Source of the DNA: a virus
Direction: 5' to 3' (one strand)
IMG/VR virus record: IMGVR_UViG_3300027754_000187
Span: 1 to 42,129 of that record
DNA length: 42,129 nt
The position numbers and the translations under genes are program-made. Under the pieces are notes generated by a model, which was not told where the DNA came from, ran no database searches, and was given only the letters and a program-made list of their open reading frames with translations. Every line of letters starts with the position of its first letter. The stretch's first letter is position 1. This document shows positions 1 to 42,129 of this stretch, piece after piece.

Positions 1-549
1 TAGGGTAGCCGTCAAAGCACCCGTTACAGCCGCCGTGCCTGTTATAGCCAGAGCCGTGCCGCTCCATGTCAGATTAGCCGAGCCACCTAAAACGCCTGAG
101 TTATTGAACTGAACCTGAGTATTAGAACCAGCCGCATTAGCAATCGTTGAACTAGTCTTGATAAAGTCAACACCATTCCAAGCGCAGACAGCAGATTCAC
201 CCGCAATAATCGTTACACCCGTTGTTGGGCCAACACCCACCAACTTAATAGACTGGGTACTTCCCGTCTTATTAATAACGACATAGACCTTAGACTGCGC
301 TGGCGCTGTGATAGTCCTTGTCACCGTTCCGCTTGCCGTCCATAGAAGGATGGCTTCTCTAGAAGTATTTGCCGCACCAGTTGTGGTGGTCAGGGTTACA
401 TCTGCATCAGAAGTGATGGTTGTTGTCCCTGCTACCGCCGAATCCAAAAGACTTGTAATAGCGTCATTTACCGTGGTTCCCCACGTTCCAGACAGTTCTC
501 CTGTGACGGGGAGCGCCAGCCCTAGTAATGATGTATATGCTGTTGTCAT
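1..549 (-). CDS. Tail/fibre-like virion protein, 3' end cut by window edge
   Basis: The frame starts at ATG 549 behind a good Shine-Dalgarno (GAGGTAAGAA) and stays open to base 1, so 183 codons are visible and the C-terminus is missing. The N-terminus (MTTAYTSLLGLALPVTGELS, then GTWGTTVNDA) is a pattern I know from phage tail or fibre-type proteins. The rest is Thr/Gly/Ala/Val-rich and beta-strand-like, ending in a collar-like segment (TQVQFNNSGVLGG) typical of phage fibres before a repeat or trimer region. It is the last visible gene of the late minus-strand operon, 8 bp after the repeat protein. The virion role is inferred from composition and position; no enzymatic motif is seen. Confidence 0.7.
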   Translation of the reverse strand, partial: MTTAYTSLLGLALPVTGELSGTWGTTVNDAITSLLDSAVAGTTTITSDADVTLTTTTGAANTSREAILLWTASGTVTRTITAPAQSKVYVVINKTGSTQSIKLVGVGPTTGVTIIAGESAVCAWNGVDFIKTSSTIANAAGSNTQVQFNNSGVLGGSANLTWSGTALAITGTAAVTGALTATL

Positions 550-557
550 TTCTTACC

Positions 558-1382
558 TCAAGTTACGACTTCTTGCCAATTAGGTGTTTGTGTATCAACA
601 ACATTTGACCAAACTGGGGTCTGCGGGTTGCTGATATTTTGCCAGTTTGCTGTCTGTGAGTCATCTATTATTTTCCAATAAACTGCAATTACAGTTCCAA
701 TTTGCCCTGTTGCTGATACGCCCGTTAAGGCAATCACCCTTGGCGCTACGCTTACCGAACCAACCGAACCCGCTAGAGACACCCCCGCAAGTTCAATCGT
801 CCTGTTTACCGTTACGCTACCAATTTCTCCAACTATCGTGTTAGGTAGAAGCGGGACAATTACTTGACCCACTGAACCAATCGCCTCTACCCCAGTCAAT
901 CCAAATTCAAAAGTTGGAACAACCGAACCAACCGCTCCAAAAGCCGACAATCCTGCTAGGCTAAAACTTGCATCTCTGGTAACGCTTCCAACCGCACCAG
1001 AAATTACATTCCCAGTCAGGGCAAACGATGTTGCCCCCCTTGATACCGTTCCTACAGCCCCTACCGCCCCTACGCCTGTTAAATCAAGAGACTTACCATG
1101 CGTTACTGTTCCAACCTCTCCAGTAGCCCCTACGCCCGTCAAAGCCAGCGTTAGGGTGGGACTTAGTGTTCCAACATAACCGTATGCTATGTCCCCTGTC
1201 TCCGCCGCCGATTGGCTTGGAGTTAGAGAACCAACCGCCCCACTAGCCGATACACCCGTTAGTGCTACAGATCTATCAGGCGAGACTGACCCAATGGCTC
1301 CAGTAGCATCTACCCCTGTTGCTTCAAGAGTGCCGCCCCAGCCATTAGCCCCCCACGTTTGGTAGCCCCAGCCGAGAGACAT
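558..1382 (-). CDS. Repeat-rich virion protein (LTGV..G..GSV repeats)
   Basis: This 274-residue protein is preceded by AAAGGGTAAACA before ATG 1382. After an aromatic N-terminus (MSLGWGYQTWGANGWGG) come about ten imperfect repeats of roughly 20-24 residues with the core LTGVxATGxxGSV, which looks like a beta-repeat or solenoid. The C-terminus has three copies of a shorter Trp repeat (QTANWQNI, QTPVWSNV, QTPNWQEV). It lies between the fibre-like gene and the paralogous structural pair, so it is probably a virion surface or tail protein. I recognise the style from environmental phages but no assigned function. The repeats make it prone to length change by recombination. Confidence 0.75.
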   Translation of the reverse strand: MSLGWGYQTWGANGWGGTLEATGVDATGAIGSVSPDRSVALTGVSASGAVGSLTPSQSAAETGDIAYGYVGTLSPTLTLALTGVGATGEVGTVTHGKSLDLTGVGAVGAVGTVSRGATSFALTGNVISGAVGSVTRDASFSLAGLSAFGAVGSVVPTFEFGLTGVEAIGSVGQVIVPLLPNTIVGEIGSVTVNRTIELAGVSLAGSVGSVSVAPRVIALTGVSATGQIGTVIAVYWKIIDDSQTANWQNISNPQTPVWSNVVDTQTPNWQEVVT

Positions 1383-1392
1383 TGTTTACCCT

Positions 1393-1869
1393 TTAGGTGG
1401 TAGCTAAACGGATCAAGGCAGTTGTGGTTGTGTTCGATGGCATTGTCAAGGTGAACGTACCTGCGGTAATCGTCTGGTCACCAAATGTATAAACCGCCAC
1501 AGCCTTATTAGACTGGGTTGAGTTATAAATCAGCACCGCATTAAACGCTGTAGTCAAAGTCACTGTTGTGTATGTTATCGAAGCAGAAGGCGTAAAGAAC
1601 GCCACACCCGCAGTTGCCGAACTATTAGTCGCAGTAGGAGGAGTTGCCGCCGTTACCGTTACACCGCCCGCCGTATACCCCGTACCAGAAACTTCTCCAG
1701 TGGCTGAATATGCGGTGGTTGCGGCGTTGTAAGTGGCTGAAGACAGATATAGAGCCGCTTTGAATGTATCGGTTGCAGATGTTCCCCGTGTGGGTGCAGT
1801 ACCAAAGTTATGGGTTGCAGTCATTAACTCGCCCATAAAAGAGGTACACATTGATGCTGTATTTGCCAT
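1393..1869 (-). CDS. Beta-rich virion protein, paralogue of 2064-2483
   Basis: This 158-residue protein starts at ATG 1869 behind AAGGAACTACT. It is rich in Thr, Ala and Val and looks all-beta. It aligns along its length with the product of 2064-2483: both share FKAALY/KIALY, TTxYSATxEV, YxAGGxxxT, LIYNxTQxNKxxAVxxFG and a near-identical end, FT(L/I)TMP(S/A)NTxTxALIR. The pair are therefore tandem paralogues separated by one small gene. Position suggests a virion or tail-associated protein; the exact role is unknown. Confidence 0.7.
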   Translation of the reverse strand: MANTASMCTSFMGELMTATHNFGTAPTRGTSATDTFKAALYLSSATYNAATTAYSATGEVSGTGYTAGGVTVTAATPPTATNSSATAGVAFFTPSASITYTTVTLTTAFNAVLIYNSTQSNKAVAVYTFGDQTITAGTFTLTMPSNTTTTALIRLATT

Positions 1870-1878
1870 AGTAGTTCC

Positions 1879-2067
1879 TTAAAAATTACCAGTCTCACCA
1901 CCAACAGTTGGTGGCTTCTTCAAAGTTACATGAGCAGAGCGGTGGACTAATTCACCCTCTAGCCAATACTCTGTCCATGTGGTTGTCTCGTTTTCATTGT
2001 CAATGTCACCCTCTCGCTTTTCTAGCAGAGAATCATCCATGTCGCCCTTGGTAGTTGTTACTATCAA
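1879..2067 (-). CDS. Small acidic protein between two paralogues
   Basis: The 62-residue frame begins at a TTG (2067) whose TTGA overlaps the TGA of the upstream gene, with AGGAG six bases before it. A downstream ATG at 2043 is the alternative start. The protein is charged (EKREGDIDNENETTTWTEYWLEG) with no cysteines or membrane segment. It sits inside the duplicated structural pair. I recognise no family. Confidence 0.55.
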   Translation of the reverse strand: MIVTTTKGDMDDSLLEKREGDIDNENETTTWTEYWLEGELVHRSAHVTLKKPPTVGGETGNF

Positions 2068-2483
2068 TTTGAACTCCTAATAAGCGCCGCTGTCGAAGTG
2101 TTGGCTGGCATAGTGATTGTAAATGTTGTAGTGGAAGTTTTGTCAGCACCAAAATCCAAAACAGCGATAGACTTGTTTCCCTGCGTTGCGTTATAAATTA
2201 ACGCGCATCTTGCTGTGATTGCACCCGTCCAAGATATGTTTGGGAAGCCCACATACGCCGTATAACCAGAGCTACTCACCGTGATAGGAGTTAACACCGC
2301 GCCACCAGCTACATAAGTTCCAGTGGCGGCCACCTCATTCGTTGCAGAATACACAGTTGTATCAGCGTTTAAATCAGCATTAGCTGTATACAAGGCAATC
2401 TTGATTGAATCAGTTGTTAGATCATGTATCCCCTTATATAGCTCTGATTTAAAGCTAGTAGTTTGTGTTTGAACTATGCTCAT
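2064..2483 (-). CDS. Beta-rich virion protein, paralogue of 1393-1869
   Basis: This 139-residue protein starts with an ATGA overlap on the upstream gene's stop. It shares the core and C-terminal sequence of the 1393-1869 product (KIALYTANADLNADTTVYSA, ALIYNATQGNKSIAVLDFG, FTITMPANTSTAALIR), while its N-terminus (QTQTTSFKSELYKGIHDL) is shorter. Similar phage proteins sit near tail and connector genes and are usually unassigned. A role on the virion surface or in the tail is inference from position and beta-rich composition. Confidence 0.7.
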   Translation of the reverse strand: MSIVQTQTTSFKSELYKGIHDLTTDSIKIALYTANADLNADTTVYSATNEVAATGTYVAGGAVLTPITVSSSGYTAYVGFPNISWTGAITARCALIYNATQGNKSIAVLDFGADKTSTTTFTITMPANTSTAALIRSSN

Positions 2484-3130
2484 TGAACTTGTGTTCTCAC
2501 TTGGCCATCACGATAAGCATCCATACGCTGTTTGCCATCACCCAAGTTCTTGAGCAGAGCAATAGACTGTAGATACATCTCGTTGTAAAACTTAACCAGA
2601 TCTGGTTCACCCTTCATGTAACGAATGGCCTCAACCATAGTTCCATTGAGAAGAGCAGAATCAAAGTTATCGCCTAGCCAAGTTTGGCTTGCGGTAACTA
2701 TAGACTCAGGGTAATAGTAATAATGCAGTTCTGCGTTGTACGTTGCATTTGGTGTTGGGCCAAGAATAAACGTCAATTCTTTTACATCATTGGACTGCGG
2801 GCCAAAAATAGCATAGTGTTTAGGCTTTCCTGTATCCGTTGGATTAGGATACGCATCTCTAATAAAGTTAACGTCTTTATTTAACAAGTAGAGATAGTCA
2901 CCACCAGTTGAATATATAGCTAAAGAGTATGTAGACAAGAAATCATCAGGCGCAGACAAATACTTATTACCAGAGGTTAAGGTTCCGGTAACGTTCTTTC
3001 TCAGGTTAGAGATCTGCACCGTGTTATAGATGCGTTGCTCCGCCTGTTTAATCATAATGTTCATATCTACCGTGGGAAACGTGTTCTCACAGTAGTCTGA
3101 AACAGCAACGACTAACTCAGCATATGTCAT
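2480..3130 (-). CDS. Head-tail adaptor-like protein
   Basis: This 216-residue protein has a helical N-terminus (YAELVVAVSDYCENTFPTVD, then a helix containing IKQAEQRIYNTVQI) and a beta-rich centre with ELHYYYYPESIV. It ends in a helix and a charged tail. The helical opening followed by a strand-rich body resembles adaptor or connector proteins below the portal in short-tailed phages. The neighbouring larger adaptor-like gene at 4021-4956 supports a connector role. The assignment is by architecture and context, not by a diagnostic motif. It overlaps the next gene by ATGA. Confidence 0.6.
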   Translation of the reverse strand: MTYAELVVAVSDYCENTFPTVDMNIMIKQAEQRIYNTVQISNLRKNVTGTLTSGNKYLSAPDDFLSTYSLAIYSTGGDYLYLLNKDVNFIRDAYPNPTDTGKPKHYAIFGPQSNDVKELTFILGPTPNATYNAELHYYYYPESIVTASQTWLGDNFDSALLNGTMVEAIRYMKGEPDLVKFYNEMYLQSIALLKNLGDGKQRMDAYRDGQVRTQVQ

Positions 3131-3137
3131 ACAAATC

Positions 3138-3404
3138 TCAGCCCATTGGCCCCCGTGCCATTACACCTTTGGTAGCGGCACCAGTGCCGCGAATCTTAAT
3201 GCCAGATGTTTTAGGTTGCTTGTCACCAGCAGATTTGCTAACTGCGCCAACGCTCATATTGTATTCATCTAACTTGCTGTGGTTAGCAGTTTTGCCGGGG
3301 TTCTCAGATATCTTGAATGCTTTACCATCCATAGTGTGTGGCTTGGCATAAACGCTGGCATCACCAACTTCTTTGCCCATCATTTTTTTGCTAAATGTAG
3401 CCAT
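3138..3404 (-). CDS. Small basic Gly/Lys-rich virion-module protein
   Basis: This 88-residue lysine- and glycine-rich protein (MATFSKKMMGKEVGDASVYA at the start; TKGVMARGPMG at the end) has no hydrophobic segment. Its start overlaps the stop of 3404-3595 by one base (TAATG-type coupling). It belongs to a cluster of small basic proteins (3138-7581) typical of the region between adaptor and capsid genes in environmental phages. Function is unknown; a minor virion or DNA-contacting protein is plausible from charge and position. Confidence 0.65.
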   Translation of the reverse strand: MATFSKKMMGKEVGDASVYAKPHTMDGKAFKISENPGKTANHSKLDEYNMSVGAVSKSAGDKQPKTSGIKIRGTGAATKGVMARGPMG

Positions 3405-3595
3405 TATTTGCTCCTTGAAGACTTCATCTGGTTGGCAACTTTAGCCATACCACGGCCTAATGTACGCATTTGCATATTGGTCTTTCCACCTTTAGCAAAT
3501 TTAGTCATTGGCTTGCCGGGATGCATCTTCTTCTCATGCTTATGCACAGCACCAGCCATCATTTTCTTGTCTTGTTTTAAGTCAGCTTTGTCCAT
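3404..3595 (-). CDS. Small basic protein (KHEKxMHPGKP family)
   Basis: This 63-residue protein is very basic (about one third Lys, Arg or His) with the conserved-looking stretch AVHKHEKKMHPGKPMTKFAK, then GGK and a helical basic tail. I recognise this small family from podoviruses and other environmental phages, where it is encoded among virion genes without an assigned role. It is preceded by AGGAGAAAAAG before ATG 3595. DNA binding or packing inside the head is possible from charge alone. Confidence 0.65.
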   Translation of the reverse strand: MDKADLKQDKKMMAGAVHKHEKKMHPGKPMTKFAKGGKTNMQMRTLGRGMAKVANQMKSSRSK

Positions 3596-3604
3596 CTTTT
3601 TCTC

Positions 3605-4021
3605 CTAAGTTACGCTTACCGTTACTGTACCAACACTTGTCGTTCCCACCAAGTTATTTGGCGTTAAATCTACATCAAAGTTACTTGATCCACCCACTGG
3701 ATACCAGCCCCACTGAATGTCTCTAGACCCCCCTGTAGGGTAGCCACCAAAGGTATTGTTTGGATCAACCTGCAACCCATTCACACCAGCCGTTACATAA
3801 GTGGTATCTTTCCTTGGATTCCTCAAAGCCTGTGGATCTTCTACTGGATACATACCCAATAGCAACTGTGGCTGATCTGGATCCCAACACTCAGGACACA
3901 CCCTCAATTCATATCGTTTGGTCTTAATAACCTCTGTTTTTAAATTCTTGAGCTTGTATTGCTGACCGCATCTATCGCATTCAGCAATGGCAAATTTGCC
4001 AGAGGCGAATGTATTACCCAT
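3605..4021 (-). CDS. Zinc-ribbon phage protein of the virion module
   Basis: This 138-residue protein has a short N-terminal zinc-ribbon with two CxxC pairs (CDRCGQQYKL near residues 15-24 and CPEC near 42-45), followed by the conserved WDPDQPQLLLGMYPVEDPQA and LRNPR. The C-terminal half is Gly/Thr/Val-rich and beta-like. The Cys-ribbon plus WDPDxPQL...MYPVxDPQAL is a recognisable phage family found beside adaptor genes; its biochemical role is not known to me. It starts where the larger adaptor-like gene ends (shared base at 4021). Confidence 0.75.
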   Translation of the reverse strand: MGNTFASGKFAIAECDRCGQQYKLKNLKTEVIKTKRYELRVCPECWDPDQPQLLLGMYPVEDPQALRNPRKDTTYVTAGVNGLQVDPNNTFGGYPTGGSRDIQWGWYPVGGSSNFDVDLTPNNLVGTTSVGTVTVSVT

Positions 4022-4956
4022 TAGGGGGTACTCCCGCCAATGAACTGCTGTCTAGGAACAAAACGCAACGGGGCTTTTTCGTGATCTTCACCAGCCGCCA
4101 AATTGAACTGTTCATCGTATGCTTGTTTCAGCATATCCAAACGGCCTTGTAACTCAGGAACTTTCATGGCTATGTAGTAAGCCAATCCTGAGACAACACA
4201 AGGCAAGAAACGGAAATTCATATCAGATATTTGAATACCAGAGCCGGCATCTTGAATCCTACGCATTCTGTAATACACAAGCTGGTAGGTAGTAGAGTTA
4301 TCTGGTGTTGGCCATACTGTTACCGCAGGAAGCTGTGGCACATACACAGCCGTTGCCGTTGTATGCGTAGCCGCTGTTGTCCCAGCCTGTCCACGGAACA
4401 CGTTACCAATTGTATTGCCGTCTAAATAGTTGTAATACATGATCTCCGAATCCAATTTAATGAACCCAGATCCAGCTAATCCAGCAGTGGAAGTTAACGT
4501 AATTGTTGTGGCACTAATGGTAACGTTTCCATTGGTAGCCAAAGTAGTCGGGCTAGTTTCTCCAGACAAACGCTGAATCCATATCTGAATAGGACGAGCC
4601 TCAGTTAGTTTGTTAGGAATAGTGGCATAGGTAGAAACACTAATACGGCTGATTGTGAGGTCAGCTTGGGTGCTTGCAGAGTTAGCGCCTGTGCGAATTA
4701 CATGATCTAGCAGATCAATAGTATCCAATGGCAAAGAATAAGTATTCAATCCGGGCGTTAGGTCAATTACGCCTTGCTCAATCGTCCACATATTTAAACC
4801 ACGATTAGCCCACTCAATGGTCATTATGTTCATTGACCTACGAGCTGTTCTTAAATCGTAGCCTGTACGCATTTCTCGACCCGCACGCTCCCATGACTCC
4901 TCGGCTATCTCCGTGAAGTCCATGTTGAAGGCGGTTGCGCCAGTGGTGTAACTCAT
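4021..4956 (-). CDS. Head-tail adaptor / DNA-stabilisation-like protein
   Basis: This 311-residue protein opens with a four-helix-like segment (FTEIAEESWERAGREMRTGY, RRSMNIMTIEWANRGLNMWT) followed by a strand, LTPGLNTYSLP. This resembles the helical N-domain of podoviral adaptors such as P22 gp4-type proteins. A Thr/Gly-rich beta insert (about residues 140-205) follows, then a C-terminal helical part (FRFLPCVVSGLAYYIAMKVP). The insert contains a palindromic DNA site at 4518-4531. The adaptor assignment rests on N-terminal pattern, length and neighbours. Confidence 0.65.
   Translation of the reverse strand: MSYTTGATAFNMDFTEIAEESWERAGREMRTGYDLRTARRSMNIMTIEWANRGLNMWTIEQGVIDLTPGLNTYSLPLDTIDLLDHVIRTGANSASTQADLTISRISVSTYATIPNKLTEARPIQIWIQRLSGETSPTTLATNGNVTISATTITLTSTAGLAGSGFIKLDSEIMYYNYLDGNTIGNVFRGQAGTTAATHTTATAVYVPQLPAVTVWPTPDNSTTYQLVYYRMRRIQDAGSGIQISDMNFRFLPCVVSGLAYYIAMKVPELQGRLDMLKQAYDEQFNLAAGEDHEKAPLRFVPRQQFIGGSTP
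4518..4531. promoter_or_regulatory. Palindrome TGGTAACGTTTCCA (site 1 of 6)
   Basis: This is a 14-bp near-palindrome of the consensus TGGWAACGTTWCCA, extended to 18 bp as AATGG...CCATT. It lies inside the adaptor coding sequence. It matches five other sites in the window; see the finding on this motif. Function unknown. Confidence 0.5.
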
Positions 4957-5201
4957 TTCTTAGCAGTCTTTGCAGATTGAATAAATGCTTGCGCTGTAGG
5001 CGCACCTTTGCTACCAACCTTACGCATCTTCTCACCAGAGCCTTTGGCTATACGTTTTTTCTTGGCGTTAATATTTGCATACAAGCCAATAGCCCCGCCT
5101 TCAGCATATTGCGTAAAGTCAGTGTCATCCCGTCTAGCTTTCCGCTTTCCGGTAGGCATCTTTGAGGGGTTTATATCCCCCATGCCACGACTTGCTCTCA
5201 T
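4953..5201 (-). CDS. Small basic virion-module protein
   Basis: I place the start at ATG 5201, overlapping the upstream stop as ATGA and preceded by AAAGGGCAAGAA, giving 82 residues. An upstream in-frame codon exists but lies inside the previous gene. The protein is highly basic (MPTGKRKARRDD; INAKKKRIAKGSGEKMRKVG) with a central YAEGGAIGLYAN. It resembles its neighbours in composition. Function unknown; nucleic-acid contact inside the virion is possible. Confidence 0.6.
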   Translation of the reverse strand: MRASRGMGDINPSKMPTGKRKARRDDTDFTQYAEGGAIGLYANINAKKKRIAKGSGEKMRKVGSKGAPTAQAFIQSAKTAKK

Positions 5202-5563
5202 TTCTTGCCCTTTGAATAACCGCCGCCACACATGGCAACGAGTGTTCCTCTAGTCTTACCCTTGGTAGCAATACCATCAGCGCGTCTAGAGGCCATTCCG
5301 CCCTTTGCCAGAGGGACAATCTTCATGTCTGCCTCTGCTTTTTTATTTGGTTTGTACGGCAAAGTCTGTGCGCCTTCGGGCATACCTTTGCTTGGCTTTG
5401 ACCCCATAAAGTCTTCTTTTTTAGCGGGAGATCTATCAGGCAAAGTTCTTATCTCAAACTCTGGTGCATTTTTGTCAACCTTGATACCACTACCCAACTT
5501 AGGTGGGTTGTAATCTTTGTAGTAAGTAGGATCGTCTAAGTGTTGAGATGTAGCTTTTGGCAT
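5198..5563 (-). CDS. Virion-module protein with RADGIA..GKTRG C-terminal peptide
   Basis: This 121-residue protein has a hydrophilic Pro/Lys-rich body (EFEIRTLPDRSPAKKEDF) and a C-terminal module, AKGGMASRRADGIATKGKTRG, slightly varied from that of three neighbours (5591-6133, 6133-6741, 7005-7325). After the module it continues with VAMCGGGYSKGKK. No catalytic motif is visible. The shared tail suggests these proteins carry a common targeting or assembly signal. The ATGA overlap with 4953-5201 couples their translation. Confidence 0.65.
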   Translation of the reverse strand: MPKATSQHLDDPTYYKDYNPPKLGSGIKVDKNAPEFEIRTLPDRSPAKKEDFMGSKPSKGMPEGAQTLPYKPNKKAEADMKIVPLAKGGMASRRADGIATKGKTRGTLVAMCGGGYSKGKK

Positions 5564-5590
5564 ATTGAACCTTTTTAAATTACTGCTGGT

Positions 5591-6133
5591 TTAGCAATAC
5601 TTTTTCTTTGCCATTCCACCTGTGTTAAGCAGTTTACCTTTGGTCTTGCCCTGTTGAGCAATACCATCAGCACGGGCGGATGCGGAAACTTTACCGCCTT
5701 TAGCTTTGCCTTGCACAATAAAGCTTGAATTTTTTAATTTATCGTATGCCGCATTTGCTTTTGCGTCTTCACGCTTAGATGGATCGGTAATAGATTTGTA
5801 GTCCATCGGCTTCAAAGGAGGAACTGGTTGTCCACCAGAATTCATCTTTTTAACGTTTCCGCCACTTCTCATTCCCATTGATCCAGCCATAGCAGTCTTT
5901 GCCATAGGGGTGGGCTTCTTCATACCAACTTTAGCGGTACTCATACCGGCTTTCATTACTGGTTTACCCATCTTAGTTGTAGCCACTTCACCACCCCTTT
6001 TAAAAGTTTTGCCTTTATCGGCTTTGCTGAAATCTTTCCCCACGGACTGGGGAACCCCTACCTTCTTGGCAAACGATGGGCTGTGAGCCACCGCCTCCAT
6101 GAACTTATGTTGTTTTGCGGATGTGGATGGCAT
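5591..6133 (-). CDS. Basic phage protein (SAKQHKFMEA family) with RADGIA tail
   Basis: I choose ATG 6133, which overlaps the upstream TAA by one base (TAATG), rather than a GTG two codons upstream; this gives 180 residues. The N-terminus (MPSTSAKQHKFMEAVAHSPS, VPQSVGKDFSKADKG) is a recognisable small phage family, somewhat like the DUF3008-type KAQQRFM proteins. The middle is Met/Lys/Gly-rich with low complexity. The end has the shared module KGGKVSASARADGIAQQGKT and a short extension to a terminal YC. Probably a virion or DNA-associated protein; function unknown. Confidence 0.7.
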   Translation of the reverse strand: MPSTSAKQHKFMEAVAHSPSFAKKVGVPQSVGKDFSKADKGKTFKRGGEVATTKMGKPVMKAGMSTAKVGMKKPTPMAKTAMAGSMGMRSGGNVKKMNSGGQPVPPLKPMDYKSITDPSKREDAKANAAYDKLKNSSFIVQGKAKGGKVSASARADGIAQQGKTKGKLLNTGGMAKKKYC

Positions 6134-6741
6134 TAGCACATCTTTCCGCGAGTCTTACCACGTTGGGCAATACCATCGCCACGGCTAGATGCACTGGAAA
6201 CTTTTCCACCTTTGGCTAAGTTCCCTCTAGACATAGCTTGCTCACGCTCTCTTTGAACTTGACGGCTAACTGGTCTAGTAGATTCGTAATTTTGTTTAGC
6301 TCTAGAAAGCAAATCACCAATAGCTTCAGCACCCGAAGAAGAGCGAATGCGTTCATTAATAGATCTGGTATCAGTTTTACCGCTACCTGATCTAGCGTCT
6401 GCAAGATTGCTTTCCATACTTTGTTTCATGCGTTCATTGGCTGACATTTTGGTCACATCAGCAGGAGCAGAAACAGGAGCTGGCGCACTTGTTTGAGTAA
6501 CTTCGGCAGGAACAGGAGGCGGCATAGGGGCGGCTGATTCACCACGGCGAGTAAGGCCACGTTCTTTATTTAAAAAGTCACGCAAACTTAAACCTGATTT
6601 GGCAAGTTCTTCCTTGGTAACAGTGCGTTGCTTTTTAGCGGATGGTGCTGGCGCATATTGACCAGTACCGCTAGAGCCACCGTAGTCTTTACTATCTACC
6701 ATAGAGCCTTCTTCGCCCTCGTAACCCTTAACTTTTTTCAT
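6133..6741 (-). CDS. Pro/Ser-rich protein ending in the RGDGIA module
   Basis: This 202-residue protein has a predicted disordered, Pro/Ala-rich middle (PPPVPAEVTQTSAPAPVSAP) between charged helical segments and ends in KGGKVSSASSRGDGIAQRGK then TRGKMC. Only this copy has RGD in place of RAD. It precedes 5591-6133 with a one-base overlap. Its organisation (linker plus shared tail) suggests a scaffold-like or tethering role in the virion, which is inference. Confidence 0.65.
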   Translation of the reverse strand: MKKVKGYEGEEGSMVDSKDYGGSSGTGQYAPAPSAKKQRTVTKEELAKSGLSLRDFLNKERGLTRRGESAAPMPPPVPAEVTQTSAPAPVSAPADVTKMSANERMKQSMESNLADARSGSGKTDTRSINERIRSSSGAEAIGDLLSRAKQNYESTRPVSRQVQREREQAMSRGNLAKGGKVSSASSRGDGIAQRGKTRGKMC

Positions 6742-6744
6742 TTT

Positions 6745-7005
6745 CTATCCCCTTTGCTGAATAAGCTGGTCAATTTTTGCTTCAAGGCGATTGAAGCGCT
6801 GGTCAATGTGGTCAGTAATTCGCTGAACTTCTGTTTGAGTAACGTAATCACGGGCTACCTCCTCACGGGTTATGTTTAAAAGGCGTTCAACACGCTTAAT
6901 GTCCTCGCCCATATCCTTGACTTGGCTGAGTTTTTCCCGCATGAAGAAGCCAAACGCTCCCATCACAATAGACAAAACTGCCGACCAAATAAGGTTTGCA
7001 TCCAT
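6745..7005 (-). CDS. Membrane-anchored coiled-coil protein (possible spanin/holin)
   Basis: I choose ATG 7005, overlapping the upstream TAA by one base, giving 86 residues. Residues 3-22 (ANLIWSAVLSIVMGAFGFFM) form one membrane helix. The rest is a charged heptad-patterned coiled coil (QVKDMGEDIKRVERLL, ITDHIDQRFNRLEAKIDQLI). An N-terminal membrane anchor with a coiled coil is the topology of i-spanins (Rz) and of some phage membrane accessory proteins. No endolysin neighbour is present, so the lysis role is only a suggestion. Confidence 0.65.
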   Translation of the reverse strand: MDANLIWSAVLSIVMGAFGFFMREKLSQVKDMGEDIKRVERLLNITREEVARDYVTQTEVQRITDHIDQRFNRLEAKIDQLIQQRG

Positions 7006-7325
7006 TAGCACATCTTTCCACGGGTTTTGCCTCGTTGGGCTATGCCGTCTGCACGGGCAGAAGCACTGGAAACTTTTCCACCTTTTGCCATCTTATTGCC
7101 ACGGGCAACTTCGCGGGTAAGTTCTGACATATCTTCTTCAGAACGTCTTTTTGGCCCCGTAACCATATCAACCATTGCCGCCACAGGAGTAAGAGCAGTT
7201 TTAACAGCGTCTTTAGGGCTTTTGCTCATAATCGGAGTTTCTTTGGCTAATTTCATTGCCATTGGAAACGTGCGCTCTATTTCCATTTCCTCAACTTTTT
7301 CTCTGGCTGGAGTTCTTTTATCCAT
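7005..7325 (-). CDS. Small protein ending in the RADGIA..GKTRGKMC module
   Basis: This 106-residue charged helical protein (AREKVEEMEIERTFPMAMKL) finishes with KGGKVSSASARADGIAQRGK then TRGKMC, almost identical to the end of 6133-6741. The N-terminal parts of the module-bearing proteins are unrelated, so the tail behaves as a mobile or selected C-terminal tag. Function unknown; the neighbours indicate a virion-module protein. Confidence 0.65.
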   Translation of the reverse strand: MDKRTPAREKVEEMEIERTFPMAMKLAKETPIMSKSPKDAVKTALTPVAAMVDMVTGPKRRSEEDMSELTREVARGNKMAKGGKVSSASARADGIAQRGKTRGKMC

Positions 7326-7335
7326 AATATTTCCT

Positions 7336-7581
7336 TTAGCAGTTCCAAGCCTTGAGGCTTTTGTTAATCCTAGAGTTCGGGTCTTTCGCTGTTTTTGCGG
7401 ATGTCAATTTCTTTTTCATCCCCTCCATGCGGGCGCAGAAAGAGTCTTTCCTTGATCCGCCTTCTGGTTGAGGCGGCTTCAAATTCATCCCTTGCTTTTT
7501 CGCGGAGGCTCGGCCCTTGGCGTTTAAACCGCCCTTGGGGTTCTTGCCTTCTTTGCGTTGCCATGCCGGTGTCTTAGCCAT
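7336..7581 (-). CDS. DUF6321-like phage protein
   Basis: I use ATG 7581 (MAKTPAWQRKEGKNPKGG), which overlaps the stop of the glycosyltransferase by 8 bp; a TTG two codons upstream is less likely. The 81-residue protein matches a recognisable phage family: TPAWxRKEGKNPxGGLNAKG, then LKPPQPEGGSRKDSFCARM, EGMKKK and a C-terminal SLKAWNC. This pattern is known as DUF6321 in many phages and is found near virion genes. Its biochemical function is not established to my knowledge. The conserved Arg/Lys/Gly make nucleic-acid or capsid contact plausible. Confidence 0.8.
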   Translation of the reverse strand: MAKTPAWQRKEGKNPKGGLNAKGRASAKKQGMNLKPPQPEGGSRKDSFCARMEGMKKKLTSAKTAKDPNSRINKSLKAWNC

Positions 7582-8317
7582 TTGCAACTTTCAACTGAGG
7601 CTTTGCGTGTTCCTTTAACAAAGGACGCAAAACATCTTTCTCAAAGTCGCGTGTAAATTCTTCTGTGCCAATATGTGGAAGACTGATCATTGGATCTAAG
7701 TAAATCTTAAATCCATCTTGTCTTGCTCTTAAACAGAAAGCATAGTCTTCGCCAATGTACTGACCGTTAAGAATCATAAAGTCGAATAGTGCGTGTTCTG
7801 TCTCACCGTCACCATCGCCTTGATATTTCCACTCTGGGTGCTTCTCAATCATGTGTTCTATTACATGGCGGCGAATTAACATAAATCCTGTGGAAACACT
7901 TTCCACCCTCATCAATCCATGATCATCAAACTCCAGCTGGCCATCTTCATCTAGATAGAAATCAAGGAAGAATTTAGCATCTTTTGATCTGCGTGGATAT
8001 GATCCAGCCACAACATCTTTGTCTGATGATAGGGCTAATAGCCTAGTAACAGCATCTGTGTTAATCACTACGTCAGCATCTACAAACAAGAAGTCTGTGC
8101 AATCTGATTCCATAAAGTTACGGACTAATTTGTTCCGTGCTTTAGTAATGATTGAACAGCCAGACATATGTACGAGGTTTAGTCGTACACCCATCTTGTC
8201 TAACTTAGGCACAAGTTCAGCAATAGCAAAAGCAGTTCTGATGTTTACTTTGCCATCGTAACAAGGGATCGCAATCATTAGCTTGCGACCAATCAAGTTA
8301 AAACTTTTATCAGCCAT
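7574..8317 (-). CDS. GT-A-type glycosyltransferase-like protein
   Basis: This 247-residue protein has a nucleotide-sugar-transferase pattern: an N-terminal strand (KLMIAIPCYDGKVNIRTAFA), then NLVHMSGCSIITKARNKLV, a DxD motif in FLFVDADVVI (Asp80-Ala81-Asp82) for metal and nucleotide-sugar binding, and GYAFCLRARQDG-like acceptor-side sequence (IGEDYAFCLRARQDGFKIYL). It is cytoplasmic, with no membrane segment. It sits between capsid and small virion genes, so glycosylation of a virion protein, or less likely of DNA or host surface, is inferred. Sugar and acceptor are unknown. Confidence 0.8.
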   Translation of the reverse strand: MADKSFNLIGRKLMIAIPCYDGKVNIRTAFAIAELVPKLDKMGVRLNLVHMSGCSIITKARNKLVRNFMESDCTDFLFVDADVVINTDAVTRLLALSSDKDVVAGSYPRRSKDAKFFLDFYLDEDGQLEFDDHGLMRVESVSTGFMLIRRHVIEHMIEKHPEWKYQGDGDGETEHALFDFMILNGQYIGEDYAFCLRARQDGFKIYLDPMISLPHIGTEEFTRDFEKDVLRPLLKEHAKPQLKVANG

Positions 8318-8816
8318 AGTAAATATTGCAAGCTACTACGTTAGACATATACGCATAGATGCCGTTTACAGCCAATACTCCATCCTCTGGAATAATTGGT
8401 GAATTGTTAAACGAATCACTTGCCGCTACGTCATAAGACATTAACCAACGGCTTGAATACACCATTGTTGGAGAAGCAGAAATAGTTCCAGAGTTAATAT
8501 CCGTAATTGTAAAAGTGCTTGAGTTAGTGACTGTTACTGCATAGTTACCGTTAGTAGCTGTACCGCCCGTTCCTGCGGCAAAGTCAATACCAATAACATC
8601 ACCAGTTGCAAGTCCATGTGCGGATTGAGTAACGGTTACGGTTGTTCCAGAACGACCATAAGTAGCAGTAGTTACGGGTGCGGTAGTAGTATCAAATAAC
8701 GCAACAAAACCAGCCGTAGCTGAACCAGTAAAAGAAATTCCTTTTACACGATTGCGTCCAAGAACCAAAAAACCACTACCGTTTAGGTGTGCTTGTTTTA
8801 CATTAGTCTGATTCAC
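8310..8816 (-). CDS. Capsid/virion protein with an FCCH-like beta insert
   Basis: This 168-residue protein appears to be a host fold (about 1-45 and 115-168; SGFLVLGRNRVKGISF, PIIPEDGVLAVNGIYAYM) interrupted by an inserted beta domain (about 55-112). That insert reads TVTVTQSAHGLATGDVIGID ... NGNYAVT ... STFTITDI. The HGLxxGDxV / GxYxVT / TFTI pattern is the small FCCH-like domain seen in many phage tail and capsid proteins. The location after the capsid module suggests a surface or decoration protein. The domain recognition is fairly sure, the role is not. Confidence 0.65.
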   Translation of the reverse strand: MNQTNVKQAHLNGSGFLVLGRNRVKGISFTGSATAGFVALFDTTTAPVTTATYGRSGTTVTVTQSAHGLATGDVIGIDFAAGTGGTATNGNYAVTVTNSSTFTITDINSGTISASPTMVYSSRWLMSYDVAASDSFNNSPIIPEDGVLAVNGIYAYMSNVVACNIYYG

Positions 8817-8863
8817 AATTAATCTCCTTGTTTAAACATAGGAGCCGAAGCCCCTGAGATTAA

Positions 8864-9349
8864 TTAAGCTTGGCTTGGGTTAGCAGAACCATCGCTGTCT
8901 TTTACAATATATCTTATAGTCAAGACACCAGCACCAGAGGTGGCGGTGACGTTAGCCTGTGTAAATGTAATGATTGCATCGCCCGTGCCTACGTTGTTAC
9001 ACAATACTGCGCCAGCGGCATTGTTATTGCCTAGCAGTAAGTTAACAATACCTGTATTTGTAAATACGCTTCCGTTTGCGGCTGTGTTAATGGCTGTGCC
9101 ATTTACAAACAAAGCATATGTAGGAGTGGTAGTTGCATATGCAACAGTGGTGTTAAACGTAGCGTCTACGATTTGCGAACCAGCGGGTATTGTAAAAGCA
9201 ACCGTACCCGCCGTAATGTCCGTGTACAAAATAGCTTTGGATTGGGCAACTAAAGTAGCACCCATGTTACGAATAGTTCCAGCAGTAGTGCCAGTTGTGT
9301 TTTTTACTGTACCCAATAACCAAGGGCCTAAGTGCGTTGCGAATCCCAT
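8864..9349 (-). CDS. Beta-rich virion protein, possible head decoration
   Basis: This 161-residue Thr/Ala/Val/Gly-rich protein looks like a beta-sandwich (VAFTIPAGSQIVDATFNTTV, TPTYALFVNG, VLTIRYIVKDSDGSANP). It starts at ATG 9349 behind GGAGATATTCTT and is the first gene after the capsid terminator in the direction of transcription. Small beta-sandwich proteins here are often capsid decoration or cement proteins. No closer family is recognised. Confidence 0.6.
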   Translation of the reverse strand: MGFATHLGPWLLGTVKNTTGTTAGTIRNMGATLVAQSKAILYTDITAGTVAFTIPAGSQIVDATFNTTVAYATTTPTYALFVNGTAINTAANGSVFTNTGIVNLLLGNNNAAGAVLCNNVGTGDAIITFTQANVTATSGAGVLTIRYIVKDSDGSANPSQA

Positions 9350-9449
9350 AAGAATATCTCCATGCGTTATGGCGTATCAATCTGCATGAGGTCAGCCGAG
9401 CCTGTTTGATACACCGATGATTCTCGGATTGCTTAAATATACACTAAAA

Positions 9450-9490
9450 CAAAAAAAAGAAAAGGGGGCTTGTGACCCCCTTCTCTATTT
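9450..9490 (-). terminator. Rho-independent terminator after the major capsid gene
   Basis: A 7-bp stem (9462-9468 AAGGGGG with 9476-9482 CCCCCTT, 7-nt loop) lies 14 bp after the capsid gene's stop. On the minus strand it is followed by a T-rich run (TTTTCTTTTTTTTG); the other strand also has a T run, so it may work in both directions. It would limit read-through from the highly expressed capsid gene into the tail module. Confidence 0.85.
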
Positions 9491-9495
9491 TTTTA

Positions 9496-10407
9496 TTAAG
9501 ACGAACCGGGTGATCCGAAGATACCTAGTGGGTCTGATACGCCGAAGCTATAACGCTCACGGGCTTTGTAACGAACGTTACCAGTGTCAAAGTCTCCATC
9601 CATACTGTTTTGCAACGGAGTACGAACAAAGTGCTTCAGACCGTTAGGAACGTCTGTCATCAAGAACCAAGCATTGGTGTCGGTCAAATAGTGGTTAACT
9701 GTGTAACCCTCTGGGATTGAACCGTTGTTCTTCAATGCGTTGATATCGTTATCGGTAGTACCGACACGCAACTCAGTCTCTAAGAGGCGAGTAGCAACGA
9801 ACATCAATGCAGGTGGAACGACCAATTTCTTGGGTTTAGCCGCAATCAAAAGGCCGCGCTCGTCTGTCCAACCAGCGATTTGAATGACAGCATTCTCAAG
9901 AGAAGTCTCATTCAAGTCAGCGCCAGTAGTAGGACGATTGCTGTTGGTGCCACCAGAGATCAATGGATGGGCTGTTGAGCAAAGCACAACGCCGTCACCG
10001 TAAGTCACTGTAGTGGTGAACGCATTGTTCAACACATAAGCGGATTTGACCTGCTTGGTGTAAGCCATAGCACGAGCCAATGCTTTGGTATAGCGGCTAG
10101 ACAACGAGTCATACAAGTTGTCTTCCACTGCTTCTTCAGTTATGGAGAAGCCCATTGCGATGGTTTCGTGGTTGTAACGAGCTGTCCATGCTTCTTGTGC
10201 ATTGTCATAAGCGATGGCAGAGCCTTCGTTCTTGACTGGTGCGGCAGAGAAGCCTGACAGTTTTGTTTCCTCTTCAAAGCTACGCTCTGATGTCTCAGTT
10301 TCGTAGATCTCTTTATGCTCTTCGCCGTATTTGGCGTACTCAAGACCGAACAATGCGTTCAAGCCGGGGAGCAGTTCTTTGAGTAGTTGTGCGCGTGAAA
10401 TTGCCAT
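9496..10407 (-). CDS. Major capsid protein
   Basis: This 303-residue protein (MAISRAQLLKELLPGLNALF) has the features of an HK97-fold major capsid protein of the Mu gpT-like/phage-environmental type. There is a helical N-arm, then SGFSAAPVKNEGSAIAYDNA, a long spine-like helix (SITEEAVEDNLYDSLSSRYT), the CSTAHPLISGGTNSNRP loop, NGLKHFVRT and an end with VRYKARERYSFGVSDPLGIF. It lies downstream of scaffold and portal genes and is followed by a strong terminator, as expected for the most abundant virion protein. RBS GGAGTAAGAA precedes ATG. Confidence 0.88.
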   Translation of the reverse strand: MAISRAQLLKELLPGLNALFGLEYAKYGEEHKEIYETETSERSFEEETKLSGFSAAPVKNEGSAIAYDNAQEAWTARYNHETIAMGFSITEEAVEDNLYDSLSSRYTKALARAMAYTKQVKSAYVLNNAFTTTVTYGDGVVLCSTAHPLISGGTNSNRPTTGADLNETSLENAVIQIAGWTDERGLLIAAKPKKLVVPPALMFVATRLLETELRVGTTDNDINALKNNGSIPEGYTVNHYLTDTNAWFLMTDVPNGLKHFVRTPLQNSMDGDFDTGNVRYKARERYSFGVSDPLGIFGSPGSS

Positions 10408-10417
10408 TTCTTACTCC

Positions 10418-11014
10418 TTAGACACCAGTGGTGTTGTTGTACTGGTGCGTGTTGATTTTCACCAACAGCTCGGTGTAAGTGTCAGCCGCAGTAGCGGTTT
10501 CTGGCACAACATCAATCACCCGAATTGGGATAGTGGCAGTAGTACCAGCACCCGTTAAAGTTACAGCATAGGCAGAATCACCAGTGGTAGTGTTACCAGC
10601 GTTAAGAACCAATGCCAAGTTAGTACCTACTACGGTACGGCCAGCAGAACTCATGGTAGTTCCAGAAGAAACAACAGCTACTTTAAAAAGAGCCATAGGA
10701 TCATCAATAACATACGCATAAGCTGGGTTGGTGGCAGTGCTGATAGATGCGGGTAAATACTGACCCTGCACGGTTTGACCGCTAGAGTTTACATATTGAC
10801 CGCCCACACAGACACCGACAATAGTGCCAGCGTTAGTAGAGGTTGAAAGAATCAGATAACCTGTGCTGTCGATTTGAACTGTATCTCCAAAGAAGATAGC
10901 AGTACCAAAAGAGGCCGCTACAGGAATCTGCCGAAATGCACCAGCGTATGGCATTCCATCAATACGATTGATGGGTTTTAGACCATATGGTGCCGAGACA
11001 GTGGGGTAAGCCAT
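10418..11014 (-). CDS. Capsid-associated (decoration-like) protein
   Basis: This 198-residue beta-rich protein starts MAYPTVSAPYGLKPINRIDG and has alternating strands and Gly/Thr turns (FFGDTVQIDSTGYLIL, GTIVGVCVGGQYV, YAYVIDDPMALFKVAV). It lies immediately upstream of the capsid gene, the usual place for a head decoration or stabilisation protein. The family is familiar from phage genomes with this type of capsid gene, but no structure-based function is known to me. Confidence 0.7.
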   Translation of the reverse strand: MAYPTVSAPYGLKPINRIDGMPYAGAFRQIPVAASFGTAIFFGDTVQIDSTGYLILSTSTNAGTIVGVCVGGQYVNSSGQTVQGQYLPASISTATNPAYAYVIDDPMALFKVAVVSSGTTMSSAGRTVVGTNLALVLNAGNTTTGDSAYAVTLTGAGTTATIPIRVIDVVPETATAADTYTELLVKINTHQYNNTTGV

Positions 11015-11033
11015 GTTTTAAAGCTCCAAAAAA

Positions 11034-11492
11034 TTAAAGACCTTTTCCGAAAGTTACCTTAGAGCTACGTTCTTTAAACATAGGCATCCGAGGATCGCTC
11101 TCGCGCATATAAGTGTTATCCACAGAGGCCATCTGCGCTTCAGCTTGTCGCTGGAAATGCGCGTCACGGTCTTGAGTAAATTCCACTGGGGTTTTACAAA
11201 GCAACAAGCCACCGATCTCAATACTGTCAGGAAAGCGATTAGCTTGCCCGCTCATAAGAATGATCTCAGGATGCTCAGAAGCCTTTACAGGTTCCCAACC
11301 TTCGCGTAATTTAGAGGAAATATTCATGGTGTCAGCCGAGCCGAGGGTACTCAATCGAATCCAACGAAACGCATACCCGTCCTCTGGATGAGGGTCGGGT
11401 AGAAGTTGGGGAGGCATCCATTTACGGGTACGCTCCGTTTGTGCGCGAACTTCTGTGTCGCGGCTTGCTCTCGTTTGTTTGACTTCACTCAT
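11034..11492 (-). CDS. Conserved phage protein between scaffold and capsid genes
   Basis: This 152-residue, mostly hydrophilic protein has the segments RTRKWMPPQLLPDPHPEDGY, RWIRLSTLG, NISSKLREGWEPVKASEHPE and a terminal KERSSKVTFGKGL. It is a pattern I associate with small head-module proteins in environmental phages. No enzymatic motif is seen. The start overlaps the scaffold gene's stop by ATGA. A head-assembly role is inferred from position. Confidence 0.65.
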   Translation of the reverse strand: MSEVKQTRASRDTEVRAQTERTRKWMPPQLLPDPHPEDGYAFRWIRLSTLGSADTMNISSKLREGWEPVKASEHPEIILMSGQANRFPDSIEIGGLLLCKTPVEFTQDRDAHFQRQAEAQMASVDNTYMRESDPRMPMFKERSSKVTFGKGL

Positions 11493-12478
11493 GCTAAATT
11501 CCTCATTTGTTCCGCAACCTTACGGGCATAAAGTTCCAAAGGAACTCCCAACCGCTTGGCGATATTTACTTGGGTTTGAGATAGAACAACCTTTTTAGGG
11601 GAAGAGCTTCTCGTTGCCGGTGCCACATTTGATTTCTGGCGCTTAACTTCCTTCTCAGGTTCGTCAGCGGGTTCGTCAGACTCAAAGTAATCTGGGAACA
11701 CTTGTCGCATACGGGCATTTACACGCTCGTAGTATTCGTCTGAACTTAGATCGACTCCCTGTTTAGCCAACTTAGCGTGAACGCCAAGTGCAAAGCTAGT
11801 CATTTCATCGTCATCGCCAAACCATTCGTTATTTTGCCTCCATTTTTGTGCCTTTTGATCGACATAAACTGGTGGCGCAGTAACTTGTTGTGTTTTTACC
11901 TCATTTTCCTGCTCCTGTAAAGGGGCTGGCCTATAGTTTTCGGCTCTTTCAGCCTTAATCTTCACAGAAGTGAGGTTTTCTTGAGCATTTACCAGTGCTT
12001 CGCTATCACCAGACTCGTAAGCCTCACGATATTGACGCTTGGCCTGCTCTAATTCAGTGGCTAAGACCTTCTTAGACTGCTCAATATAGGCAGATTGACC
12101 CTGACTGAGTGAACCTTTGAGCTTTTTGTTCTCATCGGCTATCAATTGGGCGGCTCTTATTGCCTCTTCTCGCTCTCTGTCGGCCTGTTCCGCCTTGCGA
12201 TTGGCTTCGTGATACCCTTTTTGGAGGTGTTGTAAACGTTTCCGAACCTTTTCGCCGTAGCTATTAAGCTCATCTTCGTCTAAATCCTTCGGAGCATCGT
12301 CCATTTTCTTGTGACGCTTGGATTCAGTGGGTGTATCGTCTACAACCTCTATCTCAGTATCAGGAGTTTCCTCCATTTCAATCTTGAGCTGGGGATCTGT
12401 ATCAATAACTCTGCCACCTTTGCGTGGATTTTCCTTTTCATCGGGAAATTCAAACTCGGTTTTCTCTATTTCAGCCAT
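11489..12478 (-). CDS. Scaffolding protein
   Basis: This 329-residue protein is very acidic at the N-terminus (residues 1-75, many Glu/Asp/Pro). It has a long central coiled coil (about 75-180; KVRKRLQHLQKGYHEANRKA, KRQYREAYESGDSEALVNAQ) and a short basic helical C-terminus (KRLGVPLELYARKVAEQMRN). Acidic N-end, central coiled coil and basic capsid-binding C-end is the typical scaffold layout. It lies between portal and capsid, as usual. It would direct procapsid assembly and leave the mature head. Confidence 0.85.
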   Translation of the reverse strand: MAEIEKTEFEFPDEKENPRKGGRVIDTDPQLKIEMEETPDTEIEVVDDTPTESKRHKKMDDAPKDLDEDELNSYGEKVRKRLQHLQKGYHEANRKAEQADREREEAIRAAQLIADENKKLKGSLSQGQSAYIEQSKKVLATELEQAKRQYREAYESGDSEALVNAQENLTSVKIKAERAENYRPAPLQEQENEVKTQQVTAPPVYVDQKAQKWRQNNEWFGDDDEMTSFALGVHAKLAKQGVDLSSDEYYERVNARMRQVFPDYFESDEPADEPEKEVKRQKSNVAPATRSSSPKKVVLSQTQVNIAKRLGVPLELYARKVAEQMRNLA

Positions 12479-12488
12479 GTTCTACTCC

Positions 12489-12896
12489 TTATACACGGGT
12501 TATACCGCGAGGATCTTGCACAACGGCTTCTACAGAGTCATCATTAATGATTCGGAACTCCTTGCCATGAATTTTGATGCGTGTTCCCGTATTAGGACGT
12601 ACCAAAACAAAGTCTCCCTGCTTGCACGATGGCCCAGAGGGGAATCGTTTCTCGTCTTTAAAAGCATCAGGCCCCATCTTTGCCACAAAAAGTACTGGTG
12701 ACAGTAACTCTTCATATTGCATGGTCTGACTTGCTTTTGCCAGTCCACTATCGTATTCCTCTTCAGCTTCTGGAAGAACGCACAGAAGATGATAGGTAAC
12801 AGGATCGGGAACTTGTCGTGCTTTTTCCTCAGCACTCTCAGGTAACACAGATATGTCTTTCGTATCTAACGATTGACTAATCAAAATCTCAGCCAT
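12489..12896 (-). CDS. GroES-like (Cpn10) co-chaperonin
   Basis: This 135-residue protein has a GroES-type core. A first strand (YHLLCVLPEAEEEYDSGLAK) leads into a mobile-loop-like segment, then SPVLFVAKMGPDAFKDEKRF, the glycine-turn CKQGDFVLVRPNTGTRIKIH and a final strand pair EFRIINDDSVEAVVQDPRG. The order GPxAF..GD.VLVRPxxGTxIKxxGKEFRIIxDDxIxAV is characteristic of phage GroES homologues. It would work with host GroEL, presumably folding the capsid protein encoded nearby. An N-terminal 30-residue extension is unusual for Cpn10. No GroEL gene is present here. Confidence 0.82.
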   Translation of the reverse strand: MAEILISQSLDTKDISVLPESAEEKARQVPDPVTYHLLCVLPEAEEEYDSGLAKASQTMQYEELLSPVLFVAKMGPDAFKDEKRFPSGPSCKQGDFVLVRPNTGTRIKIHGKEFRIINDDSVEAVVQDPRGITRV

Positions 12897-12967
12897 AATT
12901 TTCCTTATCGCAAAAGGCTACAAAAAAACACACCAGTACGCCTCTGAAATACTGGGTGCAGGGGAAA

Positions 12968-13171
12968 TTAATCTTGATCTTCAGAATCCCTTAAATTCTT
13001 ACCCAGCTCTTTGATTTCCATCTGGGCGATCCTTAAACCTCGGATAGTTCCACACAGTTCTTTGTACTCTGCGTAGTCCTTTGCGGCTCCATCATTTACT
13101 ACCATCTGGTGTTGACCAATATGGTCTTCCAACTTGGCACTAAGAATTTCAAATATTTTGTATTCCATCAT
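12968..13171 (-). CDS. Small charged helical protein next to the portal gene
   Basis: This 67-residue protein (MMEYKIFEILSAKLEDHIGQ; GTIRGLRIAQMEIKELGKNL) is highly charged and helical with a likely coiled coil. It overlaps the portal stop by ATGA. A small helical gene between portal and scaffold is common in phages with this gene order; function is unassigned. Confidence 0.65.
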   Translation of the reverse strand: MMEYKIFEILSAKLEDHIGQHQMVVNDGAAKDYAEYKELCGTIRGLRIAQMEIKELGKNLRDSEDQD

Positions 13172-15642
13172 TCTTTACCCTCTGGTTTCTGCTGTGCTTG
13201 CATAGCTTGCATTGCCATTTGCTGTTGCGCCTGCTGTTGTTGCATAGCCGCCTTTTGTTGCTCTTGCGCTATCTGCTGTTGGTGGATCTGATCTCGCTGG
13301 ATCATCTCTTGTATATGACGCTCAACGGCCATAGACGGATCTTCTGTTGGCTTTGCCTTTAGATCTAACTCTGCTTCTTTGATAGCAAGTTCAACCTGCT
13401 TTGCCGCAATATCCGCTTGCACCTTTTGCTCCTTGATGCCAACTTCTTTTGCCCGTATCTGCAACTCTTGTTGTTGCATCTGAATGATCGGATCCTGCGC
13501 TTGTTGCTGGGCTTGTTGCTGTTGGGCTTTTGCCATGTTTTCTTTGAGCAACTGGGCAGATCCCTGTGCAACCATTCTGGATAGTTGGACTTCGATATCC
13601 TCTGGCAACTCTGCATCTGGTGGAGGCAAAGGAACACCAACTTGCTCTTCTACTTTCTGTCTGTAGTTGAACGCTAAGTGTTCTGCAATATGCGCCATGA
13701 TTGCCGCTTGCATTTGCTGTGCCATTGGGTTCTGACCAATAGTTGCCGCCATCATGGGATCTTGCATAAAAGACTGATGCGCCGTAATGTGCGCTTCGTG
13801 GTCTTGATAGATAAACGCCTTTGTTGGCTCTCCTTTTAAGAAAGCCATGTTCTCGCTTATAGGATCTCTTGGTTGCTGATCTCCCTTAACAGGAACTAAC
13901 TTATCAGCGTTTTTAATTCCTAGAACTTCAATCATCTGCCTATGTAGATTAGGTAAATCATAGATCTGTGGCGCTTGAGAAGACAGCTGAATAACAGCTT
14001 GATACTGCATGATCCTCTGCGCCATAGTAGAGGAATTAGGATCTGACACGGGGATAACGTCCACCATGTCATAGTCTTCTTTTTTAGCTTTTCTGCTACC
14101 GCTCTCAGGATCGTATTCATACTCATCAGGTGTGTAGTCACGAATGATGTTCTTTAAGATCTTGAACTCTTGCTTCATTGAATAATGAACACGGGCTTGC
14201 ACCGCACTCATTGTTTTCAACTGTCGCTCCAATAAAGCCAGCGTAGTTCCCACAGGAGAGTTAGCGCTCATATCGCTGATCTTCATATCAGCAATAGAAC
14301 CTAATCGTCTTCCCTCTTCAGTGATCCTATCTAATAGAGTAGCTAGAACGTTACTTGGCTCCTTATAGGGAAGTGCCATGATGTTGTCTTTAATCGAACC
14401 ACTTGGAACGTCAACATCTCTAAACTCTCCGGGGGCGATAGGCGTATCGTCACCCTTAACTCTTAATCCTCTAGATTTCAATCCACCCGGCAAATTGGAA
14501 AGAGTTCCAGCATCAATCAACTGACGGATCAGTGATGTACCAGCCCTAGCGTATCCGCCGATTAAATGTATATATCCAAATCCATAAGCACCAAATCCCG
14601 GCACATAGTCATACTGAACCATATGCTGACGCTTTAATCTTAGATCGTCTTCTTCATCCCAGTTACGATAAACAGATAAAACTTTTCCAGTGCCGGCATC
14701 TATGCTCACTATATAAGGAACAGCGATCTCATCCTCGTCCTCATAGCCGGGAATATCCAGATCAATCTGTACTTCATAGACTTGATATCTATCGTCATCA
14801 GTTAAAGAGTAACCCTGCTCTTCGGCCTTCTTCTTTTCTACGTCAGTATGAATAGCAACTGGTTCTCCAAGATCTACATCTCTGTAAAAGCCAGCGGCTT
14901 GTAATTTACGGATATCGTTCTTTGTCTTACGCATTACATGGGTAACACGCTCCGCAGTTCTCGCTCCACTAGATCCATAGGGGATGATTACATCCTCTGC
15001 TGGTATATATATAGAGGTCTGACGATTTAGCGATGGATCAAAGTAGACTTTCTTAAAAGCACTACCAGATAAGCCGAGGTTAAACAACATCCGCTCATGC
15101 TCTGGACGATACTCAGGCATAGCCTCAGTTAACTGATAGTTCATATCAGTTCTAACCCGCTCGGCGGCATCTTCTTTTAATTTATTAATAACTCCGATGA
15201 TCTCGGTCTTCACGGGGCCGTGAGAGGGGAAAGTCTCAATAATTGTTTCCGACTGAAACCTAACAGCGGCTTCTGTCAATATAGTTGAGAAAACACCACA
15301 GGCTCCATTCCAAGGTTCTGTTCTCTCTTCATACTTCATGCCAAGGACTTCTAGTCCCTTGACTAACATCTCCACCCAGTCTTTACGAGAATTGATATCC
15401 GCCTCTACTAACTCTACGACTTCGGATCCTAGTTTCTCTAGTTCCCCTTCGTCCATAAACTCGGCCAAGTTTGAATCAAACTCTTCACCATCTTTAGATT
15501 CTGTCTCAGGCTCTATCTCAATCTCCAGCCCGTCCATTCCTATATGAACGCTGTCTGGGTTTTCAATTTCAATCTCCAGATCAGGTTCTGTTAAAGATTC
15601 CAATCCTTGTGGTGCTTCGTACAAACTTTTAGCGATTGCCAT
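13168..15642 (-). CDS. Portal protein
   Basis: This 824-residue protein is a P22-type portal. It has an acidic N-terminus (1-70), then DINSRKDWVEMLVKGLEVLG, the crown and wing region with EPWNGACGVFSTILTEAAVR, and a long mixed core (SIYIPAEDVIIPYGSSGART; LIGGYARAGTSLIRQLIDAG). The core continues with SDMSANSPVGTTLALLERQL and is followed by a Gln-rich coiled-coil barrel-like C-terminus (about 670-824, QQQQAQQQAQDPIIQMQQQE). The dodecameric ring it forms is the DNA gate and nucleates head assembly. It is directly downstream of the large terminase (8-bp gap) and upstream of scaffold and capsid genes. Confidence 0.93.
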   Translation of the reverse strand: MAIAKSLYEAPQGLESLTEPDLEIEIENPDSVHIGMDGLEIEIEPETESKDGEEFDSNLAEFMDEGELEKLGSEVVELVEADINSRKDWVEMLVKGLEVLGMKYEERTEPWNGACGVFSTILTEAAVRFQSETIIETFPSHGPVKTEIIGVINKLKEDAAERVRTDMNYQLTEAMPEYRPEHERMLFNLGLSGSAFKKVYFDPSLNRQTSIYIPAEDVIIPYGSSGARTAERVTHVMRKTKNDIRKLQAAGFYRDVDLGEPVAIHTDVEKKKAEEQGYSLTDDDRYQVYEVQIDLDIPGYEDEDEIAVPYIVSIDAGTGKVLSVYRNWDEEDDLRLKRQHMVQYDYVPGFGAYGFGYIHLIGGYARAGTSLIRQLIDAGTLSNLPGGLKSRGLRVKGDDTPIAPGEFRDVDVPSGSIKDNIMALPYKEPSNVLATLLDRITEEGRRLGSIADMKISDMSANSPVGTTLALLERQLKTMSAVQARVHYSMKQEFKILKNIIRDYTPDEYEYDPESGSRKAKKEDYDMVDVIPVSDPNSSTMAQRIMQYQAVIQLSSQAPQIYDLPNLHRQMIEVLGIKNADKLVPVKGDQQPRDPISENMAFLKGEPTKAFIYQDHEAHITAHQSFMQDPMMAATIGQNPMAQQMQAAIMAHIAEHLAFNYRQKVEEQVGVPLPPPDAELPEDIEVQLSRMVAQGSAQLLKENMAKAQQQQAQQQAQDPIIQMQQQELQIRAKEVGIKEQKVQADIAAKQVELAIKEAELDLKAKPTEDPSMAVERHIQEMIQRDQIHQQQIAQEQQKAAMQQQQAQQQMAMQAMQAQQKPEGKE

Positions 15643-15650
15643 ATGTATCC

Positions 15651-17141
15651 TTAATAATAAACTTGCTTACGTCTAAAGCTCTTTAGCTCTTCTCGCTCGT
15701 CACTTTCCAGACGCAAAAACCCGCCCTGTCTGAATCTTATCAGCGCTTGGGTGCTTGAGTCCACCAAATCGTCATTCGGCGCATTAGGAAACGCCGCCAT
15801 CTCTTCCACTAATTCAGCCGCCCATCTAGTCTCTGGACACCATACTTTGCCAGATCTAAATAAATCAGATACAGAATTAATCCTCACAAACTTATCATTA
15901 CCTCTGCTCGGAGTGTACTCAGAGACAACAATCCCCATCTGTCTCAACTCAAAGATCAAAGGAGATCCCGCCGCTTTAGCTTCAATTACAAAAGCATCAG
16001 GCTCCCACTCCATATAGTTCTTATATGCCTTTTCCTTCAACTCAGGAAACTCCATCCTCTTCTTAAACGCATCCAACAAAATAATGTTTGCATCATTCTC
16101 GTTTTCGTTTAAATAGAAAACCCCCCAAGTCGTACAGGCCGAGTAGTCACTTCTCTCATTCTTTGTAAAAGCGGTGTCCCAACTCTGGATAATAAATTTA
16201 CAAGGAGGCGGATCCTCTTTCTCCCAGACCTTCCACCACTCCCTCTTAACAATAGCACCCTCTTCACCCGTGGGACTTTGCTGATACTGAGCATTCCACT
16301 TAGACGGTGGTAACTCTTCTCTCAAAGCCTCCAACTGATCCAACGGCCAGAACTCAGGCCATAGAGGTTTTCCACTCGGCATGATCGCAGGAAGTTCAAT
16401 GATCTCCCACTCCTCACCCTTGTCCCTACCCATCGCATCTTTTATAACCCGACCAGTAAGATCCCTATCCCCCCAACGGGTCATCACGATAACAATAGAA
16501 CCACCCGGCTGAAGTCGTTGCCTCGGCCCTGACGTATACCACTCATACACTTTATCGTATACAGACGGATCACTAGCCGCCAATGCCGCCTCCTGCTCTG
16601 AATGCGGATCGTCAATAATCAATAGATCAGCACCCTTACCTGTCACTGTTCCGCCAACACCAATAGCAAAATACTCGCCTCCTCCAGAGGTAGCCCACCT
16701 GCCAGCGGCCTTACTATCCTGTCTGAGATTAACGTTAGGAAATACTTTACTGTACTGTTCACTCCCAACTAAGTTCCTCACCTTACGTCCAAAGCCAACA
16801 GCGAGATCTGCCGTGTTAGAACACTGAATTACTTTCTTCTGCGGATACTTCCCCAAGAACCAGCTCGGTAATAAATAAGAAGCAAACTCCGACTTCGTAT
16901 GACGAGGCGGCATATTAATAATCACCCGCTTAGTCTTCCCCTCCGCAATATCCTCAAACTTCTTAGCCATCAAAGCGTGGTGTCTCCCAGATATAAAACC
17001 CGGCCACATCTCCTTCACATAATCCAAAAACTTGACCTGTGCTTTCTCCCGCTTCACCGCGCCAGCGTACTCATTCACCTTATCCATAAACGACTCATAC
17101 TCCGCAGGATCAAGTTTCTCTATCAGCTCTTCCAACTTCAT
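15651..17141 (-). CDS. Terminase large subunit
   Basis: This 496-residue packaging motor has an N-terminal ATPase with an atypical Walker A, MPPRHTKSE (about 78-85), and a Walker B with the catalytic acidic pair, LLIIDDPHSEQEA (about 173-185). A coupling motif follows (GSIVIVMTRWGDRDLTGRVI). The C-terminal RNase-H-like nuclease has its acidic residues in IIQSWDTAFTKNERSDYSAC and FVIEAKAAGSPLIFELRQMG and in FPNAPNDDLVDSS. It pairs with the small subunit at 17515-18255 and docks on the portal encoded next to it. Length and motif order are standard for the Terminase_6/Terminase_6C type. Confidence 0.95.
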   Translation of the reverse strand: MKLEELIEKLDPAEYESFMDKVNEYAGAVKREKAQVKFLDYVKEMWPGFISGRHHALMAKKFEDIAEGKTKRVIINMPPRHTKSEFASYLLPSWFLGKYPQKKVIQCSNTADLAVGFGRKVRNLVGSEQYSKVFPNVNLRQDSKAAGRWATSGGGEYFAIGVGGTVTGKGADLLIIDDPHSEQEAALAASDPSVYDKVYEWYTSGPRQRLQPGGSIVIVMTRWGDRDLTGRVIKDAMGRDKGEEWEIIELPAIMPSGKPLWPEFWPLDQLEALREELPPSKWNAQYQQSPTGEEGAIVKREWWKVWEKEDPPPCKFIIQSWDTAFTKNERSDYSACTTWGVFYLNENENDANIILLDAFKKRMEFPELKEKAYKNYMEWEPDAFVIEAKAAGSPLIFELRQMGIVVSEYTPSRGNDKFVRINSVSDLFRSGKVWCPETRWAAELVEEMAAFPNAPNDDLVDSSTQALIRFRQGGFLRLESDEREELKSFRRKQVYY

Positions 17142-17145
17142 AGTC

Positions 17146-17367
17146 TTACTCTATATTCCTAAAATTAACATACACAGGCCGAATACTCCTCTTCCCCTCA
17201 ATCCTCTTAACAACTCCTAGATCACACAACCTATCCACAATCTTCTTCGTATTAGCCACGCTACTCTTACTCCTCTGATTCCCTATATCCCTAAGAGTAG
17301 GACTAAACCCATACTTCTTCCACCACTCATCAATGATTAAAAATACCTCATTCTGTACTGGACTCAT
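17146..17367 (-). CDS. LexA-type winged-helix DNA-binding protein
   Basis: I place the start at ATG 17367 (GGAGTGGAA just before it), giving 73 residues beginning MSPVQNEVFLIIDEWWKKYG. This matches the start of LexA-type DNA-binding domains (xxQxEVLxxIxxY...G.sPT). SPTLRDIGNQRSKSSVANTK is the recognition-helix region and GVVKRIEGKRSIRP the wing. It lacks the S24 peptidase half of LexA. The frame is open farther upstream (ATG 17418, TTG 17487). A 20-bp palindrome lies 80 bp upstream of the chosen start, so autoregulation is plausible. It sits inside the terminase gene pair. Confidence 0.7.
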   Translation of the reverse strand: MSPVQNEVFLIIDEWWKKYGFSPTLRDIGNQRSKSSVANTKKIVDRLCDLGVVKRIEGKRSIRPVYVNFRNIE

Positions 17368-17446
17368 TTCCACTCCCATACATTCTTCAAAACTTAACTC
17401 CTTTATCTTAGGAGCCATGCCTCTATTTAATACTATTTTCTTCGAC

Positions 17447-17466
17447 CAATGGAAACGTTTCCATTG
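17447..17466. promoter_or_regulatory. Perfect 20-bp palindrome, candidate operator (site 2 of 6)
   Basis: CAATGGAAACGTTTCCATTG is its own reverse complement. It contains the 14-bp consensus at 17450-17463. It is upstream of the LexA-type gene if that gene starts at 17367 or 17418. On the minus strand its TTTCCA half is followed 17 bases later by TATTAA, a weak promoter-like pair whose -35 would be covered by a bound protein. Confidence 0.6.
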
Positions 17467-17514
17467 CTCTCCCTCTAAAGTTTTCAAAATATATACCCCC
17501 CTACCCCTTTTGTA

Positions 17515-18255
17515 TTATTTTTCATAGGGGGTGGGTTCGCTGTGAGAGGGGGGTGGGTCTTCCATACTGGAAAAATCTTGGGATTGTTCGAGTGGAATAG
17601 TATGTTTAGCGAGGTCGGGAGTCCCGTTTTGGCTTGGGTTGGTGGGGGTCGGGTGGGGTTCGCTGTGGGTGGAATCGGCAAGCTCTGCCAGTAGTTCGTT
17701 GGGGTCTATGGTTTCTATGTCGGTAACATTACCACTAAACATTGTGCGTATCTGTTTAAGTAGTTCTGCTTTGGCATTGTCACTAGATCTAATAATGGTC
17801 GTTTCTCTTCTTTCGGTGAAGGCTGAAACCTCTGTCACAGTTCCTAAAACCTTTGCGCTTGCTACCTTTGTGGCTTGCTTTGCTTCGGGGTCAATCAACA
17901 CGCTAACGAGGGATTGAATGACCAATGCTCTCAAAGCTTCAGGTGTTCTATGTTTCTGCGCCTCTAATGCAAGGGAGAGGGCTTTTGTCTCCGCACTTAT
18001 TCGGGGATCTCTGGCAAGCCTAGAACCCGCATCACCCGCAGTTTTAGGTTTAGCAGTCTTAGAGTAAACCGCTCGGTAGCTACCCGCTTTAGTATTACCC
18101 TTTGCCAACTCTAGGGCGAATGTCTTTTGTTTGTGGGTTAACTCTCTGGAAACGGCTTTCCCTAATATGTCAGCCATTGGGACTTGCTCTAGTCCTTCCC
18201 TTATTTGCTTCCTTGTTAATTTGTGCATGGACTGATTCGCTTCGCTGTTTAACAT
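17515..18255 (-). CDS. Terminase small subunit
   Basis: This 246-residue protein has the small-terminase signature: a LTHKQKTFALELAKGNTKAG segment followed by SYRAVYSKTAKPKTAGDAGS and RLARDPRIS, equivalent to the usual LTxKQxxFxxEYxxxxNxxxAxxxAGYS motif of DNA-binding Terminase_2-type proteins. A helical oligomerisation region follows (LRALVIQSLVSVLIDPEAKQ), then a disordered Pro/Ser/Thr-rich tail from about residue 200. It recognises phage DNA and loads the large subunit. It is the first late gene; its ATG falls almost on the predicted transcription start, so either the mRNA is leaderless or ATG 18228 is used. Confidence 0.85.
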   Translation of the reverse strand: MLNSEANQSMHKLTRKQIREGLEQVPMADILGKAVSRELTHKQKTFALELAKGNTKAGSYRAVYSKTAKPKTAGDAGSRLARDPRISAETKALSLALEAQKHRTPEALRALVIQSLVSVLIDPEAKQATKVASAKVLGTVTEVSAFTERRETTIIRSSDNAKAELLKQIRTMFSGNVTDIETIDPNELLAELADSTHSEPHPTPTNPSQNGTPDLAKHTIPLEQSQDFSSMEDPPPSHSEPTPYEK

Positions 18256-18261
18256 GATCGC

Positions 18262-18290
18262 ATTCTAGGGTAACAAATAGGCAAAATCAA
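18262..18290 (-). promoter_or_regulatory. Sigma-70-like promoter for the late (structural) operon
   Basis: On the minus strand TTGATT (18290-18285) and TAGAAT (18267-18262) are 17 bases apart. The predicted start near 18255 is the first base of the small-terminase ATG. Confidence 0.6.
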
Positions 18291-18355
18291 TCGGTTATGC
18301 AAATCCCATAAAAATAATTGTGGCAAATAATGCGTTTTTTAATACTTTCGCTTGC

Positions 18356-18384
18356 TTGACAGGGTCAACCGATATATCGATACT
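18356..18384 (+). promoter_or_regulatory. Sigma-70-like promoter for the plus-strand accessory operon
   Basis: A consensus -35 TTGACA (18356-18361) is 17 bases from GATACT (18379-18384). The predicted start is near 18391, leaving a 60-nt leader before ATG 18451. A 10-bp palindrome, CGATATATCG (18370-18379), sits between the boxes. Confidence 0.7.
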
Positions 18385-18400
18385 TGCGTTGTAGGTGCTA

Positions 18401-18426
18401 CATGATGCGATCATGTAACAGTTACA
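18401..18426. repeat. Two adjacent inverted repeats in the leader of the accessory operon
   Basis: CATGAT-GCG-ATCATG (18401-18415) overlaps TGTAAC-A-GTTACA (18414-18426). Both lie just after the predicted transcription start, before ATG 18451. They could be repressor sites or a small hairpin in the mRNA leader. Confidence 0.5.
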
Positions 18427-18450
18427 TAAACCCCTAACGAAAGGCACAAC

Positions 18451-18765
18451 ATGAAAACGCAGACGATATTAAACAACCTCACGCTAGAACAGGCTGAGGC
18501 ATGGAACGAGACAAGCGAAAAATATTTATTTGTCGATTATGAAATTGTCTCCCAGTATGGAATCAGTCTAAACAGCTTGCCAAATAACAATCTGCTAGAA
18601 GCCATTGAACGCAAATTCGAGAAACTTTTAGGCAATAGAGCAATTCCCCTGACTTATGACCAATGGCAAGAAATTGCCCGTTCTATGCAATGGGCGGAAG
18701 ATTTACCCCAATGGGATAAAGACCACGACAGAACACCGACCCCCGTAACTTGGCTAACTATTTGA
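18451..18765 (+). CDS. First gene of the accessory operon, unknown
   Basis: This 104-residue, acidic, soluble protein (NLTLEQAEAWNETSEKYLFV; YDQWQEIARSMQWAEDLPQW) has ATG 18451 behind AACGAAAGGCACAAC. It is directly under the strong promoter and is followed by a UUCG hairpin, so it is probably made in excess over the genes after it. No known family recognised. First-in-operon early phage genes are often host-takeover or anti-defence proteins, but nothing in the sequence shows which. Confidence 0.7.
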   Translation: MKTQTILNNLTLEQAEAWNETSEKYLFVDYEIVSQYGISLNSLPNNNLLEAIERKFEKLLGNRAIPLTYDQWQEIARSMQWAEDLPQWDKDHDRTPTPVTWLTI

Positions 18766-18775
18766 ATGGGTCAAT

Positions 18776-18799
18776 CTAAGCCCCTTCGGGGGGTTTAGG
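18776..18799 (+). terminator. UUCG hairpin after the first accessory gene
   Basis: CTAAG-CCCC-TTCG-GGGG-GTTTAG forms a very stable UUCG-capped stem just after the stop at 18765. Only a short T run follows, so partial termination or mRNA stabilisation is more likely than full termination. Confidence 0.55.
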
Positions 18800-18813
18800 T
18801 GGAAACATTACCA
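18800..18813. promoter_or_regulatory. Near-match to the genome palindrome, upstream of 18831
   Basis: TGGAAACATTACCA differs from TGGWAACGTTWCCA at one position. It lies between the UUCG hairpin and the Shine-Dalgarno of the next gene, a good place for an operator. Confidence 0.35.
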
Positions 18814-18830
18814 ACCACGAAAGGGAAACT

Positions 18831-19130
18831 ATGACAGTAATCAAAATTGGGCATTCGGCTTACAAAGGAACTAATGCGCTTCGCTTCTGCTTTAGTAGGG
18901 CGCAAGCTGTGCGGGTTTTATGTAATCGGGGAATGAAACGCACGCAAGCCCGCCTAGCTATTAAAGCCCTAACAGCCAAGCAAATAGGTTGCATAACGAT
19001 CAATTATGAGATCTGCGAACTGGCAGACATGACCGAAATATTAAGCAATCCCGACCTCAGAAAACAACACGGCTTTTATGCGACTACAAAGGAAATCAAA
19101 GCCACTTGGAAAAACGCACCCGAACTTTGA
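18831..19130 (+). CDS. Small basic protein, unknown
   Basis: This 99-residue basic protein (NALRFCFSRAQAVRVLCNRG; MKRTQARLAIKALTAKQIGC) looks alpha-helical and could bind nucleic acid. RBS AAAGGGAAACT precedes ATG. It is the first gene after the attenuator-like hairpin. No family recognised. Confidence 0.65.
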   Translation: MTVIKIGHSAYKGTNALRFCFSRAQAVRVLCNRGMKRTQARLAIKALTAKQIGCITINYEICELADMTEILSNPDLRKQHGFYATTKEIKATWKNAPEL

Positions 19131-19140
19131 AAGGTAAACC

Positions 19141-19347
19141 ATGAAAACATATTGCAAGCGAATACTGGCAAAAGCGCAAAAGGAATTAGACGCACCCCGC
19201 CCTTTGGGTTATGTCCTAACCAATGCCGAATACAAACGCAGACTGTATTTAATCAATCATGAAAAAGACCTCGCCCGCTTCGCTTTAGGGTTAGAGATAA
19301 CCACAGCCGAGCCACTCGAAACTTTACAGGCGGAACTCTTCGCATGA
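19141..19347 (+). CDS. Small helical protein, unknown
   Basis: This 68-residue charged helical protein (CKRILAKAQKELDAPRPLGY; EYKRRLYLINHEKDLARFAL) is introduced by a 20-bp junction, TTTGAAAGGTAAACCATGAA, repeated exactly before the gene at 21341. It overlaps the next gene by ATGA. Function unknown. Confidence 0.6.
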   Translation: MKTYCKRILAKAQKELDAPRPLGYVLTNAEYKRRLYLINHEKDLARFALGLEITTAEPLETLQAELFA

Positions 19348-19754
19348 TTTACTTAATCGCTTGCAGTAGCAAAAAAGGCACTATGCCCACGCAAGCCCGT
19401 GATTTGTATCAGGGTCAAGCCTTCAAATTCTCTCGCCAACTGGCAGAAAAGACAGGCGCAGATTATTGGATTCTCTCGGCTTTGCATGGGTTAGTTCGCC
19501 CCGAAGAAAAGATCGCACCTTATGACATTTATTTAGGTGGCATGACCAAGGCACAGCGAACCTCATGGGCAATTAAAACCGCCCAACAAATCAAACGGGC
19601 GGGACTGACTGACAGCCCCGTCACCTTCCTAGCGGGCGGGCTGTATGCCGAGCCACTAGCGCAAATCTTCACCCACGCAAATCGCCCACTTGCGGGAATG
19701 GGAATCGGGCAACAACTCAGCTATTTAAAAAACCAACTGGAAGGGAAAGCATGA
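19344..19754 (+). CDS. DUF6884-like protein
   Basis: This 136-residue protein has a pattern I know from phage and plasmid DUF6884-type proteins: IYLIACSSKKG at the start, ARDLYQGQAFKFSRQLAEKT, then DYWILSALHGLVRPEEKIAP with YDIYLGGMTKAQR, and a C-terminal VTFLAGGLYAEPL. The layout is of a small Rossmann-like domain with conserved Cys8, Lys and the LSAxHGLVxP loop. The activity is not established; a nucleotide-related role has been suspected from the fold. It is coupled to both neighbours by ATGA overlaps. Confidence 0.7.
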   Translation: MIYLIACSSKKGTMPTQARDLYQGQAFKFSRQLAEKTGADYWILSALHGLVRPEEKIAPYDIYLGGMTKAQRTSWAIKTAQQIKRAGLTDSPVTFLAGGLYAEPLAQIFTHANRPLAGMGIGQQLSYLKNQLEGKA

Positions 19755-19978
19755 AAACAGCAACATTACTAATTTACACCCCGCTTGGAACTACTGGCAT
19801 TTGTGTGGCAGTAATTTACAGACGCAACCAACTACAAGACTTTTTAGGACACAAAGCCGACCTACAAAGCCTTTTAGAAAAAGCCATTGTTTACCTAGAA
19901 AACCAAAAATTTACCCGCTTGAAGGTAAACGGCAAGATTTACAACTTTAAAGACTTTTTAATGAAAGGCACAGCATGA
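19751..19978 (+). CDS. Small protein, unknown
   Basis: This 75-residue protein (LIYTPLGTTGICVAVIYRRN; TRLKVNGKIYNFKDFLM) is mixed alpha/beta and weakly basic. It starts at a GCATGA junction, where the upstream product ends in Ala and the stop and start overlap, and it ends in the same junction. No family recognised. Confidence 0.6.
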   Translation: MKTATLLIYTPLGTTGICVAVIYRRNQLQDFLGHKADLQSLLEKAIVYLENQKFTRLKVNGKIYNFKDFLMKGTA

Positions 19979-20160
19979 AAACCATCACAGTCAAAATAAA
20001 ACAGGTCTACGGCAATACAGTCGCATACCCCGTGTGCGAACAATCCCGACTACTGGCACAGCTTGCGGGAACTACCACGCTAACCATTCAAGCCCTTAAA
20101 ACCATCAAAGCATTAGGCTTTGAAGTAATTCAAGAAACCCACCAACTGCAAGGAATCTAA
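19975..20160 (+). CDS. Small protein, unknown
   Basis: This 61-residue protein (ITVKIKQVYGNTVAYPVCEQ; SRLLAQLAGTTTLTIQALKT) has a beta start and helical end. It is coupled upstream by GCATGA. No family recognised. Confidence 0.6.
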   Translation: MKTITVKIKQVYGNTVAYPVCEQSRLLAQLAGTTTLTIQALKTIKALGFEVIQETHQLQGI

Positions 20161-20163
20161 ACC

Positions 20164-20334
20164 ATGAAACTATTAAACGGGATCGCCCTAGTCGCTTCGC
20201 TGTATTTATTCCCATTAACTTTTTTTGGGTTTATCTATCACGCTTTTACGGGCTTGCAAGCCCTTGTTTTAATCGGGTTTAGCCTGATCGCTTCATTCTA
20301 TTTCGCCCATCAAGTAACTATCCACAAGGACTAA
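20164..20334 (+). CDS. Small membrane protein, two transmembrane helices
   Basis: A 56-residue frame starts at ATG 20164 (MKLLNGIALVASLYLFPLTF) three bases after the previous stop. It is almost entirely hydrophobic: residues 4-27 and 29-49 (TGLQALVLIGFSLIASFYFA) form two membrane helices, with a short polar end (HQVTIHKD). A tiny two-helix inner-membrane protein in an early operon could act on host envelope or superinfection; a holin is less likely in this position. Function unknown. Confidence 0.65.
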   Translation: MKLLNGIALVASLYLFPLTFFGFIYHAFTGLQALVLIGFSLIASFYFAHQVTIHKD

Positions 20335-20339
20335 ACACC

Positions 20340-20837
20340 ATGCAATTACTATCCAAAATTTTAGGTGACGCAGACCATTTGCCCGAACTTTACAAAACGA
20401 GTTGGCATTACAACCCGAAAGAATCGGCACAAAAAAACCTAGAAGGTCGCACCCATTATGTCGAACCCTCTACGCTTCGCTACTTTAACTCTCGCATTGT
20501 CTCGGCTTTGCCAGTAACAAACGGGGCTTTTTTTAAGATTGTCGAATCACTAAGCCTAGACCACAACAACACAAAACGGGGCTTTCGGGCTGTTCTTTTC
20601 GACATTTTTGGAACTGTGGTCTATCGCCCCGACCTAGACCAATGTTTTACAAGCACAGAAAAAGCTAATAAAGGGTTTTTTTGGTGGTTTGAAACCTTTA
20701 ACGAATTCGAGCATTATCACAATGCAATTACTTGGAAACTTCAAAAGGTGGAAAAAGAACAAATGCAACTAGCCGAGGTTTTGCAGACCTTGAACCAAAT
20801 ACCCTACACCCTTACAGAAGAGGAACTTACAGCATGA
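20340..20837 (+). CDS. Conserved-looking phage protein, unknown
   Basis: This 165-residue soluble protein (LPELYKTSWHYNPKESAQKN; FRAVLFDIFGTVVYRPDLDQ) is rich in aromatic residues, including KGFFWWFETFNEFEHYHNAI. It begins 5 bases after the membrane-protein gene and ends in a GCATGA junction. The VLFDIFGTV string resembles a haloacid-dehalogenase motif I (DxDGT) but has Ile and Phe where the second Asp belongs, so I do not call it HAD. Function unknown. Confidence 0.65.
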   Translation: MQLLSKILGDADHLPELYKTSWHYNPKESAQKNLEGRTHYVEPSTLRYFNSRIVSALPVTNGAFFKIVESLSLDHNNTKRGFRAVLFDIFGTVVYRPDLDQCFTSTEKANKGFFWWFETFNEFEHYHNAITWKLQKVEKEQMQLAEVLQTLNQIPYTLTEEELTA

Positions 20838-21040
20838 AACCGCAATTTTTATTCTATTTTGAACACGAACCCGAAAGGGTTGCAGTAGATGACCGACAGC
20901 GCACAGCCCGTATGCTTCGCAGTTACCGCAACAAGCCCGCAGACTATCAGATCACCCGCACAGCCCCGAATTCTTACAGCGTAAGGGTTAAGGGTTTCCC
21001 CAGTCCCATCATCATTCATTCACAGGAAAACATAGCATGA
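20834..21040 (+). CDS. Small basic protein, unknown
   Basis: The start is ATG 20834, overlapping the upstream stop (GCATGA), giving 68 residues; longer frames begin inside the previous gene. The protein is Arg-rich (RVAVDDRQRTARMLRSYRNK) with a beta-like end (SYSVRVKGFPSPIIIH). No family recognised. Confidence 0.6.
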   Translation: MKPQFLFYFEHEPERVAVDDRQRTARMLRSYRNKPADYQITRTAPNSYSVRVKGFPSPIIIHSQENIA

Positions 21041-21330
21041 AATTACAACTAGACAACGACCCCGAAGTGTATCTATCGGGAAGTGGTGAAAAGTGGACAA
21101 TTATTTGTCAGGGTTCGCCCCTTTGCGACTACAAAAAAACAGCTTTTGAAGCCCTAGCAGTAGCCAAAGAATTCAAGATGCAACCGCACTCTTTTTACTG
21201 GGACTCTACCGAACTGGCATTTATGCCCCGCTCAGATGTAGACCATTTTCAAGCAGACGAGGCACAAGCCTTCACCCTTACACACTCGCCTAGCCCCGCC
21301 CCTAAAGACACAACCCGCCCCCTATTTTGA
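21037..21330 (+). CDS. Small acidic protein, unknown
   Basis: This 97-residue protein (LQLDNDPEVYLSGSGEKWTI; AFEALAVAKEFKMQPHSFYW) has a beta-hairpin-like start and a Pro-rich end (SPSPAPKDTTRPLF). It is coupled upstream by a GCATGA junction. No family recognised. Confidence 0.6.
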   Translation: MKLQLDNDPEVYLSGSGEKWTIICQGSPLCDYKKTAFEALAVAKEFKMQPHSFYWDSTELAFMPRSDVDHFQADEAQAFTLTHSPSPAPKDTTRPLF

Positions 21331-21340
21331 AAGGTAAACC

Positions 21341-21538
21341 ATGAACAATAACCCAATGATCGCCTACCACGCCCGCAAAGATAATACGGGATGGCGGGAG
21401 GTATGCCGATACCCCGCCAACTGGGAAGGATGGCACAGCTTTGATAAATCCATGATCGAAGAACTATTGACCAAAGGTGAAAGCGTTGTCACTTGCGGAT
21501 GGAATATGTATCAGGTATTGAAGGAATCCACACAATGA
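21341..21538 (+). CDS. Small protein, unknown
   Basis: This 65-residue protein (YHARKDNTGWREVCRYPANW; SVVTCGWNMYQVLKESTQ) is rich in Trp and Tyr. It follows the same 20-bp junction, TTTGAAAGGTAAACCATGAA, as the gene at 19141. It overlaps the next gene by ATGA. Function unknown. Confidence 0.6.
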   Translation: MNNNPMIAYHARKDNTGWREVCRYPANWEGWHSFDKSMIEELLTKGESVVTCGWNMYQVLKESTQ

Positions 21539-21732
21539 ACCACGCACCCGCACAATACATAAATGCGGGTTATTCCTACGAGTTAGGAAGAACCCCCGCC
21601 CAATCCCTCCGCACCATGCTAGAGGCTGAGAGCCTAGAAGATCGCACCGAAGCCCGCCAACTGATAGAAACTGGCAGAAAAGAGGCACGAAACCGCCCAA
21701 GTCATACGCTATCAGAAGGAAAAAACCGATAG
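21535..21732 (+). CDS. Small charged protein, unknown
   Basis: I use ATG 21535, overlapping the upstream TGA, giving 65 residues. The protein is hydrophilic and helical (TPAQSLRTMLEAESLEDRTE; ARQLIETGRKEARNRPS). An 85-bp gap with a palindrome-like site (TGGAAACGATTACCA, 21744-21758) follows. No family recognised. Confidence 0.55.
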   Translation: MNHAPAQYINAGYSYELGRTPAQSLRTMLEAESLEDRTEARQLIETGRKEARNRPSHTLSEGKNR

Positions 21733-21817
21733 AAAAATAAAATTGGAAACGATTACCACAACCCACAATATACCTGATATATTTCCCTTCCCACTAACAC
21801 CTAGAAAGGTAAACAAA

Positions 21818-21985
21818 ATGAACGCATACCAAGCCAACGGCTTCAGAGATCGCAAAGACTATTTGGAATCGCTTTGTGAAGAATACGACCGCACGATTGT
21901 GCTAACACTGGCAGATTTGCTAGGGCAATCAGAAGATTTTGATGGATTAGTTACCAGTTTAGAAGATTATTCAGAAGGATATTAA
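21818..21985 (+). CDS. Small acidic protein, unknown
   Basis: The start is ATG 21818 behind AGAAAGGTAAACAAA, giving 55 residues; the longer upstream frame lacks a ribosome site. The protein is acidic (RKDYLESLCEEYDRTIVLTL; FDGLVTSLEDYSEGY). The 21733-21817 gap holds a palindrome-like site. Function unknown. Confidence 0.6.
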   Translation: MNAYQANGFRDRKDYLESLCEEYDRTIVLTLADLLGQSEDFDGLVTSLEDYSEGY

Positions 21986-21987
21986 CA

Positions 21988-22311
21988 ATGAAACTATTTA
22001 AAAACCCACGGGGGAACTGGGCTTGCGAATCGCAGATCGATCTAACAGACGATTTGGTTTTGATCATTCACACGACCAAAAGATTTTCGGGAAACCTAGT
22101 CACCACGGCACAAGTAGCCAAGTTGGAAACAAATGGGTGGACTTCACACAAACCATTCTCCGACTTCAATAAAACGCTAATCAGCGAATCACGCAAAGCC
22201 ACGCAAAAAGCCACTAAGGAACAGCACGAAAGGGTTTTTAGTGACCTAGACACATGGCAAGAACTCAGATATCAAGCCATTGATTTTTACAACCAACCCG
22301 CAACTATTTAA
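21988..22311 (+). CDS. Small protein, unknown
   Basis: This 107-residue protein starts with beta-type sequence (MKLFKNPRGNWACESQIDLT; DDLVLIIHTTKRFSGNLVTT) and ends helical (SESRKATQKATKEQHERVFS). It begins two bases after the previous stop. No family recognised. Confidence 0.65.
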   Translation: MKLFKNPRGNWACESQIDLTDDLVLIIHTTKRFSGNLVTTAQVAKLETNGWTSHKPFSDFNKTLISESRKATQKATKEQHERVFSDLDTWQELRYQAIDFYNQPATI

Positions 22312-22323
22312 GGAGAAACCATC

Positions 22324-22893
22324 ATGCCAAATTGGTGCAACAACGAATTAACTATTTCCCATCCCGACAAAGCCATGATCGACCGAGCAATAAATGCTTG
22401 GAATACTGGCAGATTTTTAGATGAATTTATCCCTGTGCCATTCGACCTAAAAGAAACCATCAAAGGTTTTTTAGGTGGTAATGATCAGAAGGAACTGGAA
22501 GAAAAGCAGAGGCGCAATGTAGAGCAATACGGATACGCAACATGGTGGGACTATTGCGTAAACGAATGGGGAACTAAGTGGGATATCGGCAAGAGCCAAG
22601 ACTACGACAACGAGCCAACCATTCTCAGCGATAACAGCTTCCATGTTTACTTTGATTCCGCATGGTCGCCCCCTGTAAATGCTTATTACAAATTAGTGGA
22701 CATGGGTTTCAAGATCGAAGCCTATTACTTTGAAGGTGGTATCGGTTTTTGGGGAGAGTTTAAAGATGGTGAAGACCACGAATTTAGCGCAACCAGTTAC
22801 GAAAGAATACCGACCGACATACGGGAAATGTTCGGCATTGAACCGCCCGAAGATGAAGAGGAAAACGAAGAAGTGAAGGAGATCCAAGAATGA
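22324..22893 (+). CDS. Api92-like protein (DUF1281/YubB ferredoxin-like fold)
   Basis: This 189-residue protein begins MPNWCNNELTISHPDKAMID, the hallmark start of the Api92/YubB family. It has FIPVPFDLKET, WWDYCVNEWGTKWDIGKSQD, FDSAWSPPVNAYYKLVDMGF and YYFEGGIGFWGEFKDGE, matching the usual WGTKWD...FxTAWSPP...G.....Y.E.G..F.G order. The C-terminus is Glu-rich. The family is common on phages, plasmids and integrative elements beside anti-restriction genes; its biochemical function is not known to me. RBS AAGGAGAAACCATC. Confidence 0.85.
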   Translation: MPNWCNNELTISHPDKAMIDRAINAWNTGRFLDEFIPVPFDLKETIKGFLGGNDQKELEEKQRRNVEQYGYATWWDYCVNEWGTKWDIGKSQDYDNEPTILSDNSFHVYFDSAWSPPVNAYYKLVDMGFKIEAYYFEGGIGFWGEFKDGEDHEFSATSYERIPTDIREMFGIEPPEDEEENEEVKEIQE

Positions 22894-23393
22894 AAATCGA
22901 ATTAAAAAACATCAAGTATTCAGAGTTTGCAAGTGAAGAAACTAACTGCTACGAGGCAACGATCTACATTGACGGCAAAAAGGTGGGGACTGTAAACAAT
23001 GGCGGGAAAGGTGGATGCGACAACATATATCCCTACGAAGTAGAGACACGCATAAACCAATACGCTAAAACTTTGCCAGTTCGCAAGTTGGGCTTTATAG
23101 ATCCGCAGACGGGCAAAGAATTTGAATGCCCGCAATCCGCAGAAACTATCTTCGGTGAACTAATGGATGACTACCTACATGGCAAGGATCTAAAGAAAGC
23201 ATTGAAGACAAAGATTCTTTTTATGCGGGATAAACAAGTGTGGGAAACCAAGCGCATGGATGCCATTACTTTCAAAGCCACTCTAGCAAAAGGCAATGAT
23301 GAACTAATCAAGAACCTAAAAGCTGAAGTGATTCTTAATTTTCTACCAATGGACAAAGCATTACAGCTTTACAAGGAAGGATCTAGACCATGA
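22890..23393 (+). CDS. Conserved mobile-element protein, unknown
   Basis: This 167-residue protein starts MKIELKNIKYSEFASEETNC and has YEATIYIDGKKVGTVNNGGK then GGCDNIYPY, a pattern I have seen in proteins of Betaproteobacterial phages and plasmids. A beta-rich N-half leads to a basic helical C-half (DLKKALKTKILFMRDKQVWE). It is coupled to the Api92-like gene by ATGA. Function unassigned. Confidence 0.7.
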   Translation: MKIELKNIKYSEFASEETNCYEATIYIDGKKVGTVNNGGKGGCDNIYPYEVETRINQYAKTLPVRKLGFIDPQTGKEFECPQSAETIFGELMDDYLHGKDLKKALKTKILFMRDKQVWETKRMDAITFKATLAKGNDELIKNLKAEVILNFLPMDKALQLYKEGSRP

Positions 23394-23521
23394 CTATTTA
23401 CATTTTGCTAGAAGATGGGGAATTCGTTTCCGCCTACCGCACCCGCAAAGAGGCTGAGAAATCAGCAATAGAAAACGACATTCGCAATATGCACATTATT
23501 GAAACCACTTTAAGAGGTTAG
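23390..23521 (+). CDS. Very small protein, unknown
   Basis: This 43-residue frame (MTIYILLEDGEFVSAYRTRK, EAEKSAIENDIRNMH) starts with an ATGA overlap on the upstream stop and has RBS AAGGAAGGATC. It has the same beta strand plus E-A-E-K helix layout as the three paralogues at 23524, 23721 and 26051 and may be a shortened relative. Confidence 0.55.
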   Translation: MTIYILLEDGEFVSAYRTRKEAEKSAIENDIRNMHIIETTLRG

Positions 23522-23523
23522 AC

Positions 23524-23712
23524 ATGAAAACATTCCAAATCTTTCAAACAGTAAGTTATGAATATTTTGTTGAAGCTGAATCAGAAGAGCAAGCAAAAAA
23601 TAAAATTTTATGTAACCGATTAACTCCCAGTAGTGAAGAACTCATTGAATGGGTTTACGCAGACGAACATGATGGGGTTAATTGGACATATGAACCAGTA
23701 ACAAATTCATAG
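23524..23712 (+). CDS. Small protein of a three-copy family (EAESEEQA)
   Basis: This 62-residue acidic protein (MKTFQIFQTVSYEYFVEAES, EEQAKNKILCNRL) shares with 23721-23900 and 26051-26236 a beta strand ending in Y..(F/Y).(V/I)EA, an (E/N)EE.A helix and a following (D/E)-rich strand. RBS AAGAGGTTAGAC precedes ATG. Probably a small alpha/beta domain; function unknown. Confidence 0.65.
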   Translation: MKTFQIFQTVSYEYFVEAESEEQAKNKILCNRLTPSSEELIEWVYADEHDGVNWTYEPVTNS

Positions 23713-23720
23713 GGGAAAAC

Positions 23721-23900
23721 ATGAAAACATATTTAGTAAATGCTAGTTATTTGACCTATTGCAGAGCATTCATAGAGGCAGAAGATGAAGAACACGCATT
23801 AGACCTAGCGCACGAAATGGGTGGAGATGGGTTTAAACAAGAAGGTTTGGGTGACTGGGAAATTGATTCAATAACTGAAATGGAGGTGCAACATGGATAA
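23721..23900 (+). CDS. Small protein of a three-copy family (EAEDEEHA)
   Basis: This 59-residue frame starts at ATG 23721 behind AGGGGAAAAC: MKTYLVNASYLTYCRAFIEA, EDEEHALDLAHEMGGDG. It is the nearest paralogue of 23524-23712 and lies directly after it, which suggests tandem duplication. It overlaps the next gene by 8 bp. Function unknown. Confidence 0.65.
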   Translation: MKTYLVNASYLTYCRAFIEAEDEEHALDLAHEMGGDGFKQEGLGDWEIDSITEMEVQHG

Positions 23901-24390
23901 ATTTTGGCAAGACGCAGAGCAGAAATACAAAGCTATTCAACTGATGGGCTTAGAACTAATGGGCAAGACCGATACGATCATGCCCATGCTCAAAGGCTTT
24001 GTGCTTGAAGGCAACGAGGTGGGACAGTTTCCCGACTTACTGGCAATGTTTTTATACAACGACAAGCAGACGGCAGACTCAGCCGATTTGCAAAAGTATG
24101 TAGATCAAGCCATTGAACAGATCAAGAGCAATAGGGAAGTAAACAAAGATGTTTACGAAATCCCTATGGATGTTCTAGAAAAGAAATACCACGGCTGTGG
24201 CAACGGCATAGCAGTAATTGACAAGACAACCCGCAAGGTTATCGACATTGATTACACGACCGCAAGGCTGAAGGTAATAACCGAGCAGAACATTTCCATG
24301 TGCAAGTCTGCGGGCAAGATCATTAAGGAAGACGAGAAAACGATTACCTATCGTGCTAACTTTTCGTCATGCCAAGTCTGTTTATTCTAG
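23893..24390 (+). CDS. Accessory protein, unknown
   Basis: This 165-residue protein has a helical N-half (KFWQDAEQKYKAIQLMGLEL; QKYVDQAIEQIKSNREVNKD) and a beta-rich C-half (CGNGIAVIDKTTRKVIDIDY). It ends in cysteines (SSCQVCLF). RBS GGAGGTGCAAC precedes ATG 23893 inside the previous gene. No family recognised. Confidence 0.65.
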   Translation: MDKFWQDAEQKYKAIQLMGLELMGKTDTIMPMLKGFVLEGNEVGQFPDLLAMFLYNDKQTADSADLQKYVDQAIEQIKSNREVNKDVYEIPMDVLEKKYHGCGNGIAVIDKTTRKVIDIDYTTARLKVITEQNISMCKSAGKIIKEDEKTITYRANFSSCQVCLF

Positions 24391-24398
24391 GGGATGCA

Positions 24399-24716
24399 AT
24401 GACCGAGAAATGGATTGTATGCAGTGGTAATTTGCTCGAAGGGCATGAATTCTATGGGCAGTTTAGTTCGCACGAACAAGCGCAAGAGTGGGGGCAAAAA
24501 AACTTTGATGTATCGGGTTTCCATATAGCAAAGATGCGCCCCATTCTTAACATAGAAAAGATGACAAGCAGTGAATGGATTGCATACAGAGAAGAAAAAC
24601 TACACGACTACTTTGCATCAGGAAAGGAATTAGTTCCAAATCCTAAGTGCAAACAATGCGACACGCATAACGACTATGTGTGTTTTTACTGTGAACTACA
24701 TCAAATGGGGGAATAG
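24399..24716 (+). CDS. Small zinc-finger-like protein, unknown
   Basis: I use ATG 24399 (MTEKWIVCSGNLLEGHEFYG) behind AGGGGATGCA, giving 105 residues. The middle is mixed (HEQAQEWGQKNFDVSGFHIA). The end has four cysteines and histidines in PKCKQCDTHNDYVCFYCELH, a likely zinc ribbon. Function unknown. Confidence 0.6.
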   Translation: MTEKWIVCSGNLLEGHEFYGQFSSHEQAQEWGQKNFDVSGFHIAKMRPILNIEKMTSSEWIAYREEKLHDYFASGKELVPNPKCKQCDTHNDYVCFYCELHQMGE

Positions 24717-24717
24717 C

Positions 24718-24975
24718 ATGAAAAAACAAATCACCGACTGGAAATTAGTAATCCTGTGGGATGACGATCAACGAGAGATCATGGGCAATTCGTTACCAGA
24801 ATGCGTTAAGGATGAAATCAATACGCACTTAAACGAATTGGAAGACTTGCGGGAAGAACACGACTTAGGCTTGCGAGATTGGGCATACAGCTTTACGCAT
24901 GACCGAGAGGATTCGGTAGACGCAATGCAATGGAACGCATACACCGCCCCGAAGTTTGAACCCGCAGAGGAGTAA
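24718..24975 (+). CDS. Small acidic protein, unknown
   Basis: I use ATG 24718 (MKKQITDWKLVILWDDDQRE) behind GGGGGAATAGC, giving 85 residues. The protein is acidic and helical (IMGNSLPECVKDEINTHLNE; DLREEHDLGLRDWAYSFTHD). No family recognised. Confidence 0.6.
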   Translation: MKKQITDWKLVILWDDDQREIMGNSLPECVKDEINTHLNELEDLREEHDLGLRDWAYSFTHDREDSVDAMQWNAYTAPKFEPAEE

Positions 24976-24978
24976 ACC

Positions 24979-25368
24979 ATGCTAACAGAAGACTACGAAA
25001 AAATTGCCAGTAAACACGATCTATTGCTTAGCGATCCGCTTATTAACTTTGCGGATGATGTAACAGAAGAACGAATGAAGTATGTTATTCGTCAGCTTTT
25101 ATTGGATTACAGCCCGAATGAACTAGATCGCTTGACGGGATTAGATGAGACAACTTGCCTAAAGATTTGCCATGAAATGATTGTCAAAGATCATGGGCTT
25201 ACGAACCCGAAGGATTGGAAAGCCCAACAAGTAGACGAGAACCTATGGGGAATCTATGGGGATGCATGGGGGGAATGGATAGACGATAGCGGAAACTTTC
25301 TATGCTTCGACAGTAAAGAATTGGCAGAAGAATATATCAACGAGGAGATCCCTAAATGCTCACGATAG
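24979..25368 (+). CDS. Accessory protein, unknown
   Basis: This 129-residue acidic protein (YEKIASKHDLLLSDPLINFA; YVIRQLLLDYSPNELDRLTG) is mostly helical. Its C-terminal half, with DENLWGIYGDAWGEWIDDSG, looks like a small beta-domain. RBS GCAGAGGAGTAAACC. It overlaps the next gene by 13 bp. No family recognised. Confidence 0.65.
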   Translation: MLTEDYEKIASKHDLLLSDPLINFADDVTEERMKYVIRQLLLDYSPNELDRLTGLDETTCLKICHEMIVKDHGLTNPKDWKAQQVDENLWGIYGDAWGEWIDDSGNFLCFDSKELAEEYINEEIPKCSR

Positions 25369-25610
25369 AACAGCTTCAAAAGGTTGCCAGTATGTTAATC
25401 AAAGCATACCGAACCGAAATTGTGCGGGATGAGGATTGGTGGTTTTATTTGGATGATTGTTGTTTCAACATACACAACAACGGCAGAGAAGGCACAGGGG
25501 ATTACAGCATAAATGTTTACGGGTATGACAGCGAAGATAGAGCCGACTATTCACATTGGATAGATTTACAACCAACTTATTTAGGATTTGAAAATGAACT
25601 ATGTATGTAA
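25356..25610 (+). CDS. Small acidic protein, unknown
   Basis: This 84-residue protein (IEQLQKVASMLIKAYRTEIV; DWWFYLDDCCFNIHNNGREG) is aromatic-rich and acidic. Its start lies inside the previous gene, with CGAGGAGATCC as ribosome site. It overlaps the next gene by 17 bp. Unknown. Confidence 0.6.
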   Translation: MLTIEQLQKVASMLIKAYRTEIVRDEDWWFYLDDCCFNIHNNGREGTGDYSINVYGYDSEDRADYSHWIDLQPTYLGFENELCM

Positions 25611-25779
25611 TGGGTATTGGAAAGACACAAAGGAAAACTTTATTGGAATGGTTGTCTCAGATCAAGAATGGGATGGATTAGAAGACGCAAAAGATGAGCG
25701 CATTTTCTACTACACGGATGGATTCCCAGTAACAGGGGATCATGGGGAATTTGTAATAACAGAAGGAGTATCAGCATGA
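25594..25779 (+). CDS. Small acidic protein ending in GVSA
   Basis: I use ATG 25594 (RBS TTAGGATTTGAAA), giving 61 residues (MNYVCNGYWKDTKENFIGMV). The end, VITEGVSA, is encoded by the junction AGGAGTATCAGCATGA, which also supplies the Shine-Dalgarno and start of the next gene. The same junction occurs twice more. Function unknown. Confidence 0.6.
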   Translation: MNYVCNGYWKDTKENFIGMVVSDQEWDGLEDAKDERIFYYTDGFPVTGDHGEFVITEGVSA

Positions 25780-26054
25780 AGACACGCAACTTAACTTTTC
25801 ACGCAGACCCCGCACACGGGTGGTTAGAAGTATCTCTCGCAGATATCCACGACTTTGGAATAGGTGACAGGATTAGCCGTTACTCTTACATCAAGGGTGA
25901 TCGCGTATTTCTAGAAGAAGATTGTGATGCGGGAGTCTATCTAGAAAAAGCTAAAGAGGAAGGGTGGGATATCTCTGTTACAGAAAAGCATACGAACCAC
26001 GATTCTTTTATCCGCAATCTTGCCAGTTTCCCACGCATGGGGGTATCAGCATGA
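25776..26054 (+). CDS. Accessory protein ending in GVSA
   Basis: This 92-residue protein (NLTFHADPAHGWLEVSLADI; HDFGIGDRISRYSYIKGDRV) reads FLEEDCDAGVYLEKAKEEGW towards its end and stops in MGVSA at the second copy of the GTATCAGCATGA junction. The HADPGHGWLEV...YSY.....VFLEEDCDAG pattern is one I have seen in small plasmid and phage proteins; no function is assigned. Confidence 0.65.
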   Translation: MKTRNLTFHADPAHGWLEVSLADIHDFGIGDRISRYSYIKGDRVFLEEDCDAGVYLEKAKEEGWDISVTEKHTNHDSFIRNLASFPRMGVSA

Positions 26055-26236
26055 AAAAAGAATTTATAGTTAAAAAATTAGTTGAGTATTTATACACGAT
26101 TGAAGCCAACACCAATGAAGAGGCTGAAAACATTGCATCTTATTTAGATTGTGGCGATAACTTTCAAATGACAACCATTGATATTTCTGCCGAAAGTTTG
26201 GAAGACTATCAAATTAGCTTAGGAGTATCAGCATGA
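26051..26236 (+). CDS. Small protein of the three-copy family, ending in GVSA
   Basis: I use ATG 26051 (ATGA overlap), giving 61 residues; a longer frame begins within the previous gene. MKKEFIVKKLVEYLYTIEAN then TNEEAENIASYLDCGD matches the paralogues at 23524 and 23721 (beta strand, EAxxxEEA helix). It ends in LGVSA at the third copy of the AGGAGTATCAGCATGA junction. Confidence 0.65.
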   Translation: MKKEFIVKKLVEYLYTIEANTNEEAENIASYLDCGDNFQMTTIDISAESLEDYQISLGVSA

Positions 26237-26421
26237 ACATTCAAGATAAACATATACATGGTAATGGAAACAAATTTATTTTGGTGGTTACTTATGACGA
26301 GGCAGAAGACTTGGGCTTTGCTTTGCAAGATGTAATTGAAGATCTAGGCACAGGTAAACGCAAGGCAGAAGAAGCTACTGATACCTATTTTTATGGCTTT
26401 GAAATTAACGGGGGAAAATAA
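26233..26421 (+). CDS. Small protein, unknown
   Basis: This 62-residue protein (MNIQDKHIHGNGNKFILVVT; YDEAEDLGFALQDVIEDLGT) is acidic with a beta strand then helix layout. It starts in the third GTATCAGCATGA junction and ends touching the next start. Unknown. Confidence 0.6.
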   Translation: MNIQDKHIHGNGNKFILVVTYDEAEDLGFALQDVIEDLGTGKRKAEEATDTYFYGFEINGGK

Positions 26422-27047
26422 TGAACACAATAGAACGAGAGGCATTCGCAAACTCATACTGCGGGAATGTAGCGCACCATCAATATAAAGAAGTGATGGA
26501 ATTTTTAGAGGAATATTTTAAAACCGATCACATGAATTATTCATGCGACTACACAAGCATTGTTGATTCACTAGGAGTTTGGCGGGATGCCAAAGACTAT
26601 CAGAAGAAACTATCCGAGCTTTATTACATAGAGAAAACCTTCACCGAGAACACGGGTGGCGGGTGTATGGTGGACTTTATCCAACTGAAAGATGGTAGGT
26701 GCATAGGATTAAATGATGAATGCATGGTGGTCTATCCTTCATATAACCTTTTCTATCACGATCACCTTTCCACTATCAACTTCCCAGTTATCAAGTTTGA
26801 GCCATGCTTACATGAAAGACACGAACCATACTGCCCCGCAAATGATGGGTTTCCCTGTAAGTGTTGGGACATTGACTACATAGCAGAGGTTGCATTAAAT
26901 TCAGCTTGTGCCAAGATCCAAGAAATGTTAGATGTTCCTACTGGCACTCTTGCGGGAGAAGTCTTTAGTGGACAAAAGGGTGAGAATATTGGAGAGATCC
27001 TAAAGGATTACATAGCACAAGAAATGAACGCTAAACTCAACCCATGA
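26421..27047 (+). CDS. Cysteine-rich accessory protein, unknown
   Basis: At 208 residues this is the largest protein of the accessory operon. It has clustered Cys and His in CLHERHEPYCPANDGFPCKC (about 125-145), which could bind a metal, flanked by IKFEP and WDIDYIAEVALNSACAKIQE. The N-half is helical (YKEVMEFLEEYFKTDHMNYS). RBS GGGGGAAAATA. No family recognised. Confidence 0.65.
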   Translation: MNTIEREAFANSYCGNVAHHQYKEVMEFLEEYFKTDHMNYSCDYTSIVDSLGVWRDAKDYQKKLSELYYIEKTFTENTGGGCMVDFIQLKDGRCIGLNDECMVVYPSYNLFYHDHLSTINFPVIKFEPCLHERHEPYCPANDGFPCKCWDIDYIAEVALNSACAKIQEMLDVPTGTLAGEVFSGQKGENIGEILKDYIAQEMNAKLNP

Positions 27048-27250
27048 CCAAACCCGCAACAACCCTGTTCGCCCTGTTCCTGATGGAAGATGAGGATGGT
27101 AATGTTACCGCCCGCTCTGACTTCGTGGGACAAGGGGAGAACGCATTCGATCTAGGGATGGAGATCATAGGCAACCTCCAATTCCTAGAGTCCATGAATA
27201 GGAAACACCTACGGGTGGAGAAGTGCCTACTATCTTCCTACCATAATTGA
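27044..27250 (+). CDS. Last accessory-operon gene, unknown
   Basis: This 68-residue protein (TTLFALFLMEDEDGNVTARS; DLGMEIIGNLQFLESMNRKH) is coupled upstream by ATGA. Its final 21 bases overlap the 3' end of the convergent primase gene. A near-match to the genome palindrome, TGGTAATGTTACCG, is at 27097-27110. No terminator is visible between the two operons. Confidence 0.6.
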   Translation: MTKPATTLFALFLMEDEDGNVTARSDFVGQGENAFDLGMEIIGNLQFLESMNRKHLRVEKCLLSSYHN

Positions 27251-28054
27251 TTTGTTTAGGCTTTGGGTGAACTTAAACAGTCCTACCCTTTGGTGGTAGT
27301 CGTTAGCGTCTTCTCCGACTCTATCGCTCATCCAATAGGGTAGCCCTGTCTGCTTCGCAATTCTTTCGCCAGTTCCACTCTCGTCATTGTCAGCTACCAC
27401 CATCCCGCCCGTCTTCTGTGCAACCTTCAACAGATTACCCGCAGAGAAACAAACATGGATGCTGTATTTCTTTTTTAATCCCCGTAGCGCATACCTCAGA
27501 GACAGAGCCGTAGCGTAGCCTTCACATAGATACGGATCACCCCCGTTGTTAAACACGAAGGTGGCATCCGAGGTTCGTTGTCCCAGTAGAAACTTCTTAT
27601 CCCCGTCTTCCGAGATCATCTGGCAACCGACCACAACATTGTCCACTCGCATAGGGATCAGAAGGATTTTGTTCTTATCCTTGACCCATACATTCCCTGT
27701 CTCTTCGGGAAAACCCTTGCTCTTTAGATACGGGTGGAAAGCGAAGACTGATTCTTGGATCATCCGATTAGCTTTGTCTTGGGCTTCTTGTTGTTTCTTC
27801 TGCCGATCTTTGTCGGCTTCTTGTGCCATCCGAGCGATCTTTGTGTAGTTAATCTCCACGCTATCATCAGGTTTCCATACGGACACTTCAGAATCTACGG
27901 CATGGTTCTGCACAAAGGCATGAGTCCCCATAAACTTGACCGCCCCGTTTCTCTTGTTGGGGTGATCATCCGTCTGGTAACGTTTCCATTGCCCTATCGG
28001 GGGAACATGGTCTATGAGGATGCCATGCGCCCTGCAATACGAAATCAAATCCAC
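27230..28054 (-). CDS. Toprim-type DNA primase
   Basis: This 274-residue protein has a plasmid/phage-primase Toprim domain. GDPYLCEGYATALSLRYAL contains the catalytic Glu178, and GMVVADNDESGTGERIAKQ contains the metal-binding Asp222 and Asp224. Upstream are ILLIPMRVDNVVVGCQMISE and a linker helix (ARMAQEADKDRQKKQQEAQD). It lacks an N-terminal zinc finger. It would make RNA primers for phage replication and is coupled to the helicase gene (shared base at 28054). Confidence 0.85.
   Translation of the reverse strand: MDLISYCRAHGILIDHVPPIGQWKRYQTDDHPNKRNGAVKFMGTHAFVQNHAVDSEVSVWKPDDSVEINYTKIARMAQEADKDRQKKQQEAQDKANRMIQESVFAFHPYLKSKGFPEETGNVWVKDKNKILLIPMRVDNVVVGCQMISEDGDKKFLLGQRTSDATFVFNNGGDPYLCEGYATALSLRYALRGLKKKYSIHVCFSAGNLLKVAQKTGGMVVADNDESGTGERIAKQTGLPYWMSDRVGEDANDYHQRVGLFKFTQSLNKSIMVGR
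27975..27988. promoter_or_regulatory. Palindrome TGGTAACGTTTCCA (site 3 of 6)
   Basis: This copy lies in codons 23-27 of the primase gene, and like site 2 it is followed by TTGC. See the finding on this motif. Confidence 0.5.
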
Positions 28055-29529
28055 TATCTACTCCTCTTGATCTTCCGAATGTAGGCTTTGATCTTGTTGT
28101 CTACAAACTTAACTACATCATGGGATGGTGGGGTGGGGGTATCGTGTAACCCTCTAGGCCATACTCCAAACTTATCCCGATAAGTATGCGCGGCTCGACC
28201 GCTCGACCACCCTTGGTTACGGACATACCACTGAAGCTGTGACCACCACGCCTGTTTATCTTCCCGTGTCATTGCGCCAGTTAGTTCTTGTAGAACACCA
28301 GCTTCTACCTCAACCTTGTTCTTTTTCTCCCTGACATGACCACAATGGATGCAAGTATCTGATCCTGACGGCCATAAATGCTGACAGATGGGACACTTGG
28401 ACTCTTTCTTTTCCCTCTCGGTGGGTTCTTTCTTGGCTTTCTCCTTGCCATCATCCAGTTCTTGAACCCCGTTCTCATAGACTTCATCCCAATCACCACG
28501 AAATCTGAGGTAGTTTCCTGAGTGATCTAGCCATAGGGCAAACTCTTTCCCCTCATACGAGCGCATCACCCTACCCATCTGCTGAATGTGAGAGGACAAA
28601 GACTTGGAGAATGGGCGGGCAGATACTCCAATCACTACATCTGGAACATCAAATCCTTTAGTGAGAATGTCAGTAGCTATCAGCCCGTGTATCTCTGTAT
28701 CTGGCTTGCTGAAATCCTCAATAGCATCCGCCTTGAACTGATCATCATCTTTGTAACTGATGCTTACAAAGTTGTAACCATGCTCTGCAAACTTCCTAGA
28801 TAGATCTGTCCCATGCTCTACTCCCGAACAGAAGATGATTGTCTTGCGTGGCTTTCCGTATATCTCATGTGTTTTCTTGATCCACTCGGCAACGATATCG
28901 CCTGTGATCTTCATGCCCCGTTTGGTGGTTTCTCTCTGACTCCATTCGCCGGCCACCTTCTTGGCATCAGTCATGTCAATCTCCGTAGAGATAAACACCC
29001 TGAGAGGAACTAGAAACTTCTTATCCACCAACTGCTTGGTCGTTACTGTCGAGACTACATTGGAGTAGGTCTTGCCCAATCCTTTGGTAAATGGGGTGGC
29101 TGTAAGTCCTATCACCCGAATGTGTGGATTGTTCTTGATGAACTCCATTGTTTGCTGTCTGGTCTGGTGCGCTTCGTCCACGATTAAGAGGTCGAGGCCG
29201 GGGAAGTCACCCCTTTTCTCTAGTGTTTGGGCGGAGCAGACTTGGATATTCTCATAAGGTCGATACCGCCAGTGGCCTGACTGCATTACCCCGTGGTCTA
29301 TGTCATAGCCGTTTAGCCGCTGGCTAGTCTGCTCACATAGAACGATCCTATCCAATAGCATTGCCGCCTTGTTGCCCTTCTTCTTTACGGCTTCAAGCAG
29401 AGCAATAGCCATCTCTGTCTTACCCGCCCCCGTGGGGGCATATAAGATTTGAGAGCGGTTGCCCATAGCAAATCCATTTCGGAGAGCTTCTAGCGTGTCC
29501 GATTGGTACTGTCTTAGTTCTAGTGCCAT
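28054..29529 (-). CDS. SF2 DNA helicase (DEAD/DEAH-like, zinc-ribbon tail)
   Basis: I use ATG 29529 (MALELRQYQSDTLEALRNGF) behind GGAGGGAAGT, giving 491 residues. The motifs are Q-like RQYQ, Walker A APTGAGKT (about 31-38), Walker B IVDEAHQT (about 117-124), motif III GLTATPFTKG, motif V DILTKGFDVPDVV and motif VI IQQMGRVMRSYEG. A CPICxx(17)CIHC zinc ribbon follows, then a C-terminal helical region. It resembles phage-encoded SF2 helicases such as the T5/YejH-like group and would unwind DNA at replication or recombination forks, beside the primase and ParB-like genes. Confidence 0.9.
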   Translation of the reverse strand: MALELRQYQSDTLEALRNGFAMGNRSQILYAPTGAGKTEMAIALLEAVKKKGNKAAMLLDRIVLCEQTSQRLNGYDIDHGVMQSGHWRYRPYENIQVCSAQTLEKRGDFPGLDLLIVDEAHQTRQQTMEFIKNNPHIRVIGLTATPFTKGLGKTYSNVVSTVTTKQLVDKKFLVPLRVFISTEIDMTDAKKVAGEWSQRETTKRGMKITGDIVAEWIKKTHEIYGKPRKTIIFCSGVEHGTDLSRKFAEHGYNFVSISYKDDDQFKADAIEDFSKPDTEIHGLIATDILTKGFDVPDVVIGVSARPFSKSLSSHIQQMGRVMRSYEGKEFALWLDHSGNYLRFRGDWDEVYENGVQELDDGKEKAKKEPTEREKKESKCPICQHLWPSGSDTCIHCGHVREKKNKVEVEAGVLQELTGAMTREDKQAWWSQLQWYVRNQGWSSGRAAHTYRDKFGVWPRGLHDTPTPPSHDVVKFVDNKIKAYIRKIKRSR

Positions 29530-29547
29530 ACTTCCCTCCAAGAAGCA

Positions 29548-30333
29548 TTATTCATACTGTTTCAGTTTCTTTTGTAGCATCGCCACTTGGCGCTTTAGTT
29601 GGGCATTCTCTGACTGGAATGAGTCTCTACTCTTGGTGACCGCTACGATCTCTATTTTAGCTAGGCGTAGATCTTCTTTTAGTTCTGCTATCAGCTTCTC
29701 AGCCATGCTCTTATCTTCTACTGTCCCGTCTATGGATGCAATGGCTAACTGCTCTGTCAGCTTCTCGTTCTCTGCGATCAGGGCATCTACCATCTCATCC
29801 TTCTCGTCATGCTGTGGCTCTGGTAACGTTTCCACTTCCTTGGGCTTGACCTTGCGCTCACGGGTAACACCTTCCCCGTCTGTGAACTTGCGCTTCTCCT
29901 CCTTCGGGGTGGCTAGTGAGGCTCTGAGTTTTCCAACATACGGGTGGCTAACACCACAATGCCTAGCTATCTCTCGGTCACTCCACTTACCCCACTCAGC
30001 ATCGTTGAGCATATCTAGGACACTCTTACGCTTGTCTTCCATACTGGGGCGTAGGCCGTGGGATCTGTTGGCTTTGTAGCTAAACAGCTTGGCATCCCGT
30101 AGCGTCCCTGCCACTACATCAGCGTTGATCCCCGCCTTGCCTAGCTTTAGGTGGGCAAAGTAGCGGTGGAATCCATCCGCCAAATAGTGGAATACACCAT
30201 CATTAAAGACAGTAACTGGCGGGAATTTGTCCCCGCTCTCCATCGCTAATGCGTAGTCATCCACAGTTTCCTGACTGATCTCCGCTCTCGGTTGCGTTCC
30301 CTTATCAATGACGATTAGTTTTATGTTTAACAT
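29548..30333 (-). CDS. ParB/sulfiredoxin-fold DNA-binding protein
   Basis: This 261-residue protein has a ParB N-terminal domain (GTQPRAEISQETVDDYALAM; KFPPVTVFNDGVFHYLADGF with HRYFAH; DVVAGTLRDAKLFSYKANRS then HGLRPS) and a helix-turn-helix (WSDREIARHCGVSHPYVGKL). A Lys/Glu-rich linker and a long coiled coil (about 180-261) follow. The FPPVxVFxDGxxxxLADGFHR pattern is the ParB nuclease-like domain of phages and mobile elements, a regulator or replication-accessory protein rather than a partition protein, as no ParA is present. It contains genome palindrome site 4. Confidence 0.88.
   Translation of the reverse strand: MLNIKLIVIDKGTQPRAEISQETVDDYALAMESGDKFPPVTVFNDGVFHYLADGFHRYFAHLKLGKAGINADVVAGTLRDAKLFSYKANRSHGLRPSMEDKRKSVLDMLNDAEWGKWSDREIARHCGVSHPYVGKLRASLATPKEEKRKFTDGEGVTRERKVKPKEVETLPEPQHDEKDEMVDALIAENEKLTEQLAIASIDGTVEDKSMAEKLIAELKEDLRLAKIEIVAVTKSRDSFQSENAQLKRQVAMLQKKLKQYE
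29821..29834. promoter_or_regulatory. Palindrome TGGTAACGTTTCCA (site 4 of 6)
   Basis: This copy lies in the coding sequence of the ParB-like gene, about codons 167-171. See the finding on this motif. Confidence 0.5.
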
Positions 30334-30342
30334 TTTGTTCCT

Positions 30343-30489
30343 TTATTCATTACCCATTGCCCAACCCGTACAGAATGCGATCCACTGCATCTGTATTCTT
30401 GGGTGACCATACCTCTTGCCGTTCCATTTCATCTCACTTTTCCCCTTGGTTGCCATCCAAAGCTCAAACTTCTGTCGAATCTTCTCCAT
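30343..30489 (-). CDS. Very small basic protein, unknown
   Basis: This 48-residue frame starts at ATG 30489 behind GGAAGGAAAAAAAG: MEKIRQKFELWMATKGKSEM, then KWNGKRYGHPRIQMQWIAFC. The charge is basic, with several Trp. It overlaps the next upstream gene by 26 bp and ends 9 bp before the ParB-like start. Length, ribosome site and dense packing support it; function unknown. Confidence 0.55.
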   Translation of the reverse strand: MEKIRQKFELWMATKGKSEMKWNGKRYGHPRIQMQWIAFCTGWAMGNE

Positions 30490-30640
30490 CTTTTTTTCCT
30501 TCCCTAATAATTGGTGATTGTTTTATTGCTTCGTACTTAGCCTCTTCATAACCTATTTCGTAGGCATTCATGGCTAAGGTCACAGCGTTATCGTCTACGC
30601 CAGTCAGTCTTAACAGGCTTGCTAGGTCTTCTTTTTTCAT
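30464..30640 (-). CDS. Small protein, unknown
   Basis: This 58-residue acidic helical protein (MKKEDLASLLRLTGVDDNAV, TLAMNAYEIGYEEAKYEA) begins with an ATGA overlap on the membrane-peptide gene upstream. Its end overlaps the following gene by 26 bp. Function unknown. Confidence 0.55.
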   Translation of the reverse strand: MKKEDLASLLRLTGVDDNAVTLAMNAYEIGYEEAKYEAIKQSPIIREGKKDGEDSTEV

Positions 30641-30738
30641 TCTTCGCTACTCATCATAAATATTGCTACACCGATAATCACCACGATTGCACCACCCATG
30701 ACAAGCAACATAACTGCCCAAGCAACTGTTTCAAGCAT
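30637..30738 (-). CDS. Single-span membrane peptide
   Basis: This 33-residue frame (MLETVAWAVMLLVMGGAIVV, IIGVAIFMMSSEE) is one continuous membrane helix with an acidic end. ATG 30738 has AGGAGAACAAG before it and overlaps the upstream gene by 8 bp and the downstream gene by ATGA. Very small phage membrane peptides often modulate host processes; no specific role can be inferred. Confidence 0.55.
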   Translation of the reverse strand: MLETVAWAVMLLVMGGAIVVIIGVAIFMMSSEE

Positions 30739-30946
30739 CTTGTTCTCCTAGTTCTGCAAGTTTCTCTTCCAATCTACGGATGCGCTGACGGTTGTATTCA
30801 ACTACGCTAGTAGCGTACTCAAGGGACTTCTCAGCTTGCATCTTGCATATAGTTGCATCCCGCATCTCAATATCAATAATCTCTCTGAGCGTGCGCGGAC
30901 GCAACATATCTTTGATAAAGGCTACCAATGTTTCTCGTTTAGTCAT
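30731..30946 (-). CDS. Small coiled-coil protein, unknown
   Basis: This 71-residue charged protein (TLVAFIKDMLRPRTLREIID; SLEYATSVVEYNRQRIRRLE) has a coiled-coil C-terminus with an acidic end, AELGEQDA. It is coupled to both neighbours by overlaps. Small coiled-coil genes in this part of phage genomes are usually unassigned. Confidence 0.6.
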   Translation of the reverse strand: MTKRETLVAFIKDMLRPRTLREIIDIEMRDATICKMQAEKSLEYATSVVEYNRQRIRRLEEKLAELGEQDA

Positions 30947-31119
30947 GTGTTCTTGCTCCTTAGTTTGTTACTGATATACGCCACAAGTTTGCCCATCGGG
31001 ATGCGTCCGCTACCCTCTTCTTTGAACGCAACCCAACGCTCAACTTCCTCTACCTCCTCATCCGTCAGCCCAACCCAAGGTCGCTTGTAGTCTTGGATGT
31101 CATCGTCATCTTCAATCAT
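30943..31119 (-). CDS. Small acidic protein with PWVGLT motif
   Basis: I use ATG 31119 (MIEDDDDIQDYKRPWVGLTD) behind GGGGGCAAGC, giving 58 residues. The PWVGLTDEEVEEVERWVAF segment recurs as PWVGLTIEDVKVIED in the gene at 31820-32179. This motif is frequent in small hypothetical phage proteins; its function is unknown. Confidence 0.6.
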   Translation of the reverse strand: MIEDDDDIQDYKRPWVGLTDEEVEEVERWVAFKEEGSGRIPMGKLVAYISNKLRSKNT

Positions 31120-31310
31120 GCTTGCCCCCTTGCTCTGATTGCATCGCCGTATGTACCACCACCTTCTTTCAGTATGTGGTCTACAAACTTTGCACACGCC
31201 TCACGCTCGGCTTCTATCGCTGGCTTGAGCATATCTATCGCTGTCTCATGCAACTTTTGTTGTATCTGTAACATCTCTGTCAACTTGGCAATCATTTCAT
31301 CTTGTGTCAT
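31116..31310 (-). CDS. Small coiled-coil protein, unknown
   Basis: This 64-residue protein (MTQDEMIAKLTEMLQIQQKL; AEREACAKFVDHILKEGGGT) has the pattern EAEREACAKxxD..A....A..I..RGQ. I recognise this in many small phage proteins where the end reads like CAxxxE..G..YA.AIRARG. Function unassigned. ATGA overlaps couple it on both sides. Confidence 0.65.
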   Translation of the reverse strand: MTQDEMIAKLTEMLQIQQKLHETAIDMLKPAIEAEREACAKFVDHILKEGGGTYGDAIRARGQA

Positions 31311-31483
31311 GTGTTCTTCTCCTTGTTTCTATCCCACTGTTCACCAAACAATTCGTCACCCATAGCCCACTGCAAGAGCATGGTGTACATGAGTCCTTCA
31401 CCGCCAGTTTCATAAGACCGCTCTGCCCAGTACAGGCTGTTGTTCTTTGCGCCTTCTATGTATTGCTCTCTAGTTTGGCTCAT
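31307..31483 (-). CDS. Small protein, unknown
   Basis: This 58-residue frame (MSQTREQYIEGAKNNSLYWA; GGEGLMYTMLLQWAMGDELF) starts at ATG 31483, overlapping the upstream stop. It ends in an ATGA overlap with 31116-31310. Function unknown. Confidence 0.6.
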   Translation of the reverse strand: MSQTREQYIEGAKNNSLYWAERSYETGGEGLMYTMLLQWAMGDELFGEQWDRNKEKNT

Positions 31484-31827
31484 GCTTGTCCCCTGCCATC
31501 TGGATGCTCATTAAACTCATCTACAGCCTGTTGGTGCGCTTGTGGTACGTTGCGTTTTAAATAACGCATGGCAGTTCTTTTCCAATGGGGCAAATTTACA
31601 CAACTCTTGAAGATAATTTCGTTGGCCTCTTTCAACATCAGCGCCAGTTGTTTCTGATGCTCCATCACTTCATCTCTTTGTTTACACGCTTGTTCATATA
31701 AAGCGTATAGGGTTTCAATACCGTTTTGCTCACGCTCAGGCAACGGATGCCCCGATAGTTTGTATGCTTCGTCACGCCATATCTGTGCGCGTTTTTTGTG
31801 GTATTCACAGGTGGAACAGTCAGCCAT
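31480..31827 (-). CDS. Cys-motif helical protein, unknown
   Basis: I use ATG 31827 (MADCSTCEYHKKRAQIWRDE) behind GGAGAAGAACA, giving 115 residues. It has a CxxC near the start, a coiled-coil middle (CKQRDEVMEHQKQLALMLKE) and a basic end (HWKRTAMRYLKRNVPQAHQQ). The pattern suggests a small zinc or nucleic-acid-associated protein. No family recognised. Confidence 0.6.
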   Translation of the reverse strand: MADCSTCEYHKKRAQIWRDEAYKLSGHPLPEREQNGIETLYALYEQACKQRDEVMEHQKQLALMLKEANEIIFKSCVNLPHWKRTAMRYLKRNVPQAHQQAVDEFNEHPDGRGQA

Positions 31828-32179
31828 TGTTCTTCTCCTTGAGCGTTGCCTCTGCCATAAAGATTGCCATTTGTTTTGACGGGGCGTTATCTTCAATCAC
31901 CTTCACATCTTCTATCGTCAGCCCAACCCAAGGCTTCTCCAACTTAGACAGTCGATCACCCAACTCGCGTATACACACCCTAGCGATTGCTAGTTCTTCC
32001 ATCAGTCTACGCACATGGTCTTGATGCGATGCAATCATGCGGTTGTTTGCTGGCACTTCATACACGGCGGGACGGCTTATCTTTTCCTCCCGTGTAGTCT
32101 TACGCATAGCCCTGATGTACTCTTGCTTTATGCGAGACTCCATCTCTATGCGGTTGAACTCTTCGTCTTCTGCTGTCAT
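31820..32179 (-). CDS. Charged protein with PWVGLT motif
   Basis: This 119-residue protein has a basic helical N-part (ESRIKQEYIRAMRKTTREEK), a coiled-coil middle (RRLMEELAIARVCIRELGDR) and PWVGLTIEDVKVIEDNAP near the end, shared with 30943-31119. It overlaps neighbours on both sides. Function unknown. Confidence 0.6.
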   Translation of the reverse strand: MTAEDEEFNRIEMESRIKQEYIRAMRKTTREEKISRPAVYEVPANNRMIASHQDHVRRLMEELAIARVCIRELGDRLSKLEKPWVGLTIEDVKVIEDNAPSKQMAIFMAEATLKEKNNG

Positions 32180-32361
32180 TCTTGCTCCTTCACAAACATA
32201 AGTAATGTGTTGCAGTCCCTAATGATTTCTGTTGCCAATAGCTTGGCATCATTGTGTATACGCCGATCTTCCTTTACGTTACGGCATCCTTCAATCATCT
32301 TTTCCATTGTTTGCTGGACAAGAATCCGTGTGTGATACAGCATTTCTTTGTCTGCTGTCAT
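32176..32361 (-). CDS. Small helical protein, unknown
   Basis: I use ATG 32361 (MTADKEMLYHTRILVQQTME) behind GAGGTGAGC, giving 61 residues. The sequence is charged and helical (KMIEGCRNVKEDRRIHNDAK). Coupled to its neighbour by ATGA. Unknown. Confidence 0.55.
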   Translation of the reverse strand: MTADKEMLYHTRILVQQTMEKMIEGCRNVKEDRRIHNDAKLLATEIIRDCNTLLMFVKEQE

Positions 32362-32363
32362 GC

Positions 32364-32564
32364 TCACCTCACTTCCAGCATTGAATCAGCGTACTGATAT
32401 GCCGTGATAGTTATCTCTTCAACAACAAAAGATTCTTTCCCCTCTCTAACGATCAAAGCGGCCAAAGCCTGTGCCGCAAAGTAATCACGCATCGACATAC
32501 CCATGTTGATGATCATTCCTGTTTTGTCTTTCGCTACCATTGGGAAAGCGGGTTGATTATTCAT
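32364..32564 (-). CDS. MRDYFAAQAL-type small phage protein
   Basis: This 66-residue protein contains GMSMRDYFAAQALAALIVRE and ends AYQYADSMLEVR. The (G)M(S/T)MRDYFAAQAL...AA.....YAxADAMLxxR pattern is very common in small phage and prophage proteins; its function is not known to me. The N-terminus NNQPAFPM also fits that family. It lies in the tiny-gene part of the replication operon. Confidence 0.75.
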   Translation of the reverse strand: MNNQPAFPMVAKDKTGMIINMGMSMRDYFAAQALAALIVREGKESFVVEEITITAYQYADSMLEVR

Positions 32565-32742
32565 GTTTCTTTTCCTTTTTAAGTTTTAATAAAGCTTTGG
32601 CGAACAAGAGCAGACCTGCCGCATCGCCATCTAACATATCGTCTACGTTATCAAATCTTTGTTTATCAAAGTTCCACTCAAACTTTGTGACGGCTGTTAC
32701 CCCGTACTTGTCAGCTAACCTCAGTAGTTCCATGTCCGTCAT
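32557..32742 (-). CDS. Small protein, unknown
   Basis: This 61-residue protein (MTDMELLRLADKYGVTAVTK; DGDAAGLLLFAKALLKLKKE) has a helical start and a basic helical end. It overlaps the upstream zinc-finger-like gene by 32 bp. Unknown. Confidence 0.55.
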   Translation of the reverse strand: MTDMELLRLADKYGVTAVTKFEWNFDKQRFDNVDDMLDGDAAGLLLFAKALLKLKKEKKHE

Positions 32743-32959
32743 GCTTCGCCTTTCTTGCGTCTATACATCCCTTGCATACATACCTATGCATACCAGTCTG
32801 AAACGATAACTCACACCCCTTTTCGGGTATTGAACTCTTCTGGCATTTCCAACATAACTTTCCTTGGCTATGCATCCATCGGTCAGTCTTTTTTTTTGCT
32901 TTAAGTGCTGTCTGCCCTTGACCGATAGGGCTAAATGTTTGTGCCTGATACTTACTCAT
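32711..32959 (-). CDS. Small zinc-finger-like protein
   Basis: I use ATG 32959 (MSKYQAQTFSPIGQGQTALK) behind GAGGATGAAG, giving 82 residues. CWKCQ and CKGC, about 22 residues apart with MHRYV between (GKLCWKCQKSSIPEKGC; MHRYVCKGCIDARKAKHDGH), form a likely Cys4 zinc finger. Such small proteins in phage early regions often bind nucleic acid or host proteins; no specific family is recognised. Confidence 0.6.
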   Translation of the reverse strand: MSKYQAQTFSPIGQGQTALKAKKKTDRWMHSQGKLCWKCQKSSIPEKGCELSFQTGMHRYVCKGCIDARKAKHDGHGTTEVS

Positions 32960-33089
32960 CTTCATCCTCGCACTTCTCACAGCCCAGATGGTCTGGATCA
33001 CGGCAGTCAGGATTGGCCATCAACCTAGCCCGCATCTGCTTCTCAAATCTGTCTTGAGCCTTCAGCTCTTCTATATCGTATTCATCCAT
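32952..33089 (-). CDS. Very small acidic Cys protein, unknown
   Basis: This 45-residue frame (MDEYDIEELKAQDRFEKQMR, then CRDPDHLGCEKCEDEDE) starts at ATG 33089 behind AAAGGACAGAG. It has three cysteines and a histidine near an acidic end. It overlaps the next gene by 8 bp. Unknown. Confidence 0.55.
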   Translation of the reverse strand: MDEYDIEELKAQDRFEKQMRARLMANPDCRDPDHLGCEKCEDEDE

Positions 33090-33298
33090 CTCTGTCCTTT
33101 CGAAAGAAACTGATCACTCCGTATATCGTTACCAGTAGAACTGGAACTCCCAATAAAACTGCCAGTATCCATGTCACTCTTCTTTACCTCCTTCAAAATA
33201 ATCATGCACTCACGCATACGCACTAGGCTCTTAATATCCCCATCAGAGGCATACTTAGTCTTCCAATACTTTACACGCTTTTGTAAATATTCTTCCAT
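33071..33298 (-). CDS. Small basic protein, unknown
   Basis: This 75-residue frame (MEEYLQKRVKYWKTKYASDG; SLVRMRECMIILKEVKKSDM) looks natural for its first 42 residues. The Ser/Gly-rich end is read through the overlapping membrane-peptide frame at 33082-33177. It is the first gene after the promoter at 33372-33400. Confidence 0.5.
   Translation of the reverse strand: MEEYLQKRVKYWKTKYASDGDIKSLVRMRECMIILKEVKKSDMDTGSFIGSSSSTGNDIRSDQFLSKGQRWMNTI
33082..33177 (-). CDS. Candidate membrane peptide in an overlapping frame
   Basis: A GTG start at 33177 behind AAGGAGGTAAAGAAGA gives 31 residues (MTWILAVLLGVPVLLVTIYG, then VISFFRKDRDG). This is a clear single membrane helix with a basic end, read in a different frame inside the 3' half of 33071-33298. 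The strong ribosome site and the membrane-helix composition support it; length and GTG start argue for caution. Confidence 0.4.
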   Translation of the reverse strand: MTWILAVLLGVPVLLVTIYGVISFFRKDRDG

Positions 33299-33371
33299 TA
33301 CTTTGCACCTTTATGCACAATTATACACATAATTACCATTGTTACCAGTGATGTAGGGAAAACACCTACCA

Positions 33372-33400
33372 GTTATATACCATCAGAAATAAAAAGACAA
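33372..33400 (-). promoter_or_regulatory. Sigma-70-like promoter for the replication operon
   Basis: On the minus strand TTGTCT (33400-33395) and TATAAC (33377-33372) are 17 bases apart, in the 108-bp gap between the HNH gene and 33298. Predicted start is near 33365. A second TATAAT (in GTGTATAATTG) lies farther downstream without a clear -35. Apart from these the gap holds nothing I recognise. Confidence 0.55.
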
Positions 33401-33406
33401 TATGGC

Positions 33407-33760
33407 TTAAGTATTTGACCTGTAGCTTATGCTTTTGTTTCCTTTCCTTTTGTTGCATGAGCCGCAAAGAGGTTGCAAGTTATCTATATCAAGAGCCAGC
33501 TCTGGAAAATATTTCCTTGGTTTGATGTGATCCATGTTGGTTGGATGTTGGCGAGAGTTATCTCTACCACAGCACAAGCAAGTCAAACCATATTTCTCAA
33601 TAGCCAGTAAACGTAACGCTTTCCACTCAGCGCTACATAAAAATCCATCACTGCTTAATCTTATATAAGATGCCACCTCGTTAGCAGACATACCACTTAA
33701 CTTGACCGAGAGAGATATCTTGTTTGCCTTGCGTTTTAGTCTAGCAATATTTGCTTTCAT
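33407..33760 (-). CDS. HNH endonuclease
   Basis: This 117-residue protein has a basic helical N-terminus (1-40) and a complete HNH fold. It has CLCC (Cys61 and Cys64), the catalytic TNMDHIKPRKYFPELA (Asp77-His78), NLQPLCGSCN (Asn94, Cys99, Cys102) and the final NKRKGNK. This beta-beta-alpha-metal nuclease could be a homing-type or packaging-associated enzyme. HNH genes in phages often lie near terminase; here it is next to the structured-RNA region instead. It overlaps the preceding frame by ATGA. Confidence 0.85.
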   Translation of the reverse strand: MKANIARLKRKANKISLSVKLSGMSANEVASYIRLSSDGFLCSAEWKALRLLAIEKYGLTCLCCGRDNSRQHPTNMDHIKPRKYFPELALDIDNLQPLCGSCNKRKGNKSISYRSNT

Positions 33761-33942
33761 TTCACACCTTTGGTGGACGGTGAGTATCGGCTGGCAAAAC
33801 TCTGCCTAGGGGAGAGGCTATCTCCCTTCGGCGAATTTCCACACCCTCGGAGCCACGTATTCGTTTCCGTATGGATTAGCGTCATGCCAAGTGCGCTAAC
33901 TATGTATGCTTTCCATTGCTTGGCAACGTCTATCTCGGCCAT
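33757..33942 (-). CDS. Small protein upstream of the HNH gene, uncertain
   Basis: This 61-residue frame (MAEIDVAKQWKAYIVSALGM, TLIHTETNTWLRGCGN) has ribosome site TAAGGATGT before ATG 33942 and an ATGA overlap with the HNH gene. The C-half (SPKGDSLSPRQSFASRYSPS) is low in complexity. It starts 10 bases after the tRNA-like element. Probably real because of coupling, but not recognised. Confidence 0.45.
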   Translation of the reverse strand: MAEIDVAKQWKAYIVSALGMTLIHTETNTWLRGCGNSPKGDSLSPRQSFASRYSPSTKGVK

Positions 33943-33951
33943 ACATCCTTA

Positions 33952-34014
33952 CCCCCGCCCCGTAGGACTTGAACCCACGGTTAGAAATAAGTAACCCCCC
34001 GATTGCGCCACGAT
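33952..34014 (-). other. tRNA-like element (T-arm and D-arm-like sequence, incomplete)
   Basis: On the minus strand, 33980-33960 is a T-arm: CCGTGGG / TTCAAGT loop / CCTACGG, with one G-U pair. Upstream are GGTTA-CTTATTTC-TAACC, like an anticodon arm with an 8-nt loop, and GTGGCGCAATCGG, like a D-arm. No 5' acceptor strand matching GGGGCGG is present, the D-stem has no 3' half and no variable loop fits. It is either a degenerate tRNA or a tRNA-mimicking domain of the adjacent RNA. Confidence 0.5.
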
Positions 34015-34309
34015 ATCTTCTTTGCGCTCTCGTCCCAAGTCAGAACGTTGTAGGGTGGTGGACTGCGGACTACACCTTACGGCTTCCTACGCTTCCCTCA
34101 TGCCACCCAGTAACCCGATAGATACTTGGAACAAGGTAACGGCAGAAAGCAAAAAACCCTTATTGAAAGATACGAGCTTTAGGCTTGGTTGCCGCATACA
34201 AGTCTGCTAGGACAGAATCATGTAGCTTTGACGAAGCCCGCTCCTTCAATAAGGGTTCGGGGTGCGCTTCCTAGAACTACAACGGGTTACCAATCCGTTG
34301 ATGCGGTGG

Positions 34310-34337
34310 ATTATACACAAATATTTGAAGTTGGCAA
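34310..34337 (-). promoter_or_regulatory. Near-consensus promoter inside the structured region
   Basis: On the minus strand TTGCCA (34337-34332) and TATAAT (34315-34310) are 16 bases apart, with a predicted start near 34303. It might drive a shorter (about 290-350 nt) RNA, or be chance within a folded RNA. Confidence 0.5.
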
Positions 34338-34425
34338 TGCGCTCACATAAAGCAGTGTCAGGAGTCACACTTGTATTTGCACAAATTAGTGTGGCATACG
34401 GCGCTAACCCGTACTACGCATTACC

Positions 34426-34494
34426 AACACGGCTGGAGATTGCAAGGCTGGGCGACAAGAGCCAGCATTAAGACGCTCAATCCCCATGCGTGTT
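34426..34494 (-). repeat. Duplicated RNA domain, copy 1
   Basis: The ends AACACGGCTGGAGA and TCCCCATGCGTGTT match copy 2 (34563-34630) with one base change. The inside differs but again holds a hairpin (34447-34451/34462-34466). Start-to-start distance is 137 bases. Outer arms are conserved while the interior is not, which points to selection on the helix. Confidence 0.7.
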
Positions 34495-34562
34495 AGTTGT
34501 TGGTGGGCTGTATCCATCCCAGCCTCTACCGAGTGGTTACGGCTCCGAGATATTGATTCACC

Positions 34563-34630
34563 AACACGGCTGGGGACTACTGACTTTCTATGCTATGTGC
34601 ATAGCGTCAAACACAATCCCCATGCGTGTT
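34563..34630 (-). repeat. Duplicated RNA domain, copy 2
   Basis: The arms AACACGGCTGGGGA and TCCCCATGCGTGTT pair through 6 bp, a two-base internal loop and 6 more bp. They enclose TGAC/GTCA and CTATGC-TATGT-GCATAG. Confidence 0.7.
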
Positions 34631-34633
34631 GAT

Positions 34634-34662
34634 ATGTATAGAAAAGCCAGAAAACTATACAT
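34634..34662. repeat. Inverted repeat ATGTATAG...CTATACAT
   Basis: Two perfect 8-bp arms (34634-34641 and 34655-34662) are separated by 13 bases. It lies between the VRR-NUC terminator and the structured-RNA region, where a promoter or operator for that RNA would be expected. I find no good -35 box beside it. Confidence 0.45.
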
Positions 34663-34663
34663 G

Positions 34664-34691
34664 AAAAAAGTGGGGATCCGTAGACCCCCAC
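34664..34691 (-). terminator. Rho-independent terminator after the VRR-NUC gene
   Basis: The stem GTGGGG (34670-34675) / CCCCAC (34686-34691) with a 10-nt loop is followed on the minus strand by TTTTTT (34669-34664). It separates VRR-NUC transcription from the RNA region. Confidence 0.8.
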
Positions 34692-34743
34692 AAATCCCAG
34701 AAAGGAATCATCATGAAAAGCGGCAACTGCAACCGCCAGTTAA

Positions 34744-35031
34744 TCATACACATTTTTTCAAAATATCAAGGGCTTCATCCACAGAATTGACCACGGCAAT
34801 CAACCCGCCCGTCCACTCCTTAAAGAACTTTTCCTCTGCTGGCGTAAGCGTTCTAGCTGACGGAGACTTCTTGCCATCCTTAACTTCAAGTAATAAGGTA
34901 AAACCCCTATAGCCAACCAGTAGATCAGGGATGCCCTCACCCTGACTAACTACCCTGACATACGCACCACACGCCCTCAGAGCATGGACGATATCTTCTT
35001 GGTTTGCATCTATTCTGTTTGCTCTACGCAT
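34744..35031 (-). CDS. VRR-NUC-type nuclease
   Basis: This 95-residue protein is a minimal VRR-NUC domain of the PD-(D/E)XK superfamily. It has the segment ANRIDANQEDIVHALRACGA, then GIPDLLVGYRG (Asp36), the LLLEVKDGKK strand (Glu49-Val-Lys51) and LTPAEEKFFKEWTGGLIAVV. Stand-alone phage VRR-NUC proteins are structure-specific or Holliday-junction-type nucleases, fitting the nearby recombination genes. Its start codon touches palindrome site 5, and a terminator follows. It is transcribed divergently from the recombination operon. Confidence 0.88.
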   Translation of the reverse strand: MRRANRIDANQEDIVHALRACGAYVRVVSQGEGIPDLLVGYRGFTLLLEVKDGKKSPSARTLTPAEEKFFKEWTGGLIAVVNSVDEALDILKKCV

Positions 35032-35044
35032 GGTAACGTTTCCA
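35031..35044. promoter_or_regulatory. Palindrome TGGTAACGTTTCCA at the VRR-NUC start (site 5 of 6)
   Basis: It overlaps the first base of the VRR-NUC start codon and covers where its Shine-Dalgarno should be. A bound protein would block this gene. Confidence 0.6.
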
Positions 35045-35061
35045 TCGAAATATTTGTATCA

Positions 35062-35090
35062 GTTATAACATACTTGTTGACATCAGGCAA
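35062..35090 (-). promoter_or_regulatory. Promoter for VRR-NUC
   Basis: On the minus strand TTGCCT (35090-35085) and TATAAC (35067-35062) are 17 bases apart. It overlaps the divergent plus-strand promoter, so the two may compete. Confidence 0.5.
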
Positions 35091-35105
35091 TTAACCAGTT
35101 ACAAT
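35077..35105 (+). promoter_or_regulatory. Strong promoter for the recombination operon
   Basis: TTGACA (35077-35082) and TACAAT (35100-35105) are 17 bases apart. The predicted start near 35112 leaves a short leader with CAGGAG before ATG 35134. Confidence 0.8.
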
Positions 35106-35133
35106 AGCATCTCCAATAACAGACAGGAGTTGT

Positions 35134-35373
35134 GTGATGGATGAAAAGTTAGATAGAGAATTTGAAATCATAGAAAGGGCTAATGCTTTAGCCAAGAAAT
35201 TTCTAAATGACATGATGGTAGATGGTGATCCGCCTACCGTATGGGTTACAACATTTATGACTGGGGCGGCCATGTGTGCTTGGGCTGAAGAAATGTCAGA
35301 GAAAGATTTTTTGGAAGGGTGCAAATATTCTTATGTGGCGTATAAAGAATTATTTGATGGGATGCATAAATGA
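35134..35373 (+). CDS. First gene of the recombination operon, unknown
   Basis: This 79-residue acidic protein (REFEIIERANALAKKFLNDM; AMCAWAEEMSEKDFLEGCKY) is helical. RBS CAGGAGTTGTGTG. It lies directly under a strong promoter and is coupled to the nuclease gene by ATGA. No family recognised. Confidence 0.65.
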   Translation: MMDEKLDREFEIIERANALAKKFLNDMMVDGDPPTVWVTTFMTGAAMCAWAEEMSEKDFLEGCKYSYVAYKELFDGMHK

Positions 35374-36239
35374 AGTTAACGAATAAATTTAATCTACCCC
35401 AGACGTTTGTCAATGTAATCAATCGTCCAACTTACTCTAAAGGTAAGTCAAACATCTCTGCTACTGAAATGCTTAACAGCCCTCGCATAGTTCAGTTAAA
35501 GAGAAAGCATTGGGACAGCATAGAACAGGATGCATCTGAGATGGTGTGGTCACTGTTTGGCTCTGCCGTTCATAACATTTTGGAACATGGCAAGGGTGAC
35601 AACCATATCGTTGAGGAAAGACTCTTCACTGCTGTAGATGGGTGGACTCTCTCAGGCGCTATTGATCTTCAAGAAGTTGAAGAGGACGGCATAGTTATCA
35701 AAGACTACAAGGTAACAAGTGCTTGGGCTGTATCAAATGAGAAACAAGACTGGCACGATCAGCTAAACATCTACGCTTGGCTAGTGCAAACAGTCAAGAA
35801 GAAACCAGTCAAGGCCGTTCAGATTGTGGCCATAGTAAGAGACTGGTCTGCGCGTGAGGCACAGAACAAAGAAACCTATCCTCAATCTCCCGTAGTGGTA
35901 ATAGATATCCCACTATGGGACTATGAGAAACAGGATGAGTTTATTAAGAAGAGAGTAGGGCTTCACTCCGAGGCTTACTTCGAGATGGATACAGATGGAA
36001 ACCTACCAGACTGTACGCCAGAGGAAATGTGGGAGAAGACCACAACCTACGCCGTTAAGAAAGACGGCGGAGTTAGAGCCAAATCAGTTCATCAAACAAT
36101 GGCTGATGCGGAAGTTGCCCTACCAGCAAAGGGTTACTTTATAGAAGTCAGAGAAGGCGAGAGGACACGCTGTGCAAACTACTGTCAGGTCAGCCAATTC
36201 TGCAATCAATATCAAACCTACCTAAAGGAAAAACCATGA
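35370..36239 (+). CDS. Cas4/RecB-like PD-(D/E)XK exonuclease
   Basis: This 289-residue protein has the RecB/Cas4-type nuclease core: LFGSAVHNILEH (His68), LSGAIDLQEV (Asp99) and VIKDYKVTSAW (Asp112-Tyr-Lys114), then QLNIYAWLV as the following QxxxYxxL motif. Near the C-terminus RTRCANYCQVSQFCNQY with an earlier Cys (PDCTPEE) could hold an iron-sulphur cluster, as in Cas4. It would resect DNA ends for the ERF annealing protein two genes downstream, a phage recombination pair like lambda Exo/Bet. No cas genes or CRISPR are present. Confidence 0.85.
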   Translation: MKLTNKFNLPQTFVNVINRPTYSKGKSNISATEMLNSPRIVQLKRKHWDSIEQDASEMVWSLFGSAVHNILEHGKGDNHIVEERLFTAVDGWTLSGAIDLQEVEEDGIVIKDYKVTSAWAVSNEKQDWHDQLNIYAWLVQTVKKKPVKAVQIVAIVRDWSAREAQNKETYPQSPVVVIDIPLWDYEKQDEFIKKRVGLHSEAYFEMDTDGNLPDCTPEEMWEKTTTYAVKKDGGVRAKSVHQTMADAEVALPAKGYFIEVREGERTRCANYCQVSQFCNQYQTYLKEKP

Positions 36240-36505
36240 ATCGAATAATCATTGATGTAACAAAAGGCGAACTGGACTTCATGCGTGAGGCGCTAGTTTC
36301 TAAACACATAAACATGATGACCTATCTTCAGACCTGTGAAGAAGATATCAAAAGCGCAGAAGAAGAGATTGAAAAAGAAATAGAAGAATATCTTTCCGAC
36401 AACCCCATACAAAAACCAAAGAAGCCATTTGTCTTTAAGCGCAAAGCGCCGTTTGGCCTAAAGAAAGACGGCACACCTAAAGCTAAACCCGGAAGGAAAG
36501 TATGA
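36236..36505 (+). CDS. Small acidic-then-basic protein, unknown
   Basis: This 89-residue protein has an acidic coiled-coil middle (EEDIKSAEEEIEKEIEEYLS) and a basic Pro/Lys-rich end (PIQKPKKPFVFKRKAPFG, then KAKPGRKV) that could bind nucleic acid. Coupled by ATGA on both sides. Its position between exonuclease and annealing protein suggests a recombination helper. Confidence 0.6.
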   Translation: MNRIIIDVTKGELDFMREALVSKHINMMTYLQTCEEDIKSAEEEIEKEIEEYLSDNPIQKPKKPFVFKRKAPFGLKKDGTPKAKPGRKV

Positions 36506-37179
36506 CAGTATTTAAGAAACTACAGACAGCGAGATACGAACTATCTCAAGCCAATGTAAAGAAGTCAGGCCACAATTCATTTGGTGGTTGGAAGTATTAC
36601 GAACTGGGGGACTTCATCCCCACGATTAATAAGATCTTCAACAACGTAGGACTGTGCGGAGTATTTACATTTGGCGAGACAGCTACGCTCACGATCTACG
36701 ACACAGAGGACTCAACCTCTATACAGTTCTCTACCCCTATCGTCTACGCTGAATCAAACAAAGGTCAGCCCATCCAGCTATTGGGTAGCACACATTCTTA
36801 TCTTCGGAGGTACCTCTGGTTGATGGCGATGGAGATCGTGGAAACCGATCAGGTGGATTCAGAACAACAGGAAGTCAAACCAGAGCCAATCAAGATCGCA
36901 CCCAAGAAACCGCCCGCAAGGATAGAAGGTAAAGAGGGGCCTTGGTATATAAAGGTAGAGGCAGATCCTGATGTAAACATGAACACTTGGCTAGACCTAG
37001 TGACCGAGGCATTCCGCCTAGCTTTATCTCAGGCACAGACTGAGCGGGATGTTTTAGATATCTTCAAGTTCAACAAGAACATTTTCGACAAGTTGGAGAA
37101 AGAAGCGCCAGATGACTTTGCCGGTTTGATGGCTAGTTTCAAATCCGCAAGAGAGGCTTTTAAGAAAGGTACAACATGA
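36502..37179 (+). CDS. ERF-family single-strand annealing protein
   Basis: This 225-residue protein has the ERF N-domain: HNSFGGWKYYELGDFIPTIN, a strand pair GVFTFGETATLTIYDTEDST, then PIQLLGSTHSYLRRYLWLMA, matching the family's GxxYYxLxDxxxxxxP...GSaxSYxrRYAL motifs. A Pro/Lys-rich linker (about 130-145) and a C-terminal domain with NKNIFDKLEKEAPDDFAGL follow. It anneals single strands after end resection and supports phage recombination. Coupled by ATGA to both neighbours. Confidence 0.9.
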   Translation: MTVFKKLQTARYELSQANVKKSGHNSFGGWKYYELGDFIPTINKIFNNVGLCGVFTFGETATLTIYDTEDSTSIQFSTPIVYAESNKGQPIQLLGSTHSYLRRYLWLMAMEIVETDQVDSEQQEVKPEPIKIAPKKPPARIEGKEGPWYIKVEADPDVNMNTWLDLVTEAFRLALSQAQTERDVLDIFKFNKNIFDKLEKEAPDDFAGLMASFKSAREAFKKGTT

Positions 37180-37478
37180 GCCAATATCCAAACAGTGGAA
37201 AACTTTCCAAGAACGGTTACAAACAAAACCCAAAACAACCTGATATGACAGGGCAACTAATGATGGATAAATCCACATTGAAAGCCCTAATGGAAGAGCA
37301 AGACGGAGATGAGGTATTGATTAAGCTGAGTGCGTGGAACATGACGGGTCAGTTCGGAGAGTGGTTGCGCCTTAGTTGGAACAACTACAAGTCTGACTTT
37401 AAACCTCAAACTCAGTTTGCACCGCCAGCTAAACCTGCGGCCAACGACATGATCGAAGACAAAGATATTCCCTTCTGA
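37176..37478 (+). CDS. Single-strand-DNA-associated protein with SSB-like tip
   Basis: This 100-residue protein ends in an acidic tip, DMIEDKDIPF, like the bacterial SSB C-terminus (DDDIPF) that docks SSB partners. The middle (DEVLIKLSAWNMTGQFGEWL) has a strand-rich pattern. It is too short and divergent for a standard OB-fold SSB to be claimed. Position after ERF supports ssDNA handling. It could also mimic the tip to recruit host partners. Confidence 0.65.
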   Translation: MSQYPNSGKLSKNGYKQNPKQPDMTGQLMMDKSTLKALMEEQDGDEVLIKLSAWNMTGQFGEWLRLSWNNYKSDFKPQTQFAPPAKPAANDMIEDKDIPF

Positions 37479-37479
37479 T

Positions 37480-37902
37480 ATGAAAACATCACAGTTTGAG
37501 GGGGTTAAGGTAGCCATCAAGCAGGACAAGACGGGGTATGTACTTACCCTGTCTATCCATCCTGACGATATACCCAACGAGATCCTTCGGGACTTTGTGG
37601 GTTCTAGATATCAGGTTGTGATGGTTCGACTAAACGGCGAAGAAAGGCCAATGAATCGTGAGCATGAGCATACACGGGACATTACCCAACTAGCCGTACT
37701 ACTTTGCAAGAACCCAAACTTCCATGAGTTCTTGGCACATCATGGATCTATCCAAGAAAAGACAGACAGTGCGGCTGGTATGTGGATGAAAGAAACGCTA
37801 GGGATTGAATCCCGTGCAGAACTTAAAACCAACCCAGAGGCGGCACAGCATTTACTAAATATTAACGAGGAATTTAAAGCATGGAAACTACAAAGAGGTT
37901 GA
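37480..37902 (+). CDS. Conserved-looking phage protein, unknown
   Basis: This 140-residue protein has a beta-rich N-half (GVKVAIKQDKTGYVLTLSIH; YQVVMVRLNGEERPM) and a helical C-half (QLAVLLCKNPNFHEFLAHHG; LGIESRAELKTNPEAAQHLL). I have seen this two-part pattern next to ERF-type genes in phages, with no assigned function. It starts one base after the preceding stop and overlaps the next gene by 22 bp. Confidence 0.7.
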   Translation: MKTSQFEGVKVAIKQDKTGYVLTLSIHPDDIPNEILRDFVGSRYQVVMVRLNGEERPMNREHEHTRDITQLAVLLCKNPNFHEFLAHHGSIQEKTDSAAGMWMKETLGIESRAELKTNPEAAQHLLNINEEFKAWKLQRG

Positions 37903-38204
37903 TACCTTACTCGGTTCATTTACGAGAAGATATCTACAACAAACTTAAAGCGGCGGCTGGAGAGCGTAAAGCTTCTGGCATTGTGCGAGATGCCATCACC
38001 ATGATCATTGAGGGTGACGATGCCTTTAACGCGGGGTATAACAAGGCCATCCGTGATGCAATCAACGTCATTAAAGATGACAGCAAAGCTACTAGCGTTG
38101 CTATCGGCGGTGAATCTATTGCTGAATCATTAACTGGACTCCTGCGAGAGATGATTGTTGTCCAATCAGTCAAAGGAAAAGCAAATGGTACGCAAAAAAC
38201 TTGA
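37881..38204 (+). CDS. Ribbon-helix-helix-like protein
   Basis: This 107-residue protein starts with an RHH-like segment, PYSVHLREDIYNKLKAAAGE then RKASGIVRDAITMIIEG, a strand followed by two helices as in Arc/MetJ-type DNA-binding proteins. A helical C-terminal part (YNKAIRDAINVIKDDSKATS) follows. It may regulate the recombination operon. The RHH call rests on the first 45 residues. Confidence 0.6.
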   Translation: METTKRLIPYSVHLREDIYNKLKAAAGERKASGIVRDAITMIIEGDDAFNAGYNKAIRDAINVIKDDSKATSVAIGGESIAESLTGLLREMIVVQSVKGKANGTQKT

Positions 38205-38379
38205 GGGTATTGAAGCCTTAGTAGAGAAAGAAGAACCCATATCCATCCAAGATATAACTATGCTTGACTGGTATGCGGCATTTGCTCTTATGGCAATTCA
38301 ACAAACTAACCATGAGGCCGCTAGTAAGTTTGCATTTGACAGGGCAGAGGCGATGATGGCCGAGAGATCCAAGAGATGA
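38185..38379 (+). CDS. Small helical protein, unknown
   Basis: I use ATG 38185 (MVRKKLEGIEALVEKEEPIS) behind AAAGGAAAAGCAA, giving 64 residues. ITMLDWYAAFALMAIQQ and the Ala-rich helix end (AFDRAEAMMAERSKR) resemble the MRDYFAA/DWYAAQA-type small phage proteins; the earlier gene at 32364 has a similar motif. Function unknown. Confidence 0.6.
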   Translation: MVRKKLEGIEALVEKEEPISIQDITMLDWYAAFALMAIQQTNHEAASKFAFDRAEAMMAERSKR

Positions 38380-38858
38380 TTGTCAACATGACCCCTTCCG
38401 AATCTGCGATAGCACAGATGTTGGCAGTAATGCGTAACACGACTGCCAGACAGAACGGAGTTAAAGACAAACAGATGGGCAAGCAAGACCCCATAGAGAT
38501 AGACAGAGATGGGATCATTGCAGAGATGGCCTTTGGTAAAGCCTTCAACCTATACCCCGATCTATCTATCTACCCCCGTAAGGGCGGGGCAGATCTGATG
38601 GGCAGGAATAAGAAGAAGATTGATGTTAAAGCTACCCGCTACAAGACTGGTAAGTTGGTTATCCATATTGACAAACCAGTTGACGAGGTGGATGTTTACG
38701 CTCTTGCGATTGTTGACGGGGATGATGTGGATCTGATTGGCTACATTGAATCAGAGAACGCAATCAAGCCAGAGAACATTAAAAACCTTGGACACGGCGA
38801 AGGCTACGTCATTGATCAGGAAGAACTAATTAAATTCAAAATAAAAGGAACAACATGA
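38376..38858 (+). CDS. PD-(D/E)XK nuclease-like protein
   Basis: This 160-residue protein shows a restriction-endonuclease-like core: GIIAEMAFGKAF (Glu50), then RKGGADLMGRNKKKIDVKAT, giving Asp73 and Asp83-Val-Lys85, then strands KLVIHIDKP and DVYALAIVDGDDVDLIGYIE. The E...D...DxK spacing fits a type-II-like fold seen in phage proteins. It could be an endonuclease in recombination or host-DNA attack. Activity is not established. Confidence 0.65.
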   Translation: MIVNMTPSESAIAQMLAVMRNTTARQNGVKDKQMGKQDPIEIDRDGIIAEMAFGKAFNLYPDLSIYPRKGGADLMGRNKKKIDVKATRYKTGKLVIHIDKPVDEVDVYALAIVDGDDVDLIGYIESENAIKPENIKNLGHGEGYVIDQEELIKFKIKGTT

Positions 38859-39034
38859 ACGACATAGACAACAAGATAATCGTATACCTAGAGCAGTTTA
38901 AAACTCAAGACAAAGCCGCTAAAGCCATGCTTGAGTTTGCCGCCAAGGAGATAAAACGCCTAGAGAAAGACAAGGACTTTTGGTACAAGGCAGGATACGA
39001 GGCAGGACTAGAGGATCAAAAGGCTGTCTCTTGA
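38855..39034 (+). CDS. Small helical protein, unknown
   Basis: This 59-residue frame at ATG 38855 (MNDIDNKIIVYLEQFKTQDK; AAKEIKRLEKDKDFWYKAGY) is charged and helical. RBS AAAAGGAACAAC; ATGA overlap upstream and TTGA overlap downstream. Function unknown. Confidence 0.6.
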   Translation: MNDIDNKIIVYLEQFKTQDKAAKAMLEFAAKEIKRLEKDKDFWYKAGYEAGLEDQKAVS

Positions 39035-39300
39035 ACAACAATCTAACGGCCAAGCAGAGAGAACACATAGGCAGGGTTAAGAGCCTACCCTGTTCTGTTT
39101 GTGATGCGCCAGCTCCATCAGATGCACACCACATAGAGCAAGCACTACAGTATTGCGTAGTGGCTTTGTGTAAAGACTGCCATCAGGGATCGACAATGGG
39201 GTGGCATGGCCAAAGGCGGATGTGGAAGATTAAGAAGATGAATGAGCTAGACGCTTTGAACATAACCATAGAGAGGCTAGTCAATGAACGTAATCAGTAG
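39031..39300 (+). CDS. HNH-like (Ref/DUF968-type) nuclease
   Basis: I choose TTG 39031, overlapping the upstream stop as TTGA, giving 89 residues (MNNNLTAKQREHIGRVKSLP). A compact zinc/HNH-like site follows: CSVC (Cys21, Cys24), SDAHHIEQ (His33-His34), then VVALCKDCHQGSTMGWHGQR (Cys47, Cys50, His51). This order matches the Ref/NinG/DUF968-type recombination nucleases of phages. It overlaps the next gene by 17 bp. The frame reads farther upstream, but only inside the previous gene. Confidence 0.75.
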   Translation: MNNNLTAKQREHIGRVKSLPCSVCDAPAPSDAHHIEQALQYCVVALCKDCHQGSTMGWHGQRRMWKIKKMNELDALNITIERLVNERNQ

Positions 39301-40021
39301 TTCCGCAGGGAACGACAGCTTGGCAATGATCCAGTTCTGTATAGAGAAAGAGATCCCCAACCTCCATGTAGTGTTCTGCGACACGGGATGGTCTGCTCCG
39401 GGCTGGATGCAACGGGTGGAAAAGATACACGGCTACGCTGAGAAACACGGGATCAAGACCCATATTGTTAAGAGCATAGGGATGGAAGATCTGGTCAGGA
39501 TGAAGAAGGGCTTTCCCGGAAACGCCCAACAGTTCTGCACCGCACACCTAAAGGGTGTTCCATTCCTTCAGTGGATAGACGAGGAAGACAAAGACTACAA
39601 AGCTATTGTCATGGTGGGCAAGCGCAGAGTGGAGAGTGAGGCTAGAAAAGATACGCCTGAGTACATCTACGACTCCGAGTATCACGGCGGCAGAACGCTC
39701 TGGCATCCGCTCTATCTACATACAGACGCTCAAAGGAATGAGCTAATCAATCGGGCTGGGTTTGAACCCCTGCCCCATAGATCCTTAGAGTGCAACCCTT
39801 GCGTGAACGCTAATCGTCAGGACTTCTTACGCCTCACGGCAGGAGAAATAGAAAGGGTTAACGACCTAGAGGTAGAGATAGGAAAGCCTATGTTCCGCCC
39901 CAAGCGTTTCAGCGCACTAGGTATCCACGGGGTTATTCAGTGGGCAAAGAACGGCAGGGATAGAGGAGACTTCTCAGAGGAAGACGCGCAGTGCGCCTCC
40001 CTCTTTGGCTGTGGCCTGTAG
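39284..40021 (+). CDS. PAPS-reductase-family (ATP pyrophosphatase) protein
   Basis: This 245-residue protein has the N-type ATP-pyrophosphatase loop ISSSAGNDSLAM (residues 4-15, SxxxGxDS). Further segments are HVVFCDTGWSAPGWMQRVEK, FCTAHLKGVPFLQWI and two Cys pairs, ECNPCVNANRQD and CASLFGCGL. The loop binds ATP. The C-terminal Cys may coordinate a cluster as in DndC-type DNA-sulphur enzymes, or serve in sulphate reduction as in CysH. The phage role (DNA modification or auxiliary metabolism) is not decided by sequence. It is the last gene of its operon and ends at site 6. Confidence 0.82.
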   Translation: MNVISSSAGNDSLAMIQFCIEKEIPNLHVVFCDTGWSAPGWMQRVEKIHGYAEKHGIKTHIVKSIGMEDLVRMKKGFPGNAQQFCTAHLKGVPFLQWIDEEDKDYKAIVMVGKRRVESEARKDTPEYIYDSEYHGGRTLWHPLYLHTDAQRNELINRAGFEPLPHRSLECNPCVNANRQDFLRLTAGEIERVNDLEVEIGKPMFRPKRFSALGIHGVIQWAKNGRDRGDFSEEDAQCASLFGCGL

Positions 40022-40035
40022 TGGTAACGTTACCA
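40022..40035. promoter_or_regulatory. Perfect palindrome TGGTAACGTTACCA filling a convergent gap (site 6 of 6)
   Basis: The gap between the two convergent stop codons (40021 and 40036) is exactly this perfect 14-bp palindrome. It cannot be a start-region operator for either gene. A 14-nt palindrome is too short for an effective terminator and has no T run. Confidence 0.65.
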
Positions 40036-42129
40036 TTACTGCTTCATTGACTTGCGAGTATCCTCGGCCTGTTGAGCCAACATGGAGATCAACTCTTTCA
40101 TCCTGTCAATCTCTTCCCGCTTGGATGCACCATCCATGTTTGTATCGTTAGTAACCACAGAAATATGTTGACGGATCTTAGCCATATTCTTAGCAGTCTT
40201 ATCGTAGAACTTGGCCAAAGCGATCTTATCGCCCTTCTCCTCCAAGATCTGTCTGACTTTATCGGCATCCCCGATCTCAGCGTAGTGGCGCATATCTGCG
40301 AATGCTTGGCTGATCTCTTTATTGCTGTCGTAGAAGGCTGTAGCGTACTTAGATTGATTGGATGGTAGTGATTTCACCAGACCCACACTAAGCTTGTCTA
40401 TCATCTTTGTATCAGGGTAAGAGCCATCCTTAAATGGCATGACTGCATAGTGTGAAGTCTCAGCAATCGCACTACCCAACCATCCAAAGTAAGCCTTGAT
40501 AGCGTAGTCCATCTGCACAGGGGATAAACCCTCACCAGTAATAGAAGTAATTCCACCGAGCAATTTGGCTAGTGGGCTAGTAGTATCCGCCGAGCGCTCC
40601 TGCTTAGACAATCTTTCCATGCCAGCAGATTCAATCGGCGCACCAGTAAACGAATCCTTATTGGCATACAGATCCACCAAAGGTTTGACAAACTGAGGTA
40701 GGTTGACCGCAAAGGTATCAGTGACCATACGACCCATAGACTGCTGGAACTGTTTACCCTCTGCGCCTTCATCAAAGATCTGTTCGGCCACACGCTCGGC
40801 AATAGTCCCAAACGCACCGATCTCAAATGGTTTAGGCACACGCAAAGCGTAGTCCATGCCGGGCAATTTAAACCACCAGAAGTTATCACGATCCCACTCG
40901 TCACGCTTTTTGAACTCGTCATCATCTTTGAACGCAAAGTACAAGGCCAGAGATGCAAGACATACGGCACTGGTAACGATGGCAAAGGACTCAGCCTTCT
41001 GCTTGTCCGTCTGCTCAATAGGTTGACCAGTAATGGTGTTGTAGAACACACGGCTAGTAGGCATGATGCCGTCCCTGCCAAGCTTATACAGACCTTGCAC
41101 ACGGGCATTCAAGAATGGCACAACCTGACAGACTTGGCGGAATGCCGGCCATGATCCTGACATAGAGAAGTCAAGCAGATCACGGGCGAAATAGGATGCC
41201 TCAAGATGAGACATTCCTTTTGCCTTCATCTGGTTATATAGCGCCATGCGGTTAGCGGCCTCAGACTTGTTGCCCCATTCTTGGTACTTATCCCAAGCCA
41301 TCCGCAAACCTTTTTTAACCTTGTCGGGTGTATCTAAGATATGCTCTTCTTTAACTCCTTGAGCAACCAAACGTTTGACCAACTTGGCCTGATCTCCCTC
41401 AACGTGAGTGCCAAATGTAAACACACCACCACCAGCTAGTGCGGAGATATGTGCAGGGTTGTTCTTATCACTAGATGCCCAGCCGTCAGCAATGTTGGCA
41501 AACGGATTCTTCTTCAAATCACTAACTGCCATAGCCTGTATAGAGTCACGGATCAAGTTCCTAACCTTAAAGGCAGGGGATATCGTGACACCAAACTGGA
41601 GCATATTCTTAAAGTCTCTGGCAACATCCAAGAACTTAGACTTCGGCCCCAGATATCCAATAGAAGAAATGGAATCCAACAGCATAGGATCTAAGATGTT
41701 GTAGTAGGCGGGACTACCATCTACCATAATCTTTACGGAACTCTTCCCAGACTTACCAGATGCAGGTGTAGTCATCCAAGGCTCTATCTTGCCGTCCTTG
41801 TAGACCTCTGAAGATTCATAGGTGTTTCCATCTTCATCCTTCTTGCGGGTGATCACATTGACCAGACCATCAACCATTACAAACTGTTGCTTGAGGTTTG
41901 GCTCTGCACCGCCCAAAGGAATGGCCGCATCTATCGTGGCCTTTGCCGCCTGTGCCTTCATAGAAGAAGACAGGATGTGACTCCAGTTACGCAGAGTGTT
42001 TTCCATCAAGTCAGCAAACGGACTCTCTCCGCCCTTCAAGGCTTTAGAGAAGTGCTGGTTTGTCAGGCTAGATGCCGTCATCACCGCATCAATATCCCCG
42101 TCTTCCATCTCACGATAGAAAGGAATGTA
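40036..42129 (-). CDS. Large polyvalent (LPD38-type) virion protein, 5' end outside window
   Basis: The frame is open through the right edge (YIPFYREMEDGDIDAVM), so this is the C-terminal part, about 697 residues, of a much larger protein. It carries the features of the C-terminal LPD38-type region of giant phage polyproteins: PFADLMENTLRNWSHILSSS, a long helical middle (ISPAFKVRNLIRDSIQAMAV; LLDFSMSGSWPAFRQVCQVV with PFLNARVQGLYKLGRD), and one membrane segment (about SFAIVTSAVCLASLALYFAF). Such proteins are probably carried in the head and ejected with DNA. The N-terminal domains (often protease, ADP-ribosyltransferase or lytic) lie beyond the edge. Confidence 0.85.
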   Translation of the reverse strand, partial: YIPFYREMEDGDIDAVMTASSLTNQHFSKALKGGESPFADLMENTLRNWSHILSSSMKAQAAKATIDAAIPLGGAEPNLKQQFVMVDGLVNVITRKKDEDGNTYESSEVYKDGKIEPWMTTPASGKSGKSSVKIMVDGSPAYYNILDPMLLDSISSIGYLGPKSKFLDVARDFKNMLQFGVTISPAFKVRNLIRDSIQAMAVSDLKKNPFANIADGWASSDKNNPAHISALAGGGVFTFGTHVEGDQAKLVKRLVAQGVKEEHILDTPDKVKKGLRMAWDKYQEWGNKSEAANRMALYNQMKAKGMSHLEASYFARDLLDFSMSGSWPAFRQVCQVVPFLNARVQGLYKLGRDGIMPTSRVFYNTITGQPIEQTDKQKAESFAIVTSAVCLASLALYFAFKDDDEFKKRDEWDRDNFWWFKLPGMDYALRVPKPFEIGAFGTIAERVAEQIFDEGAEGKQFQQSMGRMVTDTFAVNLPQFVKPLVDLYANKDSFTGAPIESAGMERLSKQERSADTTSPLAKLLGGITSITGEGLSPVQMDYAIKAYFGWLGSAIAETSHYAVMPFKDGSYPDTKMIDKLSVGLVKSLPSNQSKYATAFYDSNKEISQAFADMRHYAEIGDADKVRQILEEKGDKIALAKFYDKTAKNMAKIRQHISVVTNDTNMDGASKREEIDRMKELISMLAQQAEDTRKSMKQ

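Follow-up and report, generated by a model that had tools for sequence, protein, structure and literature searches.

It has long been asked whether tailed phages exchange DNA at gene borders through short homology, or whether they join DNA at random and selection then sorts the products. The accessory operon of the window, i.e., the whole 42,129-nt stretch of phage DNA analysed here, raises this question in a specific form: do the short sequences that recur at the joints between its small genes act as seams of exchange, or do they merely look alike? The phage belongs to a large family, mostly uncultured and water-borne, of which hundreds of contigs are available for comparison. The DNA of the operon (Table 1) gave no match in a collection of annotated phages, and scans of its proteins for defence and Pfam families returned mainly DUF6884, on gene 19344.

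Repeated joints in the accessory operon

The preliminary description of this DNA had reported a 20-bp repeat before genes 19141 and 21341, a three-fold joint at genes 25776, 26051 and 26233 that is preceded twice by AGGAG and makes the upstream proteins end in GVSA, and GCATGA joints at genes 19751, 19975, 20834 and 21037. All of these were recovered exactly, with a further GCATGA joint at gene 19344. The 20-mer, TTTGAAAGGTAAACCATGAA, occurs in two exact copies and in no further copy at up to three mismatches, and GTATCAGCATGA in three exact copies (25768-25779, 26043-26054, and 26225-26236), each against 0.01 expected, a dinucleotide-shuffle expectation that overstates the surprise because the ATGA overlap and the Shine-Dalgarno sequence already fix part of the string. 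AGGAG stands upstream of copies 1 and 3 of GTATCAGCATGA and GGGGG upstream of copy 2, and the products of genes 25594, 25776, and 26051 end in TEGVSA, MGVSA, and LGVSA, respectively. Another pair, unmentioned in that description, precedes genes 18451 and 19975 and takes the form GAAAGGCACA(A/G)CATGAAAAC, with 19 of 20 nt alike. Placed a few nt upstream of start codons and in one orientation, GTATCAGC occurs three times in the window and AAAGGTAAACC twice. GC precedes the ATG in 8 of the 11 ATGA overlaps of the operon; the share is 22.6% of ATGA overlaps at the remaining accessory genes in relatives (p = 6e-4), and 7.9% for structural genes. A scan for GGRGTATCAGCATGAA was left out of the evidence; among the matches listed, it was mostly single-copy in other contigs.

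Table 1. Coordinates of the operon, its joints and variable genes, and the candidate recombination genes.
Feature	Position	Strand	Remarks
Accessory operon	18451..27250	+	Some 30 small genes, closely packed; ATGA overlaps at 11 joints (gene calls, gap table)
Joint GAAAGGCACAACATGAAAAC	18439..18458	+	Before gene 18451
Gene 18831, 99 aa	18831..19130	+	Missing in L306/L314; breakpoints in register, both ATGs (-13..-2)
Joint TTTGAAAGGTAAACCATGAA	19126..19145	+	Before gene 19141; gene 18831 stop, Shine-Dalgarno, spacer, start
Joint GAAAGGCACAGCATGAAAAC	19963..19982	+	Before gene 19975; same 20-mer precedes gene 19141 in L306
Second TTTGAAAGGTAAACCATGAA copy	21326..21345	+	Before gene 21341; exact 20-mer match
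Gene 24399, 105 aa	24399..24716	+	Missing in L082; breakpoints at -6..-4 from each of the two start codons
L082 insertion site	24976..24978	+	220-bp insert in joint, one additional gene
Gene 25594, 61 aa	25594..25779	+	Missing in L082; breakpoints -5/-6 of start codons
Joint J1 AGGAGTATCAGCATGA	25764..25779	+	Gene 25594 end/gene 25776 start
Gene 25776, 92 aa	25776..26054	+	Between J1 and J2; homologues elsewhere in operon in most relatives
Joint J2 GGGGGTATCAGCATGA	26039..26054	+	Gene 25776 end/gene 26051 start
Genes 26051 and 26233	26051..26421	+	Both missing in L082; in-register join at the ATG (-1..+8)
Joint J3 AGGAGTATCAGCATGA	26221..26236	+	Gene 26051 end/gene 26233 start
Exonuclease (phrog_2139)	35370..36239	+	Candidate recombination partner
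Erf-like single-strand annealing protein (phrog_155)	36502..37179	+	Candidate recombinase

A fairer background for the likeness of joints is provided by start pairs taken across different genomes. With homologous gene pairs left out, at least 8 nt upstream of the ATG are common to 276 of 54,200 start pairs within a locus, compared with 44 of 216,800 pairs from different genomes; at least 12 nt are shared by 174 of 54,200 pairs within and 23 of 216,800 between loci, and by 1 of 5,365 pairs of structural genes. Joint sharing is thus a within-genome, lineage-specific excess and not a general convergence.

Gene gain and loss at start codons

Five gene-precise differences distinguish the window from phages that are 94-96% identical to it, and all their breakpoints lie inside joints made of a ribosome-binding site and an ATG (Table 1). 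In L306, where gene 18831 is missing, GAAAGGCACAGCATGAAAAC replaces TTTGAAAGGTAAACCATGAA before gene 19141, and L082, which lacks gene 25594, carries AGGATTTTCAGCATGA at the J1 position and at J3 has AGGAGTATCAGCATGAACA joined straight to gene 26421. Orthologous places do not keep their joint sequence; joint types instead switch places between phages.

Breakpoints had been proposed to fall at the junctions, and across relatives they do: in 106 of 175 distinct gene-size indels, each of the two ends falls between -25 and +10 relative to a start codon (2.9 ± 1.8 by random placement), and 56 of the 175 are in exact register. Such clustering would also arise if illegitimate recombination struck anywhere and selection alone did the rest, since only products with intact frames and ribosome-binding sites would survive, and joints would look alike because good ribosome-binding sites resemble one another wherever they occur. 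This is the classic view of phage mosaicism (PMC3029335), and it agrees with the raised identity at Shine-Dalgarno positions in all comparisons, with an exact shared run of at most 4 nt in 21 of the 56 in-register events, and with the many indels that have little or no common sequence. Nevertheless, the run shared at in-register breakpoints, 6.0 nt, exceeds both the 2.6 nt seen for other start pairs in the same locus (1000 simulations, maximum 4.0) and the 4.2 nt at positions drawn at random from the same pair (p = 0.001), and the excess is unchanged when the clade bearing AGGAGATCAGACG (described below) is left out. The lineage-specific excess of joint sharing within genomes likewise speaks against selection as the sole cause, an explanation that we regard as unlikely, if well worth keeping in view.

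Joints that flank indels are also more alike than random joint pairs (similarity 0.446 vs. 0.391, p = 4e-5) and than pairs equally many genes apart (0.406, p = 0.004), an excess that vanishes once the 15 most similar joint pairs are removed. The seam is the start codon: identity drops just past the ATG, and the ribosome-binding site travels with the upstream gene. This bears on a second explanation, in which the repeated joints would bind an RNA or protein factor, from the phage or its host, that controls the translation or transcription of accessory genes, with recombination as a side effect, as suggested for the start-associated sequences of cluster K mycobacteriophages. Location at the Shine-Dalgarno position of non-structural genes only and multiplicity match those sequences (PMC3203893), but the repeat differs by lineage, is not conserved at orthologous genes, and follows the 3′ end of the upstream gene instead of the gene putatively regulated, which makes such a role improbable. 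Tandem gene duplication with the joints as relics was rejected as very improbable: joint similarity is slightly higher between neighbours than at a distance and the proteins of genes 23524, 23721, and 26051 look similar by eye, but coding sequences behind similar joints are unlike one another, being no more alike past +12 than random (0.272 vs. 0.270), and the joint-sharing excess excludes homologous gene pairs.

Gene order and scrambled arrays

The preliminary description had further proposed that the operon is an exchangeable cassette array, and had named gene order in relatives as a check. In the window, backbone order largely holds (863 concordant and 148 discordant pairs), so that exchange here means gain, loss, and occasional relocation, not free shuffling. 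The combination named there as refuting, conserved order with non-conserved junctions, thus receives a divided answer, since order is mostly kept and joint sequences vary at orthologous places but move from one place to another between phages. Gene 25776, with GTATCAGCATGA on both flanks, is the clear exception, its order being 75% discordant.

Sister lineages carry a 13-mer, AGGAGATCAGACG, in exact copies, spacer included, at the head of as many as nine small genes in one genome (1-9 copies per contig), directly before ATG or GTG and on one strand per contig. These arrays show a step profile, and their gene order is scrambled: mean adjacency conservation is 18% at AGGAGATCAGACG joints vs. 50% at other small-gene joints of the same loci, and reversals number 16 of 162 vs. 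4 of 1,015. Both the exact 13-bp joints and the much weaker shuffling at repeat-less joints of the same loci count against selection acting alone. Recent horizontal transfer was rejected as a general rule for these cassettes, whose similarity does not on average exceed that of the other genes that two loci share (87 of 201 locus pairs); single cases do reach 96% in the cassette vs. 58% elsewhere. A host origin of the 13-mer was likewise rejected, with only 20 single-copy matches, near chance, in 257 Gb of genomes, and a literature search for it returned unrelated papers only.

A model for exchange at the joints

We consider it reasonably probable that the operon is a stack of cassettes exchanged at joint seams by short homology. 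Small accessory genes would enter or leave one or two at once, the unit of exchange beginning at the ATG of a gene and stopping immediately short of the following gene's ATG, so that the 3′ end of each gene holds the ribosome-binding site of its successor. Two joints could align at the short, near-identical Shine-Dalgarno/spacer/ATGAA present at each; as the phage replicates, annealing or a switch of template might then fuse the upstream portion of the first joint to the downstream portion of the second. Joint-to-joint exchange of this kind would preserve frame, start codon, and Shine-Dalgarno spacing, and reuse of a joint would copy one sequence to several places, as could be the case for GTATCAGCATGA in the window and AGGAGATCAGACG in the sister lineages.

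We infer both the causal role of homology and the identity of the enzymes, which are probably the phage exonuclease and the Erf-type annealing protein, whose genes are found in 12 of 14 contigs. Site-specific recombinases were rejected as the agent, as no tyrosine recombinase (PF00589) was detected in the 14 contigs examined and no serine recombinase or resolvase (PF00239) in 13. Efficient pairing by Red-beta or RecA needs 23-34 bp, with a minimum of about 23-27 bp for Red-beta (PMC3945230); the repeats of the window span 12-20 bp, so ordinary homologous recombination is not an obvious route. The original proposal that repeated junctions promote shuffling by homologous recombination is partly supported in a modified form, by breakpoints within joints, the likeness of indel-flanking joints, the displaced gene 25776, and the scrambled AGGAGATCAGACG arrays. 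That joint homology drives the exchange, as opposed to selection merely keeping its products, is favoured but not proven.

More tentatively, the operon may represent a gene-cassette system that dispenses with a site-specific recombinase, in which the ribosome-binding/start sequence serves both as translation signal and as exchange seam, each cassette ends with the ribosome-binding site of its successor, and each lineage has fixed a seam sequence of its own (AGGAGATCAGACG in one clade). A seam in the start sequence would allow small genes to be gained, lost, and permuted with translation unbroken.

Comparison with known systems

Integron gene cassettes are small promoterless genes in arrays of variable order, with a recurrent element between them. 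The present joints differ in that no integrase or resolvase family was found in the contigs examined, and the element is a 13-bp ribosome-binding site instead of an attC hairpin site. Relaxed recombination by Rad52-like phage recombinases (De Paepe et al., 2014, PMC3945230) finds a parallel in the Erf-like protein and exonuclease genes of the window, but the seams here mostly measure 5-20 bp and the published substrates are longer.

For lambdoid mosaicism, boundary (linker) sequences at gene borders have been proposed as sites of homologous exchange; Island3 and Brujita have about 50 bp in common at one gene border, and such sequences are reportedly unidentifiable at most mosaic borders (PMC3029335). 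Gene-content breakpoints in the present family also lie in short shared sequence, but their borders can be found, at translation starts, counted, and compared with nulls and controls in hundreds of contigs.

The joints also resemble in form the start-associated sequences of cluster K mycobacteriophages (consensus GGGATAGGAGCCC, 11-19 copies per genome; Pope et al., 2011, PMC3203893). These are likewise short, asymmetric repeats containing a Shine-Dalgarno sequence, located a few nt before the ATG, present in many copies per genome in one orientation and at non-structural genes only, within gene families that occur both with and without the repeat. They belong to other phages, and the joints of the window and sister lineages do not match their consensus, are fewer (each type has 2-3 copies in the window, and 1-9 in sister contigs), and coincide with breakpoints of gene gain, loss, and order, a coincidence that the available part of that paper does not address. 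The present joints suggest a function for the repeated start-associated sequences that other phages carry, one that the same part of the paper does not consider, and a clade with perfect 13-bp punctuation and scrambled gene order offers a natural test of the way in which mosaic phage genomes arise.

The phage and its accessory genes

The 42,129-base virus record encodes a terminase, a portal protein, a primase, a helicase, an exonuclease and an Erf-like annealing protein. Its portal protein is about 40% identical to relatives in the Pelagibacter phages HTVC027P and HTVC023P, as well as in Planktothrix phage Pag-Yong1 and phages 023Pt_psg01 and DSL-LC04, and the window appears to be incomplete, since related viral contigs measure 57-65 kb. 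Genes are named by start coordinate, and a joint is the ribosome-binding-site/start-codon junction between neighbors; 11 joints of the first accessory operon are ATGA overlaps. Gene 19344-19754 codes for a DUF6884 protein with a match to PADLOC model PDC-M57A and a weak one to DpdC. On visual inspection, the proteins of 23524-23712, 23721-23900 and 26051-26236 resemble each other (an MKT/MKK start followed by an EAE..EEA stretch) and possibly form one small-protein family.

Accessory operons and repeated joints in the window (joints by position)
Feature	Position	Strand	Remark
AAAGATGTGCTA	6134-6145 and 7006-7017	-	Ahead of two gene starts
Accessory operon	18451-27250	+	About 30 small genes, most without known function
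Second accessory operon	30343-33942	-	Stereotyped joints
Joint GGAGCAAGAACACATGA	30946	-	Second accessory operon
Joint GGGGGCAAGCATGA	31119	-	Second accessory operon
Joint AGGAGAAGAACACATGA	31310	-	Second accessory operon
Joint GGGGACAAGCATGA	31483	-	Second accessory operon

Repeated joints

Every junction string claimed for the accessory operon in the preliminary description was found in the window as given. Shuffling-based chance figures exaggerate the surprise, because an ATGA overlap and a Shine-Dalgarno at fixed spacing already set part of the string, and pairing gene starts across genomes of the family provides an alternative background. At least 8 nt upstream of ATG are shared by 0.02% of between-genome start pairs vs. 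0.5% within one locus and, among structural genes, by 4 of 5,365 pairs; joint repetition is thus a within-genome excess limited to accessory genes. An additional repeated joint, GAAAGGCACA(A/G)CATGAAAAC, precedes genes 18451 and 19975. GGAGAAGAACAC exemplifies a joint type of other lineages, found again in many relatives and once in the window, before gene 31116-31310 (- strand). For about 60 bp upstream, the DNA at both AAAGATGTGCTA copies is similar, and the genes lying there accordingly have related 3' ends; the related contig L306 is rearranged here as well.

Breakpoints of gene gain and loss

L306 and L314, which are 94-96% identical to the window, are devoid of gene 18831, and their joint at this site is GAAAGGCACAGCATGAAAAC, where the window has GAAAGGGAAACT, the gene and GAAAGGTAAACCATGAAAAC. 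Missing from L082, another relative, are gene 24399, gene 25594 and the pair 26051 and 26233; L082 also bears one additional gene between 24975 and 24979. Every one of these breakpoints maps to the interval from the Shine-Dalgarno to the first codons. Where the pair is missing, L082 has AGGAGTATCAGCATGAACA followed by gene 26421, i.e., the window's J3 joint (that of gene 26233) on the next gene. The L306 joint before 19141 is identical, letter for letter, to the window joint before 19975, and that before 19751 is CTTGAAAGGTAAACCATGAAAACA, a type found in the window before 19141 and 21341; joint types therefore swap places between phages otherwise about 95% identical. L306 and L314, from different metagenomes, terminate at the same base right after ATGAAAACA of gene 19751 (19751-19759), suggestive of a population branch point at the start codon.

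All-against-all comparison of the family loci yielded 326 clean gene-size indels, 175 of them distinct. Both ends fell within -25 to +10 of a called start in 106 of the distinct indels, vs. 2.9 +/- 1.8 upon random re-placement of same-length inserts, and 56 had an identical offset to the start codon at both ends (in register). Indel-flanking joints were more similar than start pairs drawn at random within the locus over -20..+11 (0.446 vs. 0.391, p = 4e-5) and no different over +12..+60. When start pairs separated by an equal number of genes serve as the comparison, the excess shrinks but persists (p = 0.004), and it depends on roughly the 15% most similar pairs. Exact shared runs at breakpoints in register had a mean of 6.0 nt, vs. 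2.6 when other pairs were taken at identical offsets (none of 1000 simulations exceeded 4.0) and 4.2 at a random position of the same pair (p = 0.001), a result unchanged without the AGGAGATCAGACG clade. Notable shared stretches were 34 bp on both sides of a 335-bp gene (L160), 26 and 22 bp (L416) and 20 bp (L351).

When the same gene has unrelated upstream neighbors, identity is lost immediately upstream of ATG, Shine-Dalgarno excepted; with unrelated downstream neighbors, it runs through the ribosome-binding site to ATG and is lost directly past it. By these profiles, the exchange unit is a gene body plus the ribosome-binding site of its successor. The sole distant homologue of gene 26051 (L353, 67%), which ends in GTTTAGGAGTAACAGCATGA vs. 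GCTTAGGAGTATCAGCATGA in the window and precedes a different gene, exemplifies such a unit.

Sister lineages and gene order

Sister contigs of the family (portal 60-64% identical) bear AGGAGATCAGACG directly ahead of the start codon in 2-9 genes each, usually as TAGGAGATCAGACGATG, with the stop codon within the repeat. Small-gene arrays in which exact AGGAGATCAGACG heads each gene occur in L139, L138, L134, L130 and about 46 further loci, their order permuted between contigs. The 50 distinct arrays, located partly through motif search so that their number is no estimate of frequency, comprise 185 repeat-headed genes of 55 families with scrambled adjacency, 8 family pairs being present in both orders. 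Adjacent pairs at AGGAGATCAGACG joints show a mean conservation of 18%, vs. 50% for those at repeat-free small-gene joints of the same loci, and order reversals number 16/162 vs. 4/1,015. Identity across the repeat is a step function, with 100% inside it by construction (exact match required). The 13-mer AGGAGATCAGACG is not a repeated element of bacterial genomes (20 single matches). These arrays are a stronger form of the window's joint pattern.

The proposal of an exchangeable array holds in part: across 24 relatives, backbone gene order is kept (863 concordant, 148 discordant pairs), the outlier being gene 25776 (75% discordant), located near 19975/20340 in most relatives and between J1 and J2 (the joints of 25776 and 26051) in the window.

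Mechanism and comparison with known systems

Of 14 contigs examined, 12 have exonuclease and Erf-like genes, among them 7/7 long AGGAGATCAGACG contigs; tyrosine and serine recombinases occur in none. Rad52-like phage recombinases, an Erf included, tolerate short and diverged homology, yet most seams (exchange points in joints) of this family are shorter than the 23-27 bp published as the Red-beta minimum (PMC3945230). We thus favor short-homology annealing or template switching during replication, with later selection for intact translation acting on the products.

The joint repeats have the same placement as the start-associated sequences of cluster K mycobacteriophages, described as of unknown function with a proposed role in translation (PMC3203893). 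The logic is that of the boundary-sequence model of lambdoid mosaicism. According to PMC3029335, such sequences are not findable at most mosaic borders; the present phage family is a case in which they are.
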